DNA of 64,000 bases from Streptomyces rimosus (GTDB lineage: Bacteria; Actinomycetota; Actinomycetes; Streptomycetales; Streptomycetaceae): the NCBI RefSeq assembly GCF_008704655.1, contig NZ_CP023688.1:8004501-8068500 (forward strand). Reading direction: 5' to 3'. A model generated the notes under the pieces. It was not told the DNA's origin, made no database searches, and was given only the letters and a program-made list of their open reading frames with translations. Positions within the stretch are counted from its first letter, which is position 1, and the number at the start of each line of letters is the position of its first letter. This document shows positions 1 to 64,000 of this stretch, one piece after another. The position numbers and the translations under genes are program-made.

Positions 1-540
1 GACGGCTACCGCACCGCGGTCAAGGAGATACAGCGCCTGGACGGGGAGAGCGACTTCGAGTTCCGGATGCGCAAGGTCAGCTACCTGCACCTGACCCGGT
101 TCGTCCGCATCCTGCTCGACCGCAAGGACCGCGCGAGCATGGCCGTCGGCCTGGAGGTGCGGGTGCCGTTCTGCGACCACCGGCTGGTGGAGTACGTCTA
201 CAACACGCCGTGGGCGCTGAAGTCGTTCGACGGGCGCGAGAAGAGCCTGCTGCGCGAGGCCACCGCCGATGTGCTGCCGAAGTCGGTCTACGACCGGGTC
301 AAGAGCCCGTACCCGTCCACGCAGGACCCCAAGTACGCGATCGCGCTCCAGCACCACGCCAAGGACCTGCTCGCCAGCTCCTCGCACCCGGTCTTCGACA
401 TCGTCGACCGTGCCTGGCTCAAGCGGGCGGTCGAGCACGACGCGCCGCAGATCACCCAGGCGTCCCGCAAGGGCCTCGAAAAGACGCTGGACCTGGCCCT
501 GTGGTTGGACATGTACCGGCCCCGCCTTACGCTTTCCTGA
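1..540 (+). CDS. Asparagine synthase (glutamine-hydrolysing), C-terminal fragment
   Basis: The frame is open from the first base of the window, so this is the 3' end of a gene that starts upstream; about 179 residues are visible. The stretch RKDRASMAVGLEVRVPF and the following DHRLVEYV are characteristic of the synthetase (ATP pyrophosphatase) domain of class B asparagine synthases, which make an aspartyl-AMP intermediate and amidate it with ammonia from glutamine. The glutaminase domain lies outside the window. Family members also act as amide synthetases in secondary metabolism, so the exact substrate cannot be fixed from this part. The MarR gene follows 18 bp downstream on the same strand and may be cotranscribed. 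Confidence 0.85.
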   Translation, partial: DGYRTAVKEIQRLDGESDFEFRMRKVSYLHLTRFVRILLDRKDRASMAVGLEVRVPFCDHRLVEYVYNTPWALKSFDGREKSLLREATADVLPKSVYDRVKSPYPSTQDPKYAIALQHHAKDLLASSSHPVFDIVDRAWLKRAVEHDAPQITQASRKGLEKTLDLALWLDMYRPRLTLS

Positions 541-558
541 CCCGAACCGGGCGGCGCG

Positions 559-999
559 ATGGGCTGGGCGATGACAATCGGTGACGACGCGGCACTGCAA
601 CTGGTGATTTCCCTGCACCGGCTGACCCGGAGCCTGCGCAGAGCCGCGGCGGCCGGCGGTATCGGGCCGACCCAGCTCGCGGTACTGGCCCTGCTGACCC
701 AGCAGGGCCCCTCCCGGATCGGCGAGATCGCGGCCTGGGTCCCCTGCTCCCAGCCGACCGCCACCTCGGCCGTACTGGGCCTGGAGTCGGCCGGGCTGAT
801 CCGCCGCGAACCCGACCCCACCGACGGGCGGGCCAGCCGCATCCTGGCCACCGAACGCGGCGCGGCCGCACTCGCCGACATCGCACGCGGCGAGGCCGAG
901 GTGCTGGCCAAGCGCCTGGCCTCGCTGCGCCCCGACGAGATCCGCCGGCTCGCCGAGGCGGGCCCGCTGCTGCGGCGGCTGGCGGAGGCGGCGGACTGA
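559..999 (+). CDS. MarR-family transcriptional regulator
   Basis: A 146-residue protein with the winged-helix layout of MarR: GPTQLAVLALL (helix 2), the recognition region around CSQPTATSAVLGLESAGLI, then the wing RREPDPTDGRASRI with the conserved D-x-R, and helical dimerisation ends. MarR proteins bind palindromes as dimers and often respond to small phenolic ligands. Start could be 559 or the in-frame ATG at 571; neither has a strong ribosome site. It lies between the asparagine synthase and the polyprenyl-synthase-like gene, both on the same strand, so either could be its target. A small GC hairpin (1006-1021) follows the stop. Confidence 0.85.
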   Translation: MGWAMTIGDDAALQLVISLHRLTRSLRRAAAAGGIGPTQLAVLALLTQQGPSRIGEIAAWVPCSQPTATSAVLGLESAGLIRREPDPTDGRASRILATERGAAALADIARGEAEVLAKRLASLRPDEIRRLAEAGPLLRRLAEAAD

Positions 1000-1141
1000 G
1001 GATCTGCCGCCACCAGGCGGCTCACGGTGACATGCGTACGTACCCGGGCATGGACCCCGCCTGCCCAGGTACTCAAGCGGCGCACATCCTGACCCAGTTG
1101 ACGGAACAGCACCTTCCGAAAACGCCGCACCGGAGGTACGC

Positions 1142-2206
1142 ATGTCCAGCACGACGGTACGGGCCGACGAGGCGACCGCCCGGCTGCTGCCCGAAGTGAC
1201 CGCGTTCATCGAACGGCAGCTGGACGACTACCCCGACGCCTGCGGACCGCTGCGCACCACCGTACGGAAGGTGATCGACCGCGGCCGTTGCGAACGCAAC
1301 GAGACCGCGCTGCCGTTGCTGACCCACGCGGCCATCACCGGCGTCCCCGAGCCGGCCGTACCGGTCGCCGCCGCCCACCTGCTGTGGTGGCGGGCCGCCA
1401 ACGCCTTCGACGACATCGCCGACGGACACGCGGACGCCACCCTGTACGGCCTCGGCACCGGGCCCGCCCTGATGGCCGCGCTCGAATGCGGCCACGGCCT
1501 GCCGCTGCGCGCCCTCGCCGCCCTCGACCTCCCGGCCGCCCTGCGGGAGAGCCTGATCAGCGACTACCTCGACGGCTGGACCCTGACCAACGACGGCCGG
1601 ATCAGGGACCTGGTCAACACCGTGGCGACGGTCGACCCGCAGTCCGTGCTGACGACGTACGAGCACAAGGGCGGCTCCGCGTACGCGATGGCCTGCGGCA
1701 TGACCGCGCGCATCGCGGGCTGCGCCGACGCCGTGACCGCGGCGTGGCGCGAGTTCGGGTACACGGTCGGCACGCTGCTGCAGTTCCGTATCGACGAGGA
1801 GGACCTGCGGGACGAGCGGGCGGCGGAACTGCGTTCCGGCACCGCCACCTACCGCCTGGTCTGCGCCGTGCGGCGGCTCACCGGCACCGAGCGGCGGCGG
1901 GCGCTGCGGCTCCTGGCGGAGGCGGCCGACAGCCCCGGCAGCCGAGCGGAGATCAAGGCCATGCTCCTGGACCCCGCCGTCCAGGCCGCGACACTCGCGA
2001 CGCGCGACAGCCTGCTCCGCCAGGCCCACGACCTGCTCGACCGCCTGGCCGTCCCCTCGGACCACACGACGGCGCTGCGCGCCCTGGCCGACGCCGCCGC
2101 CAGGCCGGCCGCGGTGGGCCCGGCGGCCGACGGACGCACGGAGGGAACGGCCTGGGCGAGCCGCCCCTCGGCCGCGGCGGGCCGCCCCACGTCGACCGCC
2201 TTCTGA
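1142..2206 (+). CDS. Polyprenyl-synthase-fold (isoprenoid) enzyme, divergent
   Basis: 354 residues, ATG preceded by CGGAGG. The first aspartate-rich motif is intact as FDDIAD at residues 89-94, in the expected context AAHLLWWRAANAFDD. The second motif, normally DDxxD, reads RIDEEDLRDE around residues 216-225, as in ComQ-like or terpene-synthase-like members of the trans-isoprenyl diphosphate synthase superfamily. HKGG near residue 175 stands where chain-elongating enzymes have a KT(G/A) motif. It may therefore condense isoprenyl diphosphates or act as a class I terpene cyclase of synthase-like fold. The C-terminal 50 residues are low-complexity Ala/Pro/Gly. No other isoprenoid gene is adjacent; the terpene locus is 43 kb away. 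Confidence 0.75.
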   Translation: MSSTTVRADEATARLLPEVTAFIERQLDDYPDACGPLRTTVRKVIDRGRCERNETALPLLTHAAITGVPEPAVPVAAAHLLWWRAANAFDDIADGHADATLYGLGTGPALMAALECGHGLPLRALAALDLPAALRESLISDYLDGWTLTNDGRIRDLVNTVATVDPQSVLTTYEHKGGSAYAMACGMTARIAGCADAVTAAWREFGYTVGTLLQFRIDEEDLRDERAAELRSGTATYRLVCAVRRLTGTERRRALRLLAEAADSPGSRAEIKAMLLDPAVQAATLATRDSLLRQAHDLLDRLAVPSDHTTALRALADAAARPAAVGPAADGRTEGTAWASRPSAAAGRPTSTAF

Positions 2207-2227
2207 CCCCGGCGCCGCCCGGGCGCG

Positions 2228-2773
2228 CTACCTGGGCGCGGCCCCCACACCCTGGAACAGGGACTGGCTGACGAGATCGGCGCCCTGGGCCGGGGTGAGT
2301 TCCGGCATGTCGTGGGACGCGACGTTGGTCAGGTGGACGAGCATCGAGCGGGCCCACCCGTCCGGCAGCCCCGGGCGGACGAAGCCTTCGCGGGCAGCAC
2401 GGGCCATGAATTCATCGAGGCGTTCGAGGAGGTGGCGAAGGCGCGCGGCGGCCGTCTCGTCGGTCGCCCGGCCGAGATCCACGGGCCACCGGCGGCTGAC
2501 GGTGATGGTGCCTTCCACGTACCGGTGCAGCGCCACCGGAACCGGCGCCTCGGCCAACCGGGCCTGGGCGAACACCTCGTCGCAGGCGTCCAGTTTCGCC
2601 ACGTACACCGCTGCCATCAGCGCCTCGCGGCTGTCGAACCGACGGTAGACGGTGCGCCGGTCGACGCCTGCCGCAGCGGCGATGGCCGCGATGCTCGTGC
2701 CCGGGTCCCGCGCCAGCAGACGCGCGCCGGTCTGCAGGACGGCGTCCAGATTGCGTGCCGCGTCAGCTCTCAT
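2228..2773 (-). CDS. TetR-family transcriptional regulator
   Basis: 181 residues with an N-terminal TetR helix-turn-helix (SIAAIAAAAGVDRRTVYRRF, residues about 29-48) followed by an unclassified all-helical ligand domain. It is divergent from the PPOX-type flavin/F420 protein at 2904; the 130-bp gap between them holds an imperfect palindrome (2847-2863) that could be its operator. The usual arrangement of divergent TetR/oxidoreductase pairs suggests that it represses its neighbour and itself. It is also one of two TetR proteins in the window that could in principle be the KstR-like regulator of the boxes at 4472 and 30583, but nothing in its sequence shows that. Confidence 0.88.
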   Translation of the reverse strand: MRADAARNLDAVLQTGARLLARDPGTSIAAIAAAAGVDRRTVYRRFDSREALMAAVYVAKLDACDEVFAQARLAEAPVPVALHRYVEGTITVSRRWPVDLGRATDETAAARLRHLLERLDEFMARAAREGFVRPGLPDGWARSMLVHLTNVASHDMPELTPAQGADLVSQSLFQGVGAAPR

Positions 2774-2846
2774 CGTGAGCGGAGCATACGCGGAGCCGTG
2801 ACCGAACGGCCAATGTTGCGCCCCAGAGCCATTGCGCTTGGTGCCT

Positions 2847-2863
2847 CAACTGTCACATAGTTG
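2847..2863. promoter_or_regulatory. Candidate operator in the TetR/PPOX divergent promoter
   Basis: CAACT and AGTTG arms separated by 7 bp, followed by a repeated TGTCAC element (2851 and 2863 regions). It lies midway between the divergent TetR and PPOX genes, the normal position for TetR autoregulation. Short arms make this tentative. Confidence 0.4.
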
Positions 2864-2903
2864 TGTCACTTCTTCTCTCGCTGCCTCATCCAGGAGCTGC
2901 CCC

Positions 2904-3317
2904 ATGCGCACAGCCGAACTGTCGGAGAAGCTGCGCCATGTCCTCGATTCGCCGGTCTTCGTCACCGTCGCGACCCTCCGGCCCGACGGGAGTCCGCACC
3001 AGTCCGTCGTCTGGGTGGGCCGGGACGGCGGCGACCTGTTCTTCGTGACGGGTGTCGACAAGCTCAAGATCCGCAACCTGCGGCGCGATCCGCGGCTGAG
3101 CATCGCCGTCAACCCGCGGGACGAGCCGTACGCGTACGCCGTGATCAGCGGTACCGCGCGGTTCGAAGGCCCGGGAAGCCGCGACCGGATGGACGAACTG
3201 GCCGTCAAATACAGCGGCAAGCCGTACGCCGAACACCACCCGGAGTCGGCGGCGACCCTTCCCGATCTGGTCACCGTCCGTGTCACGCCCGAGAAGATCG
3301 CGTCCCGGTTCCTGTGA
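2904..3317 (+). CDS. PPOX-class (pyridoxamine-phosphate-oxidase fold) F420/flavin protein
   Basis: 137 residues. The ATG at 2904 is chosen because AGGAG stands 8-12 bases upstream; an earlier in-frame ATG (2832) would run through the operator region. The opening FVTVATLRPDGSPHQSVVW is the beta-barrel start typical of PPOX/F420-dependent split-barrel proteins, followed by DLFFVTGVDKLKIRNLRRDP and a typical ARFEG strand. Such proteins bind FMN or F420 and reduce or protect small molecules; the substrate is not predictable. Control by the divergent TetR gene is likely. Confidence 0.85.
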   Translation: MRTAELSEKLRHVLDSPVFVTVATLRPDGSPHQSVVWVGRDGGDLFFVTGVDKLKIRNLRRDPRLSIAVNPRDEPYAYAVISGTARFEGPGSRDRMDELAVKYSGKPYAEHHPESAATLPDLVTVRVTPEKIASRFL

Positions 3318-3524
3318 GCGCGGAAGTCCGGACGACGAAGGCCCTCGTTGTCACTGGCAGTACCGACGGTCTCGGTAATGCGTCGGCGAACGCGCCGACC
3401 GGTATTTCGGTGCCGTGCCGGAGTGCTGGTGTTATGACGATATGGGAAATGCGGAGTCGGGATAGCGGGGCCATGCGCGGAAAGGCTGAAAGAGCCAGAA
3501 CGTGCCAGGCCGTAAGGAGCGCCG
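3318..3524. other. Intergenic, AT-richer than its surroundings
   Basis: A 207-bp gap with no gene. GTCGGCG-aacg-CGCCGAC at 3382-3399 is a 7-bp-stem hairpin that may end the PPOX transcript. The second half (GTTATGACGATATGGGAA region, about 3432-3448) is AT-rich for this genome and probably carries the promoter of the methyltransferase, whose ribosome site AAGGAG is at 3513-3518. Confidence 0.4.
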
Positions 3525-4376
3525 ATGGCTCAGGCCGACTCAACGCCTCAGGAAGATGTCGACTACCTCCGGGCGTGGGCCGACAGCCGGCCCACCCTGA
3601 GCTGTGCTCTCTGGCAGGACACTGCCGACCTGGAGAAGGCGCAGGAACGCAAGCTCGAACGAATCGCTGAACTGGCCGGTGTGCGCCCGGGCATGGACGT
3701 CCTGGACGTGGGGTGCGGTTTCGGGGGCATGCTCGATCATCTTGTCCGGCACGGCGGGGCACGTTCCGCCCACGGCATCGATCCCGATGGATATCAGTGC
3801 CGTGAGATTCTACGGCGCGCGACGCCCGGAGTCAGTGTCGACTGTCTTCCCTACGCGGCATTCCGTCCGACTCGTCGGTTCGACGCGGTGGTGAGCATCA
3901 GCGCGCTCGAATACGTCACCGGCTCCGGGGTGCAGGGGCAGCGCGAAGAAGTCACTGCGCTGAGGGATTTCTTCCTGCGGGCGCACCAGTGGACGAAGCC
4001 GGACGCGGGGCTCGCTGTGGAAGTTGTCGTCATCGGCCCGAAAGGGCTGGACGCCGCGACACAACAGAAGGGAAGAGACATGCTGGAGGAGGCGACGCAA
4101 CAGTCCTCCGGCAGGCCTCCCGCTCTGCCGAATATCCTCGCTGCCGCGCAGGGGCTCTGGGAATTGCTGTCGGTGCGGACCCACCGGCAGGACTGGGTAC
4201 GGACGCTGGATGCGTGGCACTCGCGGGCGACCGGCGCCCGCGAGGCCATCAGTGCCCGCTGGGGAGCAAAAGCCTACGACGCGACAATTCACTACCTCGC
4301 CCTGGAACGCGAGACGTTCACCACCGGCCGACTCTCCGCGGCCCACCTCGCTTTCCGCCGTACCGGGGAGGAGTGA
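3525..4376 (+). CDS. SAM-dependent methyltransferase (CMAS-like class I)
   Basis: 283 residues, ATG preceded by AAGGAG. Motif I is VLDVGCGFGGMLDHL at about residues 64-78, followed by the acidic residue of motif II in HGIDPDGYQC; FDAVVSISALEYV is motif IV. The layout resembles cyclopropane-synthase-like small-molecule methyltransferases. The codon mix (GGA, TAT, ATT, TTC next to runs such as CGATGGATATCAG) is visibly less GC-biased at third positions than in neighbouring genes, which suggests recent acquisition. It has its own promoter gap and no obvious partner; the acyl-CoA dehydrogenase downstream is separated by a 220-bp regulatory region. Substrate unknown. Confidence 0.8.
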   Translation: MAQADSTPQEDVDYLRAWADSRPTLSCALWQDTADLEKAQERKLERIAELAGVRPGMDVLDVGCGFGGMLDHLVRHGGARSAHGIDPDGYQCREILRRATPGVSVDCLPYAAFRPTRRFDAVVSISALEYVTGSGVQGQREEVTALRDFFLRAHQWTKPDAGLAVEVVVIGPKGLDAATQQKGRDMLEEATQQSSGRPPALPNILAAAQGLWELLSVRTHRQDWVRTLDAWHSRATGAREAISARWGAKAYDATIHYLALERETFTTGRLSAAHLAFRRTGEE

Positions 4377-4471
4377 CGCACCACTGACAGTCACTGATCA
4401 GCGTGCTGAGCCACACTTTGGCCGGCCTACTCGAAGCCGCCGCCCGCCCGGTCCGCGCCCTTCCCTATCAA

Positions 4472-4485
4472 TGGAACACGTTCTA
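4472..4485. promoter_or_regulatory. KstR-type operator (TNNAACNNGTTNNA) before the acyl-CoA dehydrogenase
   Basis: TGGAACACGTTCTA fits all eight fixed positions of the KstR palindrome and is close to the symmetrical form TAGAACACGTTCTA. It lies 112-125 bp before the acyl-CoA dehydrogenase start in a 220-bp gap with no other gene. KstR is the TetR-type repressor of sterol catabolism in Mycobacterium and Rhodococcus. A second match is at 30583. Confidence 0.7.
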
Positions 4486-4596
4486 CTGTGCCCCACGACC
4501 CTTGACCCGACGGCCCGTCAGAAACGCAGGCCGACCCCGCGCGCCGACCGCGGGTGCCACCCGGGCCGGTCGGGCGCCGTCGGACCAGGAGGGGCC

Positions 4597-5811
4597 GTGC
4601 ACCTCGAATACACCCCGGAACAGCAGCGGCTGCGGGCCGAACTGCGGGAGTACTTCGCCGCGTTGGTCCCCGACGACGCGTACACGCGCTTCCGCGGCCC
4701 CGACGGGCCGCCGGACGGCGACGGCCCCACTGCCCAGAAGCGCTTCTACCGCGCCACCATCCGCCGGCTCGGCGCGGACGGCTGGCTGGGGGTGGGGTGG
4801 CCCGAGGAGTACGGCGGGCGGGGGATGACGCCGATGGAGCAGTTCATCTTCTTCGACGAGGCCGCGCAGGCGGGCGTGCCGCTGCCGCTGATGGCGCTGA
4901 ACACCGTCGGGCCGACGCTCATGCGGTACGGCACCGACGAACAGAAGGCGTACTTCCTGCCGCGCATCCTCTCCGGGGAGATCGACTTCGCGATCGGGTA
5001 CAGCGAACCCGACGCCGGTACGGACCTCGCGTCGCTGCGCACCAAGGCCGTACGCGACGGTGACGCCTACGTCGTCAACGGCCAGAAGATCTGGACCACC
5101 AACGGCGACACGGCCGACTGGGTCTGGCTCGCGGTACGGACCGCGCCGGTCCAGGACGGCGTGCCACCCCACAAGGGCATCAGCCTGCTGCTCGTACCGA
5201 CCTCCGAGCCCGGCTACTCCTGCACCCGTATCAACACCCTCGCCTCGCACGACACCACCGCCAGCCACTACGAGAACATCCGCGTCCCGGTCACCCGCCG
5301 GGTCGGCGAGGAGAACCAGGGCTGGCGGATCATCACCAACCAGCTCAACCACGAACGGGTCACCCTGGCCGCCCACGGCACGATGGCGATCCGCGCCCTG
5401 CACGACGTCCAGCGCTGGGCCGCGGAGACGAAGCTGGCCGACGGCCGGCGCGTCATCGACCTCGGCTGGGTCCGCGGCCGGCTCGCCCGTACCCACACCC
5501 GCCTGGACGCCATGAAGCTGCTGAACTGGCAGATGGTGGACGCCCTCCAGCACGGCACGCTCACCCCGCAGGACGCCTCCGCCGTCAAGGTCTACGGCTC
5601 CGAGGCCCGCCGCGACGCCTACGCCTGGCTGATGGAGATCCTGTCCGCCGCCGGCCCCCTGAAGGACGGCTCGGCGGGCGCGGTCCTCCACGGCGACCTC
5701 GAACGCGGCTACCGCTCCGCGGTCATCTTCACGTTCGGTGGCGGCAACAACGAGATCCAGCGCGAGATCATCTCGTGGATCGGACTGGGGATGCCGCGGG
5801 TGCGGAGGTAG
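4597..5811 (+). CDS. Acyl-CoA dehydrogenase (FadE type)
   Basis: 404 residues from the GTG at 4597, chosen because AGGAGGGG lies directly upstream and the N-terminus HLEYTPEQQRLRAEL is the usual beginning of actinobacterial FadE proteins; an open frame extends further 5' but runs through the operator. Family signatures: GWPEEYGGRG, YSEPDAGTDLASL (substrate/FAD loop), GQKIWTTNG, and the C-terminal TFGGGNNEIQREII. The enzyme forms the alpha,beta double bond of an acyl-CoA with FAD. Several sterol-side-chain dehydrogenases of this type are heterotetramers of two different subunits, but only one subunit gene is here. A KstR-type box lies upstream, linking it to the ligase/crotonase/thiolase cluster at 28.8-34.9 kb. 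Confidence 0.92.
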   Translation: MHLEYTPEQQRLRAELREYFAALVPDDAYTRFRGPDGPPDGDGPTAQKRFYRATIRRLGADGWLGVGWPEEYGGRGMTPMEQFIFFDEAAQAGVPLPLMALNTVGPTLMRYGTDEQKAYFLPRILSGEIDFAIGYSEPDAGTDLASLRTKAVRDGDAYVVNGQKIWTTNGDTADWVWLAVRTAPVQDGVPPHKGISLLLVPTSEPGYSCTRINTLASHDTTASHYENIRVPVTRRVGEENQGWRIITNQLNHERVTLAAHGTMAIRALHDVQRWAAETKLADGRRVIDLGWVRGRLARTHTRLDAMKLLNWQMVDALQHGTLTPQDASAVKVYGSEARRDAYAWLMEILSAAGPLKDGSAGAVLHGDLERGYRSAVIFTFGGGNNEIQREIISWIGLGMPRVRR

Positions 5812-5934
5812 TGTCCGGCGCCCCAACCCCACCGCCCACCGCCCCCTCCAGCGCCCTACACCCCCCGCCCCTGCCCCGCCATACTGTTCGGGCGGGGCAG
5901 GGGCCGGGCGCGGTGGGGACGGGGGCGCGGGCGG

Positions 5935-8181
5935 GTGATGGCGGAGAGCGGGCTGGTGCAGGGGCGTTACCGGTTGCTCGACCTGATCGGGCGCGGCGGC
6001 ATGGGCGAGGTGTGGCGGGCGCGCGACGAGTCCCTGGGGCGGCAGGTCGCCGTCAAGTGCCTCAAGCCGCTGGGGCCGCAGCACGATCCGTCGTTCATGC
6101 GGGTGCTGCGGGAGCGCTTCCGGCGGGAGGCGCGGGTGGCGGCGGCCCTTCAGCACCGCGGGATCACGGTCGTTCATGACTTCGGTGAGGACGACGGAAT
6201 CCTGTTCCTGGTGATGGAACTGCTCGACGGGCGCAATCTCAGTCAGCTGCTGGAGGACAACCGGCACGACCCGCTGCCCCTGCCGGACTTCGCCGACATC
6301 GCCGAGCAGGTCGCGGCGGCCCTCGCGTACACCCACGAGCAGGCCGTCGTGCACCGCGACCTCAAGCCGGCGAACATCGTGCGGGTCGCCGACGGGACGG
6401 TGAAGATCTGCGACTTCGGGATCGCGCGGCTGGGGCACGACATCGGGTTCACCGCCCGGCTGACCGGCACCGGCATAGCGATGGGCACACCGCACTACAT
6501 GTCACCCGAGCAGATCGGCGCCGGTACGGTCGATCACCGCAGCGATCTGTATTCGCTGGGGTGCGTGTTGTACGAACTGGTCACGGGGGCACCGCCGTTC
6601 GATCTCGATGACGCCTGGGCGGTGCTGGTCGGGCATCGCGACACGGCCCCGGAACCGCCGCGCGCCCGCCGCCCCGACCTGCCGGAGGCGTATGAGCGGA
6701 TCGTGCTGGATCTGCTGGAGAAAGTGCCGGACGACCGGCCGCGGGACGCCGCCGAGCTGGTGAAACGACTTGTCTCGGCCCGGCGGTCGCAGGGGGCGCC
6801 GTACGGGGCCGAGGGCGGCCCCGCCGAGGCGGGCGGGCGGACGGCGACGCGGGTGGTGCGGTCCCTGCCGTCCTGGACGCAGGGAATGACCGTCGGGTCG
6901 CGGGCCGAGCCCCGTGCGCGGCGGGCGGGCGGCGCCGACCGGGCCGCCGGGCTCACCGGGGCGTGGACCAGCGGGCTGCCGCCGCTCAGCCGCGACACCC
7001 CGGCGCCGTACGTCTCCGAACGGCCCGCGCCGTCGCCCGAACATCTCGCCGCCCTCGCCGCCCGGCACAACGCCGGGCTCAGCCTCGGGCGGCTCGGCCG
7101 TTGGGCGGAGGCGGGGGAGGTGCACCGCGCGGTCGCCGCCGAGCGGGAGCACGCGCTCGGCCCCGACCACCCCGACACCCTCGCCAGCCGGTTCGAGGTG
7201 GCCTTCACCCTCGCCCGGTCCGGGCGGCCCGCCGACGCGCTGCGCGAGTACGAGCGGGTCGCCGCCGGGCGGGAACGCAGCCTGGGGCCCGATCACGTGG
7301 ACACCCTGGCCGCGCGCCAGGAGACGGCGTACGCGCTGGGGCGGCTCGGGCGGCACTTCGAGGCGCACCAGGTGTATGTGTCCGTCCTCGCGGCCCGGGA
7401 GCGCACGACGGGCCCCGAGCACCCGGACACGCTGCGCTGCCGGCACAACCTCGCCTTCAACCTGAGCCGTCTCGGCCGGCTGGAGGACGCGTACCGGATG
7501 GCGCGGGACGTGGCGTCGGCGCGGGCCCGGGTGCTGGGGCCGCAGCATCCGGACACGTTGGTCACCCGGTATGAAGTCGCGTACCTGCTCGGGCAGTTGG
7601 GGCGGTGGGCGGAGGCGTTGCAGACGTACCGGGAGGTGGCCGGCGACCGTGCGCAGGCGCTCGGGCCCGGGCATCCCGACACCCTCGCCGCCCGGTACGA
7701 GGTCGGTATAAGCCTCGGGCGGCTCGGGCGCAGCAAGGAGGCGCTGGAGCTGTACCGGGATCTCGTCGGGGCCCGTACGGCCGCGCAGGGGCCCGCCGAC
7801 CCGGAGACGCTGCGGGCCCGGCACGGCCTCGGCGTCAACCTCGGGCGCCTCGGACGCTGGGAGGAAGCGCTGGCCGAGGCCCGCTCGGTGGCCGCGCTCC
7901 GGGAACAGGTGCTGGGCACCGGCCACCTCGACACGCTCGTCAGCCGCCGGGAGATCGCCGTGGCCCTGGGCTGGCTGGGCCGCTGGCCCGACGCGCTGGC
8001 CGTCTACCGGCAGGTGGCCGCGGCCCGCGAACGGGTGCTGGGCGCCGATCATCCCGACACTCTGGCCAGCCGCAGCGACGAGGCCCAGTGCCTGGAGCAG
8101 CTCGGGCGCTCCGCCGAGGCGGTGGCGCTGTACCGGAGAGTCGCCGAACTACGGCAGCGGCGTACGCCGGGCCGGGGCTGA
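5935..8181 (+). CDS. Ser/Thr protein kinase with C-terminal TPR array
   Basis: 748 residues; start GTG 5935 or ATG 5938. The Hanks kinase domain occupies about residues 10-280: glycine loop IGRGGMGEVW, lysine in VAVK, catalytic HRDLKPAN near 140, DFG near 160, and the activation segment GTPHYMSPEQ. A Gly/Ala-rich linker leads to roughly eight 42-residue TPRs of the TPR_12/kinesin-light-chain type, each carrying LGPDHPDTL-like and LGRLGRWxEAL blocks. No membrane helix is present, unlike PknB-type kinases, so it is cytosolic and the TPRs replace the extracellular sensor as a protein-binding platform. It converges on the alpha-galactosidase gene with a shared terminator. Confidence 0.93.
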   Translation: MMAESGLVQGRYRLLDLIGRGGMGEVWRARDESLGRQVAVKCLKPLGPQHDPSFMRVLRERFRREARVAAALQHRGITVVHDFGEDDGILFLVMELLDGRNLSQLLEDNRHDPLPLPDFADIAEQVAAALAYTHEQAVVHRDLKPANIVRVADGTVKICDFGIARLGHDIGFTARLTGTGIAMGTPHYMSPEQIGAGTVDHRSDLYSLGCVLYELVTGAPPFDLDDAWAVLVGHRDTAPEPPRARRPDLPEAYERIVLDLLEKVPDDRPRDAAELVKRLVSARRSQGAPYGAEGGPAEAGGRTATRVVRSLPSWTQGMTVGSRAEPRARRAGGADRAAGLTGAWTSGLPPLSRDTPAPYVSERPAPSPEHLAALAARHNAGLSLGRLGRWAEAGEVHRAVAAEREHALGPDHPDTLASRFEVAFTLARSGRPADALREYERVAAGRERSLGPDHVDTLAARQETAYALGRLGRHFEAHQVYVSVLAARERTTGPEHPDTLRCRHNLAFNLSRLGRLEDAYRMARDVASARARVLGPQHPDTLVTRYEVAYLLGQLGRWAEALQTYREVAGDRAQALGPGHPDTLAARYEVGISLGRLGRSKEALELYRDLVGARTAAQGPADPETLRARHGLGVNLGRLGRWEEALAEARSVAALREQVLGTGHLDTLVSRREIAVALGWLGRWPDALAVYRQVAAARERVLGADHPDTLASRSDEAQCLEQLGRSAEAVALYRRVAELRQRRTPGRG

Positions 8182-8219
8182 GGGCGGGCTGAACGTCCCT
8201 CGCGCACCCGGCCCGGCGT
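8164..8219. terminator. Bidirectional terminator between kinase and alpha-galactosidase
   Basis: ACGCCGGGCCGGG (8164-8176) pairs perfectly with CCCGGCCCGGCGT (8207-8219); inside the loop GAGGG (8180-8184) can pair with CCCTC (8197-8201). It spans the gap between two convergent genes. Confidence 0.65.
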
Positions 8220-8223
8220 CCGC

Positions 8224-9537
8224 TCACCGCCGCGGGTGCACCCGGTAGAGCACCGTCGCGTGCGCCGGTACGCGTACCGAGATCTTGCCCGCGGTCCGGG
8301 TCGTGCGCCCGGTGTTCAGATCGCGCAGCTCGTACGCGCGGGCCTGCGGCAGGCCGGCCGCCTTCGCCGTGGTGGTGAGTGTCTGCGCCGAGTCGCCGGA
8401 GTTGAAGAGGGCGACCGCGTGGTCCCCGCCCTGCAGCGGCTTGGACAGCACGTCGTAGCCCGTACCTTGCTGGACGACGCGCCCCTGGACGCCCTTCGGG
8501 TCCTGGTCCACGGCGATGATGTCCCGGTTGCCGAGGACCTTGAGCGCGGCCGGGGAGATCTTCGTCAGGTCGGTGCTGGAGATCAGCGGGGCGGCCATCA
8601 CGGCCCACAGCGACATCTGGCTCTGCATCTGCCGGGTGGACAGTCCGGAGTCGCCGGCGAGCAGGAAGTCCGGGTCGTTCCAGCGGCCCGGCCGCTGGAA
8701 GGGCGCCAGCTTGGCGTTGTACGCGTAGTTGTACTTGATCGAGGACCACTTCTTGGCGCCGCTGTGCTTCTCCACCGCGATGTCGCGGCCCTCCCGCCAC
8801 AGGTTGCCGACCTGCGAGGACCAGCGGATCACCTGGTGCCAGACCTGGTCGCCGTCGTACTGGAAGTACGCGGGCGCCGAGACCGAGAAGACGATGTCGC
8901 GGCCGGTGTTGCGCAGGGCCCGGCTGACCGCCCGGTAGGCGTCGTGGTAGGTCCGCTCCTTCGTCTTGCCGGGGGCGGTGGACAGGTTGCACCCGTCCAT
9001 CTTCAGGTAGTCGACCTTCCACTTGGCGAAGAGGTCGGCGTCCTGCTGGTAGTGGCCGAAGCTGCCGGGGTACTTCTCGCACGTCAGGTTGCCGACGTCC
9101 TCGTAGATGCCGAACTTCAGGCCCATCCGGTGCAGTTCGCGGCCCACGTACGCCATGCCGCGCGGGAACCTCGCCGGGTCCGGTACGAGGTTGCCCCGGG
9201 CGTCGCGCTGCTTGCTCATCCAGCAGTCGTCTACGGTGACCGTGTCGTAGCCCTTGGCCGCCAGGCCGGACTTCACCAGCGCCCGCGCGTTGCCGAGGAT
9301 CACCTTCTCGTTGATGTCGCACATGTAGTACGACCAGTTGTTCCAGCCCATCGGGGGTTTCGGGGCGAGGTTCGGGTAGGCGGCCGCGGCGCGTGCGCCG
9401 TCCTCGCCTGCCGTGGCGGGGAGGGCGGCGGCCGGGAACGCGGCGGTCGCGGAGAGGGCGCCCGCCGCGCACAGGGCGGCGGTGCTCAGACCGATCAGGG
9501 TGCGTCTCGGGGGACGCGGGGCCGACGAACTGTGCAC
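8224..9537 (-). CDS. Secreted alpha-galactosidase, GH27
   Basis: 437 residues from the GTG at 9537, which has GAGG 8 bases upstream; longer in-frame starts would put extra residues before the signal peptide. The N-terminus (PRPPRRTLIGL then an Ala/Leu-rich core ending near AFPAAALPATA) is a signal peptide. The mature part opens with LAPKPPMGWNNWSYY, the GH27 beginning. KVDYLKMDGC carries the nucleophile Asp, and GRWNDPDFL the acid/base Asp region. It should release terminal alpha-galactose from plant galactosides (raffinose, galactomannan) outside the cell. No carbohydrate-binding domain follows; the C-terminus is the usual beta-sandwich. Confidence 0.9.
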   Translation of the reverse strand: MHSSSAPRPPRRTLIGLSTAALCAAGALSATAAFPAAALPATAGEDGARAAAAYPNLAPKPPMGWNNWSYYMCDINEKVILGNARALVKSGLAAKGYDTVTVDDCWMSKQRDARGNLVPDPARFPRGMAYVGRELHRMGLKFGIYEDVGNLTCEKYPGSFGHYQQDADLFAKWKVDYLKMDGCNLSTAPGKTKERTYHDAYRAVSRALRNTGRDIVFSVSAPAYFQYDGDQVWHQVIRWSSQVGNLWREGRDIAVEKHSGAKKWSSIKYNYAYNAKLAPFQRPGRWNDPDFLLAGDSGLSTRQMQSQMSLWAVMAAPLISSTDLTKISPAALKVLGNRDIIAVDQDPKGVQGRVVQQGTGYDVLSKPLQGGDHAVALFNSGDSAQTLTTTAKAAGLPQARAYELRDLNTGRTTRTAGKISVRVPAHATVLYRVHPRR

Positions 9538-9691
9538 GGGGCACCTCGTGGGGGGAGAGAACGGGCCGATACAACGCATCGTCGGACCGTAGGAACGTAC
9601 GAGCAAGGGAGCAAGCAGCCGCGCCCGCCGGTTCCCGGATTTCAGCCGTCCGTACCTGGCGGCGGTGATCACCGCATGCTACGAAAGGGCC

Positions 9692-11251
9692 ATGCCCGAA
9701 CGGACTTCCTATGACGTGGTCGTTGCCGGCGGCGGGCACAACGGCCTGGTGGCCGCCGCCTATCTCGCGCGCGCGGGGCGCAGTGTGCTGGTACTGGAGC
9801 GGCTGGACCACACCGGCGGCGCCGCGGTCTCCACGCGGGCATTCCCCGGCGTGGACGCGCGGCTGTCCCGCTACTCCTACCTCGTCAGCCTGCTGCCGCC
9901 GAAGATCGTGCGGGATCTCGGCCTGCGCTTCGCGGTCCGCAAGCGCTCGGTGTCCTCGTACACCCCGGCCGTGCGCGGCGGTTGTCCCACGGGCCTGTTC
10001 GTCGGCTCCGACGAGGGCGCCACCCGCGCCTCGTTCGCCCGGCTCACCGGCTCGGACCGGGAGTTCGCGGCCTGGCAGCGCTTCTACGGGATGACGCGCC
10101 GGGTCGCGGAGCGGGTCTTCCCCACGCTCACCGAACCGCTGCCGACACGGGCCGCGCTGCGCGCCCGTATCGATGACGCGGCGGCCTGGGAGGCGCTGTT
10201 CGAGCGGCCGCTCGGGGAGAGCGTCGAGGCCGCGTTCGCCGACGACCTGGTGCGCGGCGTGGTGCTCACGGACGGACTGATCGGCACGTTCGCGCACGCC
10301 CACGACCCGTCGCTGGCGCAGAACCGGTGCTTCCTCTACCACGTCGTCGGCGGCGGCACCGGCGACTGGGACGTGCCGGTCGGCGGCATGGGCGCGCTGA
10401 CCGACGCGCTGGCCGCCGCCGCCCGCGCGGCAGGCGCCGAGATCGTCACCGGCTGCCCGGTGACCGGGATCGCCACCGACGGCAGCGCGGCCGAGGTGAC
10501 CTGCGCCGAGGGTACGGTCGGCGCGCGCCAGGTACTGGTCAACGCCGCCCCGCACACCCTCGCCGGGCTCCTCGGCGAGCGGCCGCCGGAACCCGCCGAG
10601 GGCGCCCAGCTCAAGGTCAACATGCTGCTGAAGCGGCTGCCCCGGCTGCGCGACCCGGACATCGATCCGCGCCTCGCCTTTTCCGGAACCTTCCATGTCG
10701 CCGAGGGCTACGGCCAGTTGGAGACCGCCTACCGGCAGGCTGCGGCGGGCGAGGTGCCCGCCGTACCGCCCTCGGAGATCTACTGCCACTCCCTCACGGA
10801 CCCCTCCATCCTCGGCACCGACCTGGTCCGGCAGGGCTACCAGACGCTCACCCTCTTCGGCCTGCACACCCCGGCCCGCCTCTTCACGGGCGACCACGAC
10901 GCCACCCGCGAGCGCCTGCTCGCGGCGACCCTCGCCCAGCTGGACGCCGTCCTGGCCGAACCGCTCACCGACTGCCTGGCCACCGACGCGGACGGCCGCC
11001 CGTGCATCGAGGCCAGGAGCCCACTCGACCTGGAACGCGACCTCGGACTGCCGGGCGGGCACATCTTCCACCGGGACCTGGCGTTCCCGTACGGCACCGA
11101 GGAGGCCGACGAGGACGATGCGGCGGCCAGGTGGGGCGTGGGGACCGGGCACGCCAATGTGCTGCTGTGCGGTGCGGGCGCGGTCCGGGGCGGCGGGGTG
11201 AGCGGAATTCCCGGGCACAACGCGGCCATGGCGGTGCTGGAGCGGGGGTGA
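9692..11251 (+). CDS. FAD-dependent oxidoreductase, PYROXD2/phytoene-desaturase type
   Basis: 519 residues; ATG 9692 is preferred over the upstream 9665 start because the dinucleotide-binding strand YDVVVAGGGHNGLVAAAYLA then begins at residue 7, as in homologues. An FAD-contacting LERLDHTGGAAVS follows, and the C-terminus GGGVSGIPGHNAA is the conserved second FAD motif of the CrtI superfamily. Members include carotenoid desaturases and the poorly understood PYROXD2 group; there are no carotenoid genes nearby, so the latter fits better. Divergent from the alpha-galactosidase with a 154-bp shared promoter region. Confidence 0.85.
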   Translation: MPERTSYDVVVAGGGHNGLVAAAYLARAGRSVLVLERLDHTGGAAVSTRAFPGVDARLSRYSYLVSLLPPKIVRDLGLRFAVRKRSVSSYTPAVRGGCPTGLFVGSDEGATRASFARLTGSDREFAAWQRFYGMTRRVAERVFPTLTEPLPTRAALRARIDDAAAWEALFERPLGESVEAAFADDLVRGVVLTDGLIGTFAHAHDPSLAQNRCFLYHVVGGGTGDWDVPVGGMGALTDALAAAARAAGAEIVTGCPVTGIATDGSAAEVTCAEGTVGARQVLVNAAPHTLAGLLGERPPEPAEGAQLKVNMLLKRLPRLRDPDIDPRLAFSGTFHVAEGYGQLETAYRQAAAGEVPAVPPSEIYCHSLTDPSILGTDLVRQGYQTLTLFGLHTPARLFTGDHDATRERLLAATLAQLDAVLAEPLTDCLATDADGRPCIEARSPLDLERDLGLPGGHIFHRDLAFPYGTEEADEDDAAARWGVGTGHANVLLCGAGAVRGGGVSGIPGHNAAMAVLERG

Positions 11252-11376
11252 CCGGCCGGCGGCCACTTCCGTACACGGCCGTACGCACCAGGCGGCCCCG
11301 CCGTCCCCGGCGCATTCGCTGACGCGGCATCAGAAAATCTCTTCCCTCGTACGGCGCCCTGCGGCATCCTGCGCCC

Positions 11377-12480
11377 ATGCAGACGGAGCTGAGCAACCGG
11401 CTGGGAGTCGAGCACGCCGTCTTCGGGTTCACCCCGTTCCCCGCGGTCGCCGCCGCGATCAGCCGGGCCGGCGGCTTCGGCGTGCTCGGCGCGGTCCGCT
11501 ACGCGGCGGCCGACGAACTGGCCCGCGACCTGGAATGGATCGACCGGCACACCGACGGCGCGCCGTACGGGCTGGACGTGGTGATGCCCGCCAAGAAGGT
11601 CGAAGGCGTCACGGAGGCCGACATCGAGGCGATGATCCCGGAAGGGCACCGCCGGTTCGTCGCCGAGACCCTCGCCGCGCACCGGGTCCCCGAACTGCCG
11701 CCCGGCGAGGCGTCCGGCTGGCGCATCACGGGCTGGCTGGAGCAGGTCGCCCGCGCGCAGCTCGACGTGGCCTTCGACTTCCCGGTCAGACTGCTGGCCA
11801 ACGCGCTCGGCTCACCGCCCGCCGACGTCGTCGAGCGCGCCCACGCGCACGGCATCCTCGTCGCCGCGCTCGCGGGCAGCCCCCGGCACGCCCGGCACCA
11901 CAAGGACGCCGGGATCGACATCGTCGTCGCGCAGGGGTACGAGGCCGGCGGCCACACCGGGGAGATCGCCACCATGGTGCTCACCCCCGAGGTCGTCCGC
12001 GCCGTGGACCCGCTGCCGGTCCTCGCGGCCGGCGGCATCGGCACCGGCGAACAGATCGCCGCCGGGCTGGCCCTGGGCGCCCAGGGTGTCTGGCTCGGCT
12101 CCGTCTGGCTGACCACCGAGGAGGCCGGTCTGCACTCCAGGCGCCTGACCGAGAAGCTGCTCGCGGCGGGCCCCGGCGACACCGTCCGCTCCCGCGCGCT
12201 GACCGGCAAGCCCGCCCGCCAGCTCCGTACGGCCTGGACGGACGCCTGGGACGACCCGTCGGGGCCCGACCCGCTGCCCATGCCGCTGCAAGGGCTGCTG
12301 GTCGCCGAGGCCGTCTCCCGTATCCAGAAGTACGAGGTCGAGCCGCTGCTCGGCACGCCGGTCGGCCAGATCGTCGGGCAGATGAACGCGGAACGCAGTG
12401 TGCGGGCGGTCTTCGACGACCTCACCCGCGGCTTCGAGCGGGCCGTCGACCGCATCAACCGCATCGCCGGACGCGGCTGA
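11377..12480 (+). CDS. Nitronate monooxygenase (2-nitropropane dioxygenase family)
   Basis: 367 residues with the FMN TIM-barrel pattern: IDIVVAQGYEAGGHTGE with the catalytic His of class I enzymes, then PVLAAGGIGTGEQIAAGLALGAQGVWLGS, the phosphate-binding strands. These flavoenzymes oxidise alkyl nitronates such as propionate-3-nitronate; in actinobacteria many sit next to acyl-CoA genes and may act on other acyl substrates. The CoA-ligase gene begins 16 bp downstream, so the two form an operon. The start ATG has no strong ribosome site visible. Confidence 0.87.
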   Translation: MQTELSNRLGVEHAVFGFTPFPAVAAAISRAGGFGVLGAVRYAAADELARDLEWIDRHTDGAPYGLDVVMPAKKVEGVTEADIEAMIPEGHRRFVAETLAAHRVPELPPGEASGWRITGWLEQVARAQLDVAFDFPVRLLANALGSPPADVVERAHAHGILVAALAGSPRHARHHKDAGIDIVVAQGYEAGGHTGEIATMVLTPEVVRAVDPLPVLAAGGIGTGEQIAAGLALGAQGVWLGSVWLTTEEAGLHSRRLTEKLLAAGPGDTVRSRALTGKPARQLRTAWTDAWDDPSGPDPLPMPLQGLLVAEAVSRIQKYEVEPLLGTPVGQIVGQMNAERSVRAVFDDLTRGFERAVDRINRIAGRG

Positions 12481-12496
12481 GCCGAGGAGGACACAC

Positions 12497-14062
12497 ATGT
12501 CGGCATCCATGGCGTCACCATCCCCGAACGGCTTCTGGGCCCAGGCCGCGGCCGATCCGGGACGTACGGTCCTGATCGCCCCGGACGGCGAGGAGTGGAC
12601 CGCGGCCCGGCTGCACGCCGCCTGCAACCGCCTGGTGCACGGGCTGCGCGCGGCCGGACTGGAGCGCGGCGACGCCTTCGCGGTGGTGCTGCCCAACGGC
12701 GTCGAGTTCTTCACCGCCCACCTCGCCGCCACCCAGGCGGGCCTGTACCTCGTACCGGTCAACCACCACCTCGTCGGCCCGGAGATCGCCTGGATCGTCG
12801 CCGACTCGGGGGCGAAGGCGCTCATCGCGCACGAACGGTTCGGCGACGCCGCCCGCGCCGCCGCCGACGAGGCGGGGCTGCCGCCGGAACAGCGGTACGC
12901 CGTCGGCACGGTGACCGGCTTCCGGCCGTACGCGGCGCTCCTCGAAGGACAGCCGGAAACGCCGCCGGAGGACCGCACCCTCGGCTGGGTCATGAACTAC
13001 ACCTCCGGCACCACCGGACGCCCCCGCGGCATCCGCCGCCCCCTGTCCGGCCGCCCGCCCGAGGAGTCCCACCTCGGCGGCTTCCTCGGCATCTTCGGCA
13101 TCCGGCCGTTCGACGCCAACGTGCATCTGGTGTGCTCGCCGCTCTACCACACGGCCGTGCTCCAGTTCGCGGGCGCTTCCCTGCACATGGGGCACCGGGT
13201 CGTCCTGATGGACAAGTGGACGCCCGAGGAGATGCTGCGGCTGATCGACACGTACCGCTGCACCCATACGCACATGGTGCCCACCCAGTTCCACCGGCTG
13301 CTCGCCCTCCCGGAGGAGGTACGGGCACGCTACGACGTGACCTCGATGCGGCACGCCATCCACGGCGCCGCGCCCTGCCCCGACCACGTCAAGCGGGCGA
13401 TGATCGACTGGTGGGGGAGCTGCGTGGAGGAGTACTACGCGGCGAGCGAGGGCGGCGGCGCGTTCGCCACCGCCGAGGACTGGCTCAAGAAGCCCGGTAC
13501 GGTCGGCCGGGCCTGGCCGATCAGCGAACTGGCGGTCTTCGACGACGACGGCAACCGGCTGCCGCCCGGCGAACTGGGCACCGTCTACATGAAGATGACC
13601 ACCGGCGGCTTCAGCTACCACAAGGACGCGGACAAGACCCGCAGGAACCGCATCGGGGACTTCTTCACCGTCGGCGACCTCGGATACCTGGACGCGGACG
13701 GGTATCTCTTCCTCCGCGACCGCAAGATCGACATGATCATCTCGGGCGGGGTCAACATCTACCCCGCCGAGATCGAGTCCGTCCTGCTCTCCCACCCCGC
13801 CGTCGCCGACGCGGCCGCCTTCGGCATCCCGCACGACGACTGGGGCGAGCAGGTCAAGGCCGTCGTCGAGCCCGCCGACGGCTACCCGGCGGGCCCGGCC
13901 CTCGCCGACGAGCTCCTGGAGCACTGCGCCCGGCGGCTGGCGGGCTACAAGCGCCCCAGGTCCGTCGACTTCACCGCGGCCATGCCGCGCGACCCCAACG
14001 GCAAGCTCTACAAGCGGCGGCTCCGCGACCCGTACTGGGCGGGCCGGGAGCGCGCCGTGTGA
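12497..14062 (+). CDS. Acyl-CoA synthetase (AMP-forming, FadD type)
   Basis: 521 residues; ATG 12497 follows GAGGAGG by 6 bases. Adenylate-forming core motifs in order: YTSGTTGRPRG (P-loop), YAASEGGG (A5), GDLGYLDADGYLFLRDR (A7/A8 hinge), IISGGVNIYPAEIE, and the C-terminal RDPNGKLYKRRLRDPYW with the catalytic Lys. It activates a carboxylic acid to its CoA thioester; chain type cannot be read. Cotranscribed with the nitronate monooxygenase. It ends 7 bp from the convergent acylase gene, whose product could release fatty acids for it. Confidence 0.92.
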   Translation: MSASMASPSPNGFWAQAAADPGRTVLIAPDGEEWTAARLHAACNRLVHGLRAAGLERGDAFAVVLPNGVEFFTAHLAATQAGLYLVPVNHHLVGPEIAWIVADSGAKALIAHERFGDAARAAADEAGLPPEQRYAVGTVTGFRPYAALLEGQPETPPEDRTLGWVMNYTSGTTGRPRGIRRPLSGRPPEESHLGGFLGIFGIRPFDANVHLVCSPLYHTAVLQFAGASLHMGHRVVLMDKWTPEEMLRLIDTYRCTHTHMVPTQFHRLLALPEEVRARYDVTSMRHAIHGAAPCPDHVKRAMIDWWGSCVEEYYAASEGGGAFATAEDWLKKPGTVGRAWPISELAVFDDDGNRLPPGELGTVYMKMTTGGFSYHKDADKTRRNRIGDFFTVGDLGYLDADGYLFLRDRKIDMIISGGVNIYPAEIESVLLSHPAVADAAAFGIPHDDWGEQVKAVVEPADGYPAGPALADELLEHCARRLAGYKRPRSVDFTAAMPRDPNGKLYKRRLRDPYWAGRERAV

Positions 14063-14069
14063 GGTCTAC

Positions 14070-16484
14070 CTACCGCTCGCGTACGTGCTCCACCCGCAGC
14101 TGCGGCGAGGCGAGCACATCGCGCTCGCAGAAGCGGGACCGGATCATCCGGCCCGCCGAGTACAGCTCGGTCTGGTCGCTGTAGTGCGGCGAGCGCGGGT
14201 TGGAGGACTGCGAGTACGTCAGCAGCGTACGGGCGTTCACCGGGCAGCCGTCGTCCGCGAAGCTCACCGCCTGGATGTAGCTGGAGCCGTGCCGCACCTC
14301 CGTGTAGCCACCGCTCGCCGGGTTCCACCGGCCCACGGTCATGTTCCAGACGCCCAGCCCGTCCACGCCCCCGCTGACCGGGATGCGCTTGCCGTTGCGT
14401 ATGACGAACTGGTGCTCGCCGAGCGGCGCGGCGAGCGGGATGCGCGCGGCGCGCAGCTCGGACACGGCGTCGGCGAGCGCGGTCGCGAGGCCAGGGACGG
14501 CGGTGTTCAGGGCGCGCGGGGTCCGCACCGGATCATTCGGGTCGAAAGGCGTCTTCCAAAGATCGGTCTGCGGCACCGTGGCGGTCAGCCGGCGCCAGAA
14601 CCGGTCGAAGAGGAGTGCGCCCTTGCTGTCCGTCCGTACCGTACGGTTCCAGGCGGCGATCACCCGGCACGCCTCCGAGACGTCCATGGCCTTGCCGTCG
14701 CTCCCGGTCGCCGTACCGCCGGGGAGCGCGGCGCAGGCCCGCGCGGTGTCGGCGGCGGCCAGGTCACCGGCGGGCACCCGGTTGGTGAACTGCTGGCGCT
14801 GGAGATCGGCCGGGGTCAGATCGCCCCGGTCCGCCAGGGCGGACACGTCCTCGACGGCGCCGCGCGTCCGCAGGGAGCGCGGGGTGCCGATGTCGCCGAG
14901 AACGCGCGGGTAGCCCGTCAGCGGCCGGTCCGCGTTGGCCAGCCAGGCGCTGTCGTTGGAATTCTCCGCATACGGGGCGTCCGTGAGCGTGGGCATCGCG
15001 GACGGGCCGAAGATGCCCGGCTGCACGGCGTCCCGGTCGCGGCCCGGCGCGCAGCCGGAGCGCGCGCCGTCCAGTACGGCCAGGCCGGGCGCCGGGTACA
15101 GCAGCCGCCCCAGGCCCGTGGAACAGCGCTCCACGAGGTCGTCGGTGATGCGCGGCACCACCTGCGACTGGGTGTAGAGGGTGCGGCCGGCCGAGTCGGC
15201 GGCGACGGTGTTCACCCAGGGCAGGCCCTGCGTCCGGCGCAGCACCCGCCGGACGTCCGCCACGTTCCGGGCCTTGCCCAGGCCCAGGAAGGTGTCGGAC
15301 ATCCGCAGCTGCGCCGCGTTGGGGTCACCCAGCGCGTACGCCGTACGGCTCGTCCACGCCAGGTCGAGGCCGCCGTACTCGGTGACGACCGGGCCGTAGC
15401 GCGTCCACCACTGCGTACGGACCACATCCGGACCGTCCTTGACCGGCACCGTCACGGTCCGGCGCGTCATCCGCTCCGGCTTGCCGTCCACCAGGTACGC
15501 GGTCGGGTCCGCCGGGTCCAGGGTGAGCTGGTGGAAGTTCATGGGCACACCGGTGGAGACCGTGTGGCTCCAGGCGATGCGGGCGTTGTGGCCGATGTTG
15601 GGGGTGGGGGAGCCGAGGATCAGTCCGCCCGCGACGTCGAGTTCGCCGGGGATGGTCACCTGCGCCTGCCAGAAGCGGCGGCCGCCGGACCACGGGTAGT
15701 GCGGATTGCCCAGGAGCAGGCCGCGGCCGTTGGCGGTGGTGTCACCGCGGAAGGCGACGGCGTTGGAGCCCAGGCCCCCGTCGTCGCGTGCGAGGTGGGA
15801 GCGGACGGACGCCACGGACTTCCGCGGGCTCTGCGGCGCGGTGGGGGCGGGTGGGGCGCCGGCCGTGGGCGGGTGGGCCGCGACGAGGCTGTCCACCACA
15901 TCGGCCTGCCCCGCGGTGATCACGAGGGCGTACGCGTTGGCCGCCACGTCGAGCGCGGTGACCGGCTTGACCCACTCCTTGCCCGCACAGGCCGGATCGG
16001 TGATCTTCCGCTGCGCCAGCCAGGCGTTGTACCCGGCCGCCCAGCCGCGCATCAGCTCCTTCACCTCGTCACCCGGCCCGGCCGGAGCGGGCTGCCGCAG
16101 CAGCTTCTCGACGGTGCGGGTCTGGCGTATGCCCTTGAAGAAGAGGTCACTGGCGAGGTTGGTGCTCGCGGAGGAGTGGGTGCCGTCGGGATGTCCCGCG
16201 GCGCCGAAGTACCGGGAGCGTTCGCCGCGCAGGGTGACGAAGCCGTCGGCGAGCGTGCAGACCTGATCGGCGGCCTGCGCCCAGCCCACGCCGAAACCCA
16301 GGTCGGGGTAGTCGTCGGCGATTATGTGGGGAATGCCGTACTCGGTGTAGCGGATGTCGGCCGAGAGTCCGCCGCCCGACGGGCGGGACGCCTTGGCCGC
16401 GGCCGCGTCCGGGGCGGGCGACAGCCCCGCCGCGGTCAGCAGCACCATCCCGGCCGCGGCGAGCTTTCTGAAACGGTCGCGCAT
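14070..16484 (-). CDS. Secreted penicillin-acylase-family Ntn hydrolase (AHL/lipopeptide acylase type)
   Basis: 804 residues; ATG 16484 has AAGGAGG nearby, and a long open frame upstream is antisense to the next gene. A signal peptide (RKLAAAGMVLLTAAGLSPAPDAAAA) precedes the alpha chain (IRYTEYGIPHI). GLGSNAVAF contains the Ser that becomes the N-terminal nucleophile of the beta chain after self-cleavage; TANGRGLLLGNPHYPW and FDPNDPVRTPRALN are typical of the group. Length and layout match actinomycete enzymes such as AhlM of Streptomyces and aculeacin A acylase, which deacylate acyl-homoserine lactones, penicillins or cyclic lipopeptides. It lies between two CoA-ligase genes. Substrate is inferred from family only. 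Confidence 0.9.
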   Translation of the reverse strand: MRDRFRKLAAAGMVLLTAAGLSPAPDAAAAKASRPSGGGLSADIRYTEYGIPHIIADDYPDLGFGVGWAQAADQVCTLADGFVTLRGERSRYFGAAGHPDGTHSSASTNLASDLFFKGIRQTRTVEKLLRQPAPAGPGDEVKELMRGWAAGYNAWLAQRKITDPACAGKEWVKPVTALDVAANAYALVITAGQADVVDSLVAAHPPTAGAPPAPTAPQSPRKSVASVRSHLARDDGGLGSNAVAFRGDTTANGRGLLLGNPHYPWSGGRRFWQAQVTIPGELDVAGGLILGSPTPNIGHNARIAWSHTVSTGVPMNFHQLTLDPADPTAYLVDGKPERMTRRTVTVPVKDGPDVVRTQWWTRYGPVVTEYGGLDLAWTSRTAYALGDPNAAQLRMSDTFLGLGKARNVADVRRVLRRTQGLPWVNTVAADSAGRTLYTQSQVVPRITDDLVERCSTGLGRLLYPAPGLAVLDGARSGCAPGRDRDAVQPGIFGPSAMPTLTDAPYAENSNDSAWLANADRPLTGYPRVLGDIGTPRSLRTRGAVEDVSALADRGDLTPADLQRQQFTNRVPAGDLAAADTARACAALPGGTATGSDGKAMDVSEACRVIAAWNRTVRTDSKGALLFDRFWRRLTATVPQTDLWKTPFDPNDPVRTPRALNTAVPGLATALADAVSELRAARIPLAAPLGEHQFVIRNGKRIPVSGGVDGLGVWNMTVGRWNPASGGYTEVRHGSSYIQAVSFADDGCPVNARTLLTYSQSSNPRSPHYSDQTELYSAGRMIRSRFCERDVLASPQLRVEHVRER

Positions 16485-16697
16485 ATCGGGTGATCCTCCT
16501 TGCAGTCCTGAAGGTGCGGTACACGAACACGTGCCAACTCGCGGGGACGGGGAGGAGGTTGAGCGGTGAGCGGAAGGCTGAGCATAACCGTGACCGGTCG
16601 CGACGGGTCCGGCGCCGCGGTCTTTGGCGCGAACGCCCCGTGCGCCCGGCCGCCCCGCTCTCTTGACCGGGCCCGGGGCCGGGCACAGGATCACGCC

Positions 16698-18299
16698 ATG
16701 ACGGGAGCCACGGCGGGAGTACGGACGAACACGGTCGACGGGGTCCTGCGGCGCAGCGCGCACCGGACGCCCGACCGCACGGCGGTGCGCTACGGCGACC
16801 GGTCCTGGACCTACCGCGAACTGGACGACGCGGTGACGGCCGCCATGTGCGCCCTGCTGGTGAACGGGGCGGAGCCAGGGGACCGGGTCGCCGCGTACGG
16901 CCACAATTCCGACGCGTACGTGATCGGCTTCCTGGCCTGCGCCCGCGCCGGGCTGGTGCACGTACCCGTCAACCACCACCTCACCGGCGACGGACTGCGC
17001 TACATCATCGAGCAGTCGGGCAGCACCCTCGTCCTCACCGACCCGGCGCTGGAGCACCGGCTGCCGCCCGGGGTCCGGACGATGCCGCTGCGGGACGCGG
17101 CGGGATCGCTGGTGGAGCGGGCGGAGGAAGGGCGGGGGGTGAAATCGGCGGTCCTCCGGACAGGTGATGAGGGTGGGTCGGGGGAGGCGCACGAAGCCGG
17201 TGACCCGGATGGCGCGTACGGCTCGGGCTCCGACGACCTGGTGCAGCTCCTCTACACCTCCGGCACGACCGGGCTGCCCAAGGGCGCGATGATGACGCAC
17301 GGCGCGCTGGTCCACGCGTACACCTCGGCCATCGTCGCCCTCGACCTGAAGGCGACCGACCGGCCCGTACACAGCCTGCCGCTCTACCACTCGGCGCAAC
17401 TGCACGTGTTCCTGATGCCCTACCTCGCCGTGGGCGCCGAGAACGTCATCCTCGACGCGCCCGACCCGGACCGGGTCTTCGACCTGGTCGAAGCGGGGCG
17501 GGCGGACAGCCTGTTCGCGCCGCCCACCGTGTGGATCGCCCTCTCCCGGCACCCCGGCTTCGCCACCCGCGACCTCCGCGGCCTCCGCAAGGCGTACTAC
17601 GGCGCGTCCATCATGCCGGTGCCCGTCCTGGAACGGCTGCGCGCCCGGTTGCCCGGCCTCGCCTTCTACAACTGCTTCGGACAGAGCGAGATCGGGCCGC
17701 TGGCCACCGTCCTGGGGCCGGACGAACACGAGGAGCGGATGGACTCGTGCGGCCGGCCGGTGCTGTTCGTGGAGGCGCGGGTGGTGGACCCGGGAGGCAC
17801 GGAGGTGCCCGACGGCGAGCGCGGGGAGATCGTCTACCGCTCGCCCCAACTGTGCACGGGCTACTGGGACAAGCCGGACGAGACCGCGGCGGCGTTCCGG
17901 GACGGCTGGTTCCGCTCCGGGGACCTGGCCGTGCGCGACGCGGCGGGCTACTTCACCATCGTCGACCGCGTCAAGGACGTCATCAACTCGGGCGGTGTGC
18001 TGGTGGCCCCGCGACAGGTGGAGGACGCGCTGTACGCACATCCGGGGGTCGCGGAGGTGGCGGTGATCGGCCTGCCGGACGAGCGCTGGATCGAGGCGGT
18101 GACGGCCGTCGTCGTACCGCGCGCGGGCACGGCGGCGCCGGACGAGGCGGAGCTGATCGCGGCGGTGCGGGAGCGGCTGGCCGGGTTCCAGGTGCCCAAG
18201 CGGGTGCTGTTCGCCGAGGCGTTGCCGCGCAATGCCAGCGGCAAGATCCTCAAGCGGGAACTCCGGGAACGGTACGGGTCCGAGTCCGGCCGGGAGTGA
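16698..18299 (+). CDS. Acyl-CoA synthetase (AMP-forming, FadD type)
   Basis: 533 residues from ATG 16698. Motifs: LLYTSGTTGLPKGAMMTH (P-loop), YNCFGQSEIGP (A5), GYWDKPDETAAAFRDGWFRSGD, IVDRVKDVINSGG, and PRNASGKILKREL with the catalytic Lys. Residues about 130-175 form a variable, Gly/Glu-rich insert. The set fits medium/long-chain acyl-CoA ligases. It is divergent from the secreted acylase with 213 bp between starts, so the two may share control and work in sequence: acyl release outside, activation inside. Ribosome site (CAGGA) is modest. Confidence 0.92.
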   Translation: MTGATAGVRTNTVDGVLRRSAHRTPDRTAVRYGDRSWTYRELDDAVTAAMCALLVNGAEPGDRVAAYGHNSDAYVIGFLACARAGLVHVPVNHHLTGDGLRYIIEQSGSTLVLTDPALEHRLPPGVRTMPLRDAAGSLVERAEEGRGVKSAVLRTGDEGGSGEAHEAGDPDGAYGSGSDDLVQLLYTSGTTGLPKGAMMTHGALVHAYTSAIVALDLKATDRPVHSLPLYHSAQLHVFLMPYLAVGAENVILDAPDPDRVFDLVEAGRADSLFAPPTVWIALSRHPGFATRDLRGLRKAYYGASIMPVPVLERLRARLPGLAFYNCFGQSEIGPLATVLGPDEHEERMDSCGRPVLFVEARVVDPGGTEVPDGERGEIVYRSPQLCTGYWDKPDETAAAFRDGWFRSGDLAVRDAAGYFTIVDRVKDVINSGGVLVAPRQVEDALYAHPGVAEVAVIGLPDERWIEAVTAVVVPRAGTAAPDEAELIAAVRERLAGFQVPKRVLFAEALPRNASGKILKRELRERYGSESGRE

Positions 18300-18513
18300 A
18301 GGCCCGCCAGGCCCGCCCGCCGGCGTTCGCGGGGCCGTCCCGGCCTGCGCCGAGGGCGATTGTCAGACCCCCCTGCCATGCTGGGAAGTGCCGGGGGAGA
18401 AGCATTGAGCGGTACCGCATCCTCCCTGGTGACGAGGGCGTACGTGCTCGCTCGGCGGCCGCCCGCGTCGTGCGATGACGAGCAGCGACGACAGGACGCC
18501 GAAGGAGATCAAC
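18300..18513. other. Intergenic, 214 bp
   Basis: No gene is evident. The only clear signal is the strong ribosome site GAAGGAGAT at 18501-18509 before the VOC gene. A short ATG-initiated extension (18475) in the same frame is disfavoured by that site. Confidence 0.4.
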
Positions 18514-19308
18514 ATGCTCACCACCCAGTACGTCCCGGGCGCACCGAACTGGCTCGACCTCGGCGCACCGGACATGGAAGCGGCCGCCGCGTTCTACGGC
18601 GCCGTCTTCGGCTGGACCTTCCGCTCGGCCGGGCCGGACGCCGGCGGGTACGGCTTCTTCCAGCTCGACGGGAAGACCGTGGCCGGGGCCGGACCGCTGA
18701 CCGAGGAGGGCGCCCGGTCGGCCTGGACGGTCCACTTCCACACACCGGACGTGGACGCCCTGGCCAAGTCCGTCGAGCAGGCCGGCGGCACGGTCCGCTT
18801 CGGCCCGTGCGACGTCTTCACCGCCGGCCGGCTGGCCGGGTTCACGGACCCGGCGGGCGCCGAGTTCGCCGCCTGGCAGCCCGGCGACAACCCGGGCATG
18901 GAGGTGGCCGGCGCGACGCACGCACTGTGCTGGACCGAGCTGTACACCACCGACGCGGCCGCCGCGAAGGCGTTCTACCGCTCGGTCTTCTCGTGGGAGA
19001 CGGTCGACAGGCAGATGGGCGGAGAGGTGGTCTACACGATCGCCTCGCCCGCCGGCACCGACCCGGACGGCGACGCCGGCCACGCCGGCATCATGCAGAT
19101 GGCACCGGAGAACGTCGCCGGCGGCTCCACGCCGGAATGGCATCCGTACTTCGCCGTCGAGGACTGCGACGCGACGGTTGCCAAGTCCACGGAACGCGGC
19201 GCGATAGCCATCCACCCGCCCGTGGACGCCGAGGGCGTCGGCAGGCTGGCCATGCTGCGGGACCCGTTCGGGGCGGTGTTCGCGGTGATCACGCCGAGTG
19301 TGGGGTGA
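18514..19308 (+). CDS. VOC (glyoxalase/bleomycin-resistance fold) protein, two domains
   Basis: 264 residues, start ATG 18514 set by AAGGAGAT 6 bases upstream. Two vicinal-oxygen-chelate modules: residues about 8-120 (NWLDLGAPDMEAAAAFYGAVFGW then GFTDPAGAEFAAW) and about 135-262 (CWTELYTTDAAAAKAFYRSVF then LRDPFGAVFAVI). The layout is that of the Cfp30B-like 27-kDa antigen family of actinobacteria, of unclear enzymatic role. It stands alone between the CoA ligase and the acetyltransferase. Confidence 0.88.
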   Translation: MLTTQYVPGAPNWLDLGAPDMEAAAAFYGAVFGWTFRSAGPDAGGYGFFQLDGKTVAGAGPLTEEGARSAWTVHFHTPDVDALAKSVEQAGGTVRFGPCDVFTAGRLAGFTDPAGAEFAAWQPGDNPGMEVAGATHALCWTELYTTDAAAAKAFYRSVFSWETVDRQMGGEVVYTIASPAGTDPDGDAGHAGIMQMAPENVAGGSTPEWHPYFAVEDCDATVAKSTERGAIAIHPPVDAEGVGRLAMLRDPFGAVFAVITPSVG

Positions 19309-19355
19309 GGCGGGTGAGTCGGTGAGGCGATGAGGCGGGGGAGTCGGTGAGGCGG
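19304..19355 (+). repeat. Degenerate GTGAG(G/T)CG short tandem repeats
   Basis: About six imperfect copies of an 8-9-bp unit starting over the VOC stop codon and running into the gap before the acetyltransferase. Probably slippage-generated, non-coding. Confidence 0.6.
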
Positions 19356-19461
19356 GCGGGGTGCCGTACGGGGCAGCCCGGTTGCCGGGGGGCCGGAGCC
19401 CTGAAGCGACCGCGCCGTAAAGAAGTTGCTTCGGGATCAGCGCTCACGTTGGCTGTCCGGC

Positions 19462-20016
19462 ATGGCCGAACTGCACACCGAACGCCTCGTCCTCCGCCGG
19501 TGGCGGGAGTCCGACCTCGAACCGTGGGCCGCGATGAACGCCGACCCCGAAGTACGGGAGCACCTGGGCGACCTGCTCACCCGCGAACAGAGCGACGCTT
19601 CCGTGCGACGGTTCGAGGCCGACTTCGACCGGCGCGGCTACGGATGGTGGGCGGTCGATGTACGGGCCACGGGCGAATTCATCGGCTTCGCGGGCCTGGA
19701 CGACACGGACGAGGACATGCCGTTCAAGGGGGTGGAGATCGGCTGGCGACTCGCACGCTCGGCATGGGGTCATGGATACGCCACCGAGGCGGCCCTGGCG
19801 GTCCTGGCCTTCGGCTTCGACACGCTCGAACTCCCGGAGATCCTGGCGGTGACGACCGCCACCAACACCCGCTCCCAGGCCGTCATGCGCCGCATCGGCA
19901 TGACCAGGAATCCGGCCGACGACTTCGACGACCCGTCTGCGCCGGAGGGCCCGCTGCGGCCGAGTGTGGTGTATCGGGTGGGGCGTGGTGGGTGGGGTGA
20001 TGGACGGGGGTTTTGA
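19462..20016 (+). CDS. GNAT N-acetyltransferase, RimJ/RimL type
   Basis: 184 residues from ATG 19462, where the typical beginning AELHTERLVLRRWRESDLEPW starts. The acetyl-CoA motif A is RSAWGHGYATEAA and motif B is NTRSQAVMRRIGM. Such enzymes acetylate N-terminal amines of ribosomal proteins, antibiotics or small molecules; the substrate is unknown. The last dozen codons are very G-rich (GGGGCGTGGTGGGTGGGG) and merge into the G-rich intergenic tract that follows. Confidence 0.87.
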   Translation: MAELHTERLVLRRWRESDLEPWAAMNADPEVREHLGDLLTREQSDASVRRFEADFDRRGYGWWAVDVRATGEFIGFAGLDDTDEDMPFKGVEIGWRLARSAWGHGYATEAALAVLAFGFDTLELPEILAVTTATNTRSQAVMRRIGMTRNPADDFDDPSAPEGPLRPSVVYRVGRGGWGDGRGF

Positions 20017-20100
20017 GCGGGGGTGATGGGTGGGGGGGGCGGCGTTGTGCTGGGGCCCGGGTGAGAGGGGGAGGGGTGGGGGCGGGGCGGGGGGGGAAGC
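19978..20100 (+). repeat. G-run tract, quadruplex-prone
   Basis: About 120 bases on the + strand carrying more than ten runs of three to eight G, few C or A, and including runs of GGGGGGGG near 20031 and 20090. It covers the acetyltransferase 3' end and the convergent gap before the PaaK-type ligase; no hairpin terminator is seen there. Confidence 0.7.
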
Positions 20101-20195
20101 CACCATCGGGCCCTCTGGCCGATTGGCGGGGACCCGGGGCTTTACGGCGGGGGAGCCCCCGGCCCCCTGAGCGGGGAAGTCCCTTGCCCCCCACC

Positions 20196-21623
20196 TCACG
20201 TCCGCATATCCACAATGCGCTTCAGCTTGCCGACGGAGCGTTCAAGGGTTTCGGGGTTGACGATTTCGACGGCTACGGAGACGCCGATGCTGTCCTTGAC
20301 GCCACGGGCGATGTGGGCGATGGCGGCTGTGCGTGCCTCGGGGGTGGCGTCGGGGCGTGCTTCGGCCCGTACGGTCAGGTGGTCCATCCGGCCTTCGCGG
20401 GTCAGTCGTAGTTGGAAGTGCGGTGCGACGCCCGGGGTGCGCAGCACGACCTCCTCGACCTGGGCGGGGAAGAGGTTCACCCCGCGCAGGATGATCATGT
20501 CGTCGCAGCGGCCGGTGACCTTCTCCATCCGGCGGAAGGCGGGGCGGGCGGTGCCGGGCAGCAGCCGGGTCAGGTCCCGGGTGCGGTAGCGGACCACCGG
20601 CATGGCCTCCTTGGTCAGCGAGGTGAAGACCAGTTCCCCGTGTTCGCCGTCCGGCAGCGGTTCGCCGGTGACCGGGTCGACCACCTCCGGATAGAAATGG
20701 TCCTCCCAGATGTGCAGCCCGTCCTTGGTCTCCACACACTCCTGGGCGACGCCGGGGCCCATGACCTCCGAGAGGCCGTAGATGTCCACCGCGTCGATGG
20801 CGAAGCGCTCCTCGATCTCCCGGCGCATCTCCTCCGTCCACGGCTCCGCGCCGAATATCCCGACCTTGAGTGAGGTGGTACGGGGATCGACGCCCTGGCG
20901 CTCGAACTCGTCGAGGAGGGTGAGCATGTAGGACGGCGTCACCATGATGATCTCGGGCCGGAAGTCCCGGATGATCTGCACCTGCCGGACGGTCATGCCT
21001 CCGGAGGCCGGGACGACCGTACAGCCGAGGCGTTCGGCGCCGTAGTGCGTGCCGAGGCCGCCGGTGAACAGGCCGTAGCCGTACGCGATGTGCACCTTGT
21101 GGCCGGGCCGGCCGCCGGCCGCGTGGATCGAGCGCGCCACGACGTCGGCCCATACGGACAGGTCGCGTTCGGTGTAGCCGACGACCGTCGGGCGGCCGGT
21201 CGTGCCGCTGGAGGCGTGGATGCGGCGCACGGCGTCCTGGGGGACGGCGAACATGCCGAAGGGGTAGTTGGCCCGCAGGTCGTCCTTGACGGTGAACGGG
21301 AAACGCGCGAGGTCGCCGAGCGACCGGCAGTCGTCGGGGCGGACCCCGGCCCGGTCGAAGGACCGCCGGTAGAACGGTACGTTCTCGTACGCATGCCGCA
21401 ACGTGGCGCGCAGCCGCTCCAGTTGGCGGACCCGCAGCTCCTCGGCGGACAGCCGCCGCACCGCGTCGAACGGTTCCATACCGCCGCCGACCGATCCTGT
21501 ACCGCCGCCGACCGTTCCCGTACCGGCAGCGATCACTTCAGCTGACGTCCCCGCCCCTGTCCCCGCCTCCGCCCCCGTCCCCCGCCGCTCACCCCTGCTG
21601 TCCGCATCCGGCATGTCCGTCAC
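20196..21623 (-). CDS. Phenylacetate-CoA ligase-type (PaaK-like) AMP-forming ligase
   Basis: The core from EPFDAVRRLSAEELR onward is a PaaK-type ligase: ASSGTTGRPTVVGYT (P-loop), IYGLSEVMGPG, YRTRDLTRLLPG, MIILRGVNLFPAQVEE, and a C-terminal Lys in SVGKLKRI. It makes an aryl-acetyl-CoA or aryl-CoA. Start is uncertain: GTG 21623 (ATG 21614) gives about 475 residues with a 45-residue Gly/Thr/Ala-rich leader partly made of 21-bp repeats; ATG 21479 gives the compact 427-residue enzyme typical of the family. The palindrome at 21638-21651 suits an upstream start. No paa ring-oxygenase genes are nearby. Confidence 0.85.
   Translation of the reverse strand: MTDMPDADSRGERRGTGAEAGTGAGTSAEVIAAGTGTVGGGTGSVGGGMEPFDAVRRLSAEELRVRQLERLRATLRHAYENVPFYRRSFDRAGVRPDDCRSLGDLARFPFTVKDDLRANYPFGMFAVPQDAVRRIHASSGTTGRPTVVGYTERDLSVWADVVARSIHAAGGRPGHKVHIAYGYGLFTGGLGTHYGAERLGCTVVPASGGMTVRQVQIIRDFRPEIIMVTPSYMLTLLDEFERQGVDPRTTSLKVGIFGAEPWTEEMRREIEERFAIDAVDIYGLSEVMGPGVAQECVETKDGLHIWEDHFYPEVVDPVTGEPLPDGEHGELVFTSLTKEAMPVVRYRTRDLTRLLPGTARPAFRRMEKVTGRCDDMIILRGVNLFPAQVEEVVLRTPGVAPHFQLRLTREGRMDHLTVRAEARPDATPEARTAAIAHIARGVKDSIGVSVAVEIVNPETLERSVGKLKRIVDMRT
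21479..21525. repeat. 21-bp direct repeats at the 5' end of the PaaK-like gene
   Basis: TACCGCCGCCGACCG recurs with a 21-bp period (two good copies and a decayed third). On the minus strand they encode TGSVGGG/TGTVGGG units directly before the likely alternative start MEPFD. Whether they are translated depends on the true start. Confidence 0.65.
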
Positions 21624-21637
21624 CGTTCCGTGTCCCG

Positions 21638-21651
21638 ACCGATCATTCGGT
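21638..21651. promoter_or_regulatory. Palindromic operator, PaaR-like
   Basis: ACCGATCATTCGGT: ACCGA and TCGGT arms around 4 bp. It agrees with the core ACCGNNCGNNCGGT described for the TetR-type phenylacetate repressor PaaR of Corynebacterium at all but one fixed position. It lies 15 bp before the GTG start of the PaaK-like gene. Confidence 0.5.
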
Positions 21652-21682
21652 TGCTGAATGCGGTCCAAGTAATCAGCGGGCG

Positions 21683-21713
21683 GCGAACGCGTCAAGGGGC
21701 GTGACGCGTTCGC
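21683..21713. promoter_or_regulatory. 12-bp inverted repeat before the alpha/beta hydrolase
   Basis: GCGAACGCGTCA (21683-21694) and TGACGCGTTCGC (21702-21713) are perfect complements with a 7-base spacer, ending 20 bp before the hydrolase start. It could be an operator or a leader hairpin; position in a divergent promoter favours an operator. Confidence 0.55.
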
Positions 21714-21733
21714 ACGCGGGTAGCTTCGAGCGC

Positions 21734-22432
21734 ATGAGTGACGTTCAGAAGGTGCAGGTCGGCGACGTCCGCTTGGCGTACCGGTGCTGGGGTGACGCGG
21801 ATGCGCCCCCGGCGGTGCTGCTGCACTGCCTCGGCGAGGACGGTGAGGACTGGCGCGGCGTGGTCGGCCAGCTCGCCACCACCCACCGGGTGTACGCACT
21901 GGATCTGCGCGGGCACGGCGCCAGCGACCGGCCGGGGGAGTACGGCTTCGAGAGCTGGTGCGACGACGTGGCCGGGTTCCTCCAGGAGCTGCGTCTGGGG
22001 CCCGTGGCGCTCATCGGCCACTCGCTCGGCGCGATGGTCGCGCTGCTGCTGGCCGCCGCCCGGCCGGAGCTCGTGGAGCGGCTGGTGGTGGAGGAAGCGG
22101 CGCCGCCCCGGCCGGGCGATCCGCCGCAGGAGGTGCCGGAGCCGCCGCCGGGGCCGCAGACGTTCGACTGGCAGGCGAAGGTGGCCGTGGTGGCGCTGCG
22201 CAACGCGCCGGACCCGGCGTGGTGGGAAGCCCTGGCGAAGATCACCGCACCGACCCTGGTGATCGCGGGCGGCCCCACCAGTCACATCCCGCAGCAGCAC
22301 CTCCACGACATGGCCGAACGCATCCCGGACTGCCGCCTCGTCACGGTCGAGGGCGCGGGGCACCTCGTCCACGAGGAACGCCCGCTGGAGTACCTGGACG
22401 CGGTCCGCACCTTCCTGGTCCCCGCACCCTGA
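21734..22432 (+). CDS. Alpha/beta-hydrolase fold protein
   Basis: 232 residues. HCLGEDGEDWRGV carries the oxyanion region, DLRGHGASDRPG the typical strand-4 loop, GHSLGAM the nucleophile Ser elbow, and GAGHLVHEERP the catalytic His. The acid after strand 7 is not obvious (GGPTSHIPQ has no Asp); the acidic residue in VVEEAAPP after strand 6 may serve. Esterase, lactonase or epoxide-hydrolase activities are all possible. It is divergent from the PaaK-like ligase and shares its operator-rich promoter region, so the two may be co-regulated. A GC hairpin follows the stop. Confidence 0.85.
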   Translation: MSDVQKVQVGDVRLAYRCWGDADAPPAVLLHCLGEDGEDWRGVVGQLATTHRVYALDLRGHGASDRPGEYGFESWCDDVAGFLQELRLGPVALIGHSLGAMVALLLAAARPELVERLVVEEAAPPRPGDPPQEVPEPPPGPQTFDWQAKVAVVALRNAPDPAWWEALAKITAPTLVIAGGPTSHIPQQHLHDMAERIPDCRLVTVEGAGHLVHEERPLEYLDAVRTFLVPAP

Positions 22433-22450
22433 GCCGCGACGGGCCTGGGG

Positions 22451-22480
22451 CGGGGCAGGGGCGGAGGCGGTCCTGCCCCG
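22451..22480 (+). terminator. Hairpin terminator after the hydrolase
   Basis: CGGGGCAGG pairs with CCTGCCCCG across a 12-base loop, starting 18 bp after the hydrolase stop. Confidence 0.5.
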
Positions 22481-22607
22481 TACGGGTGTCGGGGGCAGCC
22501 CTCCCGTACGGGCGCCGGGCGCCGGCCGCCGCGCCCACGACCGGCCCAATGGCGCAGCGGTGCCGTCCTTCCGTGGTGCGCTGACCGCAACCTCCGAAAG
22601 GATCACC

Positions 22608-22850
22608 ATGCGTCCATCACTTCGTACGACCGCGCGGGCGGCGCTCGGTCTCCTCGCCGCCCTGGCCCTGTCCGGCGCGGTCCTGCCCGCCGTGGCCCAC
22701 TCCGAATCGGACGACGAGCCGGGCGAGCGCCCCGCCGTCGGCAGCCACGGACAGGTCCGACACCCCTCGAAGGGCGGGTTCCTCTTCCCGCTCGACGGCC
22801 TCCCGAACAACGCCAATGTAGGCGTCAACAGCGTCTCCGACCGTACTTGA
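22608..22850 (+). CDS. Small secreted protein, function unknown
   Basis: 80 residues, ATG preceded by GAAAGGATC. A clear signal peptide (basic RPSLRTTARA, then the hydrophobic core LGLLAALALSGAVLPAV, cleavage near AVA-HS) leaves about 50 hydrophilic residues: an acidic stretch SESDDEPGE, then GQVRHPSKGGFLFPLDGLPNNANVG. No Cys is present and no family is recognised. It is isolated, with a terminator-like hairpin at 22920. A role as an extracellular or wall-associated peptide is only a guess from the signal sequence. Confidence 0.7.
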   Translation: MRPSLRTTARAALGLLAALALSGAVLPAVAHSESDDEPGERPAVGSHGQVRHPSKGGFLFPLDGLPNNANVGVNSVSDRT

Positions 22851-22919
22851 GGGAACCGGCCGCAACCGGCCCGCTCCGCCCCCTACCCCATGGCCCTGGA
22901 TACTCCCAGGTGTCACTGC

Positions 22920-22964
22920 CACCGCCGTCCGCCCGGCCGTAAGGTCACCGGGCGGGCGGCGGTG
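22920..22964 (+). terminator. Long hairpin between the small secreted protein and the ECF sigma gene
   Basis: A 17-bp stem (CACCGCCGTCCGCCCGG at 22920-22936 with its complement at 22948-22964, one G-U pair) and an 11-base loop. It ends 28 bp before the sigma-factor start, so it is either the terminator of the upstream gene or a leader structure of the sigma gene. Confidence 0.55.
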
Positions 22965-22992
22965 CGCGCATGGTTCCGGGGAGGGGGCAGCC

Positions 22993-24066
22993 GTGGGAAC
23001 GAGGGGGCGTGGGAGCGCTGGGCCGGGCGGGGTGGACGCGCGGGCGGAGGCCGCGGTCCGGGACGGGGACGAGGAGGCGTTCGCGCGGCTCGCCGAGCGC
23101 TACCGGCATGAACTGCGGGTGCACTGCTACCGCATGCTCGGCTCCTTCACCGACGCCGAGGACCTGGTGCAGGAGACGCTGCTGCGGGCCTGGCGCAAGC
23201 GGCGGAGCTTCGAGGGGAGGGCGACGTTCCGGGCGTGGCTGTACCGGATCGCCACCAACGCCTGCCTGGACGCGCTGGCCGGTCCCGCCCGCTCGCGGGA
23301 GATCGCGGTGGCGGTCGACAGTACGGGCGCGGCGAAGCGCTCCGCACCGGCCGAGGTCACCTGGCTCCAGCCGTATCCGGACGCCCTGCTGGACCTGGCC
23401 GCACCGGCCGACGGCGGTCCGCAAGCCGCGGCGATCGCGAGGGAGACCATCGAGCTGGCCTTCCTGGCGGCGATCCAGCATCTGCCGCCCCGGCAGCGGG
23501 CGGTGCTGATCCTGCGCGATGTCGTGGGCCTGCCCGCCGCGGAGACGGCCGGGATGCTCGATCTGAGCACCGCCGCGGTCAAGAGCGCGCTGCAACGCGC
23601 CCGCGCCACGCTGCGGGAGCAGTTGCCCGAGCGGCGCGCCGACTGGGGCCGGGGAGCCACCGGCCCCAGCGAGTCCGAACGCGCGCTCCTCCAGCGGTTC
23701 GTCGCAGCCTCCCAGGCCGCCGACATCCCCGCACTGGCCGCCCTGTTGCGCGAGGACGTCCGGCAGACCATGCCGCCCGCCCACCTCGTGTTCGACGGGC
23801 GTACGGCCGTCATCGCCATGTGGCGCGCGGCCCTGGAGGGCGACCAGGCGTGGGGCGACTGGCACTCCGTACCGGTCGCGGTGAACCGGCAGCCGGCCGT
23901 GGCGAACTACGTGCGGCTGTCCGGGGCGCCCGCGTACACCGCGGTCAACATCGACGTGCTGCGCGTCGAGGACGGCCGGATCGCGGAGATCACCACCTTC
24001 GCGCCGGACCTGCTGCCCGCCCTCGGGCTCCCGGACAGCGTGGCGCCCGACGACGTCCACGGATGA
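22993..24066 (+). CDS. ECF RNA polymerase sigma factor with C-terminal SnoaL-like domain
   Basis: 357 residues, GTG start behind GGAGGGGG. Region 2 spans about residues 25-95 (LRVHCYRMLGSFTDAEDLVQE, RATFRAWLYRIATNACLD) and region 4 about 155-205 (LPPRQRAVLILRDVVGLPAAE, STAAVKSALQRARATL). After residue 220 follows a SnoaL/NTF2-like domain (RFVAASQAADIPALAALL ... VNIDVLRVEDGRIAEITTF), as in SigG/SigJ-type ECF groups in which the fused domain replaces a separate anti-sigma factor. No anti-sigma gene is adjacent, in keeping with that. Probable ligand or stress-responsive regulator. Confidence 0.9.
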   Translation: MGTRGRGSAGPGGVDARAEAAVRDGDEEAFARLAERYRHELRVHCYRMLGSFTDAEDLVQETLLRAWRKRRSFEGRATFRAWLYRIATNACLDALAGPARSREIAVAVDSTGAAKRSAPAEVTWLQPYPDALLDLAAPADGGPQAAAIARETIELAFLAAIQHLPPRQRAVLILRDVVGLPAAETAGMLDLSTAAVKSALQRARATLREQLPERRADWGRGATGPSESERALLQRFVAASQAADIPALAALLREDVRQTMPPAHLVFDGRTAVIAMWRAALEGDQAWGDWHSVPVAVNRQPAVANYVRLSGAPAYTAVNIDVLRVEDGRIAEITTFAPDLLPALGLPDSVAPDDVHG

Positions 24067-24228
24067 CCCGTCGGCGAGTGGTCCACGTCACATCTGTGCG
24101 CCGATTCCTTTTCGAGGGACCGCCGGTCGTATGTGCCGTAAGGCGTCGTGGCGGGCAGAGCGCGAAGCCCGCACTGTCACGGCGCGCCGCGGCACCGCGA
24201 CAGGCGCGGACGGAGAGACGGAGACGGC

Positions 24229-24663
24229 ATGACGGAACAGAGCGTGGGTCCGGACGAGCAGGTCAAGGCCCTGGACCGGCTGGTGGGCCACTGGCGGGTC
24301 GAGGGCGGTACGGAGGGCACCGTCACCTACCGGTGGCTGGACGGGGGCCACTTCCTCGTGCAGGACGTCGATCTGGCGCAGTCCGGGCGGTGCGTCACCG
24401 GCATGGAAGTGATCGGCCGGGAACTGCCCTTCGGGGCGGAAACACCGGGGGACGAGATCAGGTCCCGTTTTTACGGGAGCCAGGGGGAGACGTTCGATTA
24501 CGTGTACGAGCTGGAGGGGGGCACCCTGACCATTTGGGGCGGTGAGAAGGGCTCGCCCGCGTACTTCAGGGGCACCTTCGCCGCGGACGGGAACAGCCTT
24601 TCCGGAGCGTGGGTCTACCCGGGCGGCGGGGGCTACGACTCCGTGATGACCAGGGTGAGGTGA
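24229..24663 (+). CDS. DUF1579-like beta-barrel protein
   Basis: 144 residues, ATG behind GGAGAGACGGAG. LDRLVGHWRVEGGTEG followed by YRWLDGGHFLVQ and repeated beta strands match the DUF1579/lipocalin-like proteins common in soil actinobacteria, of unknown function. It lies 162 bp after the ECF sigma factor on the same strand; its own promoter region may be a target of that sigma factor. A perfect 13-bp hairpin ends the unit. Confidence 0.75.
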   Translation: MTEQSVGPDEQVKALDRLVGHWRVEGGTEGTVTYRWLDGGHFLVQDVDLAQSGRCVTGMEVIGRELPFGAETPGDEIRSRFYGSQGETFDYVYELEGGTLTIWGGEKGSPAYFRGTFAADGNSLSGAWVYPGGGGYDSVMTRVR

Positions 24664-24670
24664 CCGGCGG

Positions 24671-24703
24671 CCCGGGGTCCGGTCGCGGTAACCGGACCCC
24701 GGG
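24671..24703 (+). terminator. Terminator after the DUF1579-like gene
   Basis: CCCGGGGTCCGGT and ACCGGACCCCGGG form a perfect 13-bp stem with a 7-base loop, 7 bp after the stop codon. Confidence 0.7.
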
Positions 24704-24827
24704 GGCGTCGGGCCCGTCCCCGCCGTACGGCACCGCCACGGCAGGTTGGCGGATTCCTGTTCACTCAAGGAGACGCAGGCCCGCCTGCCGTTGCCGTGGA
24801 GGCCGCCGGAGTGGCCAAGATGAGCGC

Positions 24828-26474
24828 GTGATCACCAACACTCGCCCTCGCCGACGGCATCGCCGGTCCGCCCCGCTCGCGGCGGGTACGGGCCTGCTGG
24901 CCGTACTGTCACTGCTGCCGTCCCCCGCGCTCGCCGCCCCGCCCGGTCCGGGTACGGCCACCGCGGACACGTCCGCCCCGGAGCGTACGGCCGCCGCCTC
25001 CACCGGCACCGAACGCCGGGTCGACGCCTACCTCACCGCGATCAGGAACCGGCCCGCCGCGCTGCGCTCCTTCTTCCGTGACCTGCCCAAGGGCGGCGAC
25101 CTCCACAACCACCTCTCCGGCGCGGCCTCGACCGAGCTGCTGATCAAGCTGGCCGGCGACGACGGGCTGTGCATCGAGACGAAGACGATGACGGCCAGGA
25201 CCGGCCCGTGCGGGCCCGGCACCCGCCCGGCCGCGCAGGCGCGCACCGACCGCGCCTTCCACCGGCAGATCCTGCGCGCGTGGTCGATGCAGGACTTCTC
25301 GTCCGCTTCCGGCGAGTCCGGGCACGACCACTTCTTCGCCACTTTCGGGAAGTTCGGGGAGGTCACCTGGCGCCACAACGGCACGCTGCTGGCCGATGTG
25401 GCCAACACGGCGGCCCGGCAGAACCAGTTCTACCTGGAGACGATGCTCACCCCCGCGTCGTCCGGCGCCAAGAAGCTCGCCGACCAGGTCGGCTACCAGG
25501 CGGAACTGAGCCGGATGCACCACGCGCTGGTGGCCGGCGGAAAGCTGGACAAGCTCGTACGCGAGGCGGGGCGCGAGGCCGACAAGGGCAACGCGGAGTT
25601 CCGCAAGGCGGCGGGCTGCGGCACCCACAAGCCGGGCCCCGGCTGCCGGATGACCATCCGGTACATCTCCCAGGTGTCGCGCGGCAGCACGCCCGCACGC
25701 GTCTTCACGCAGATGGCCCTCGCCATGCGCCTCGCCGAACGCGACCACCGGTACGTGGCGGTCAACCTCGTACAGCCGGAGGACGAGGCGAACGCGCTGC
25801 GCAACTACCGGCTCCACATGCGGATGCTGGATTACCTGCACCGCGTCTACCCGCGCGCCCACATCACCCTGCACGCCGGGGAACTCGTCCCCGGCCTGGT
25901 CAAGCCCGAGGACCTGCGCTTCCACATCAACGAGGCGGTGCGCACCGGGCACGCGGAGCGCATCGGGCACGGGGTGGACGTGGCCCACGAGGACAACGCG
26001 GCCGGACTGCTGCGCACCATGGCCAAGCGCGACATCGCCGTGGAGGTGCCGTTCACGAGCAACCGGCAGATCCTCGGCGTCACCGGCGCCGACCACCCGT
26101 TCCCGCTCTACCGGCGCTTCGGGGTGCCGGTCGTGCTCGCCACCGACGACCCGGGCGTCTCGCGCAGCGACATCAGCACCGACTACCGCTATGCGGCCAC
26201 CACGTACGGCCTGCGGTACCGCGAGCTGAAGGACCTGGCCCGCGCCTCGCTGGAGCACTCCTTCCTGCCGGGCCGCGGCCTGTGGGCCGACGGGGGCAAC
26301 GGGGCGCGCCACTACGAGCTTTCGAACGCGTGCCGTACGGAACGCCCCGGCGTGCGCCCGCCGCACACGGCCTGCAAACGGTTCCTCGCCAAGGACCTCA
26401 AGGCCGCCCTCGAATGGAAGCAGGAGGAAGCTTTCGCCCGCTTCGAGCACCGCATCCTGAAGGCGCGGCACTGA
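24828..26474 (+). CDS. Secreted adenosine-deaminase-family protein
   Basis: 548 residues from the GTG at 24828; the basic N-terminus RPRRRHRRS and hydrophobic core LLAVLSLLPSPALA form a signal peptide, which decides this start although its ribosome site is weak. Metal-dependent amidohydrolase motifs of ADA: DLHNHLSGA (first two His ligands), HAGE (catalytic Glu region), ERIGHGVDV, and TDDPGVSRSDI (last ligand). Residue spacing is that of the ADGF/secreted ADA group, with a longer N-terminal region than cytosolic ADA. It should deaminate adenosine or a related aminopurine nucleoside outside the cell. Ends at a strong terminator. Confidence 0.87.
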   Translation: MITNTRPRRRHRRSAPLAAGTGLLAVLSLLPSPALAAPPGPGTATADTSAPERTAAASTGTERRVDAYLTAIRNRPAALRSFFRDLPKGGDLHNHLSGAASTELLIKLAGDDGLCIETKTMTARTGPCGPGTRPAAQARTDRAFHRQILRAWSMQDFSSASGESGHDHFFATFGKFGEVTWRHNGTLLADVANTAARQNQFYLETMLTPASSGAKKLADQVGYQAELSRMHHALVAGGKLDKLVREAGREADKGNAEFRKAAGCGTHKPGPGCRMTIRYISQVSRGSTPARVFTQMALAMRLAERDHRYVAVNLVQPEDEANALRNYRLHMRMLDYLHRVYPRAHITLHAGELVPGLVKPEDLRFHINEAVRTGHAERIGHGVDVAHEDNAAGLLRTMAKRDIAVEVPFTSNRQILGVTGADHPFPLYRRFGVPVVLATDDPGVSRSDISTDYRYAATTYGLRYRELKDLARASLEHSFLPGRGLWADGGNGARHYELSNACRTERPGVRPPHTACKRFLAKDLKAALEWKQEEAFARFEHRILKARH

Positions 26475-26503
26475 GAGGGAACTGAGAGGGAGCGGAATGC
26501 AAG

Positions 26504-26548
26504 GCCGGGGCGGGAGTGCGGCAGATACCAGCACTCCCGCCCCGGCCG
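26504..26548 (+). terminator. Terminator after the ADA-like gene
   Basis: GGCCGGGGCGGGAGTGC and its exact complement form a 17-bp stem with an 11-base loop, 30 bp after the stop. Confidence 0.8.
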
Positions 26549-26600
26549 CATCCGTCAGTACGATCGGCCTGGCCAACCCCCGGGGACAGGAGCGCCGATC

Positions 26601-27218
26601 GTGGCACGCACCATACGTACCTCTCTGCGCCGGCTGCTCACCACGGGCGCCGCCGTCACCGCTCTTCTCACCGCCGCCCCGACGGCCGGCGCGGCCCCGG
26701 CGGCACCCCGCGAGACGCACGCCCTGCGCCCCCTCGCCGACCTGTCCGCCCAACGCCTCGCCACCGCCGACCTGGTGGCCGCGGCGAAGTGGGGGACCGG
26801 CAGCCCGGTCGACGATCCGGTGCGCGAGCGGCAGGTGCTGGAGGCCGTGGCGCGGCAGGCCGCGGAGCTGGGCACCGATCCGCGGCGGACCGCGCGGATC
26901 TTCCGGGACCAGATCGAGGCGAACAAGACCGTGCAGCGCGCGCTGCACCGCCGCTGGACCGCCGACCCGGCGCAGGCACCCACCCGGCGCCCGGATCTCG
27001 GTGAGGTGCGCAAGGAGATCAACCGCGTCAACGACGCTCTGGTACGGGCGATCGCCGCCTCCGGCGCGGCCCGTACATCGCCGCGCTGCCTCCGTTCCCT
27101 GGTGCACGACACCGCTGACGTACGTCACGAGCGGGGCCTCGACACCCTGCACACGGTGGCGCTGGCCCGTTCCGTACGGTCGGTGTGCGGGGCGGACGAG
27201 GCGCGTCCGGCATCATGA
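26601..27218 (+). CDS. Secreted chorismate mutase (AroQ-gamma type)
   Basis: 205 residues, GTG start with AGGAG 9 bases upstream. A signal peptide (RTSLRRLLTTGAAVTALLTAAPTAGAA) is followed by an all-helical domain: LADLSAQRLATADLVAAAKW, then RTARIFRDQIEANKTVQ, whose Gln/Glu/Lys pattern is that of exported chorismate mutases such as the M. tuberculosis enzyme. Two C-terminal Cys (RCLRS, VCGA) could form the disulfide known in that protein. Chorismate to prephenate conversion outside the cytoplasm has no settled physiological role. Its stop overlaps by 6 bp that of the convergent P450 gene. Confidence 0.85.
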   Translation: MARTIRTSLRRLLTTGAAVTALLTAAPTAGAAPAAPRETHALRPLADLSAQRLATADLVAAAKWGTGSPVDDPVRERQVLEAVARQAAELGTDPRRTARIFRDQIEANKTVQRALHRRWTADPAQAPTRRPDLGEVRKEINRVNDALVRAIAASGAARTSPRCLRSLVHDTADVRHERGLDTLHTVALARSVRSVCGADEARPAS

Positions 27219-28472
27219 ACCGCCGGGCGGGCCGAGGACGACCGGCAGCTCCCGCAGGCCGTTGAAGACCATGGACGGGCGGCGGAGCGGACGCTGCCCG
27301 GGGTCGTCCAGGGCGAGGCCGGGGAAGCGGTCGAACAGCGCGGGGAGGGCGACCGCCGCCTCCAGGCGGGCGAGCGGCGCACCGAGGCAGTGGTGGATGC
27401 CGTGCCCGAAGGCCAGATGGCGGGTGGGCGGCCGGGTGACGTCGAAGCGGTCGGCCCCGGGCCCGTGCTGCCGCGGGTCGCGGCCGAAGGCGGCGTACGA
27501 CAGCATCACCGGATCGCCCGCGCGAATGGTCCGGCCGGCCAGGTCCACGTCGCACAGCGCGTAGCGGAACGGGAAGTTGGCGACCGGCGGGTCCCAGCGC
27601 AGCGTCTCCTCGACCACCGCGCTCCAGGGCACCTGCCCGCCGCGTACGAGAGTGAGCTGACCGGGGTGGGTCAGCAGCGCGTACACCGCGTTGACCAGCA
27701 GGTTCACCGTGGTCTCATGGCCCGCGACAATCATCAGCAACAGCGTGTCGACGAGTTCGCTCCCGCTGAGGCCGTGGCCGGGGGCCACCAGCGCGCTCGT
27801 CAGGTCGTCCCCGGGGTCCTCGCGCTTGGCGCGGAGCAGATCGGCGAGCGCGGCCCGCAGCTCGCGGTGGGTGGCCAGGGCATCGGCCGGGCCCGCCGGG
27901 GCGGCGAACAGGGCCTGGCACAGCGACTGCAGCCGGGGACGGCGGTCGTCGGACACGCCGAACAGCTCGCAGATGACCCGTATCGGCAGCGGGTGGGCGA
28001 AGCGGGCCCGCAGCTCGACGGGGCCCGCCGGCCCCTCGGCGGCGAGGCCGTCCAGCAGCTCCCCGGCCAGCTCCTCGACGCGCGGCCGCAGCCCCGCCAC
28101 GCGGCGCGCGGTGAACGCGCGGGCCAGCGGCGCGCGCAGCCGGGTGTGGTCGCCCGCCGTCGCGGTGGTCATGTTCGCGACGGTCAGCAGCGGCGCCAGC
28201 GGCCAGGAGCGCGGGACCTCGCCGCCGCGCCAGGCGCGCCAGGCCCCGATGTCCTTGACGAAGCGGCCGTCCGCCAGCACCGCCTTCCCGGCCTGATGCC
28301 GGGTCACCAGCCAGGCCGTCACCCCACCCGGCAGCAGGACGGGCACCACAGGGCCCGCGGCGCACAGCGGGTCCGGGCGGGAGCGGGGATCGCGCGCTTC
28401 CGGGTCGAGGCGCACACACGAGCCGTACTCACCGGAAGGGCCGCCGCCGGGCTCCGCGCCATCGATGTCCAT
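27213..28472 (-). CDS. Cytochrome P450
   Basis: 419 residues, the length of bacterial class I P450s. I-helix oxygen-binding motif IVAGHETT, K-helix EETLR, and heme loop FGHGIHHCLGAPLAR with the axial Cys; FPFRYALCDVDLAGRTIRAGD is the usual beta region. The N-terminus includes an Asp/Glu/Pro-rich lead. The family (CYP105/107-like) cannot be assigned by eye. No ferredoxin gene is adjacent. It is divergent from the 31-codon gene at 28651, with a 178-bp region containing a 9-bp inverted repeat that may control both. Confidence 0.92.
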   Translation of the reverse strand: MDIDGAEPGGGPSGEYGSCVRLDPEARDPRSRPDPLCAAGPVVPVLLPGGVTAWLVTRHQAGKAVLADGRFVKDIGAWRAWRGGEVPRSWPLAPLLTVANMTTATAGDHTRLRAPLARAFTARRVAGLRPRVEELAGELLDGLAAEGPAGPVELRARFAHPLPIRVICELFGVSDDRRPRLQSLCQALFAAPAGPADALATHRELRAALADLLRAKREDPGDDLTSALVAPGHGLSGSELVDTLLLMIVAGHETTVNLLVNAVYALLTHPGQLTLVRGGQVPWSAVVEETLRWDPPVANFPFRYALCDVDLAGRTIRAGDPVMLSYAAFGRDPRQHGPGADRFDVTRPPTRHLAFGHGIHHCLGAPLARLEAAVALPALFDRFPGLALDDPGQRPLRRPSMVFNGLRELPVVLGPPGGS

Positions 28473-28593
28473 GCTTCAGCCTAGTGGGGCCGCCGGGCGA
28501 CTTCCCAGCCCCCGGCACCGGCCCCGGCTTGCTGCATTCGGGCGGCGCGGCGTGTGCCAAGCGGGTGAAGCGTGGGGACCGGTTGACGTCCCG

Positions 28594-28618
28594 CCGCACG
28601 GTGTGGGCAACCGTGCGG
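28594..28618. promoter_or_regulatory. Inverted repeat upstream of the 31-codon gene
   Basis: CCGCACGGT and ACCGTGCGG, perfect 9-bp arms with a 7-base spacer, just downstream of a TTGACG element (28583-28588). Could be an operator for the small gene and the divergent P450, or a leader hairpin. Confidence 0.55.
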
Positions 28619-28650
28619 GTGTCCCCTTCTTCCCATCCAGGAGAACCCTT

Positions 28651-28746
28651 ATGGCCAAGAATCTCGCCGTCATACCCCGGCCCGGCGCGGCGCACATCCG
28701 TTCCCGGGTGTGTGGGCCGCGCCATCTCCACCGCCGTACCGGATGA
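28651..28746 (+). CDS. 31-codon small gene, function unknown
   Basis: ATG preceded by CCAGGAGAA (8-base spacing) opens a short frame starting MAKNLAVIPRPGAAH and ending RHLHRRTG; it is rich in Arg/His and has one Cys (RVCGPRH). It has its own upstream inverted repeat and ends 14 bp before a perfect 15-bp terminator, so a short discrete transcript is likely. No export signal is visible. It could be a leader peptide, a small regulator or a precursor peptide; nothing confirms any of these. It sits between the divergent P450 and the convergent CoA ligase. Confidence 0.5.
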   Translation: MAKNLAVIPRPGAAHIRSRVCGPRHLHRRTG

Positions 28747-28759
28747 ACCTGCCGGTCAG

Positions 28760-28795
28760 GGGCTCCGGCCGCCGTCGGGGCGGCGGCCGGAGCCC
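28760..28795. terminator. Bidirectional terminator between the 31-codon gene and the CoA ligase
   Basis: GGGCTCCGGCCGCCG and CGGCGGCCGGAGCCC make a perfect 15-bp stem with loop TCGGGG; both flanking genes converge on it. Confidence 0.85.
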
Positions 28796-28818
28796 GGTCC
28801 GTGCCGGAGGCGTCGGAC

Positions 28819-30453
28819 TTACGGGGTGCCCGTGCCGGACGCCACCGCCTTCGCCCACCGGTAGTCCGCCTTGCCGCTCGGGGAGCGCCGGATGCGCTCG
28901 GTGAAGACGACGGACCGGGGGACCTTGTAGCCGGCCAGCCGCGCCCGGCAGTGCTCCTGCACCGCCTCAAGGCCCAGCGGCCCGGCACCCTCCCGCAGCT
29001 GTACGACGGCGGCGACCCGGCTGCCCCAGCGCGCGTCCGGCACCCCGGCCACCAGCGCGTCGTAGACATCAGGATGCGCCTTCAGCGCCTGCTCGACCTC
29101 CTCCGGATAGACCTTCTCGCCGCCGGAGTTGATGCACTGCGAGCCGCGCCCGAGGACGGTGACGATACCCGCCTCGTCGACGGTGGCCATGTCACCGAGC
29201 AGCACCCACCGCTCGCCGTCCGCCTCGAAGAACGTCTCGGCGGTCTTGCGCGGGTCGTTGTAGTAGCCGAGCGGTACATGCCCGCGCAGCGCGAGCCGCC
29301 CGACCTCGCCGGCCGCCACCGGGGCGTGCACGGGGGACGCCGGGTCGACCACCGCCGTGTGCGCGTTGACGCGTAACCGGAACCCCTTGTCCGGCCCCGA
29401 GTCCTCGGTGGCGGTGCCGTTGAAGCCCGACTCCGACGAGCCGAAGTTGTTGAGCAGCAGGGCGCCCGGCACCAGCGCGCTGAACTGGGCCCGTACGGTT
29501 TCCGACAGGATCGCCCCGGAGCTGCTGACGCTGAACAGCGAGGAGCAGTCGGTGCCCTTCAGCGGGCCCGCCAGCGCGTCCGCGAGGGGGCGCAGCATCG
29601 CGTCGCCGACCAGCGAGACGCTGGTCACCTTCTCGCGCTCGATGGTGCGCAGCACCTCCTCCGGCACGTACTTGCGGTGCAGGACGACCTTCTGGCCGAA
29701 GTGGAAGGCGATGAACGCGGTGAGGGTGGAGGTCCCGTGCATCAGCGGGGGAGTGGGGAAGAAGACCAGGCCCTCGCCGCCCGCGGCGACGCGTTCGGCC
29801 AGTTCCTCCGGGCGCCGTACCGGCTCGCCGGTGGGCGCGCCGCCGCCCATGCCGGAGAAGAAGATGTCCTCGTGCCGCCACATCACGCCTTTCGGCATGC
29901 CGGTGGTGCCGCCGGTGTAGATGACGAGCCGGTCGCCGCCGGAGCGCGGCGCGAAGTCCCGGTCGGGCGAACCGGACGCCTCGGCCTGCTCGAACGGCAC
30001 CGGCGCGACGGCGGGTTCCGGCGCGCCCGGCGGCGGGGTGCCCACCCGTACGAGATGGCGCAGCCGCTCCGTACGCGGCAGGACGGCGGCGATCCGGCCG
30101 GTGAACTCCGCGTCGAAGACCAGCGCGACCAGATCGGCGTCCCGGTAGAGGTAGGCCAACTCGTCTTCTACGTAGCGGTAGTTGACGTTCACGGGGACGG
30201 CGCGGATCTTCAGGCAGGCGTAGAGGGCCTGGAGGTATTCGACGCCGTTGTAGAGGTGCAGGCCGACGTGCGAGCCCGGGGTGACCCCGTGATCGCGCAG
30301 GTGGTGGGCGAGCCGGTTGGCCGCGCGGTCCAGCTCCGCGTACGTCAGGCGCCGCTCCGCGCCCGTACCCGGATGATCCAGGTGGACCAGCGCCTCCCGG
30401 CCGGGAACCGTGTCGACGACCGACTCGAACAGATCGGCGAGGTTGTATTCCAC
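28819..30453 (-). CDS. Acyl-CoA synthetase of the FadD19/FadD17 style
   Basis: 544 residues, GTG 30453 with GGAGGAGA directly upstream. Motifs: IYTGGTTGMPKGVMWRHED (P-loop), NNFGSSESG (A5), LLGDMATVDEAGIVTVLGRG, CINSGGEKVYPEEVE, and SPSGKADYRWAK with the catalytic Lys. The MWRHEDIFF stretch and the N-terminus YNLADLFESVVD are typical of actinobacterial ligases that activate branched or steroid side-chain acids. It is divergent from the crotonase/DUF35/thiolase operon and shares with it a 218-bp promoter region containing a KstR-type box, so the five genes form one catabolic unit. The true substrate is inferred, not shown. Confidence 0.9.
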   Translation of the reverse strand: MEYNLADLFESVVDTVPGREALVHLDHPGTGAERRLTYAELDRAANRLAHHLRDHGVTPGSHVGLHLYNGVEYLQALYACLKIRAVPVNVNYRYVEDELAYLYRDADLVALVFDAEFTGRIAAVLPRTERLRHLVRVGTPPPGAPEPAVAPVPFEQAEASGSPDRDFAPRSGGDRLVIYTGGTTGMPKGVMWRHEDIFFSGMGGGAPTGEPVRRPEELAERVAAGGEGLVFFPTPPLMHGTSTLTAFIAFHFGQKVVLHRKYVPEEVLRTIEREKVTSVSLVGDAMLRPLADALAGPLKGTDCSSLFSVSSSGAILSETVRAQFSALVPGALLLNNFGSSESGFNGTATEDSGPDKGFRLRVNAHTAVVDPASPVHAPVAAGEVGRLALRGHVPLGYYNDPRKTAETFFEADGERWVLLGDMATVDEAGIVTVLGRGSQCINSGGEKVYPEEVEQALKAHPDVYDALVAGVPDARWGSRVAAVVQLREGAGPLGLEAVQEHCRARLAGYKVPRSVVFTERIRRSPSGKADYRWAKAVASGTGTP

Positions 30454-30539
30454 GTCTCCTCCAGGGCGGGCGGCGGCGTCGGTCCGCGGTCATTAGAGCG
30501 CCGCGCGGCGTACGGGGGAAGGGGGCGGGACACCGGAAA

Positions 30540-30554
30540 CTGACTGCCTGTCAG
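30540..30554. promoter_or_regulatory. Second palindrome in the ligase/crotonase promoter
   Basis: CTGAC-tgcct-GTCAG, 5-bp arms, 29 bp to the left of the KstR-type box. Resembles half-sites of TetR-type fatty-acid regulators in general form; low information. Confidence 0.4.
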
Positions 30555-30582
30555 AAAACTCTTGAAGTCGGCCCCGGGCTCC

Positions 30583-30596
30583 TGCAACCTGTTCTA
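30583..30596. promoter_or_regulatory. KstR-type operator (TNNAACNNGTTNNA) in the divergent catabolic promoter
   Basis: TGCAACCTGTTCTA matches all eight fixed positions of the KstR motif, 76 bp before the crotonase start and 130 bp before the CoA-ligase start. In Mycobacterium this motif marks genes for sterol side-chain activation and beta-oxidation, the same types of gene that flank it here. Confidence 0.7.
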
Positions 30597-30671
30597 CGTT
30601 CCGCGGCGGACCGGCTCCGGCCGGACGGCGGCGGACGGGTCCGGTACGCGACCGTACGGACGGGAGGACGC

Positions 30672-31472
30672 ATGGGCGGGACCGAACATCTGACGGTGAC
30701 ACGCGACGGCGCGACCCTGGTGCTCACCCTCAACCGGCCGGAGGCGAAGAACGCGCTGTCGCTGCCGATGCTGGTGGGCCTGTACGACGGCTGGACCGAG
30801 GCCGACGAGGACGACGGCGTGCGCTCCATCGTGCTCACCGGCGCGGGCGGCGCCTTCTGCTCCGGCATGGACCTCAAGGCGCTGGCCGGCCGCGGCATGG
30901 ACGGCGAACCGTACCGCGAGCGCCTGGCGGCCGACCCGGACCTCCACTGGAAGGCCATGCTGCGCCACCACCGCCCGCGCAAGCCCGTGATCGCCGCCGT
31001 CGAGGGCGCCTGCGTCGCCGGCGGTACGGAGATCCTCCAGGGCACCGACATCCGGGTGGCCGGGCAGAGCGCCACGTTCGGGCTGTTCGAGGTGCGGCGC
31101 GGACTGTTCCCCATCGGCGGCTCGACGGTCCGCCTCCCGCGCCAGATCCCGCGCACCCACGCCCTGGAGATGCTGCTCACCGGGCGCCCGTACACCGCCG
31201 AGGAGGCCGCCTGTATCGGCCTGATCGGCCATGTCGTACCGGACGGTGACGCGCTCGGCACGGCGCTGGAGATCGCCGAACGGATCAACGCGTGCGGCCC
31301 GCTTGCCGTCGAGGCGGTCAAGGCGTCCGTCTACGAGACCGCCGGGATGACCGAGGAGGACGGGCTGAAGGCCGAACTGGAACGCGGCTGGCCCATCTTC
31401 GGCACCGCCGACGCCAAGGAGGGCTCCCGGGCCTTCGCCGAGAAGCGCCCGCCGGTCTTCCGGCGCGCCTGA
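30672..31472 (+). CDS. Enoyl-CoA hydratase/isomerase (crotonase family)
   Basis: 266 residues, ATG behind GGGAGGACGC. LNRPEAKNALS and GAGGAFCSGMDL give the CoA-binding/oxyanion region; KPVIAAVEGACVAGGTEI the second oxyanion strand; the catalytic Glu positions of hydratases fall in EILQGTDIRVA and FEVRRGLFP. It hydrates the double bond made by an acyl-CoA dehydrogenase. First gene of a four-gene operon; DUF35 follows at 53 bp, then the two thiolase-fold genes overlap by translational coupling. Confidence 0.9.
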   Translation: MGGTEHLTVTRDGATLVLTLNRPEAKNALSLPMLVGLYDGWTEADEDDGVRSIVLTGAGGAFCSGMDLKALAGRGMDGEPYRERLAADPDLHWKAMLRHHRPRKPVIAAVEGACVAGGTEILQGTDIRVAGQSATFGLFEVRRGLFPIGGSTVRLPRQIPRTHALEMLLTGRPYTAEEAACIGLIGHVVPDGDALGTALEIAERINACGPLAVEAVKASVYETAGMTEEDGLKAELERGWPIFGTADAKEGSRAFAEKRPPVFRRA

Positions 31473-31525
31473 GCCCCGCACTTGATCGCCGCCCCGCCCG
31501 ACCCGTACGGAAGCGAGGAGCCCGA

Positions 31526-32608
31526 ATGCCACCGATCTCCGGTACTCCAGAGGCGCTGTCGGCCCCGCTCGTCGTGGAGTTCCCCTTCACCCGGTCGCTC
31601 GGGCCCGTACAGAGCGCCTTCCTCACCGGGCTGCGCGAGCGGACCGTCCTCGGGGTGCGGACCGCGGACGGGCGGGTACTGGTGCCGCCCGTCGAGTACG
31701 ACCCGGCCACCGCCGAGGAGATACGCGACCTCGTCGAGGTCGGCACCACCGGCACCGTCACCACCTGGGCCTGGAACCCGGCCCCGCGCCGCGGCCAGCC
31801 GCTGGACACACCGTTCGCCTGGATACTGGTGCGCCTCGACGGCGCGGACACGGCGCTGCTGCACGCCCTGGACGCGGCCGGTCCGGACGCGGTGCACACC
31901 GGGATGCGGGTGCGCGTGCGGTGGGCGGGGGAGCGCACGGGGGCGATCACGGACATCGCGTGCTTCGAGCCGTACGAGGGCGGTGCGGATGGGGAGGCCG
32001 TGCCGCGCAGCGGCGAGTCCACGGAATCGGCCCCGCGCAGGAGGGCGTCCGCGGAACCGGTCCCGCACAGGAGCGAGTCCGCGGAACCGGCCCCGGAAAG
32101 CGGCGGGTCTGTGGAACCGGTCCCGCACAGCGGCGAGTTCGCCGACCCCGTCACCGGTATCACCGCCCCTGCCCGCCTCGACTACACCTACACGCCCGGC
32201 CGCGCCCAGTCCCGCTATCTCGCCGCCCTCGCCGAGCGCCGGACGGTCGGCGAGCGCTGCCCGTCCTGCCGCAAGGTGTACGTACCGCCCCGCGGCGCCT
32301 GCCCCACCTGCGGCGTCGCCACCCGCGACCAGGTGGAGGTCGGCCCCAGGGGGACGGTCACCACCTTCTGCATCGTCAACATCAAGGCGAAGAACCTCGA
32401 CATCGAGGTGCCGTACGTGTACGCGCACATCGCCCTGGACGGCGCGGACCTGGCCCTGCACGCGCGCATCGGCGGCATCCCGTACGACCGGGTACGGATG
32501 GGCCTGCGCGTCGAGCCGGTATGGCGCGACGGCAGCCGCTACCCGGACCACTACCGGCCCACCGGCGAACCCGACGCCGACTACGACAGCTACAAGGAGC
32601 TGATCTGA
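31526..32608 (+). CDS. Double DUF35 (OB-fold) protein with one zinc ribbon
   Basis: 360 residues from ATG 31526 (GCGAGGAG upstream). Two DUF35 OB-fold halves: residues about 20-150 lack ribbon cysteines; residues about 215-345 have the rubredoxin-like ribbon CPSCRKVYVPPRGACPTC followed by an OB fold (GPRGTVTTFCIVN). The halves are joined by a linker of 10-residue repeats (161-210). DUF35 proteins pair with thiolase-fold partners; in ChsH2-Ltp2 the DUF35 part binds the aldolase that shortens sterol side chains. Its TGATG overlap with the following thiolase-like gene supports such a complex here. Confidence 0.88.
   Translation: MPPISGTPEALSAPLVVEFPFTRSLGPVQSAFLTGLRERTVLGVRTADGRVLVPPVEYDPATAEEIRDLVEVGTTGTVTTWAWNPAPRRGQPLDTPFAWILVRLDGADTALLHALDAAGPDAVHTGMRVRVRWAGERTGAITDIACFEPYEGGADGEAVPRSGESTESAPRRRASAEPVPHRSESAEPAPESGGSVEPVPHSGEFADPVTGITAPARLDYTYTPGRAQSRYLAALAERRTVGERCPSCRKVYVPPRGACPTCGVATRDQVEVGPRGTVTTFCIVNIKAKNLDIEVPYVYAHIALDGADLALHARIGGIPYDRVRMGLRVEPVWRDGSRYPDHYRPTGEPDADYDSYKELI
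32006..32155 (+). repeat. 30-bp in-frame repeats in the DUF35 linker
   Basis: Four clear units and a fifth decayed one, 30 bp period, encoding RSGESTESAP, RRRASAEPVP, HRSESAEPAP, ESGGSVEPVP, HSGEFADPVT. In frame with the gene, so copy number can change without breaking it. Confidence 0.8.
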
Positions 32609-33708
32609 TGTCCGCGACCCCCGATCCCGCCGGGACGCCGCCGGTCCCGGCCGCACCGCCCGCGCGCGAGGTCGCGGTCGTCGCCTTCGCGCAGAGCCGC
32701 CACACCCGCGACTCCGCCGAGGTCTCCGAGGCCGAACTGCTGCTGCCGGTCCTCCAGGACGTACTCGGCCAGGCCGGACTGCGGGCCGGGGAGATCGACT
32801 TCACCTGCTCCGGATCGTCGGACTACCTCGCCGGGCGGGCCTTCTCCTTCACCATGGCACTGGACAGCGTCGGCGCCTGGCCGCCCATCGCCGAGTCGCA
32901 CGTCGAGATGGACGGCGCCTGGGCGCTGTACGAGGCATGGGTCAAGCTGCTGACCGGCGACGCCGATACCGCGCTCGTGTACGCGTACGGCAAGTCCTCG
33001 TCCGGCGAGGTGCGCGACGTGCTCACCCGCCAGCTCGACCCGTACTACGTCGCACCCCTGTGGCCCGACCCGGTCGCCCTGGCCGCCCTCCAGGCCCAGG
33101 CCCTCATCGACGCGGGCGCCACGGACGAAGCGGCGCTGGCCGGGGTCGCGGCACGCAGCCGCGCCGACGCGGCGGCCAACCCGTACGCCCAGCTCACGGG
33201 CTCCGTGCCGCACGGCCCGTACGCCGTCCGGCCACTGCACACCGGCGACTGCCCGCCCGTCACCGACGGTGCCGCCGCCGTGATCCTCGCGGCCGGGGAC
33301 ACCGCGCGGCGGCTGTGCGACCGGCCCGCCTGGATCCGCGGCATGGACCACCGCACCGAAGCCCACGGACTCGGCGTACGGGACCTCACCGACTCACCGT
33401 CCGCCCGGCTGGCCGCGGAACGCGCCGGAGTCTTCGAACGGCCCGTGGACACCGCCGAACTGCACGCGCCCTTCACCTCCCAGGAGGTGATCCTCCGCCG
33501 GGCGCTGCGGCTGGACGACGGAGTACGGATCAACCCGTCCGGCGGGGCCCTCGCCGCCAACCCCATGATGGCCACCGGACTGCTCCGCATCGGCGAGGCC
33601 GCGCAGCGCATCCGGCGCGGCGACTCGCGACGGGCGCTGGCCCACGCCACCTCGGGGCCCTGCCTCCAGCAGAACCTGGTCGCCGTACTGGAAGGGGACC
33701 CGCGATGA
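32608..33708 (+). CDS. Thiolase-fold protein (lipid-transfer/aldolase type)
   Basis: 366 residues; its ATG overlaps the DUF35 stop (TGATG). Thiolase fold is shown by the opening VAVVAFAQSRH, CSGSSDYLAGRA, GDCPPVTDGAAAVIL and RINPSGGALAANPMMATGL. At the position of the thiolase nucleophile (usually a Cys in an ACASG-like turn) the text is ESHVEMDGAWALYEAW, without Cys, as in SCP2-thiolase-like retro-aldolases such as Ltp2. A role in C-C cleavage of a side-chain beta-hydroxyacyl-CoA together with DUF35 is inferred. Downstream gene overlaps by ATGA. Confidence 0.85.
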   Translation: MSATPDPAGTPPVPAAPPAREVAVVAFAQSRHTRDSAEVSEAELLLPVLQDVLGQAGLRAGEIDFTCSGSSDYLAGRAFSFTMALDSVGAWPPIAESHVEMDGAWALYEAWVKLLTGDADTALVYAYGKSSSGEVRDVLTRQLDPYYVAPLWPDPVALAALQAQALIDAGATDEAALAGVAARSRADAAANPYAQLTGSVPHGPYAVRPLHTGDCPPVTDGAAAVILAAGDTARRLCDRPAWIRGMDHRTEAHGLGVRDLTDSPSARLAAERAGVFERPVDTAELHAPFTSQEVILRRALRLDDGVRINPSGGALAANPMMATGLLRIGEAAQRIRRGDSRRALAHATSGPCLQQNLVAVLEGDPR

Positions 33709-34904
33709 GCAGGACCGGAGGAACACCGAGGGCCGCGACCGCCAAAGAACCCGTCGCCGTCGTCGGCATCGGCCAGACCCGGCACGTCGCGGCACGCCGC
33801 GACGTCTCCATGGCCGGACTCGTCCGCGAGGCCGCCCACCGGGCTCTGCGAGACGCCGAGTTGGCATGGCAGGACATTGACGCGGTGGTCATCGGCAAGG
33901 CCCCCGACTTCTTCGAGGGCGTGATGATGCCCGAGCTGTACCTCGCCGACGCGCTCGGCGCGGTCGGCAAACCGCTCCTGCGGGTGCACACCGCCGGCTC
34001 GGTCGGCGGCTCCACCGCCCTGGTCGCGGCCGACCTCGTCGCCGCCCGCGTGCACCGCACCGTACTGACCCTCGCCTTCGAGAAGCAGTCCGAGTCCAAC
34101 GCGATGTGGGGACTGTCGCTGCCGGTGCCGTTCCAGCAGCCGCTGCTGGCCGGGGCGGGCGGCTTCTTCGCCCCGCACGTACGCGCCTACATACGCCGTA
34201 CGGGCGCGCCCGCCACGATCGGCTCCCTCGTCGCGTACAAGGACCGCCGCAACGCGCTGAAGAACCCCTACGCCCACCTCCACGAACACGACATCACCCT
34301 GGAGAAGGTCCAGGCGTCCCCGATGCTCTGGGACCCCGTCCGCTACTCCGAGACCTGCCCGTCCTCCGACGGCGCCTGCGCCATGGTGCTCACCGACCGC
34401 GCGGGCGCGCGGCGGGCGCCCCGCCCCGCCGCATGGGTGCACGGCGGCGCGATGCGCAGCGAACCCACCCTCTTCGCGGGCAAGGACTTCGTCTCCCCGC
34501 AGGCGGGCAAGGACTGCGCGGCGGCGGTCTACCGACAGGCCGGGATCACCGATCCGCGCCGGGAGATCGACGCGGTCGAGATGTACGTACCGTTCAGCTG
34601 GTACGAGCCGATGTGGCTGGAGAACCTGGGCTTCGCCGCCCCTGGCGAGGGCTGGAAACTCACCGAATCCGGCGCAACAGAACTCGACGGCGACCTCCCC
34701 GTCAACCCCTCCGGCGGCGTACTCTCCGCCAACCCCATCGGCGCCTCCGGCATGATCCGCTTCGCGGAGGCGGCACTTCAGGTCCGCGGGGAGGCGGGGG
34801 AACGCCAGGTCCCCGGCGCGCGGCGGGCGCTGGGGCACGCGTACGGGGGCGGCTCGCAGTTCTTCTCGATGTGGGTGGTGGGTGGCGAACCGCCTACTGG
34901 TTGA
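33705..34904 (+). CDS. Thiolase-fold protein (acetyl-CoA acetyltransferase/Ltp type)
   Basis: 399 residues, start in an ATGA overlap with the previous stop. EPVAVVGIGQTRHVAARRDVSM and DIDAVVIGKAPDFFEGV are typical Ltp-type beginnings; LPVNPSGGVLSANPIGASGMIRF is the thiolase His/Asn loop, and GHAYGGGSQFFSMWVV replaces the usual Cys-containing CGGG end. The nucleophile turn reads HTAGSVGGSTAL, with Ser where classical thiolases have Cys. Two adjacent, different thiolase-like chains plus DUF35 suggest a hetero-oligomer. Last gene of the operon; the IS remnant begins shortly after. Confidence 0.87.
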   Translation: MSRTGGTPRAATAKEPVAVVGIGQTRHVAARRDVSMAGLVREAAHRALRDAELAWQDIDAVVIGKAPDFFEGVMMPELYLADALGAVGKPLLRVHTAGSVGGSTALVAADLVAARVHRTVLTLAFEKQSESNAMWGLSLPVPFQQPLLAGAGGFFAPHVRAYIRRTGAPATIGSLVAYKDRRNALKNPYAHLHEHDITLEKVQASPMLWDPVRYSETCPSSDGACAMVLTDRAGARRAPRPAAWVHGGAMRSEPTLFAGKDFVSPQAGKDCAAAVYRQAGITDPRREIDAVEMYVPFSWYEPMWLENLGFAAPGEGWKLTESGATELDGDLPVNPSGGVLSANPIGASGMIRFAEAALQVRGEAGERQVPGARRALGHAYGGGSQFFSMWVVGGEPPTG

Positions 34905-34925
34905 GGGGGCCTGTGCCTGGTTGGG

Positions 34926-35517
34926 GTGCTCACGATGGCTCGGGTGCTAGGGGGTATCCGGCAGGTCGATGACGGATCCAGGTGTGGATCGTTCCGGTCA
35001 TGGTGGGGTGGGGCAGGCGGTGGAAGAGTCACCGCCGAGTCGTCAACGGAATCCTCTTCCGGCTGCGCGGCGGGATTCCGTGGCGAGACTTGCCGACCCG
35101 GTTCGGGAATTGGAAGACCGTGTACGAGAGGCATCGGCGGTGGTCAGCAGACGGCACTTGGGAACGCATGCTCCGGGCCGTGCTGGCGGAGGGCCGCATT
35201 GACTGGTCGATGGTCAGTGTGGACTCCACCGTCTGCCGAGCCCACCAGCACGCCGCCGGCGCCCGCAGGAAGGCGCCGCGGAAACCACGTACACGCATCC
35301 GGCCTGCGCAGCACCGCCCCGCAGGCGGCCGTCCGCGGACCTGCCCCGACCATCTGAGCGGCGACAAGGCGTACAGCTCCCGCCGCAACCGTCGCTACCT
35401 GCGGCGTCGGCACAGATCAAAAACTCCCGGGCCATGGACACTCGTTACGACAAGAGGGCCTACGTCTTCCACGGCACCGTCACGGTCGCCGCACTTCGCC
35501 GCTGGCTCCGCCCGTGA
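34926..35517 (+). mobile_element. IS5-family transposase remnant (broken)
   Basis: Pieces of one transposase appear in two frames. From about 35030: HRRVVNGILFRLRGGIPWRDLP, then DGTWERML and DWSMVSVDSTVCRAHQH (first catalytic Asp); a deletion follows, then SGDKAYSSRRNR (second Asp, near 35360), then a frameshift to MDTRYDKRAYVFHGTVTVAA, the C-terminus, ending at 35517. The segment with the catalytic Glu is missing, so the element cannot move by itself. Terminal inverted repeats and target duplication could not be identified. It marks the border of the accessory stretch to 39.2 kb. Confidence 0.8.
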
Positions 35518-35529
35518 CCCGTTGGGCTC

Positions 35530-36063
35530 TCACCGGCCGGTGCGGCGCCGGTAGTAGGCGTAGGTCACCAGCCCCAGCAGCGGCCCCCAGGCGAGCAACG
35601 GCAGGTAGCACGCCGTCAGGACGGCTTCTTCGGTCACCGTGTGGCCGGGAGGAAACCCGCCGAAGAGGATGCTGAGGAAGAAGTAGTACACGACGCCCAT
35701 CGAGGCGAGGGCACCCAGCATGGCCGGGACCACTGCGGCGAGCGGGCGCACCGGGCGTCCGCCCAGCAACGGGATCCATCGCGGCACCACCTCCCCCCAC
35801 GGCTGGATCAACCCCAAGGTGAGCAATCCGAGCCCCTCAGAGACCGCGAAGAGCACGATCAGATACAGATCAAGCCCAGCACCCTGCTCCCGCGCCTCGG
35901 CCGTGCCGAAGCCCGGCACGGCCAGCATCACGCCCATCCGCCACAGCCCCGAGGGCAGAATGGTGAACGGCACCGTGTGCGCCGCGATCCGCGCCCAGCG
36001 CGGCACGTCCAATGACGGGGATCCGAGAGCGGAAGCTGGTGCGAAATTCCCTTGCTCAGTCAC
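35530..36063 (-). CDS. Membrane protein, function unknown
   Basis: About 177 residues from GTG 36063 (an in-frame GTG at 36117 gives 18 more; neither has a well-spaced ribosome site). Four membrane segments: AAHTVPFTILPSGLWRMGVML, LYLIVLFAVSEGLGLLTLGL, LAAVVPAMLGALASMGVVYYF, and AVLTACYLPLLAWGPLLGLV, with a basic C-terminus YYRRRTGR. Proteins of this general form are common and uncharacterised in Streptomyces. It begins only 13 bp from the IS remnant's end and converges with it. Confidence 0.7.
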   Translation of the reverse strand: MTEQGNFAPASALGSPSLDVPRWARIAAHTVPFTILPSGLWRMGVMLAVPGFGTAEAREQGAGLDLYLIVLFAVSEGLGLLTLGLIQPWGEVVPRWIPLLGGRPVRPLAAVVPAMLGALASMGVVYYFFLSILFGGFPPGHTVTEEAVLTACYLPLLAWGPLLGLVTYAYYRRRTGR

Positions 36064-36189
36064 CGCTCCATGCTTGCCAACAGCTCCTGCCGGCACATCC
36101 TTCCAACGAGGCAGCACCGCTCAGCCGAGCGGCGGAGGCGCATGACCCCCAAGGATGATCACCTGGCAAGACGACCTGCCGGACACGCC

Positions 36190-36366
36190 CTAGTTGTTGG
36201 GCCGGGCGCGCAAGACGGAGGCGATGAGGATTCTGGTGTTGTCGTTACTGCTGTCGTCCACGGCGTACAGGACGTTGTAGTCGTCATCCATGGCGACGGC
36301 ACAGAGCATTTGGACACCGCGCCCGTGCTGCCACGAGCCTCGCTGGAGCGATGTTGCACTGCCCGC
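36190..36366 (-). pseudogene. Tail of a lost gene, possibly a beta-propeller (NHL-like) protein
   Basis: After the HNH stop, another minus-strand frame reads VQMLCAVAMDDDYNVLYAV followed by DDSSNDNTRILIASV and a stop at 36190. The pattern resembles the last repeat of an NHL-type propeller, but there is no start region; only about 50 codons are left. It may be a decayed gene or a chance frame. Confidence 0.3.
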
Positions 36367-36368
36367 TT

Positions 36369-37121
36369 CTAGGGGCAGGTGTTCAAAGCCTTCTGCAGTG
36401 CGGTTTTGTCGTGGATCTGCTTTTTGATTTTGGTGTTCTTCGGGTCGGTCTCCAGGATGCTCAGGCCGTAGTGGTATTTGACCTGGACGTAGGCGCGCGC
36501 GTAATCGCAGGCGAAACCGCCGTAGTTGTTCGGCACCAGCCACTCGCCCGGGCTCTTGTTGCCCTTGCTGCTGTTGTCCGCCTGGGCCACCACGAGCAGC
36601 TGGGGCCGGGACAGGTCGTTGCCGAACTGACGCTTCCTGGGCTTGCCCCACTTGTTCGCGCCGGATTCGAAGGCGTCGCGCAGCGCGACGATGTGATCGA
36701 CGCTGACCCGTTCGGATGTGATGGTGCCGGTGGCGTTGTAGGGGTTGGGCCAGGTGCCGCCCGCGATCTTGCATCCGTTGGGGGTGCCGCTGAGGCGGTC
36801 GCGGTGGACGACGGCATCGAAAACGGTGCACTTCTTGCCGTTCACGGTGTGCTCGCCCCAGATGCCGAAGTCCTTGCGGTCGTAAGCGGTGAACTTGCCT
36901 CTGCTCTTGTCGACCTTCAGTGAGTCGAGCCGCTCCAGGGCCTCGGCTTTCGTCGGCAGGTCGGGCAGTGCGCCCGGCCCGGCTGCCCGGCCCGCTGTTG
37001 CGGTGGGTGCGCGATGGTCGAGAGGGGAGGCGTGGGCCGGCTGCGCGGCCAGTCCCGTGGTCAGCGCGAGCGTGCAGGCCGCCGGGACGGCCCGGCCGGC
37101 GCGAAGGAAGAGGCGTGTCAT
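36369..37121 (-). CDS. Secreted HNH endonuclease (GmrSD/DUF1524-like)
   Basis: 250 residues, ATG 37121 with TGGAG 8 bases upstream. Signal peptide: TRLFLRAGRAVPAACTLALTTGLAAQPAHA. The nuclease core is VSVDHIVALRDAFESGA (His-metal motif) followed by NDLSRPQLLVVAQADNSSKGN and SPGEWLVPN, the HNH pattern of the DUF1524 group. YDRKDFGIW and FACDYARAYVQVKYHYG are family features. As an exported enzyme it probably degrades extracellular DNA for nutrients or competition; no immunity gene is recognised. Codon use is somewhat less GC-rich than in core genes. Confidence 0.83.
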   Translation of the reverse strand: MTRLFLRAGRAVPAACTLALTTGLAAQPAHASPLDHRAPTATAGRAAGPGALPDLPTKAEALERLDSLKVDKSRGKFTAYDRKDFGIWGEHTVNGKKCTVFDAVVHRDRLSGTPNGCKIAGGTWPNPYNATGTITSERVSVDHIVALRDAFESGANKWGKPRKRQFGNDLSRPQLLVVAQADNSSKGNKSPGEWLVPNNYGGFACDYARAYVQVKYHYGLSILETDPKNTKIKKQIHDKTALQKALNTCP

Positions 37122-37511
37122 CGAGACTCCAGGAGCAACGGGCACAGGTCCGGATCGGCTCGCACACCGCAAGGAGCCAGGGCGCCGCCTGCTTTCGAGC
37201 AGAAGGCCCCGGTGCGGATACGGCAGGCCCATTGCGCCGGCTGCTCCGGTCAAGTCACTCGCCCAGGTGGCCGGTCACTCCGCGTACGGAAGTAACACGG
37301 CCGTTTTCGAAGAAGCAGCACGGAAATGGCCGCCATGGCTACGAAAATGGCCGCCACGGTTGTCGAAACGCTCGTGCTCTTCGAGCCTCGTTGTGCGGTG
37401 TGGCCCGTTCCCGTACGGCGACGCATGCCTGCGTGCGGGAACGGGTCACTGCCGCGTCTTTGGTCTGTGCAATGGGCCCGTTGGCGATGGGACGGACCCA
37501 CGCGCGAATTC
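37122..37511. other. Gap of 390 bp between the HNH and TetR genes
   Basis: No convincing gene. It contains the HNH promoter side, a near-duplicated GAAATGGCCGCCATGG / AAAATGGCCGCCACGG pair (about 37321-37360) and the hairpin at 37404-37445. A minus-strand frame with a hydrophobic VAAIFVAMAAISVLLL stretch exists, but without a ribosome site or recognisable homology. Confidence 0.5.
37404..37445 (-). terminator. Hairpin downstream of the TetR gene
   Basis: CCCGTTCCCGTACG and CGTGCGGGAACGGG pair over 14 bp with one wobble and a 14-base loop, 67 bp after the TetR stop. Confidence 0.5.
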
Positions 37512-38084
37512 TCAACGCCGGACCATAAGGCCATCCAGCGTGAGGTCGAGCAGGCGCTCCGCTTGCTGGCGGTGTTCGGTGCCTGCCGAGGTGAGGGCGA
37601 TGCCTTCCAGGGCGGCGCTGAGGTCGGTGGGCCGGATATCGGTACGGATTTCGCCTGCGGCCGTGCAGGCGTCCATGAGTGAGGCGATGGCGGCCTGGAT
37701 CATTTCCCGGCTGTGGCCATAGGGGTTGCTTCCCTGCGCGGCGATGGCGCGCAGGGCGTCGATCATGCCGTATTTGGCGGTCACGTAGTCCAGGAAGAGG
37801 CGGGTCCACGCGCGCAGGGCCTCGGTCGGCGGCTTCTGTGCGAGGAGGGCGGGGGCGGCGTCGCACAGGTGGGCCACCTCGTTGCGGTAGACGGCCTCGA
37901 CCAGGGCTTCGCGGGTGGGGAAGTTGCGGTACAGGGTCGCACTGCCCACGCCCGCCTCCTTGGCGATGCGTTCCAGGTGCGCGTCCAGCCCTTCTGTCGT
38001 GAACACGCGTACCGCGGCCGTGAGGATCTTCTCCCTGTTGCGCCGTGCGTCGGCCCGCATCGGCCGCGGCGCTCCGTCGGTCAT
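37512..38084 (-). CDS. TetR-family regulator of the divergent SDR gene
   Basis: 190 residues. The helix-turn-helix lies at residues about 35-55 (HLERIAKEAGVGSATLYRNF) after the usual NREKILTAAVRVF; the C-terminal domain is of the common SDR/alcohol-dehydrogenase-linked TetR type (TEALRAWTRLFLDYV). Two 20-bp palindromes of the same sequence pattern lie between it and the SDR start, so it very probably represses both genes and is released by the SDR substrate or product. Confidence 0.9.
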   Translation of the reverse strand: MTDGAPRPMRADARRNREKILTAAVRVFTTEGLDAHLERIAKEAGVGSATLYRNFPTREALVEAVYRNEVAHLCDAAPALLAQKPPTEALRAWTRLFLDYVTAKYGMIDALRAIAAQGSNPYGHSREMIQAAIASLMDACTAAGEIRTDIRPTDLSAALEGIALTSAGTEHRQQAERLLDLTLDGLMVRR

Positions 38085-38125
38085 CAGTGCTCGCCGTCCT
38101 CTCTCGGAAGCCTCTCGGGCTTGTT

Positions 38126-38145
38126 AAGTGGGGGAGCCCCCACTT
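38126..38145. promoter_or_regulatory. TetR operator 1
   Basis: AAGTGGGGG and CCCCCACTT arms around AG: a perfect 20-bp palindrome. Shares the pattern AAG(Y)GGGG(R)-NN-(Y)CCCC(R)CTT with operator 2; the centres are 31 bp apart, three helical turns, so two dimers could bind on one face. Confidence 0.85.
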
Positions 38146-38156
38146 AGTGTGGAGTT

Positions 38157-38176
38157 AAGCGGGGACATCCCCGCTT
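38157..38176. promoter_or_regulatory. TetR operator 2
   Basis: AAGCGGGGA and TCCCCGCTT arms around CA, 52 bp before the SDR start codon. The compensating base changes relative to operator 1 keep both palindromes perfect, which shows selection on the inverted-repeat form. Confidence 0.85.
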
Positions 38177-38228
38177 TTACTGTAGGTCACCGTGCTGACC
38201 TGCGCGCACCCGTGAAAGGAAGCCGATC

Positions 38229-38966
38229 ATGTCGGGTATTCAGGGCAAAGTCATCGCGATCACCGGTGCCAGCAGTGGCATCGGGGAGGCGACCGCGGCC
38301 CACCTCGCCGAAAGGGGCGCCCGGCTCGTGCTCGGGGCCCGGCGCGAGGACAGGCTGAACACTGTCGTGGACGGCATCACGGCGAGGGGCGGCGCCGCCG
38401 AGGGCGTCATCGTCGACGTCACGCGCCGCGAAGACCTCCAGCGTCTGACGGACACGGCCCTCGACCGGTACGGACGGCTCGACGTCCTCGTCTCCAACGC
38501 GGGCACGATGGCCGTCTCGCCGTTCGACGAGCTGCGCCAGGACGACTGGGACGCCATGGTCTCCACCCACATCACCGGCCTCCTCAACGGCATCGGGGCG
38601 GCCCTGCCCGTCTTCCGCCGGCAGCGCTCCGGCCAGTTCGTCAATGTCGGCTCCACCGCGGCCTACGTCGTCAAATCCCCGCAGGCGGTCTACGCGGCCA
38701 CCAAGACGGCGGTGAAGGTCCTCACCGAGGGCCTGCGCCAGGAAGCCGGACCCGACCTGCGCGTCACCCTCGTCTCGCCCGGCTTCACCCACACCGAGGG
38801 CGTCGGCAAGGGCGCCGGCCCGGAGGTCGCGGCCGCGCTGATCCAACAGCGCGACGAGATCGCCATGCCGCCCTCCGCTGTCGCCTCCGCCATCGGCTAT
38901 GCCATCGAACAGCCCGAGGGGGTTGATGTCGGGGAGATCGCCGTTCGGCCGACTGCGCAGGCGTGA
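38229..38966 (+). CDS. Short-chain dehydrogenase/reductase (SDR)
   Basis: 245 residues, ATG behind GAAAGGAAGC. Cofactor motif ITGASSGIGEAT, then LGARRED whose Arg after strand 2 favours NADP(H), SNAGTMA, catalytic Ser in VNVGSTAAY, and active-site YAATK. A classical SDR reducing a carbonyl or oxidising an alcohol of unknown kind. Controlled by the divergent TetR through twin operators. The remnant permease starts immediately after the stop. Confidence 0.92.
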   Translation: MSGIQGKVIAITGASSGIGEATAAHLAERGARLVLGARREDRLNTVVDGITARGGAAEGVIVDVTRREDLQRLTDTALDRYGRLDVLVSNAGTMAVSPFDELRQDDWDAMVSTHITGLLNGIGAALPVFRRQRSGQFVNVGSTAAYVVKSPQAVYAATKTAVKVLTEGLRQEAGPDLRVTLVSPGFTHTEGVGKGAGPEVAAALIQQRDEIAMPPSAVASAIGYAIEQPEGVDVGEIAVRPTAQA

Positions 38967-39009
38967 TCGCTGCCGGTCCGGAGGGGCCGCTCCGCGGGTA
39001 CGTGCGTAC

Positions 39010-39153
39010 GGCGACGAAGCAGGCCCCGCACTGCCCTGGGGCACGCTGCTCCTCGTCTGCCTGGTGTCCCTGGCCATCGGCACGCTGGCCGCAGCGGTCC
39101 CCGCCCGCCGGGCAGCCGCCCTCAGCCCACTGGAAGCCGTCGCACAGTCGTGA
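39010..39153 (+). pseudogene. C-terminal remnant of an FtsX/MacB-type ABC transporter permease
   Basis: The frame reads LPWGTLLLVCLVSLAIGTLA followed by AAVPARRAAALSPLEAVAQS and a stop: the last membrane helix and terminal motif of FtsX-family permeases. No start or upstream half is present; the frame joins sequence right behind the SDR gene. Its terminator at 39161 is still intact. A deletion or insertion replaced the rest of the transporter. Confidence 0.8.
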
Positions 39154-39160
39154 CGCACAT

Positions 39161-39195
39161 GCTCAGGGCCGGGCCTTACGGGTCCGGCCCTGAGC
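39161..39195 (+). terminator. Terminator of the former ABC permease gene
   Basis: GCTCAGGGCCGGGCC and GGTCCGGCCCTGAGC form a 15-bp stem with one wobble pair and a 5-base loop, 8 bp after the remnant's stop. It now probably terminates the SDR transcript. Confidence 0.8.
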
Positions 39196-39295
39196 CGCCC
39201 CCGCCTCACCGCCCCCTGTCCGCCATCGCCCCCGGTGGCTAGGCTGACCGCGACGTCGAACCAGGGGGATCGCAAGGGCCGGAAGGAGCGGTGGC

Positions 39296-39535
39296 GTGAG
39301 TGAGGGCATGGTTGAGCAGCGGGTCGCGGGCGGGGCCGGGCCGGAACTGGATCTGACGGGGGCCGCGTGGCAGTCGAGCAGTCAGGGGGCGGGGGACGTT
39401 CAGGTCGCCTTCGTCGAGGGCTGGATCGCCATGCGCAACCGGCGTACGCCGGAGGTGCCCGCGCTGGTCTTCACGCCTGCCGAGTGGCGGGGGTTCGTCC
39501 TCGGGGCGCGTGACGGGGAGTTCGATCTCACCTGA
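39296..39535 (+). CDS. DUF397 protein
   Basis: 79 residues, GTG start behind AAGGAGCGG. LDLTGAAWQSSSQGAGD, then VAFVEGWIAMRNR and the diagnostic LVFTPAEWRGFVLGARDGEFD. DUF397 proteins are small actinobacterial partners of XRE-type regulators (as in BldB/WhiJ-like pairs) and act in development or antibiotic control. The usual VAVRDSK strand is altered to GWIAMRNRR, and no XRE gene is adjacent, so this is an orphan copy. Confidence 0.82.
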   Translation: MSEGMVEQRVAGGAGPELDLTGAAWQSSSQGAGDVQVAFVEGWIAMRNRRTPEVPALVFTPAEWRGFVLGARDGEFDLT

Positions 39536-39551
39536 GGTCGCCCCCGGAGCC

Positions 39552-40301
39552 TCACGCCAGGACGACGCAGCCGCGTTCCCGCAGCGCTCGTAGCGGCGCC
39601 GCGTCGTGGTCCACGGAGTTCCAGCGCAGGTCCAGCTTCTCCAAGGCCGGCAGGTCGGCCAGCCAGTGCGGTACGTCGTGCAGCTTGTTGCCGCGCAGGT
39701 CGAGCCGGCGCAGCAGGGGGAGGCCGCGCAGGGCGTCCGGTATCTCGGGCAGGGCGTTTTCCCGTAGTTCCAGCTCTCGTAGAGCGTGGAGGCCGCTCAC
39801 GGTGGCGGGCAGGCCGGTCAGCTGGTTGCCGCGCAGCCACAGTTCCCGCAGGCCCGCGAGGCGGCCGAGGGAAGTGGGGAGCCCGGTCAGGGCGGCGTGC
39901 TGGGCGCGGAGTTCGTGCAGCCCGGTCATGGCGCCCAGGGACTCGGGCAGTTGGCCCAGCGGGTTCTCGCCGATGTTGAGGTAGCCGAGGCGGTTCAGTC
40001 TGCCGAGGGTGGCGGGGAGTTCGGTGAGGCGGTTGTCGTGGAGGTAGAGGCAGCGGGTGAGTCCGGTGAGGTCTCCGATCTGCTCGGGTAGCCGGGTCAG
40101 GGCGTTGTGGCCGAGATCGAGGGTGTGCAGATTCCGCAGACGGGCGATGTCGGATGGTACGGAGGCCAGGTCGTTGTCGGCGAGGATCAGTGTCCGTAGC
40201 CCGGTCCTTGTCCAGATCTCGGCGGGTACCGAACGCAGCCCGGCCTTCCAGAGGTCGAGGGTGGCGGGCGGTGCCGCTGAGGAATCGGTGCCGGTGGTCA
40301 T
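39552..40301 (-). CDS. Leucine-rich-repeat protein
   Basis: 249 residues made almost wholly of about nine 23-residue LRRs (pattern LxxLxLxxNxLtxLPxxigxLxxL), for example LRTLILADNDLASVPSDI. No signal peptide or membrane segment is seen, so it is cytosolic and most likely a protein-binding scaffold, of the same general type as plant Ras-group or bacterial effector LRRs. No Shine-Dalgarno precedes ATG 40301, while TAACCT stands about 10 bases upstream, which would fit a leaderless mRNA. It lies directly behind the terminator of the ricin/hemopexin gene and converges with DUF397. Confidence 0.87.
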   Translation of the reverse strand: MTTGTDSSAAPPATLDLWKAGLRSVPAEIWTRTGLRTLILADNDLASVPSDIARLRNLHTLDLGHNALTRLPEQIGDLTGLTRCLYLHDNRLTELPATLGRLNRLGYLNIGENPLGQLPESLGAMTGLHELRAQHAALTGLPTSLGRLAGLRELWLRGNQLTGLPATVSGLHALRELELRENALPEIPDALRGLPLLRRLDLRGNKLHDVPHWLADLPALEKLDLRWNSVDHDAAPLRALRERGCVVLA

Positions 40302-40318
40302 GGACGCAGGTTACGGCG

Positions 40319-40354
40319 CCGGGTGGCCGGCGGAGACGGCCGCCGGCCACCCGG
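40319..40354 (-). terminator. Terminator of the ricin/hemopexin gene
   Basis: CCGGGTGGCCGGCGG and CCGCCGGCCACCCGG form a perfect 15-bp stem with loop AGACGG, 16 bp after the stop at 40370 and 18 bp before the LRR start. Confidence 0.85.
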
Positions 40355-40369
40355 CCGTGCGCGGCCCCG

Positions 40370-41584
40370 TTACGCCCACAGCCCCAGCAGGAACGGATAG
40401 GCGTTCAGCACCGGCGCGGGTCCCTGGACGAGATCGCGCAGGGTGAAGACGGTGTACTCGGTGCCCTTGACGGCGAAGAAGTGCACCTCGTCGCCCACCG
40501 TCGCGGAGGCGACCGCGTCCGGCTTCTCCCAGCCCTTGGGCAGCTGGCCCAGCGGCATCGGCTGCACCTCGCGCAGGTCCGGCGCGCGGAACCGGCCGTC
40601 GATCAGCACCGTGGCCTGTTCGCAGAAGAGCAGGTACTGCGAGTCGTCGGGGCGGGCGGGCGCCGCCTCCAGGACCCGCCCGTACGGCTCCAGTTCGCGG
40701 GACGGGAAGTACTCCTCGGACCGGTCGATGCCGCCGTTGCCCTTGTCGGAGAAGGCGATGGTCAGATCGCCCTTCACACCCAGGTAGGTGTGTTCGCGGT
40801 GCCGCGGGGCCCGGGTGACGAAGTCGAAGCCGCCGTGGAACTCCTTGGGCAGGTGCGGGAACTGTGTACTGATCTTGCGCGGCCCCGCCTCGACGCGGTT
40901 GCGCGAGGAGAACCGGATGACCTCGTCGCCGCGGAAGCCCTCGAACCGTACGAAGGGCGTGGTGTCGCCCGGCACGTACTTGGCGAACGTGCCGAAGACT
41001 CCGCCGGCGGCCTCCAGCGACGCCTTGAAGACATGGGTGACCGTGGAGACGATGCCGCCGCCCGGCTCCACCAGGAGTCCGGACAGCGCGTCGAAGACCG
41101 GGTCGCCGCCGCGCGGCTCGACCGGCTCGAAGGTCCACTGCTCGGCGCCCCGGTAGGTGCCCGTGCTCTCCGTCGACTGCTCGATCACCGCGCCCGCGGC
41201 GGCGGAGTGGTCGCGGACCTTCACCCACAGGCCGCTGTGCAGGTTGGAGATGCGGTACGGGTCCTCGTCGGTGAGCTGCCACGACTGGCTCCGGTACGCC
41301 GGGGTGTTCTCCTCCAGGTGCTCCTGGACCAGGGGCGCGCCCTTGTCCTTGCTCCACCTGCGGACCTGGAGGTACCCGCCGCTGTGCTGGTTCTGGATCC
41401 GGAAGGTGCGCTCGCCGCCCGGCGCGGACTCCAGCCGCCACGCCTGGGCCGCCCGCTGCGGCCAGTCCTGCAGCCGGTCCTGGACGATGTCCGCGGGGGA
41501 CTGTTTGGCGTGGCCCTTGACGGTCAGGTACAGACCGCTGTTCGCGTTCTTGATCAGGTACGTGCCCTTGGCGCTGACGCTCAC
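40370..41584 (-). CDS. Ricin-B-like lectin / hemopexin-repeat protein
   Basis: 404 residues; GTG 41584 behind AGGAGG. Residues 5-155 are a beta-trefoil with three QxW-like units (GTYLIKNANSGLYLTV, AQAWRLESAP; FRIQNQHSGGYLQV, SQSWQLTDE; YRISNLHSGLWVKV, AEQWTFEPV). Residues about 205-400 resemble hemopexin blades (FEGFRGDEVIRFSSRN ... PRKISTQFPHLPKEF; VHFFAVKGTEYTVF). The combination occurs in some insect- or host-directed bacterial proteins. No signal peptide is present, so export, if any, is non-classical. A palindrome TCGGAA-GAAT-TTCCGA lies 20 bp upstream. Confidence 0.8.
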   Translation of the reverse strand: MSVSAKGTYLIKNANSGLYLTVKGHAKQSPADIVQDRLQDWPQRAAQAWRLESAPGGERTFRIQNQHSGGYLQVRRWSKDKGAPLVQEHLEENTPAYRSQSWQLTDEDPYRISNLHSGLWVKVRDHSAAAGAVIEQSTESTGTYRGAEQWTFEPVEPRGGDPVFDALSGLLVEPGGGIVSTVTHVFKASLEAAGGVFGTFAKYVPGDTTPFVRFEGFRGDEVIRFSSRNRVEAGPRKISTQFPHLPKEFHGGFDFVTRAPRHREHTYLGVKGDLTIAFSDKGNGGIDRSEEYFPSRELEPYGRVLEAAPARPDDSQYLLFCEQATVLIDGRFRAPDLREVQPMPLGQLPKGWEKPDAVASATVGDEVHFFAVKGTEYTVFTLRDLVQGPAPVLNAYPFLLGLWA

Positions 41585-41603
41585 GGGAACCTCCTGGGAA
41601 CGT

Positions 41604-41619
41604 TCGGAAGAATTTCCGA
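41604..41619. promoter_or_regulatory. Palindrome before the ricin/hemopexin gene
   Basis: TCGGAA and TTCCGA arms around GAAT, 20 bp upstream of the start codon. Related CGGAAA elements recur in the 42518-42946 gap. Confidence 0.4.
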
Positions 41620-41833
41620 TTCCGGCGTTCTCACCCTATGAGCCCGTTCCCGAGGGCGCGACGGTACGGCCATCAGACCCGGCCAAGGTCAGGTCCCGGC
41701 CGTGGCCCGGGTACGCACCGCCCACAAGGCCGGATTCCCGGCAGGCGCCTTCCGCCGATCCGGCCGCCCGCATCAGCAACGACCGGAACAGCACGCCGCG
41801 ACGGCGGCCGTCACCCGCGCGGCAGGCCGCGCC

Positions 41834-42517
41834 TCACTGCTGATTGGGGATGGTCGGTGCCCGCTCCAGCGAGGTCGACAGCGGGACGCCGTGCTCGGCG
41901 CGCAGCCCCGCGTCGGCGGCCCGGGTCGCGTACGCGGTGGCGGGCTCCGCGGGCTGGCCCTGGTGGGGATCGGCCAGGACGGTGGTCGCCAGGTGCCGCA
42001 GGACGTCCGCGTGGGCGTGGAGCATCTGGTGGGTGCGGGTGTCCGCCGGATCGGCCAGCAGGATGCGGGCGGCGGTGTTCACGGCGCGCAGCCGGGGCTT
42101 CTGGGCCGCGCGGTGCGCCCGGGGCAGCGAACGCCAGGCGGTGTTGGCGACGGTGATGCTCCGCCACAGGTCGTTGGTGGCCGGGTCGGTGTCGTAGAAC
42201 CGCAGGCCGTACCGGCCGACGAGCCAGTACGAGAGGGACAGCGCCACGGCCGCCACGAGGTCGAACGTCAGCCAGGTGCGCGCCATATGGTCGCGCTCCA
42301 CGGCCGCGCCGACCAGCAGCGCCACGGCCGCGCCGCCCGCGCCGAAGAGAACCGTGGCGAGTACGCCGAAGAACGCGACCGCCGGAACGATGCCGATGCC
42401 GTTCTCACTGTCCACCCGGAGCAGCCCCTGCCAGTGGGGCGCCAGATAGCGGGCGTAGCGGACGGGTTTCGGGGCGGGTTCCGTGACGGCGATCCTTTTC
42501 GCCCAGCTCACGGCCAT
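41834..42517 (-). CDS. Membrane protein, function unknown
   Basis: 227 residues, ATG behind GAAGGAGTGAG. Two membrane helices near residues 43-70 (GIVPAVAFFGVLATVLFGAG then AAVALLVGAAV) and 83-100 (LTFDLVAAVALSLSYWLVG); the C-terminal 125 residues are soluble and Ala-rich (AHRAAQKPRLRAVNTAARI, TRTHQMLHAHADVLRHLA), probably helical. No family recognised. It lies in a minus-strand set of three genes (to 44055) of which the next is a DUF2637-like membrane protein. Confidence 0.72.
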   Translation of the reverse strand: MAVSWAKRIAVTEPAPKPVRYARYLAPHWQGLLRVDSENGIGIVPAVAFFGVLATVLFGAGGAAVALLVGAAVERDHMARTWLTFDLVAAVALSLSYWLVGRYGLRFYDTDPATNDLWRSITVANTAWRSLPRAHRAAQKPRLRAVNTAARILLADPADTRTHQMLHAHADVLRHLATTVLADPHQGQPAEPATAYATRAADAGLRAEHGVPLSTSLERAPTIPNQQ

Positions 42518-42946
42518 CGCTACTCACTCCTTCGTCGGGGGCACGGACGCAAGGCCACATCACCTCCACCAACGAACAAGGGAATTCCCGGATACGCTCG
42601 ATAAGGTCAAGCAACGTTTCTGCTGAAGAAATTCCTTCGGACGGCCGGGCGCATTCGGGGTATACCCCGGCGGGGTCGCGGCACACCTGCGTACGCCGCC
42701 GCGGAAAAACGCCGCCGAATGCGCCCGGCGGCGCCGGAAAATCCCCCTGACGGTTCACCTGTGCGGCGATCAACAGCTTTTCCGGAAATGGCACTTCCGG
42801 AAAAACGGCGGCCATGGATCGGGGATATTCGTCCGCCGCCCGGGGCGATGGCCCCGGAAAACGGGCCGGATGCGGAACGGGACCGCCGCGGCCCGGCGGC
42901 CTCCCTGTGGGGCCGGCCGACGGGGCCGCAGGGAGGCCGCCGGATC
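42518..42946. other. Gap of 429 bp with repeated CGGAAA(A) elements
   Basis: No gene evident. CGGAAA(A) occurs five times on the + strand (42702, 42735, 42783, 42799 and 42855 regions), two of them inside TTCCGGAA palindromes 14 bp apart. The left part presumably holds the promoter of the membrane protein ending at 41834. Confidence 0.5.
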
Positions 42947-43738
42947 TCAGCGGCCGGAACGGTGGCGGTGCGCGCCGCGGTTCGAGTACGCGTGCCGGGT
43001 GGCGGGCGTCACCGAAGGGCCGGGTTCGAGCTGGCGGATGAGCTGGTGGAAACAGAGCAGCGCGGTGACCGGCGGCAGGCCCGCCACCGTGATGCCCGCC
43101 GGGGTGGTGGGGGCCTTGGCGATGCACAGCACCGTGGCCACGGCGGCGAAGAAGATCACCACGCACCAGGAGTGGGCGGTGCGCCGCCGGTGGGTGCGGG
43201 CCCGCAGGATGGACAGGATGGCGGCCATCCACGGCCCGTAGACCAGCAGCGGCCACAGCTGCGCGATGCGCGGCGACGTGGCCTCCCCGGCCAGCGCCCG
43301 CAGCGGTGGGTAGGACGCCACCGCGGCGAGCAGGCCGACCGCCACCACGATCACGGACGTGAGGGCGACGGTGACCACGCTGAGGGTGCGGCGCCAGGAC
43401 CGGGTGCCGCCCTCCTTGGCGGCGCGGGCGGGGTGCAGGAGGGTCGGCTTGCGGTGGCTGTGCGGCCCGTCGGCCGGCAGCTCATCGACGACGGCGGGCT
43501 GTTCGGCGGTGTCCAGCAGCTGCGCCAGCTCGGCGTCGAGGTCGTCGGGGACCCGCATCGGCACGTCGTGGCCGTAGGCGTCGGCCAGGCTCTCGTGGGC
43601 CGGCTGGTCGCGGAAGAGCGGTCCGTCGGCGAGGCCGAAGGCGGCCGTCAGGTCGGGCTCGGTGGTGACTTGGGCGGGGATCCGGTACCCGTCAGCGGAG
43701 GACGGCATCAGCAGGTGGAGGGTGGGAGGATCGTACAC
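42947..43738 (-). CDS. DUF2637-like (SpdB-type) membrane protein
   Basis: 263 residues, GTG start behind AGGGAAG. A soluble N-terminal half (about 110 residues, acidic VPDDLDAELAQLLDTAEQP) is followed by four membrane helices: LSVVTVALTSVIVVAVGLLA, AQLWPLLVYGPWMAAILSI, SWCVVIFFAAVATVLCIA, and VAGLPPVTALLCFHQLI, ending in a basic tail. The membrane part matches DUF2637, the family of plasmid-spread proteins SpdB and their chromosomal relatives. No plasmid transfer genes are nearby, so it may be a chromosomal derivative. Confidence 0.7.
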   Translation of the reverse strand: MYDPPTLHLLMPSSADGYRIPAQVTTEPDLTAAFGLADGPLFRDQPAHESLADAYGHDVPMRVPDDLDAELAQLLDTAEQPAVVDELPADGPHSHRKPTLLHPARAAKEGGTRSWRRTLSVVTVALTSVIVVAVGLLAAVASYPPLRALAGEATSPRIAQLWPLLVYGPWMAAILSILRARTHRRRTAHSWCVVIFFAAVATVLCIAKAPTTPAGITVAGLPPVTALLCFHQLIRQLEPGPSVTPATRHAYSNRGAHRHRSGR

Positions 43739-43803
43739 GGCAACTTCCCTGCGGGCTGGGCGGCGGCGTCGGGGCCCTGGCGGTCAGGCTGCGCTGGCCG
43801 CCT

Positions 43804-44055
43804 TCAGCACCGCCGGGGCCCCGCGCCGCATTCGGCTTCGCCGTGCTGCTGCGACCACAACGTCGCCTTGATCCGGTCCAGTTCCGCGCCGAGCCGGTCC
43901 AGCAGGTCCGCGGAGAGTTCCGGGCGGAAGTATTCCCTTTCGCATTCCGGTGCGGCCTGCGGCCGGTCGGACGCGGGGGAGTCGGGGATGCCAACGGGCT
44001 TGAAGAAGCGCCGGCCGATGCGTCGTACCGGCTGTTCCACAGGAGAGTCAGGCAT
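43804..44055 (-). CDS. Small protein (83 codons), unknown
   Basis: Starts MPDSPVEQPVRRIGRRFF and continues to LDRLGAELDRIKATLWSQQHG, an amphipathic helix suited to dimerisation. It has coding-like codon bias and lies 65 bp before the DUF2637-like gene on the same strand, but no clear ribosome site. Possibly translated from a leaderless or weakly initiated message. Confidence 0.5.
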   Translation of the reverse strand: MPDSPVEQPVRRIGRRFFKPVGIPDSPASDRPQAAPECEREYFRPELSADLLDRLGAELDRIKATLWSQQHGEAECGAGPRRC

Positions 44056-44642
44056 ACATTGCGGAACGAATAGGCCGGACACAAGGGGACGGGTACCGGG
44101 TGCGAATGAACTCAAGAAGAGGTGGAGGGTACGAAGAGGCGGTGATCGGAAAGGTGGAAAAATCAGCCCGGTTCCGCGGGCCGTTCCCGCGGCGCGGCGC
44201 GGGGCGCCGGTGAGCTCCCGCGGACGCCGCCGGGCGGGTCCTGCCGGGGGCGCCCGCCGGTACACGGACCGGTGTCACCGGGACGGGGGCCTATACCACC
44301 GGCACCCGCCACGCGTCACCACGGCACCGAGCGGCGAGTTTGCCGGGGACGGGTCCGGCCCGCCACCTCCTTCGCGCGAACGGTTGTCCGCCCCAGGGCG
44401 CTCACCTCGGAGGCAAATCGTTACTGCCGCCATGGGAGCGGCTCCGGCGCACGGCGGACCGTTTCAGCGTATGCGCACCGGTGAGCTGAATCCCGCTCCG
44501 ACGCGCCCCCTCAAGAAGGTGTGACCACGGGACCTCCAGGGTGGCCCGGGTAGGTAATGGTCCGATTCACCTACCTGTCCGTTCCGGTATCCGGACGCCG
44601 TTCCGCGGTGGCCGGAACCCCGGCCCGACGAGGGGATTCCCG
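44056..44642. other. Gap of 587 bp ahead of the terpene locus
   Basis: No gene with coding bias is visible. The right end carries the promoter region of the P450-terpene synthase operon, with an inverted repeat at 44549-44575 and ribosome site GAGGGGA at about 44632. The left part includes mixed AT-richer sequence upstream of the small minus-strand gene. Confidence 0.5.
44549..44575. promoter_or_regulatory. Inverted repeat before the terpene operon
   Basis: GGTAGGT and ACCTACC, 7-bp arms with a 13-base spacer, 68 bp before the P450 start. A plausible operator for the pathway regulator. Confidence 0.45.
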
Positions 44643-46160
44643 ATGGGTATACGTGGTGCGGCGGGCGTCCGCGCGGCCCGCGGTCCCGCCCCGCACAGCT
44701 GGACCGTGTCGACGGCACCCGGCGGCGTACCGCTGCTGGGACACGCGCTCCCGCTGTGGCGGCGCCCGCTGGACTTCCTCGCCTCGCTGCCCGCGCACGG
44801 CGACCTGGTCGCGATCCGCCTCGGACCGCAGCGCGTGTGGCTCGCCTGCGACCCGGCGCTGGTGCAGCAGATCCTCATGGACCCGCGCACGTACGACAAG
44901 GGCGGTCCGCTCTACGACACCATGCGCATGGTGCTCGGCAACGGGCTGGTCACCTGCACCCAGGACGTGCACCGCAGGCAGCGCCGGCTGGCCCAGCCCT
45001 GCTTCCGCCCGTCCCGGATCGCCGACTACGCGCAGGTGATGAGCGCCGAGATCGACGCCGCCGTCGGAAAGTGGCGGCCCGGACAGACGCTGGACGTCAC
45101 CGACGCGATGATGGACCTCTCGGCCCGGGTCACCACCGGCGTGCTGATGTCCACGTCCCTCGACCCGGGCCTCGCCGCCGAGGTACGCGCCTGCCTGTCG
45201 ACCGTCATGCGCGGCGTCCTGCTGCGCGCGGTCGTCCCGCTCGGCCCGCTCTACAGACTCCCCACGCCCGGCAACCGCCGCTTCGACCGGGCTCTCGCCC
45301 GGCTGCACCACATCATCGACGGGATCATCGCCGAACGCCGCGGCAGCACCGCCCGGCACGGCGACCTGCTCGACACCCTCCTGGGAGCCACGGACGACGC
45401 CCCCGGACCGGACGGCCGCGCCGTACCCGAAGGCCTTGCCCAGGACTGCCCCCACGCCACCGCCGCGCCCACCCCCCAGGAGGCACCCCACGATCAGGAA
45501 CCGCTCACCGACCAAGAGGCGCACGACCAGTTGATGACCTTCCTCGTGGCCGGCATCGAGACCACCGCGCTGGCCCTCGCCTGGACGCTCCACCTCCTGG
45601 CGGCCCACCCCGAGGAAGAACGCCGGCTGCACGCCGAGGTGGACTCCGTGCTCGCCGGCCGGCCGCCCGCGCCGGACGATCTGCCCCGGCTCGGCCACGC
45701 CCGGCGCGTGGTCACCGAAGCCCTGCGCATGTACCCGCCGGGCTGGGCCCTGACCCGGGTGACCACCACCGAGACCACGCTGGCCGGCCACCGGCTGGCA
45801 CCGGGAAGCACCGTCCTGTACAGCGCGTACGTGCTCCACCAGGACCCGGTGGCCTTCCCCGACCCCCAGCGTTTCGACCCCGACCGATGGTTGCCGGAAC
45901 GGGCAGGGGGCGTTCCGGGCGGTGCGATGCTCCCGTTCGCCGCCGGCAACCGCAAGTGCATCGGCGACCACTTCGCGATGACCGAAGCCGTGCTCGTCCT
46001 TGCCGCCATCGCCGCGCGCTGGCGCCTGCGCCCGCCGTCCCCCAGGACCGTACGACCGGTCCCGGCGGCCGTGCTGAGCCCGGGCCCGCTGCCCATGGTC
46101 TGCGCCTCACGCCGCGGACCGGACGGCCCAGCGCCGGCCGTGCCATCTGAAGCACCGTGA
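44643..46160 (+). CDS. Cytochrome P450 of the terpene locus
   Basis: 505 residues, ATG behind GAGGGGATT. I-helix FLVAGIETT (Ile in place of the common His), K-helix EALRMYPPGW, PERF-like QRFDPDRWLPE and heme loop PFAAGNRKCIGDHFAMTEA. This pattern (long chain, class-II-like K-helix and heme loop) is that of bacterial sesquiterpene-oxidising P450s such as PtlI-type CYP183. An acidic/His-rich insert (about residues 255-290) precedes the I helix. It is 16 bp upstream of the terpene synthase, so the pair forms an operon: cyclise, then hydroxylate or oxidise the hydrocarbon. Confidence 0.9.
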   Translation: MGIRGAAGVRAARGPAPHSWTVSTAPGGVPLLGHALPLWRRPLDFLASLPAHGDLVAIRLGPQRVWLACDPALVQQILMDPRTYDKGGPLYDTMRMVLGNGLVTCTQDVHRRQRRLAQPCFRPSRIADYAQVMSAEIDAAVGKWRPGQTLDVTDAMMDLSARVTTGVLMSTSLDPGLAAEVRACLSTVMRGVLLRAVVPLGPLYRLPTPGNRRFDRALARLHHIIDGIIAERRGSTARHGDLLDTLLGATDDAPGPDGRAVPEGLAQDCPHATAAPTPQEAPHDQEPLTDQEAHDQLMTFLVAGIETTALALAWTLHLLAAHPEEERRLHAEVDSVLAGRPPAPDDLPRLGHARRVVTEALRMYPPGWALTRVTTTETTLAGHRLAPGSTVLYSAYVLHQDPVAFPDPQRFDPDRWLPERAGGVPGGAMLPFAAGNRKCIGDHFAMTEAVLVLAAIAARWRLRPPSPRTVRPVPAAVLSPGPLPMVCASRRGPDGPAPAVPSEAP

Positions 46161-46176
46161 TCATGGAGAGAGAACC

Positions 46177-47364
46177 ATGCAGGCAACAGGCTACGGCGTC
46201 CCCGAATCCGAGCTACCGGCCGACCGCTGGGGTCACGACCCGTTAACGGGCGCCGGCCCGGGGCGTGACGCGGACGACGCCATGGCGGTGCGCGCCACCG
46301 TCGTCATCCCCCAGCTGTACTGCCCCATCCCGGCGGCGCCGCACCACGAGACCGCCGGCATCGAGCGGCGCGTCGTGGAGTGGATGGCGCGGTTCGGCTT
46401 CTGCGACAACGACTTCCACCATGCCCAGGTCCTGGCCAACCGCACGGCCGAGTGGGCGTGCCGGATCGCCCCCGACGGCAGCAGCCGGCTGCTGCAGATC
46501 GGCGCCGACTGGTCCTGCCTGGGCCTGCTGCTGGACGACGTCTATCTGGACGGCGGGCTCTTCAGCCGGCACCCGGAACGTTTCCTCCCGATGGCCGTCC
46601 AGGTCATCCACGGTGCCGACCACCCCGAGACCACCGACGGCGGCAAGGCCGACCCCTACACCGTGGCGTTCGGCGAGGTCTCGTACCGCTACCGGCGGCA
46701 CGCCACCGGCACGGTCGTACGGCGGTGGGTCGACGGCGTTGCCGAATGGTTTCTCGCCGCGTGCGTCGGCATGGGCCAGCGGGCGTCGGGCACCGTGCCG
46801 AGCCTGGAGGAGTACTTCGTCATCGGCCCGCGGGACCGCGGCACCAAGGCGTCCATCGCCGTCATCGAGATGGCGGAGGGCACCTCGCTGCCCAGCGAGG
46901 AGTCGGAGACACCCCGAATACGAGCGCTGACCCAGGTCGCGTCCGCCCTGGTCACCTTCGCCAACGACGTCTACTCCTACCACCGCGAGGTCAAGGAGCA
47001 GTCGCTGGAGTCGAACCTCGTCGGCATCCTGGAACACGAACTGCGCGTGCCGCCCCAGGAGGCCATGACCCGGGCGGCGGCGCTGCACGACCGGCTGATG
47101 TGCCTCTATCTCGCGCTGCGGGAGCGGATCGCCCGGCGGGCCACCCCCGAGGTGCGCTGCTACCTCGGCCAGCTCGACCACTTCATCCGCGGCAACCTGG
47201 ACTACAGCGCCGTCAGTCCCCGCTACCGGGACGACCCGGGCGCCGCCCCCGACCCGGCGCCCGCCTTCGGCGTCTGGGCGGACTCGCCCAGTGATGGGAG
47301 TCTCGAACCGCTGCCGCTGCGCACGGTGGCGTGGTGGTGGGACCAGCTGAGCCCCGCGGCGTGA
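46177..47364 (+). CDS. Class I terpene synthase
   Basis: 395 residues, ATG behind GGAGAGAG. Aspartate motif LLLDDVYLD (D120, D121, D125), NSE triad NDVYSYHRE (N263, S267, E271) with K273, pyrophosphate-sensor Arg at 219 or 221, and the C-terminal RY pair in SPRYRDD. All catalytic elements of a bacterial sesqui- or diterpene cyclase are therefore intact; the substrate is probably farnesyl diphosphate by size. The N-terminal 40 residues are an extra Gly/Ala/Asp-rich lead. The product cannot be predicted from motifs. Followed by a strong terminator. Confidence 0.93.
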   Translation: MQATGYGVPESELPADRWGHDPLTGAGPGRDADDAMAVRATVVIPQLYCPIPAAPHHETAGIERRVVEWMARFGFCDNDFHHAQVLANRTAEWACRIAPDGSSRLLQIGADWSCLGLLLDDVYLDGGLFSRHPERFLPMAVQVIHGADHPETTDGGKADPYTVAFGEVSYRYRRHATGTVVRRWVDGVAEWFLAACVGMGQRASGTVPSLEEYFVIGPRDRGTKASIAVIEMAEGTSLPSEESETPRIRALTQVASALVTFANDVYSYHREVKEQSLESNLVGILEHELRVPPQEAMTRAAALHDRLMCLYLALRERIARRATPEVRCYLGQLDHFIRGNLDYSAVSPRYRDDPGAAPDPAPAFGVWADSPSDGSLEPLPLRTVAWWWDQLSPAA

Positions 47365-47395
47365 GGCGGCGGTGACGCCACCCCGCCCGCGGTTA

Positions 47396-47426
47396 CCGAG
47401 GGGCCCGTTCCCGGCGGGCCCCTCGG
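47396..47426 (+). terminator. Terminator after the terpene synthase
   Basis: CCGAGGGGCCCG and CGGGCCCCTCGG form a perfect 12-bp stem with a 7-base loop, 32 bp after the stop. The FAD oxidoreductase gene beyond it must be read through or have its own promoter. Confidence 0.8.
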
Positions 47427-47514
47427 CCTCTCGCTCTTGTCGCAACGTTCCGGTACCGGCGCCGGGGCGCCCCGTGGCAGCCCGGCCCGGCACCGGCAGG
47501 AAGGGTGAACCAGT

Positions 47515-48891
47515 GTGAGTGCACAGCCCCGTGTCGTCGTGGTGGGCGGCGGTATCGCCGGCCTGTCCGCGGCCTTCCGGCTCCAGGAGGCCGGCTGCGA
47601 CGCCGTCGTCCTGGAGAGTGCCGGGCCGGAGATGATCGGCGGCCGGATGGCCACCGTCGAGGTCTCCGGATTCGCCGTCAACCGGGCGGCGACCATCCTC
47701 ATCCACAGTTACCGCGAACTGATACGCCTGATCGCCGCGGCCGGCCTGGCGGGCGAGGTCGTGCCCGGCTCGGACCTCTTCGGGCTGGTACGCGACGGGC
47801 AGGTCCGCCGGGTGCGCCTGGGATCGCGCCGCCAGCTGGCCACCGGCGGCCTGCTGACCAGCTTCCCCCTCGGCGACGTGGGCAAGCTGCTGCGCGACTA
47901 CCGGCGGATGCGCCCGCTGCTGACCCCGCACGACATGTCGCCGATGGCCGCCGCCGACTTCGAGTCCGTGACCCAGTACGCCACCCGCCGCGGCCTGCGG
48001 CCCGAGACGCTGGAGTACCTGCTCGACCCGCTCGTCTCGGGGCTCTGCCTGGGCGAGCCCGAAGAGGTCTCCGCCGCGATGCCGTTCGTCTTCATCGACG
48101 TGATCCTGTGCGGCGGCGGCTTCTTCACGTCCAAGGAGGGCGTCGGCTTCCTGCCCAAAGGGCTGGCCCGGCAGCTGACCGTCGAGTACCGCGCCCACGT
48201 CACCTCGGTCGAGGACCGCGGGGACGAGGTGGCCGTCACCTGGCAGCGGCCGGGCGAGCCGGAGCGCATCGAGACGGCGGCGGCCTGCGTACTGGCCGTG
48301 CCGCCACCGCAAGTACCGCCGCTGTACGCGCAACTCACGCACGACCAGCGGGAGTTCCTGGACGACGCGCCGTACGCCCGCAGCATCCACGTCGCCTTCG
48401 GGCTCGACCGGCCCACGCGGGAGCGGGCGATGCTGGTGCAGGCGTCCCGCGTAGAACACCACGACCTCTGCGCGTTCGTCCTGGAGCACAACCTCTCCCC
48501 GCAGCGTGTGCCGGACGGGACCGGGCTGGTGATGACGCATCTGCGCGGCGCGTGGTCGGACCGTAACTGGGACCTGGGGGACGACAAGGTGGTGGACCAC
48601 GTCCTGGCGGGCGTCCGGCGGCTGGGGGTCCTGCCCGAGCTGGAGCGCCACACCACGATGACGCACGTCTGGCGCGTCTCGCCGTGCCTGATCGGCCGGC
48701 GGCCGGGCGACTACCGCGCCATCGCACGGTTCGCGGCCGGATTCGACCCCCGCGGCCGCGTCCAGCTCGCCGGCGGCGACCACCTGGGGCACTCGACCAC
48801 CAACAGCAGTGTCTGCTCGGGCGAGCGGGCCGCCCGCAACCTGCTAGCCCGGCTGCGCGGCGAAGGAGCGCTCGCGCCGGTGCACCACTGA
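47515..48891 (+). CDS. FAD-dependent amine-oxidase/protoporphyrinogen-oxidase-like enzyme
   Basis: 458 residues, GTG behind AGGAAGGG. FAD-binding VVVVGGGIAGLSAAFRLQEAG then LESAGPEMIGGRM; CGGGFFTSKEGVGFLPKGL and the C-terminal FDPRGRVQLAGGDHLGHSTTNSSVCSGERAA complete the GG-doublet flavin fold of the monoamine-oxidase/PPOX family. In terpene loci such enzymes oxidise or desaturate the cyclised product; no haem genes are near. It lies between the terpene synthase and the LAL-type regulator on the same strand. Confidence 0.87.
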   Translation: MSAQPRVVVVGGGIAGLSAAFRLQEAGCDAVVLESAGPEMIGGRMATVEVSGFAVNRAATILIHSYRELIRLIAAAGLAGEVVPGSDLFGLVRDGQVRRVRLGSRRQLATGGLLTSFPLGDVGKLLRDYRRMRPLLTPHDMSPMAAADFESVTQYATRRGLRPETLEYLLDPLVSGLCLGEPEEVSAAMPFVFIDVILCGGGFFTSKEGVGFLPKGLARQLTVEYRAHVTSVEDRGDEVAVTWQRPGEPERIETAAACVLAVPPPQVPPLYAQLTHDQREFLDDAPYARSIHVAFGLDRPTRERAMLVQASRVEHHDLCAFVLEHNLSPQRVPDGTGLVMTHLRGAWSDRNWDLGDDKVVDHVLAGVRRLGVLPELERHTTMTHVWRVSPCLIGRRPGDYRAIARFAAGFDPRGRVQLAGGDHLGHSTTNSSVCSGERAARNLLARLRGEGALAPVHH

Positions 48892-48930
48892 TGCGCACCC
48901 CGGCGGCGCAACTGCCCGCTCTCGCAACCG

Positions 48931-48964
48931 ATTCACCCGTAAGAGTGGCTGCTTACGGGTGGAT
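48931..48964. promoter_or_regulatory. 13-bp inverted repeat between the FAD enzyme and the LAL regulator
   Basis: ATTCACCCGTAAG (48931-48943) and CTTACGGGTGGAT (48952-48964), one mismatch, 8-base loop. It starts 40 bp after the FAD gene and ends 190 bp before the regulator start. Only moderate GC content and no T tract, so operator is as likely as terminator. Confidence 0.55.
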
Positions 48965-49153
48965 CGGGCGCGCCGGAACGGCTATTCACGGGCGCGCGTA
49001 GCACGCTCCGGCCCGCGGCGCGCGACAAGTCACTCATCCTGGTTACCGCGGGTCCGTATGGGCGTACGCTCTGCGCTATCGCAGGCAGAGTGCGGCCGGA
49101 CGGGCCCGCACTCGCGGCGGGCGGGAGACGCAGCGCGGCGAACGGATTCGGTC

Positions 49154-52084
49154 ATGAATCACGGCTGGGAACACGTACGCGACGTACGGCGGGAGTTGCT
49201 CGAACGCAACACCGAACTGGACGCGCTGGAACGGGCGTTGTCCCGGCTCCGCGGCACCGCCGGCGGCCCGGTGGCCGCCCAGCGCGGCGGCCTGCTCTCC
49301 TTCGCCGGATCCGCCGGGATGGGCAAGACCGCGCTGCTCGCCGAGGTACGCGCCCGCGCCGCGGCCCACGGCTGCACCGTGCTCTCCGCACGCGGCAACG
49401 AGCAGGAACACGGCATGGCCTTCCACGTCGTACGCCAGCTCGTGCAGCCGGTCCTGGCCGGATACGACGAGGCCACCTGCCGCACCGTCCTGGGCAGCTG
49501 GTACGACATCGTCGCCCCGGCCCTCGGCCTGGTGGCCGACGCGGGCGGCAGCTCACCCGACCCCACCGGCGTACGCGACGGCCTGGACTGGCTGGTGACC
49601 CGCCTGGCCGTACAGCAGGCCCCCACCGTACTGGTGATGGACGACGCGCAGTGGGCCGACCAGGAGTCGCTGAGCTGGCTGACCGCCTTCGCGCCACGCG
49701 CCGAGGACCTGCCGATGCTCGTGGTGGTCGCCTACCGGCCCGACGAACTGCCGCGCAGCGCCGCCGCCTTCCGCAAGCCCGCCGAACGCCACGCCTCCCG
49801 GCCCTACGTCCTCACCCCGCTCACCTGCGACGCGGTCAGCAGCATCATCCGCGACGCGGTGGGCGACGAGGCCGAGGAGAAGTTCTGCACCGAATGCTGG
49901 GCGGTCACCGACGGCAACCCCTTCGAAGCCGTGGAACTCGCCGCCGGACTGCGCGAGCGCGGCCTCAAGGGCTGCCGGGACGACCTGCCGGCGCTGCGCG
50001 AACTGGGCTCGGCCGTCAAGGGCAAGGGCCTGGTCGAGCGGCTGGACCGGCTCGGCGGCGCCGCCGTCCGCCTCGCCTGGGCCGTCGCCGTCCTGGGCAC
50101 CTCGGCCACCCCCGAGGTCACCGCCGGAGTCGCCGCGCTCGGCAGCGAGTCCGGGGTGGACGTCGTCGCCCAGCTGCGCGAGGCGCGCATCCTGGCGCCC
50201 GACGAGGGCCCGGACGGCATCCTGCAGTTCGCCCACCCGCTCATCGCCACCGCCGTCCACCGGGCGATCCCGACAGCACTGCGCGTCGGCATGCACAACG
50301 TCGCCGCCGAAGCCGTGGTGGAAGCCGGGCTCGGGCCGACGGTCGCCGCGCGGCACCTGCTGGAGGTGCCCTGCGAGGGCGACGACTGGGTCGTCCAGCG
50401 GCTGCGCCAGGCCGCGCAGGAATACGTACGCGCCGGAGCCCCCGACGCCGCCCGCCGCTTCCTGACCCGCGCCCTGCGCGAACCGCCCTCGCCCGAGGAC
50501 CGCGCCGCCGTCCTGTTCGAACTGGGCGCCGCCACCTTCCTCGCCGCGCCCGAGGTCACCGTCAACTACCTGCGCGAAGCGCTGGCCGAACCGGACGTCG
50601 AGCCCGAGCTGCGCGAGGCCATCACCTACCGGCTGGCCCAGGCCCTCGCCCACACCGACCAGGTGGCCGAGGCCGCGGCGGTGGCCGCCGAGGAAGCCCG
50701 GCGCACCAGCCTCCCCGCCACCCGGCTGCGCATGCAGGCCGAGAACTTCGTATGGAGCGCCTTCCGGGCCGACGAACCGGACTCCGCTGCCCGCTCCCGC
50801 AGGCTGGCCCGGCTCGCCGACCACCTGACCGGCGACGGCCCCGCCGAGCGCTACATCCTCGGCCTGCGCGCCTGGGACTGCGTGGTGCACGGCGAGCCCG
50901 CCGCCACCGCCCTGCGCTACGCCGAAGACGCCCTGGTCGGCGGGCTGAGCTGGACGGAGGACAACCGCGGCTTCGAGGTCCCGGTCGCCGTCGCCATGAC
51001 GTTCATGTACTGCGACCAGCCAGGCCGCGCCGAGGAACTGTTCACCCGCGGCATGGCCGAGTGCGAACGCAAGGGCTGGCGCGGCGCCCACCTGGCCTTC
51101 GGCCACGCCCTGCTCGGCTACATCCGCTACCGCCGCGGCGCGCTCGTCGAGGCCGAGGCGCTGGTCCGCGAAGGGCTGCGGATCGCCGAGCGGGTCGGCG
51201 GCGCGGTACCCGCCCAGTGGTACGCCATCGGCATCCTCATCGAGATCCTGCTCGCCCGCGGCCGCATCGAAGAGGCCCAGGAGATCGCCGACCACTTCGG
51301 CTACGGCGAAGTGGTGCCCAACGCCGTGGTCTACCCCGACTCCCGTACGGTCTACAGCGAACTGCTGCTGGCCCGCGGCCTGCACCGGCACGCCGAACAC
51401 CACCTCAAGGCGGTCGGCAGGCGCCTGGACGCCCGCGGCATGCGCAACCCCGCCTGGTGCCCCTGGCAGCTGCTCCTCGCCCGCGCCACCGCGCTCACCG
51501 ACAGCCCGCACGCCATCGAGCTGGCCGAGGAAGGCGTACGCCGCGCCCGCAGGTTCGGCACCGCCACGGCGATCGGCGAGGCGCTGCACTGCGCCGCCAA
51601 CGTGATCGGCGGCGGCCGGGCCCTGAAACTGCTCGCCGAGGCCGTACGGGAACTGGAGCACTCGCCCGCCGGGTACGCACTCGCCGAAGCCCTGGTCGAC
51701 CACGGCGCCGCCCTGCGCCGGGCCGGCCTGCCGCAGGACGCCGCCGAGCGCCTGTACCGCGGGCTGGAGGGCGCCGTCCACTGCGGCGCCGACGCGCTGG
51801 CGGAGCGCGCCCGCGACGAACTGTCCGCGGCCGGCCTGCGCCCGCTGCAGCTCCACAGCACCGGCACCGACGCGCTCACCTCCCAGGAGCGGGTGGCCGC
51901 CGAACGGCTCGCCCTGGGCTGGGACACCGGCCGTATCGCCGAGGAGCTGGCCACCCCGGAGACGGTCGTCACCCGCCTGCTGTCCAGCGTCTGCCGCAAG
52001 ATGGGCACGGACTACGCGGGGCTGCCGCGGCTCCTGGAGACGGCCGACCCGGCCACCGTGCCGGACGGGCCGCCGCGGCGTTGA
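49154..52084 (+). CDS. LAL-type (LuxR-family ATPase) regulator
   Basis: 976 residues. N-terminal ATPase: Walker A SFAGSAGMGKTALL (about residues 49-62), Walker B VLVMDDAQWAD (about 158-168). A long TPR-like helical middle follows, and a C-terminal HTH region LTSQERVAAERLALGWDTGRIAEEL. In that HTH the usual S-x-x-T-V-x-x-H recognition part reads TPETVVTRLLSSVCRKMG, so DNA contacts may be altered. LAL proteins activate secondary-metabolite clusters; it lies 262 bp after the FAD gene and is the natural candidate to control the terpene locus. Start at ATG 49154 matches the normal LAL lead-in RRELLERNTELDAL. Confidence 0.9.
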   Translation: MNHGWEHVRDVRRELLERNTELDALERALSRLRGTAGGPVAAQRGGLLSFAGSAGMGKTALLAEVRARAAAHGCTVLSARGNEQEHGMAFHVVRQLVQPVLAGYDEATCRTVLGSWYDIVAPALGLVADAGGSSPDPTGVRDGLDWLVTRLAVQQAPTVLVMDDAQWADQESLSWLTAFAPRAEDLPMLVVVAYRPDELPRSAAAFRKPAERHASRPYVLTPLTCDAVSSIIRDAVGDEAEEKFCTECWAVTDGNPFEAVELAAGLRERGLKGCRDDLPALRELGSAVKGKGLVERLDRLGGAAVRLAWAVAVLGTSATPEVTAGVAALGSESGVDVVAQLREARILAPDEGPDGILQFAHPLIATAVHRAIPTALRVGMHNVAAEAVVEAGLGPTVAARHLLEVPCEGDDWVVQRLRQAAQEYVRAGAPDAARRFLTRALREPPSPEDRAAVLFELGAATFLAAPEVTVNYLREALAEPDVEPELREAITYRLAQALAHTDQVAEAAAVAAEEARRTSLPATRLRMQAENFVWSAFRADEPDSAARSRRLARLADHLTGDGPAERYILGLRAWDCVVHGEPAATALRYAEDALVGGLSWTEDNRGFEVPVAVAMTFMYCDQPGRAEELFTRGMAECERKGWRGAHLAFGHALLGYIRYRRGALVEAEALVREGLRIAERVGGAVPAQWYAIGILIEILLARGRIEEAQEIADHFGYGEVVPNAVVYPDSRTVYSELLLARGLHRHAEHHLKAVGRRLDARGMRNPAWCPWQLLLARATALTDSPHAIELAEEGVRRARRFGTATAIGEALHCAANVIGGGRALKLLAEAVRELEHSPAGYALAEALVDHGAALRRAGLPQDAAERLYRGLEGAVHCGADALAERARDELSAAGLRPLQLHSTGTDALTSQERVAAERLALGWDTGRIAEELATPETVVTRLLSSVCRKMGTDYAGLPRLLETADPATVPDGPPRR

Positions 52085-52126
52085 CGCCGGGCCCGCCGGC
52101 CCCCGGCGGCCACGTACGATGGCGGT

Positions 52127-52627
52127 ATGTCCTTCCTCCGCCGCCGCAGCGCAGCCACGCCCGCCGGGCCTGACTTCGACGTCCTCGCCATGGACCCCGG
52201 GGACTGGCCCGGCAACCTCGGGGCCGGGCTGCTGCCCGCCCCCGACGGCAGCTGCCAGGGGGTCTTCCTGCGCTACGACCTGTTCGGCGGGCGCGGCCCC
52301 GCGATGATCATCGGCAATCTCCCGGAGGGCTCACCGGCCCGCGACCTCGCGGACGACCAGGTCCCCTTCGAGGTGGCCCAGCTGCTCGCCGCCCTCGGCA
52401 ACGACGAGCCGGTCACCGTCGTCGAGACCGAGGACACCCCGGTCATGCACGACGACAACCTGCTGATCGTCAAGCGCATCAAGTGCTCCGAGGGCCGCAT
52501 CTCCTGCGCCCAGTTCGACCGCAGCGACGGCGTCCTGGTCACCATCGCCAGCTGGGACCGCCCGATCACGGACGACCTCTACGCCCTGCTGAAGCCGCTG
52601 CCGGCGGAGATGTTCCAGCAGGGGTGA
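52127..52627 (+). CDS. Conserved actinobacterial protein of unknown function
   Basis: 166 residues from ATG 52127. Ordered alpha/beta composition: RDLADDQVPFEVAQLLAALGNDEPV, NLLIVKRIKCSEGRISC, FDRSDGVLVTIASW, and the end LLKPLPAEMFQQG. No motif of a known enzyme is recognised, no signal peptide or membrane helix. The gene ends at a bidirectional terminator shared with the peptidoglycan hydrolase. Location after the LAL regulator gives no functional clue. Confidence 0.75.
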   Translation: MSFLRRRSAATPAGPDFDVLAMDPGDWPGNLGAGLLPAPDGSCQGVFLRYDLFGGRGPAMIIGNLPEGSPARDLADDQVPFEVAQLLAALGNDEPVTVVETEDTPVMHDDNLLIVKRIKCSEGRISCAQFDRSDGVLVTIASWDRPITDDLYALLKPLPAEMFQQG

Positions 52628-52676
52628 GCCGTCCGGCGCACCGGTTCCCGGCACGGCGCCCGGCTGACGTCCCGCT

Positions 52677-52707
52677 GTACGCCGCCCTGTCCTGAAGGGC
52701 GGCGTAC
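52677..52707. terminator. Bidirectional terminator
   Basis: GTACGCCGCCCT and AGGGCGGCGTAC, perfect 12-bp stem with a 7-base loop, between the convergent genes ending at 52627 and 52726. Confidence 0.85.
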
Positions 52708-52725
52708 CTCGCGCCACCACCCCCG

Positions 52726-54723
52726 TTACCCGTCCGAGGACCGCACCTCCACATCCGCCGCCCGCACATACCCCACCCGGTGCCCCACCTGGATCTCGTA
52801 GTACACGTCCTTGCCGCGGACGACCGCGTGCTTGGACACGTCGTACGTCGGGGCGTAGAAGTACTCGCCGCGCACCCGGTTGCCGACCGCGTAGCGCTGG
52901 CCCGCCAGGAGTTTGTACGGGAGCGGGGTGACGGCCTGTACGGGGACGCCTGCCGGGTAGGCGGCCTGTTCGGGGTAGGCGCGGCCGTAGACCGGGATGT
53001 CCGTCCGGCCGGCCTTCGGGGTGATCACCAAGCCCTTCGCGTCGACCGCGGTGGGCTGTTTCGCCGGGTTGTGGAACCACGCCTTCTGGCCGAGGTACCA
53101 GATGGCGGTCCACTCGCCGCGGCGCTCCGCGACCGCGTACCGCTGGCCGGTGGTGGCGCGGGCGCCGGTGTCGTTCACGCCGGTCGTCGAGGGGCCGCCG
53201 TCCGGCCGCAGGCCGATGTCCTGGACCAGCGGCGCGCTCTCGCTCGGCCCGGTGTGCAGGCGGACCGCCGTGGAGCCGTGCGGCGCGCACGGCTGGCCCG
53301 GCTTGACGCAGTCCGTGTAGACGGGCCGGTGGCGGTCGTAGTCGGGACGGATGGTGACCAGGCCGCCCCGGGGGCCCGCCGTACGGACGAACGGGCTGCC
53401 CAGCAGCCGGAAGTAGTGCGCCCAGTCCCAGTACGGACCGGGGTCGGTGTGCATGCCCTTGATGGTGGCCGGTGTCGTGCCGGGCACGTTGTCGTGGCCG
53501 ATGATGTGCTGGCGGTCCAGCGGCAGGCCGTACTTGTGCGCCAGATAGCGCACCAGCCGCGCCGAGGCCCGGTACATCGCCTCGGTGTACCAGGCGTCCG
53601 GAGCCGCGAGGAAACCTTCGTGCTCGATCCCTACGGAGTGCGCGTTCACATACCAGTTCCCCGCGTGCCAGGCGACGTCCTTCGTCGGCACATGCTGGGC
53701 GATCAGCCCGTCCGCCGACCGGATCGTGTAGTGCCACGACACATACGTCGGGTCCTTGATGAGCTTCAGCGTCGTCTCCCACGACCCCTCGGTGTCATGG
53801 ATGACGATGGCGTCCACCCGCTGGTCCCGCGGGCGGTCCGCCTTGTCGTGGTTGCCGTAGTCACCGTCGCCGAACTCCTCGTACGGCGCCGGTACGGACA
53901 CGCAGGAGACCGTGTACGGGCATTCGAGCCGGGACCCGGCGGGCGCGGCGGGGGACCGCAGCCCCAGGCGCCCGAGCTGCGCCCGGTCGGCCGTCAGCCC
54001 GGGGGAAGCGGGCAGCGTCACCCGCTGGCCCGAGTCGGTCGTACGGGACTGGCCCTGCCGCAGGACGTCGTACACGTCGTCCGCGAAACCGGCCGCGGTA
54101 CGGGCGTCGTCCGCGCCCGAATAGCGCGCCACGGAGCCGTACCACCGCGCCGGGTCGGCGGAGAGCGGGCCGAGACGGCGCTGCTCCGCGGCCAGCAGCG
54201 CCGCGCCGCCGCGGATGTTCGCCGCCGGATCGCGGCGCAGCCGCTCGGCGGGCAGCCCCGTCAGCCGCGCCGCCCGGTCCAGGGTCCGCAGCCGGGCCGG
54301 GAGCGCGGCGGGGGCGGGCAACTGGGCGCGCACCCGCTTGCGGGCCCGGGAATCGTCGCCGCGCGGGTCCTCGTCACCCTCGCCGTGGTGCGGCCGTTCG
54401 GCGAGCGCCGTACGGGCGTCGGTCAGGTGCATCGGGCCGTAGCCGCCGGAGACGCTGGGCGCGCCGCCGTGCCCGTCCCAGCGCGACTCCAGGTAGGAGA
54501 CGGCCAGCAGTACGTTCTGCGGTACGCCGTACTGCGCGGCGGCGTCGGCGAAGGCCCGCTGGAGGGCGTCGGCGGCGGGCTGTGCCGTCGCGGCGCGCGG
54601 CTGCCCGGCCGTGCCGGACGGCGCTGCGGAGACCAGGGGCACCAGCAAGGCCGCCGCCGCGACGGCGGTGGCGGCCCTGCGCGCTCTGGAGCGGTGGGTT
54701 CTCTTCTCGTCGGATCCTCGCAA
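52726..54723 (-). CDS. Secreted bifunctional peptidoglycan hydrolase (lytic-transglycosylase-like plus amidase_2, SH3-like tail)
   Basis: 665 residues. Start is a TTG at 54723 set by AGGAGG 5 bases upstream; no ATG/GTG fits. A signal peptide (RRAATAVAAAALLVPLVSAA) precedes a lysozyme-like region with catalytic Glu in NVLLAVSYLESRWDGHGG and YGPMHLTD (residues about 60-230), then an N-acetylmuramoyl-L-alanine amidase domain (VIHDTEGSWETT, VAWHAGNW, GIEHEG, IIGHDNVPG; about 310-460) and C-terminal SH3-like repeats (AVAERRGEWTAIWYLGQKAWF; VGYVRAADVEV). It should cut both glycan and stem peptide during growth or sporulation. Confidence 0.88.
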   Translation of the reverse strand: MRGSDEKRTHRSRARRAATAVAAAALLVPLVSAAPSGTAGQPRAATAQPAADALQRAFADAAAQYGVPQNVLLAVSYLESRWDGHGGAPSVSGGYGPMHLTDARTALAERPHHGEGDEDPRGDDSRARKRVRAQLPAPAALPARLRTLDRAARLTGLPAERLRRDPAANIRGGAALLAAEQRRLGPLSADPARWYGSVARYSGADDARTAAGFADDVYDVLRQGQSRTTDSGQRVTLPASPGLTADRAQLGRLGLRSPAAPAGSRLECPYTVSCVSVPAPYEEFGDGDYGNHDKADRPRDQRVDAIVIHDTEGSWETTLKLIKDPTYVSWHYTIRSADGLIAQHVPTKDVAWHAGNWYVNAHSVGIEHEGFLAAPDAWYTEAMYRASARLVRYLAHKYGLPLDRQHIIGHDNVPGTTPATIKGMHTDPGPYWDWAHYFRLLGSPFVRTAGPRGGLVTIRPDYDRHRPVYTDCVKPGQPCAPHGSTAVRLHTGPSESAPLVQDIGLRPDGGPSTTGVNDTGARATTGQRYAVAERRGEWTAIWYLGQKAWFHNPAKQPTAVDAKGLVITPKAGRTDIPVYGRAYPEQAAYPAGVPVQAVTPLPYKLLAGQRYAVGNRVRGEYFYAPTYDVSKHAVVRGKDVYYEIQVGHRVGYVRAADVEVRSSDG

Positions 54724-54929
54724 TGCAGCCTCCTGGGGCCGACCGGGCGAGCCGGGGCGTCTGGCGGATGGTGTGCATACGGTGCGCGTACGGGCGTGCG
54801 CGGGAGGGGACCCGAATACAGCTATCGCCTGGCCGACGATCCGTCAATCACCGTGGACCCCACGGGTTTCGCATGTCAGCGCGTGTGCCGCAACCCCGTA
54901 CGAGCGGACGCGGCGGAGCCCGCACACAC

Positions 54930-54963
54930 GTGAGCGGCACGCCCGGTGCGGCGTGCCGCTCAC
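54930..54963 (-). terminator. Terminator of the phosphotransferase gene
   Basis: GTGAGCGGCACGC and GCGTGCCGCTCAC, perfect 13-bp stem, 8-base loop, 17 bp after the stop at 54981. Confidence 0.85.
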
Positions 54964-54980
54964 ATACCCCCCTTGACGGA

Positions 54981-56114
54981 TCAGCGGGTGCCGACCGCCG
55001 CCCGTACCGCGCGCCGTGCCATCTGGCAGTCGTCGTGCAGCCGGCGCAGCAGCAGCCGCTGCTCCTCACCCGCCGCCAGCGCACCGGGGTGTCCCGGCCC
55101 CGGCGTGCCCGTCGGCGTGGGCTCGCGCATCGTGCGCTGCACGGCGGTCTCGTAACGCCGTATTTCGCGGGTGAGCACCAGCATCAGATTCACCAGGAAG
55201 GCGTCCCGCGCGGCCGGCCCGGCGGCCTGCGCGAGCTGGCTGATCTGGCGGCGCGCCACGGGGGCGTCACCGAGCACCGACCACAGGGTGGCGAGGTCGT
55301 AGCCCGGCAGGTACCAGCCGGCGTGGTCCCAGTCGAGCAGCACCGGCCCGGCGGGGGACAGCAGGACGTTGTTCAGCAGCGCGTCACCGTGGCAGAACTG
55401 GCCCTGGGTGTGGGACAGGCCGTGCAGCAGCTTCTGCAGGTCGCCCAGGTCCCGGTCGGTCAGCAGGCCGAGACCGTGGAAGTGCGCGATGCGCTTGCCG
55501 TACTCCAGCGGCATGTCGAACATCCCGGCCGGCGGCCGCCAGAGGTTGACCCGGCAGATCGCGCCGAGCGCGGCCCGGACGTCCGCGCGGGGTGGTGCTT
55601 CGGTGGGATGCCGTTGGATGCAGGCGATCCGGCCGGGCATCCGCTCGACGACCAGAGTGCAGTTGTCCGGGTCCGCGGCGATGAGCCTCGGTACGCGTAC
55701 CGGCGGGCGGTGGCGGACGAAGGCCCGGTAAGCAGCTATTTCGTGCCGGAACCGCTCGGTCCACGCGGGGGAGTGGTCCAGTAAACACTTGGCGACCGCG
55801 GTCGTGCGGCCGGTGGTGCCCACCAGCAGGACGGACTTGCCGCTGCGGCGGAGCACCTGGACCGGATGGAACTCGGGGCAGATGCGGTGCACGGAGGCGA
55901 CCGCGGCGCGCAGCTGGGCGCCCTGGGGGCCGGACAAGTCGAGTCTCCCGCTGAGCGGTTGGGGGCCTCCCCCCTGCGTCCGCCGGTTTCTTCCGCCGGC
56001 CAGGCCGGACACCGCCCCCGGAGACTGGGAGGGATCCAGATACGGCCCGCTTCCCGGAGGCTGCGGGCGGTACGGCCGGTTCGGGGCGCTCACGGCGGAC
56101 GATGCTGCGTACAT
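54981..56114 (-). CDS. Aminoglycoside-phosphotransferase-fold kinase
   Basis: 377 residues from ATG 56114; the first 60 are low-complexity Pro/Gly/Ser. The kinase-like fold is shown by [10 protein letters not shown] (ATP Lys), [14 protein letters not shown] (catalytic Asp loop) and [16 protein letters not shown] (metal Asp). Family members phosphorylate choline, aminoglycosides, homoserine or thioribose-like substrates; nothing here narrows that. No Shine-Dalgarno is visible. It is divergent from the NsdA-like regulator across a 259-bp region and often neighbours such regulators in Streptomyces. Confidence 0.8.
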
Positions 56115-56373
56115 GGGTGAGACTGATCCCTTCGTGCGCCGACGAGTTGCGGTGCGGCTCCCGGCCCGGATGGCCGGGCCCGAGGGCCCGGATCCGGTGT
56201 CCGCACCCTGGGGAATGCGGTACCGACACCGGGCCGGGGGCTGCACTCCTAACGGAACACGCGGGCGCGGGTGGCAGACCATCTGGCGCACCCTGGCGAA
56301 CCCTGGCGAATGCTCGCAAGCGTCCGGGACGGGCCGTTACTGTCAAGCCAGTCGAGGAACCTGGGGGCTTGAC

Positions 56374-57882
56374 GTGGACAGGGAGCCGAACACCCGTCTC
56401 GCGGACCTTTTCGGCCTGGCCGGCTGGTCCAAGGGCGAACTCGCGAGACTGGTCAACCGGCAGGCGGCCGCCATGGGGCATCCGCAGCTGGCGACCGACA
56501 CCTCGCGGGTACGGCGCTGGATCGACACGGGGGAGACCCCGCGGGACCCGGTGCCCAAGGTGCTCGCCGCCCTGTTCACCGAGCGTCTCGGCCGTGTCGT
56601 AACCATCGAGGACCTAGGATTCGATCGTTCCGGGCGCGCGGGGCGGAAACAGGCCACGGACGGCCTCCCGTGGCCGCCCGAGCGGACGGCGGCGGTCCTC
56701 ACGGAATTCACGGGAATGGACCTCATGCTCAACCGACGCGGCTTGGTGGGCGCGGGCGCGGCGCTCGCCGCGGGCTCCGCACTCAGCAGCGCCATGCACG
56801 ACTGGCTGCACACCGACCCGGCGCTGGCAGCCGACGCCCCCCGATTCGACGACCCCTTCGCCGACCACACCATCGACCAGATCGGCTTCGACCGCTACGA
56901 GGCGGCCCCCGTGGGGTCGCAGGAGATCGACGCGCTGGAGCGCTCGGTCGAGGTCTTCCGCGCCTGGGACGCGGCCCGCGGCGGCGGGCTCCAGCGCAAG
57001 GCCGTGGTGGGCCAGCTCAACGAGGTGGGCGGCATGCTCGCCTACCGCCACCCCGATCATCTGCAGCGCAGGCTGTGGGGGGTGGCGGCGAACCTCGCCG
57101 TGCTGGCCGGCTGGATGTCCCACGACGTGGGCCTGGAGCCCACCGCCCAGAAGTACTTCGTGATCGCGGCCCACGCGGCACGAGAGGGCGGCGACCGGCC
57201 CCGCGCGGGCGAGGCGCTCTCCAGGGCGGCCCGCCAGATGGTGCACCTGGGACGTCCGGACGACGCCCTGGACCTGATGAAGCTGGCCAAGTCCGGCTCC
57301 GGCGGCGAGACCCTGCCGCGCACCCGCGCCATGCTCTACACGATCGAGGCATGGGCCCAGGCGGCCAAGGGCCAGGGCCAGGCCATGCGCCGCACGCTGG
57401 GCGAGGCGGAGGAGCTGTTCGTCTCCGACCGGGGAGACGTTCCGCCGCCGAGCTGGATGCAGATGTTCGACGAGGCGGACCTGCACGGCATGCAGGCGCT
57501 GGCCTTCCGTACGCTCGCCGAGCACGACCCGAAGGCGGCCAGGATCGCGCAGGTGCACGCCAAGCAGGCGCTGCGGCTGCGGGACGCCGGCCGGCAGCGG
57601 TCGACGATCTTCGACTACCTCTCGATGGCCTCGGCCTGCTTCATCGGCAACGACCCCGAACAGGCCGACCGCTACGCCCGGCTGGCGCTGGTGTCCATCA
57701 AGGAGAACTCCTCCCACCGCACCTGGGACCGGCTGCGCGAGATGTACCGGCTCACCAACCAGTATTCCGACTACGCCAAGATCCAGGATCTGCGGGAGGA
57801 GATCCAGCGGGTGATGCCCAGGGCCAAGGGCCAGGGGCTGGGGCCGGGACTGGGTCCGGCGGGCAAGAGCGTGCGGATCTGA
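56374..57882 (+). CDS. NsdA-like TPR regulator of development
   Basis: 502 residues from GTG 56374, preceded by GGGGG at 8 bases. N-terminal XRE-like DNA-binding region NTRLADLFGLAGWSKGELARLVNRQ and DTSRVRRWIDTGETPRDP (residues 5-60), then an Ala-rich hinge MDLMLNRRGLVGAGAALAAG, and a long TPR-type helical part (PTAQKYFVIAAHAAREGGDRP, GRPDDALDLMKLAKSG, DYLSMASACFIGNDPEQADRYARLAL). The layout is that of NsdA, a negative regulator of sporulation and antibiotic production in S. coelicolor; several paralogues exist, so orthology is not claimed. Confidence 0.8.
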   Translation: MDREPNTRLADLFGLAGWSKGELARLVNRQAAAMGHPQLATDTSRVRRWIDTGETPRDPVPKVLAALFTERLGRVVTIEDLGFDRSGRAGRKQATDGLPWPPERTAAVLTEFTGMDLMLNRRGLVGAGAALAAGSALSSAMHDWLHTDPALAADAPRFDDPFADHTIDQIGFDRYEAAPVGSQEIDALERSVEVFRAWDAARGGGLQRKAVVGQLNEVGGMLAYRHPDHLQRRLWGVAANLAVLAGWMSHDVGLEPTAQKYFVIAAHAAREGGDRPRAGEALSRAARQMVHLGRPDDALDLMKLAKSGSGGETLPRTRAMLYTIEAWAQAAKGQGQAMRRTLGEAEELFVSDRGDVPPPSWMQMFDEADLHGMQALAFRTLAEHDPKAARIAQVHAKQALRLRDAGRQRSTIFDYLSMASACFIGNDPEQADRYARLALVSIKENSSHRTWDRLREMYRLTNQYSDYAKIQDLREEIQRVMPRAKGQGLGPGLGPAGKSVRI

Positions 57883-57969
57883 TGCCGGTGTGACGTCCAC
57901 GGGCCGCCCGGACCCCGCGGTGCCCGTGTACGTGAACGGAACGCTCCTGAAGCGTAGTTGCCCATGCCC

Positions 57970-58005
57970 AGCTTGTTCATGCCCAGCCAGCTTGTTCATG
58001 CCCAG
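57970..58005. repeat. 19-bp direct tandem repeat
   Basis: AGCTTGTTCATGCCCAG occurs at 57970-57986 and 57989-58005, separated by CC, in the gap between the NsdA-like gene and the convergent phosphatase. A partial third copy (CCCATGCCC) precedes it. Confidence 0.8.
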
Positions 58006-58057
58006 GGCCCCTGGCGGGCGTCCGGTGCCCCGTACTCCGTACGGTGCCGCCGCTCCG

Positions 58058-59518
58058 CTAGCCGCTCACCCTGGCGATCAGCACGCACGCGTCGTCCTCG
58101 CGCTCGGCGCCGCCGAACTCTTCCGCGATGATACGGACGCAGTCCTGCGCGTTACGGGCCGCGGCGAACCGCGGTGCCAGCGACAGGAGGCGCTCGGAGC
58201 CTTCGTGGGAGGCCAGCGGGCCGTGCGAGCGGCGCGGCACCAGTCCGTCGGTGTGCAGGACCAGCAGATCGCCGGGCGCCAGCTGTTCGCACCGCTGGGT
58301 GTAGTGGGCGCCCGTCGTGGCGCCGAGCAGCACGCCCTCCGGCGGGCTCAGCGGGCTGCCGGTGCCGTCGCGGAACAGCAGCGGCGCCGGATGCCCGGCC
58401 TGCGCCCAGACCAGTTGGCGGGTGGCCGGGTCGAAGCGGCAGCACACCGCGCTGCCCAGGGCGGGCTGCGCGGAGCTGTCCAGCAGCTGGTTCAGATAGC
58501 CCATCAGCGGGCCCGGCTCCTGACCGGACACCGCCATACCGCGCAGCGCGCCGAGCACCATGGCCATGCCGGAGGTGGCGGTGGCGCCGTGGCCGGTGAG
58601 GTCGCCGACGCTCAACAGCGTCTTACCGTCCGGGAGTTGCAGGGCGTCGTACCAGTCGCCGCCGATCAGGGCGCTGGTGCCGGAAGGGAGGTAGCGGGCG
58701 GCCAGGTCGAGTGCGACCGGCCCGCCCTGCGGGAACCGCAGGGAGCCGCGCCACGGCGGCAGCACGGCTTCCTGCAGTTCGACCGCAAGCCGGTGTTCGG
58801 TCTGCGCCCGGTGCCGTTGGCGCTGCAGCGAGTCACGGGTCTCGCGCACCGCACGCTGGCTCCGGCGCAGCTCGCTGACGTCCCGCAGCACGGCCCACAT
58901 GCATGCGGTGCTTCCGTCCGCGTCGAGCACCGGCTCGCCCACCATGTGCACCGTACGCACGCACTGGTCGGCGCGTACGATGCGGAACTCGCCGTCGATC
59001 GGCCGGCCGTCCACCAGGCAGTCCGTGACCATCGTGGTCAGCAGCTGCTGGTCCTCGGCGAAGACCAGGGAGGGCAGCTCGTCCAGGGTCAGCGGGCCCT
59101 CGGCCGGGTCCCGGCCGAAGATCCCGAACAGCTCGTCCGACCAGCTCACCCCGTCGGTGAGCAGATTCCACTCGGCGCTGCCGACCCGGCTGAGCAGCGA
59201 GCCCGGGTGGTCCGCCGGCTCGGGCGGGGCCGCGGGCAGCGGCTCCTCGTCCGGCAGGGCGTCGGGGTCGGCGGGCAGGCCCTCCCGGAGCTGGTCCAGG
59301 TGCCCGCCGAGGTCGTCGAGGTGGTGGACGGCCAGGTCGCACAGCGCCCGCTGCCAGCGCAGCCGCGGGTCCGGGTGCTCCTCGCCGTCCCCCGAAGTCT
59401 CCCGGCGTACGGCGTCCAGACCGCCGCGCAGCCGGCGGGCTTGCGTGATCAGCGCTTCGACCACGTCGCGCTCGGGGGGCTGGGCGGCTGAACGGTCCGC
59501 GAAGAGGTGGGACGGCAT
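58058..59518 (-). CDS. PAS domain / SpoIIE-type PP2C phosphatase
   Basis: 486 residues, ATG 59518 with GGAG 6 bases upstream. An N-terminal helical part (VVEALITQARRLRGGLDAV) leads to a PAS sensor (residues about 125-245: LLTDGVSWSDELFGIFG, DGEFRIVRADQCVRTV, AVLRDVSELRRSQ), then the PP2C/SpoIIE phosphatase (AVELQEAVLPP, IGGDWYDALQL, SVGDLTGHGATA, DLLVLHTDGLVPRR, EDDACVLIAR) with the metal-binding Asp residues intact. It should dephosphorylate an anti-anti-sigma factor in response to a PAS-bound signal; no sigma-factor partner genes are adjacent. Confidence 0.92.
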   Translation of the reverse strand: MPSHLFADRSAAQPPERDVVEALITQARRLRGGLDAVRRETSGDGEEHPDPRLRWQRALCDLAVHHLDDLGGHLDQLREGLPADPDALPDEEPLPAAPPEPADHPGSLLSRVGSAEWNLLTDGVSWSDELFGIFGRDPAEGPLTLDELPSLVFAEDQQLLTTMVTDCLVDGRPIDGEFRIVRADQCVRTVHMVGEPVLDADGSTACMWAVLRDVSELRRSQRAVRETRDSLQRQRHRAQTEHRLAVELQEAVLPPWRGSLRFPQGGPVALDLAARYLPSGTSALIGGDWYDALQLPDGKTLLSVGDLTGHGATATSGMAMVLGALRGMAVSGQEPGPLMGYLNQLLDSSAQPALGSAVCCRFDPATRQLVWAQAGHPAPLLFRDGTGSPLSPPEGVLLGATTGAHYTQRCEQLAPGDLLVLHTDGLVPRRSHGPLASHEGSERLLSLAPRFAAARNAQDCVRIIAEEFGGAEREDDACVLIARVSG

Positions 59519-59841
59519 ACGTACTCCGATATCAGGCGGCGCCGGGGCCAGGTCTGACGGAAGGGCCGGTAACGACTGTTGCACAGGCAGCGACCGCCCG
59601 TAAGGGATTTGGCATTACCCGATACGGTGGTGCACTCGGCATATGCCCCCGGCCTCCCTGGAGCAACCCTCCGCCGAATCGGCGGAATGGAGCGTTCCAG
59701 GCTAGGCTTCCGCCGCCGTAGCGCGCTCGGGCTCCACCGATCCATGGTGGGAACGACGCATACGACCCGTGGTCACCGGCAAGAATGCCGGTCAGCGGAA
59801 ATCCCGTTGCCAGCCTGTCCCCCGCACCGGATGCTGACCTC
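59519..59841. other. Divergent intergenic region, 323 bp
   Basis: No gene. It holds promoters of the phosphatase (left) and HEAT protein (right), a small hairpin TCCGCCG-AAT-CGGCGGA (about 59669-59686) and a GGAAC element near 59750 that could belong to an ECF-type promoter. None is strong enough to name. Confidence 0.4.
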
Positions 59842-61266
59842 ATGTTCGATCCAGACATAGCGCCCAGTGGCACCCTGCTCGGCCTCCTGCAGCGAGGCCG
59901 CGGCGACGGGACCCTGCATGCCCTCGCGGCGCCGCGGGCCGAGGCGCTCGCGGCACTGAACGACAGTGTGCTGCGCGACCCCCGCCGCGACTGGCAGGTC
60001 GAGAACCGCTCCCTGTACTACGCACGCCTGTACATGCAGCTCGACGGCGGCCTCGAAGAGATCGAACGGCATCTTTTCCACCCCGACGACCTCACCGACC
60101 CCGGCGAGGAGCGCACCGGACTCGCCCTCGCCGTGCTCGGCCACCTCGCCGCGTACGGCCGGGGCGCCGCCCTCCTGCTGCTGCGCAGCTACGCCGCGGC
60201 CGGTACGAACTGGCGCTGGGCCCTGGACGAGCTGGCCCTGCGCGACGACGACGCGGGCCTGGCGACCCTCGCCCCCGCCGTCCTCGCCCGCTTCCCGCAG
60301 ACCCCCGAGGGCGACGCCGAGCTGGCCGCCGCCGTCCGGGACGCCTTCGAGCCCCGCCCGTGGCGGCTGTGGGCCGACGACCCCCGCTACGGCGAGCGCA
60401 TCCGCGCCGCCCAGGAGCAGGGCTGCTTCGACCGCTGGCAGCGCCAGATGCGCCCCAGCGTGCCGCGTCCCGGCTGGAGCGTCACCGAGATCCTGGACTG
60501 GGCCCAGCAGGGCCTGGAGCTGCACCCCGAGGAGTGGCGGCAGGTGCCGGCCGCGCGCTGCCTGGCGGCCGTCGCGGGCCCCGAGGACCGCCCCGAGCTG
60601 CTGCGCGCCGCGCGTACGGGACCGGACGCCGCCCGCGCCGCCGCCCTGCGCCACCTCGCCGAACGCGGCGACCCCGAGGCCCTCGATCTCATCGAGGCCG
60701 CGGCCGCCGACCCCCTCTCCAGCAGGCCGCTCGCCGAGGCCGCGGTCGCCGCCTTCGAGCGGATGCGCGCCGTGGCCGCCGTCGAGCGGGCCCGCCGGTG
60801 GGCCCCGCGCCCGGACCGCCTGGGCGCCGCCGGCGCCACGATGCTGGCCCGCCGCGGCGGGCGCGCCGACGCCGACCTGGTCCTGGCCGCGCTGCGCCGT
60901 ACGGTCCGTATGGAGGGCCCGGACGCGGACGGGCTGTGGGAGCTGGTCGACGGGGCGGGCCGCCTGGGCGTGGTCTGCGCGGCGCCTGTATTGCGCCATA
61001 TTTACCGCGAGACCTCCTCGTCCCACCTCCGGGGCCGCGCCGCTGCCGCGCTGGCCGTCACCGACCCTGGCTTCCCCGCGGGCTTCGCCGTCGAGTGCCT
61101 GTGGGACTGCGAGGAGACGACCAGAGAGCTGGCCGCCCGCCACGCGGCGACCGGTGACGACCGGGTCGTGGAGCAGCTGCGCCGGCTGGCCGCCGATCCG
61201 GCCGAGGAGGCCGAGGTGCAGACGGCGGTACGGGCCCGGTTCGGGCCGGACGCGCCGGCGGTCTGA
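59842..61266 (+). CDS. HEAT-repeat protein
   Basis: 474 residues from ATG 59842, an Ala-rich all-helical protein. From about residue 230 a HEAT-like pattern repeats (RPELLRAARTGPDAARAAAL; GDPEALDLIEAAAADPLSSRP; RADADLVLAALRRTV; SSSHLRGRAAAALAVTDP). The N-terminal half is helical without repeats. No enzymatic motif or membrane segment; a scaffold is the likely role. It precedes two glycosyltransferase genes by 101 bp; the association with cell-envelope glycosylation genes is positional only. Confidence 0.78.
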   Translation: MFDPDIAPSGTLLGLLQRGRGDGTLHALAAPRAEALAALNDSVLRDPRRDWQVENRSLYYARLYMQLDGGLEEIERHLFHPDDLTDPGEERTGLALAVLGHLAAYGRGAALLLLRSYAAAGTNWRWALDELALRDDDAGLATLAPAVLARFPQTPEGDAELAAAVRDAFEPRPWRLWADDPRYGERIRAAQEQGCFDRWQRQMRPSVPRPGWSVTEILDWAQQGLELHPEEWRQVPAARCLAAVAGPEDRPELLRAARTGPDAARAAALRHLAERGDPEALDLIEAAAADPLSSRPLAEAAVAAFERMRAVAAVERARRWAPRPDRLGAAGATMLARRGGRADADLVLAALRRTVRMEGPDADGLWELVDGAGRLGVVCAAPVLRHIYRETSSSHLRGRAAAALAVTDPGFPAGFAVECLWDCEETTRELAARHAATGDDRVVEQLRRLAADPAEEAEVQTAVRARFGPDAPAV

Positions 61267-61367
61267 GCGGGCGCCGCCCCGGCGCGCGCTCCAACGCTCA
61301 TGGGACGTTCCCCGGCTGGACAGATCCACGTGGCCGGGGCCACGCCCGGCGGGCCGACAAAAGGTCC

Positions 61368-62495
61368 ATGCGTGTTGTCATCGTCACCGAGTCCTTCCCG
61401 CCCGACGTCAACGGCGTCGCGCACTGTGCCCTGGAAACCGCCCGGTATCTGGTGCGGCGCGGCCACGACCTGCTCGTCGTCGCCCCGCTCGGGGCCGACG
61501 GGGCGCCGGACGCCGGGCGGGACGGCCCCTGCCCGGTGGTCCGGGTGCCCTCGGTGCCGCTGCCGGGCTATCCGCAGGTCCGGGTGGCGCTGCCCGGCCG
61601 CCGGCTGGCCGCCGCGCTGGACGGGCACGGCCCGGATGTCGTGCACCTGGCGAGCCCCTTCGTCCTCGGCGCGCGCGGCATGACGGCCGCCGCCCGGCGC
61701 GGCGTGCCCGTCGTCGCCGTCTACCAGACCGATCTCGCCCGCTTCGCCCGCGCCTACCTGGGCACCGGCAGCGGCGCGGCCTGGCGGCGCCTGCGGGCCG
61801 TGCACGCCGCCGCCGACCGCACCCTGGCGCCGTCCAGCTCCGCCCTGCGCGATCTCGCCGCGCACGGCGTACCCCGGCTGCGGCTGTGGCCGCGCGGGGT
61901 GGACTCCGCGCGGTTCCACCCCGCCCGGCGCGACGAGGTGCTGCGCAGTTCGCTCGCCGCCGGCCGGCAGCTCCTGGTCGGGTACGTCGGGCGGCTCGCG
62001 CCGGAGAAGGAGGTGCGCCTGCTGGCCCCGGTCTCGCGGCTGCCCGGCGTACGCACCGTGGTGATCGGGGACGGGCCCAGCGGCCCCGGCCTGCGCACCG
62101 CGCTGCCCGGGGTGCGCTTCCTCGGGCGCCGTACGGGTGACGAGCTGGCCCGCCTGATGGCCTCGCTGGACGTCTTCGTGCACACGGGCCGCCACGACAC
62201 GTTCTGCCAGACCGTCCAGGAGGCGATGGCGGCCGGGGTGCCCGTCGTGGCCCCGGCCGCGGGCGGCCCGCTGGACCTCGTCGAGCACGGCCGTACGGGC
62301 CTGCTGGTGCCGCCGGGCGACGGGGAGGCGGTGCGGGACGCCGTCGGGCTGCTGGCCGGGGAGCCGGCGGCACGGGCACGGCTGGGCGCCGCGGGCCGTG
62401 CGGCGGTCGAGCACCGCACGTGGGAAGCGGTCGGCGACGAGCTGCTGGGCCACTACGAGGACGTGCTCGCGCGCCGGACGGCGGTGCCCGTATGA
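61368..62495 (+). CDS. Glycosyltransferase family 4 (PimB/MgtA-like)
   Basis: 375 residues. N-terminal Rossmann MRVVIVTESFPPDVNGVAHCA is the hallmark of alpha-mannosyl-type GT4 enzymes acting on lipid-linked acceptors; VGRLAPEKEVRLLAPV and SLDVFVHTGRHDTFCQTVQEAMAAGVPVV carry the nucleotide-sugar site with the EX7E-type Glu pair partly as HDTFCQTVQE. It is membrane-peripheral by analogy with PimB'. It is translationally coupled (ATGA) to the following GT4. Confidence 0.88.
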   Translation: MRVVIVTESFPPDVNGVAHCALETARYLVRRGHDLLVVAPLGADGAPDAGRDGPCPVVRVPSVPLPGYPQVRVALPGRRLAAALDGHGPDVVHLASPFVLGARGMTAAARRGVPVVAVYQTDLARFARAYLGTGSGAAWRRLRAVHAAADRTLAPSSSALRDLAAHGVPRLRLWPRGVDSARFHPARRDEVLRSSLAAGRQLLVGYVGRLAPEKEVRLLAPVSRLPGVRTVVIGDGPSGPGLRTALPGVRFLGRRTGDELARLMASLDVFVHTGRHDTFCQTVQEAMAAGVPVVAPAAGGPLDLVEHGRTGLLVPPGDGEAVRDAVGLLAGEPAARARLGAAGRAAVEHRTWEAVGDELLGHYEDVLARRTAVPV

Positions 62496-63790
62496 CGGCG
62501 CGACCGGCCACGTCCGCGGCCTACGTCCCCGATCAGGCCCGCTGCACCGGCGCCGGGCTGCGCATCGTACGGCTCGCGAACTTCGTGACCCCGGAGTCGG
62601 GCGGGCTGCGCACGGCTCTGCGCGCCCTGGGCGCCGGCTACCGCGCCGCGGGCCACGAACCGGTCCTGGTCGTCCCCGGCCCCGCCGTGCGCGACGAGAC
62701 CACCGACCAGGGCCGCGTGATCACCCTGCCCGGCCCGGTGCTGCCCGGGACGGGCGGCTACCGCGTACTGGCCGACCGGCGCCGCGTACGGCGCGTCCTG
62801 GAGGTGCTGGCCCCCGACCGCCTGGAGGTCTCGGACCGTACGACGCTGCGGTGGACCGGCGAGTGGGCGCGGCGGGCCCGTGTCCCGGCGGTGATGGTGT
62901 CCCACGAAAGTGTGGACGGCGTGCTGCGGGCCTGGGGTGTCCCGCGCGGACCGGCGCGCGCCGCCGCGGACCGGGTCAACCTCCGGACCGCGCACGCCTA
63001 CAGCCGGGTGGTCTGCACGACGGAGTGGGCCGCGGCCGAGTTCGCCCGGCTCGGTGCGCGCAATGTCGTACGTGCCCCGCTCGGTGTCGACCTGACGTAC
63101 CGTCACCCAGGGCTGCGCAGCGTGCAGTTGCGGCGCAGGTGTGCGGGCGGGGCCGGTGTGCTCCTGCTGCTGTGCTCGCGGCTGTCGCCGGAGAAGCGGC
63201 CGGGACGCGCGCTGGACGTCCTGGCGGAGCTGCGGTGGCGGGGTGTGGACGCGGCGCTGGTGGTGGCCGGGGACGGGCCGCTGCGGTCCCGTCTGGCGGC
63301 CCGCGCGCGGGTCGAGCGGCTGCCCGTGGTGTTCCTGGGGCACCTCGCCGATCCGGCCGAACTCGCCGCCCTCCAGGCCGCCGCGGACGTGGCGCTGGCG
63401 CCCGGACCGGCGGAAACGTTCGGTCTGGCGGCCCTGGAGGCCCTGGCCTGCGGCACTCCGGTCGTCGCCAGCGCCGCCTCGGCCCTCGCCAGCCTGGTCG
63501 GCCGCGGCGACACCGCTCTCGACGACGGCGCCTCGTATGCCGATGCGGTGCTGCGCGTCCTCGCCCGCCCCGAGGCGCACCGCCGGGCGGCGGCCCGGCA
63601 GCGCGCGGAAGGGTACGGATGGCAGCCCGCGGTCGCGGCCTTCCTCGCGGCGCACGACGCCGCGGCGGAGCCCGTACGGCCCCTCGTCACCCCAGTGACT
63701 CCTCCGGGCCGACCGGGCGGACCGGAAGCCGTGGGGACGGTTCCGGTACGGCCGGTGCCTCCGGCCGTCGGGCCCAGCGGGCGGCGATGA
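62492..63790 (+). CDS. Glycosyltransferase family 4
   Basis: 432 residues from ATG 62492, overlapping the previous stop by ATGA. RIVRLANFVTPESGGLRTALRAL is the acceptor-side Rossmann, LLLCSRLSPEKRPGRALDVLAEL and ADVALAPGPAETFGLAALEALACGTPVVAS the donor site with both EX7E Glu. The last 40 residues are Pro/Gly/Val-rich and overlap by 104 bp the 3' end of the convergent transporter gene. With its partner it likely adds consecutive sugars to a phosphoinositol or other envelope lipid. Confidence 0.88.
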   Translation: MTARPATSAAYVPDQARCTGAGLRIVRLANFVTPESGGLRTALRALGAGYRAAGHEPVLVVPGPAVRDETTDQGRVITLPGPVLPGTGGYRVLADRRRVRRVLEVLAPDRLEVSDRTTLRWTGEWARRARVPAVMVSHESVDGVLRAWGVPRGPARAAADRVNLRTAHAYSRVVCTTEWAAAEFARLGARNVVRAPLGVDLTYRHPGLRSVQLRRRCAGGAGVLLLLCSRLSPEKRPGRALDVLAELRWRGVDAALVVAGDGPLRSRLAARARVERLPVVFLGHLADPAELAALQAAADVALAPGPAETFGLAALEALACGTPVVASAASALASLVGRGDTALDDGASYADAVLRVLARPEAHRRAAARQRAEGYGWQPAVAAFLAAHDAAAEPVRPLVTPVTPPGRPGGPEAVGTVPVRPVPPAVGPSGRR

Positions 63791-63998
63791 CCGCGCAGAC
63801 CATCAGCTGGAGCTGGTGGTAGAGCATCAGCGGCAGGATCACCGGGCCCGCCGCGCCGCCGAACAGCACCGCCGCCATGGGCAGTCCGGTGGCCAGGCTC
63901 TTGTTCGAGCCGCAGAAGACGATGGTGATCCGGTCCTCCCAGCGGAACCCCAGCCGGCGCGCGGCGTACGAGGTCGTGACGAGCGCCGTGCCCAGCAG
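63687..63998 (-). CDS. Bile-acid:sodium symporter family transporter, C-terminal part
   Basis: Read from the window edge: SLLVTTSYAARRLGFRWED, then ITIVFCGSNKSLATGLPMAA and VILPLMLYHQLQLMVCAVIA, the last two helices of SBF/BASS-type transporters (YfeH/ACR3-like group); FCGSNKSLATG is the typical conserved turn. The C-terminal tail (RRPEAPAVPEPSPRLP) overlaps the convergent glycosyltransferase end. The rest of the gene lies beyond the window. Substrate unknown; such proteins carry organic anions with sodium. Confidence 0.85.
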   Translation of the reverse strand: MLGTALVTTSYAARRLGFRWEDRITIVFCGSNKSLATGLPMAAVLFGGAAGPVILPLMLYHQLQLMVCAVIAARWARRPEAPAVPEPSPRLPVRPVGPEESLG

Positions 63999-64000
63999 GC

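Follow-up and report, generated by a model that had tools for sequence, protein, structure and literature searches.

The sequence TGCAACCTGTTCTA, located at positions 30583 to 30596 on the plus strand of the 64-kb stretch of Streptomyces rimosus DNA analysed here (the window), is probably an operator for a KstR-type TetR repressor, and it appears to belong to a side-chain regulon of at least five promoters. In the mechanism that we propose from sequence comparisons, a KstR homologue would bind TNNAACNNGTTNNA over the -10 element or just next to it, and would thereby repress five or more promoters. The first would be that of a glycosyltransferase operon next to kstR, the second that of a gene for a FadE34-like dehydrogenase plus a thiolase gene, the third that of a MaoC hydratase-ADH-SDR gene set, and the fourth that of a ChsE4-like dehydrogenase (box 4472). 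The fifth promoter would serve the echA19-DUF35-ltp4-ltp3 operon, possibly together with the divergent fadD19 gene (box 30583). The regulon predicted in this way is larger than the preliminary description of this DNA had suggested, has no recognised ring genes here, and contains an extra operator.

As first described, TGCAACCTGTTCTA fits the consensus TNNAACNNGTTNNA at all eight fixed positions. The window contains exactly two matches to this consensus, one at 4472 and the other at 30583, and 100 shuffles of the window gave a mean of 0.05 matches and never two. The box at 30583 is indeed located in the shared promoter of two divergent genes, with 129 bp separating it from the start of the ligase gene (30453, minus strand) and 75 bp from that of the crotonase gene (30672, plus strand), which is thus the nearer. 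On the crotonase side it stands behind a TTGAA-type -35-like element.

A genome-wide motif scan had been suggested as a check. Across the 9.36-Mb chromosome the pattern occurs in 33 places, compared with 10 for a reversed control pattern, and this roughly threefold excess means that many single matches must be due to chance and that the pattern alone is weak evidence. Since the genome-wide excess is small, the case for an operator is carried by conservation rather than by the motif alone, and conservation was examined at five promoters among the 33 matches. A further strong-looking KstR-type match, TGCAACACGTTTTA, is present near genome position 1067180 (stretch L018).

For each gene, the first 30 loci read were the best-scoring ones and are therefore a biased sample. 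Low-scoring stretches were added for ChsE4 (20), kstR (20), MaoC (20), FadE34 (19) and fadD19/echA19 (10), with the exclusion of a few entries that were paralogue-like or already covered by larger stretches. The promoters read in this manner represent 50 of 103 for ChsE4, 50 kstR loci of 141 genomes, 50 of 124 for MaoC, 49 of 53 genomes for FadE34 and 40 of 103 for echA19. The ChsE4 box is strictly kept in 30 of the 30 best matches and in 18 of the 20 low-end ones, wherein the two misses retain seven and six of the eight positions. Similarly, the FadE34 box is strict in 30 of 30 best and 19 of 19 low-end promoters, and the box between kstR and the glycosyltransferase gene is found in 29 of 30 and 20 of 20 (49 of 50 loci). 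Five control patterns occurred in zero to one locus per set of 30 and in none of 79 added stretches, and none of the five was found in the 30 echA19 and 30 ChsE4 loci. One might propose that both boxes in the window arose by chance in GC-rich DNA, as the 33 matches against 10 in the control would allow. However, the strict conservation of the ChsE4 box and the absence of the control patterns from the same loci make this extremely improbable, and we reject it on the conservation of the boxes in relatives.

The box in the fadD19/echA19 promoter is the weakest of the boxes. Over the 40 promoters read it retains all eight positions in 12, seven in 22 and six in 6. The corresponding numbers are 9, 19 and 2 for the 30 closest relatives, and 3, 3 and 4 for the 10 divergent genomes, two of which have lost any recognisable site from this promoter. 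In all 22 promoters with seven positions, the one that is lost is the last A. The preliminary description had named an absence of the boxes from orthologous promoters as the outcome that would count against it. Instead, both are kept: the first strictly in 48 of 50 promoters, and the second with at least seven of eight positions in 34 of 40.

The MaoC box is kept in 29 of 30 best promoters and in 8 of 20 low-end promoters (37 of 50), and its presence follows that of an echA19-like gene. It occurs in 35 of 37 genomes that carry such a gene versus 2 of 13 that do not (Fisher 1.5e-7, wherein related genomes are not independent). Among the 20 low-end genomes alone, the box is kept in 7 of 8 with an echA19-like gene and in 1 of 12 without. 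Thus, the operator TNNAACNNGTTNNA expected of a KstR regulon is found in the promoters concerned, and it is weaker at fadD19/echA19 and at MaoC in genomes that lack the cluster.

The genes flanking the box at 30583 resemble those for degradation of the sterol side chain, as had been claimed. On the minus strand there is a FadD19-like acyl-CoA ligase (28819 to 30453; NF005863, 727 bits against a cut-off of 543), which is found in 13 of 13 relatives that were picked for having the cluster. The plus strand carries four genes, the first of which encodes an EchA19-like enoyl-CoA hydratase (30672 to 31472; NF005864, 414 bits, cut-off 316) present in 103 of 150 genomes. This protein scores 372 bits with the EchA19 equivalog model NF051848, which is below the curated cut-off of 400. 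It is followed by a DUF35/ChsH2-like OB-fold protein (31520 to 32608) in which PF01796 (OB fold) is matched twice and PF12172 (zinc ribbon) once, and whose best PDB match is ChsH2 (6ok1_B, E 9e-10). Next are two thiolase-fold proteins that we presume to be Ltp4 and Ltp3, names that also follow from family and gene order: a Ltp4-like lipid-transfer/thiolase-fold protein (32608 to 33708; NF005924, 560 bits, cut-off 419) and a Ltp3-like protein that is a candidate aldolase subunit (33705 to 34904; NF006180, 715 bits, cut-off 514). The fadD19, echA19, DUF35, ltp4 and ltp3 families are found together here and in all 13 of the relatives chosen for possessing the cluster. The P450 gene next to the ligase (27213 to 28472) is present in only 1 of these 13 relatives, and was rejected as a member of the unit. 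Directly behind the last thiolase gene, a short transposase-like reading frame was noticed by eye (34982 to 35554).

The other KstR-type box in the window, TGGAACACGTTCTA (4472 to 4485, plus strand), precedes a gene for a ChsE4/FadE26-like acyl-CoA dehydrogenase (4597 to 5811, plus strand) that is represented in 103 of 150 genomes. Its best PDB match is 4x28_A (E 8e-136), followed by 6wy8_B (1e-119). We take 4x28 to be the ChsE4-ChsE5 (FadE26-FadE27) enzyme of M. tuberculosis, and Rv3504 of that organism to be fadE26. The ChsE4 enzyme of M. tuberculosis is a two-subunit complex. Nevertheless, an additional acyl-CoA dehydrogenase gene was not noticed beside the gene at 4597 to 5811. Between the two boxes there are genes for several acyl-CoA ligases and for a protein of the nitronate monooxygenase type. 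When low-identity cross-hits are excluded, the genes from 9665 to 18299 that are kept among 13 relatives are those for a FAD oxidoreductase (8 relatives), the nitronate monooxygenase-type protein (11), a FadD4-like ligase (11) and a further ligase (7), and none of these conserved genes has a KstR box of its own. Genes for the C and D rings were also considered for this interval, and no recognised C/D-ring set was found among ten window proteins compared.

The two loci are almost always inherited together. Among 150 genomes there are 103 with an echA19-like gene and 103 with a ChsE4-like gene, such that 102 have both, 46 have neither and one each has only one of the two. The two genes share a contig in 84 genomes, at a median separation of 30 kb; they are no more than 60 kb apart in 67 of these, and the largest distance is 620 kb. 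The conserved boxes, this co-inheritance in 102 of 150 genomes and the presence of a KstR homologue all support the proposal that one regulon joins both loci.

The KstR homologue is encoded at genome positions 6592879 to 6593514, which is 1.4 Mb away, and it is the one protein of this genome that matches PF17925 (83 bits). A match to this family is present in 141 of 150 genomes, with 140 over the cut-off. The five best PDB matches of the homologue have E-values from 2e-38 to 4e-35, and three of them are named KstR (5cw8, 5aqc and 5ua2, about 3e-38). The top match, 3mnl, is by name a TetR-family protein (41.5% identity over 183 aligned columns), and its aligned residues are the same as those of KstR 5cw8. 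KstR2 matches only at E 9e-5. Within a helix-turn-helix stretch, 25 of 31 residues are identical. Judged by this similarity, a KstR-type protein is encoded in the genome. A comparative study that covered 31 genomes, including two from Streptomyces, traces KstR to an ancestor of mycobacteria and Rhodococcus and recognises nothing but paralogues in organisms further removed (PMC3388012), and for this reason strict orthology is not established.

A possible KstR orthologue of S. coelicolor, SCO2319, was listed with 32% identity and no conserved synteny (Kendall et al. 2007, PMC1995591), and it is probably the same gene as the homologue described here. Our literature search on SCO2319 found only that paper, whose available portions describe no regulon for this protein (PMC1995591), whereas five promoters can be provisionally assigned here. 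A search for accounts of a KstR regulon in Streptomyces found no description, and one may still exist.

A box is located between kstR and the glycosyltransferase gene at genome position 6593738, much nearer to the latter (stretch L016, box at 5739 to 5752, beside a GT4-type glycosyltransferase operon at 5807 to 7219). It is kept in 20 of 20 loci read from genomes without the echA19 cluster. Since kstR and this box persist in the absence of the cluster, KstR presumably has another role as well. A TANNNT-like hexamer begins with the final TA of the box at ChsE4, FadE34 and the glycosyltransferase gene, and this relative position suggests that KstR would cover the -10 region. A box that partly overlaps the -10 region has been described for the mycobacterial kstR promoter by Kendall et al. 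(PMC1995591).

A second conserved element is present in the fadD19/echA19 promoter. The palindrome CTGAC-TGCCT-GTCAG (30540 to 30554), which we propose to be an operator, begins 43 bp upstream of the start of the KstR-type box, and this spacing is maintained in 37 of the 40 promoters read. CTGAC-N5-GTCAG is found in all 40 with 18 different spacers and invariant arms, and the palindrome is therefore more strictly conserved than the KstR box in this promoter. It also occurs in FadE34 stretches (26 of 30 best and 16 of 19 low-end; 42 of 49) and MaoC stretches (27 of 30 and 8 of 20; 35 of 50), and it is rare at ChsE4 (1 of 30 and 0 of 20) and in ring-gene stretches (1 of 10). At kstR it was found in 1 of 30 and 6 of 20 stretches, and because one copy is located inside the kstR coding sequence in this genome (L016:5447), such occurrences may be coding. 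In the FadE34 promoter of this genome only two bases separate the palindrome from the KstR box, and some relatives (L127, for example) show a wider gap. When the two sites were searched for as a close-set pair, at least 119 stretches were found, and among the 80 matches listed, 76 are directly before a FadE34 homologue, while one of the four exceptions is an incomplete stretch. The contigs of these 80 listed matches comprise 79 labelled Streptomyces and one labelled Microtetraspora glauca (L273), which may reflect either transfer or a wrongly labelled contig.

The palindrome is also found, with one mismatch here, in the promoter of a gene for a F420-dependent LLM oxidoreductase (L016:11039-12049; TIGR03559, F420_Rv3520c family), where it is present in 10 of 10 relatives and there is no KstR box. 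Its conservation at the fadD19/echA19, FadE34 and MaoC promoters suggests that a second regulator probably acts on these genes, and its variable position relative to -10-like elements would suit a repressor. An adjacent TetR gene (6610340 to 6610900) was considered as the source of this regulator and was not supported, since a match of at least 79% to that region is present in only 4 of 12 relatives' stretches. Two of four other near-palindromes were examined and gave no lead.

These observations raise the possibility that control of the fadD19/echA19 promoter falls chiefly to the palindrome regulator, and that the KstR-like sequence is a fading remnant or mostly core promoter. None of the 40 promoters lacks the palindrome, whose spacer varies freely, while the box declines to six of eight positions in 6 of the 40. 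We nevertheless consider this explanation unlikely, because at least seven positions of the box are kept in 34 of 40, and the palindrome also accompanies strict boxes at FadE34 (49 of 49 boxes) and, in cluster-bearing genomes, at most MaoC promoters. This arrangement at FadE34 and MaoC argues for joint control by KstR and a second factor.

Perhaps the second operator is a BldD box, which would couple the regulon to development via c-di-GMP. CTGAC-N5-GTCAG fits the published BldD box TNAC-N5-GTNA exactly (PMC4151990), which is a fit of sequence only. However, this fit concerns an 8-base degenerate motif in which position 2 of each arm is free, whereas the arms here are stricter, with CTGAC and GTCAG in 40 of 40 fadD19/echA19 promoters. 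In addition, the main text of a BldD paper on S. clavuligerus does not contain the terms acyl-CoA, sterol, steroid, thiolase or enoyl (PMC13102240). Thus, we regard BldD as quite an improbable reader of this site.

The ring-degradation genes that would be included in a typical KstR regulon were not found. Profile searches, each with one family model, returned no match in this genome for KshA_C, none for the HsaC-type model at E 0.001, and none for KstD at E 1e-60, KstD having been listed only at this value or better. Full sterol degradation is therefore rejected for this organism on the basis of the searches for KshA_C, an HsaC-type protein and a close KstD, and the lack of matches to the ring genes searched for means that growth on sterols is not implied. 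KshA_C matches of any strength are found in 39 of 150 genomes, and strong matches (E below 1e-80) in only nine, all of which are among the 103 with the cluster. Strong HsaC-type and KstD-type matches are present in the same nine genomes; because the HsaC-type model clears its cut-off in 0 of 150 genomes, this label denotes strong model matches. In nine relatives, the ring-gene stretches (ten stretches, 191 kb) have no KstR box. A sterol substrate is thus not secured, given that ring genes were not found here and that the ring stretches of relatives are boxless.

It is quite conceivable, although not the reading that we favour, that the substrate is a non-sterol isoprenoid or a branched acyl compound, and that KstR senses its acyl-CoA. 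A strong KshA match is missing in 94 of 103 genomes with an echA19-like gene, and 59 of the 103 lack both a strong KshA and a KstD over its cut-off. However, 38 of 103 genomes with echA19 contain a KstD over the cut-off, compared with only 1 of 47 without (Fisher 1.4e-6), and in nine genomes it is located 7 to 14 kb from echA19. This association of KstD with the cluster is why a steroid substrate stays likely. Furthermore, work on mycobacteria and rhodococci links FadD19 and Ltp3/Ltp4 to C24-branched sterols (PMC6273163). With a sterol-like substrate, the enzymes of the predicted regulon would activate a C24-branched side chain, dehydrogenate and hydrate it, and then cleave it by retro-aldol and thiolase reactions. 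By analogy with mycobacterial KstR, a CoA thioester derived from the incoming side chain would release the repressor from its operators. Binding, repression, inducer, substrate and reaction order are all inferred, with the inducer, binding and order drawn from mycobacterial work.

KstR is the master switch of mycobacterial cholesterol catabolism. The arrangement in S. rimosus resembles the KstR (Rv3574) regulon of M. tuberculosis and M. smegmatis in its 14-bp motif, in a TetR regulator whose best matches include KstR structures, and in the location of boxes at fadD19/echA19, at the counterpart of Rv3503c/Rv3504 and beside kstR. The positive boxes described for M. tuberculosis include those between Rv3515c and Rv3516, Rv3503c and Rv3504, and Rv3573c and Rv3574 (PMC1995591). 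There are also differences. The kstR gene here is beside a glycosyltransferase gene, whereas mycobacterial kstR is divergent from fadE34; no KshA, HsaC-type protein or close KstD was found here; and a second operator is present. The LLM gene resembling Rv3520c has the palindrome and no box, in contrast to the box reported between Rv3520c and Rv3521 of M. tuberculosis, and the echA19-DUF35-ltp4-ltp3 genes form one run here, whereas M. tuberculosis has a separate box before Rv3521 (both M. tuberculosis boxes from PMC1995591). The gene families, the divergent fadD19/echA19 arrangement and the DUF35 protein with paired thiolase-fold proteins are shared with the C24 side-chain genes of Mycobacterium and Rhodococcus, although EchA19 here is under the equivalog cut-off. 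In M. smegmatis, FadD19 is required for C24-branched sterols and the loss of echA19 only slows the process (PMC6273163).

According to a 2016 survey, a steroid pathway is absent from 55 of 57 Streptomyces genomes (PMC4810484). In our sample, sterol side-chain genes are kept by roughly two thirds of the Streptomyces genomes (103 of 150), only nine of which have a strong KshA match. We tentatively suggest that, in most Streptomyces, KstR and a CTGAC-N5-GTCAG factor might jointly gate a pathway for sterol or isoprenoid side chains only, uncoupled from the rings, and that the older duty of KstR might be a glycosyltransferase-methyltransferase operon. The second operator offers a direct handle for finding a new regulator. 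If the proposed assignment is right, Streptomyces may trim plant and fungal sterols in soil while leaving or modifying the nucleus, which would bear on soil sterol turnover and on the production of steroid drug precursors.
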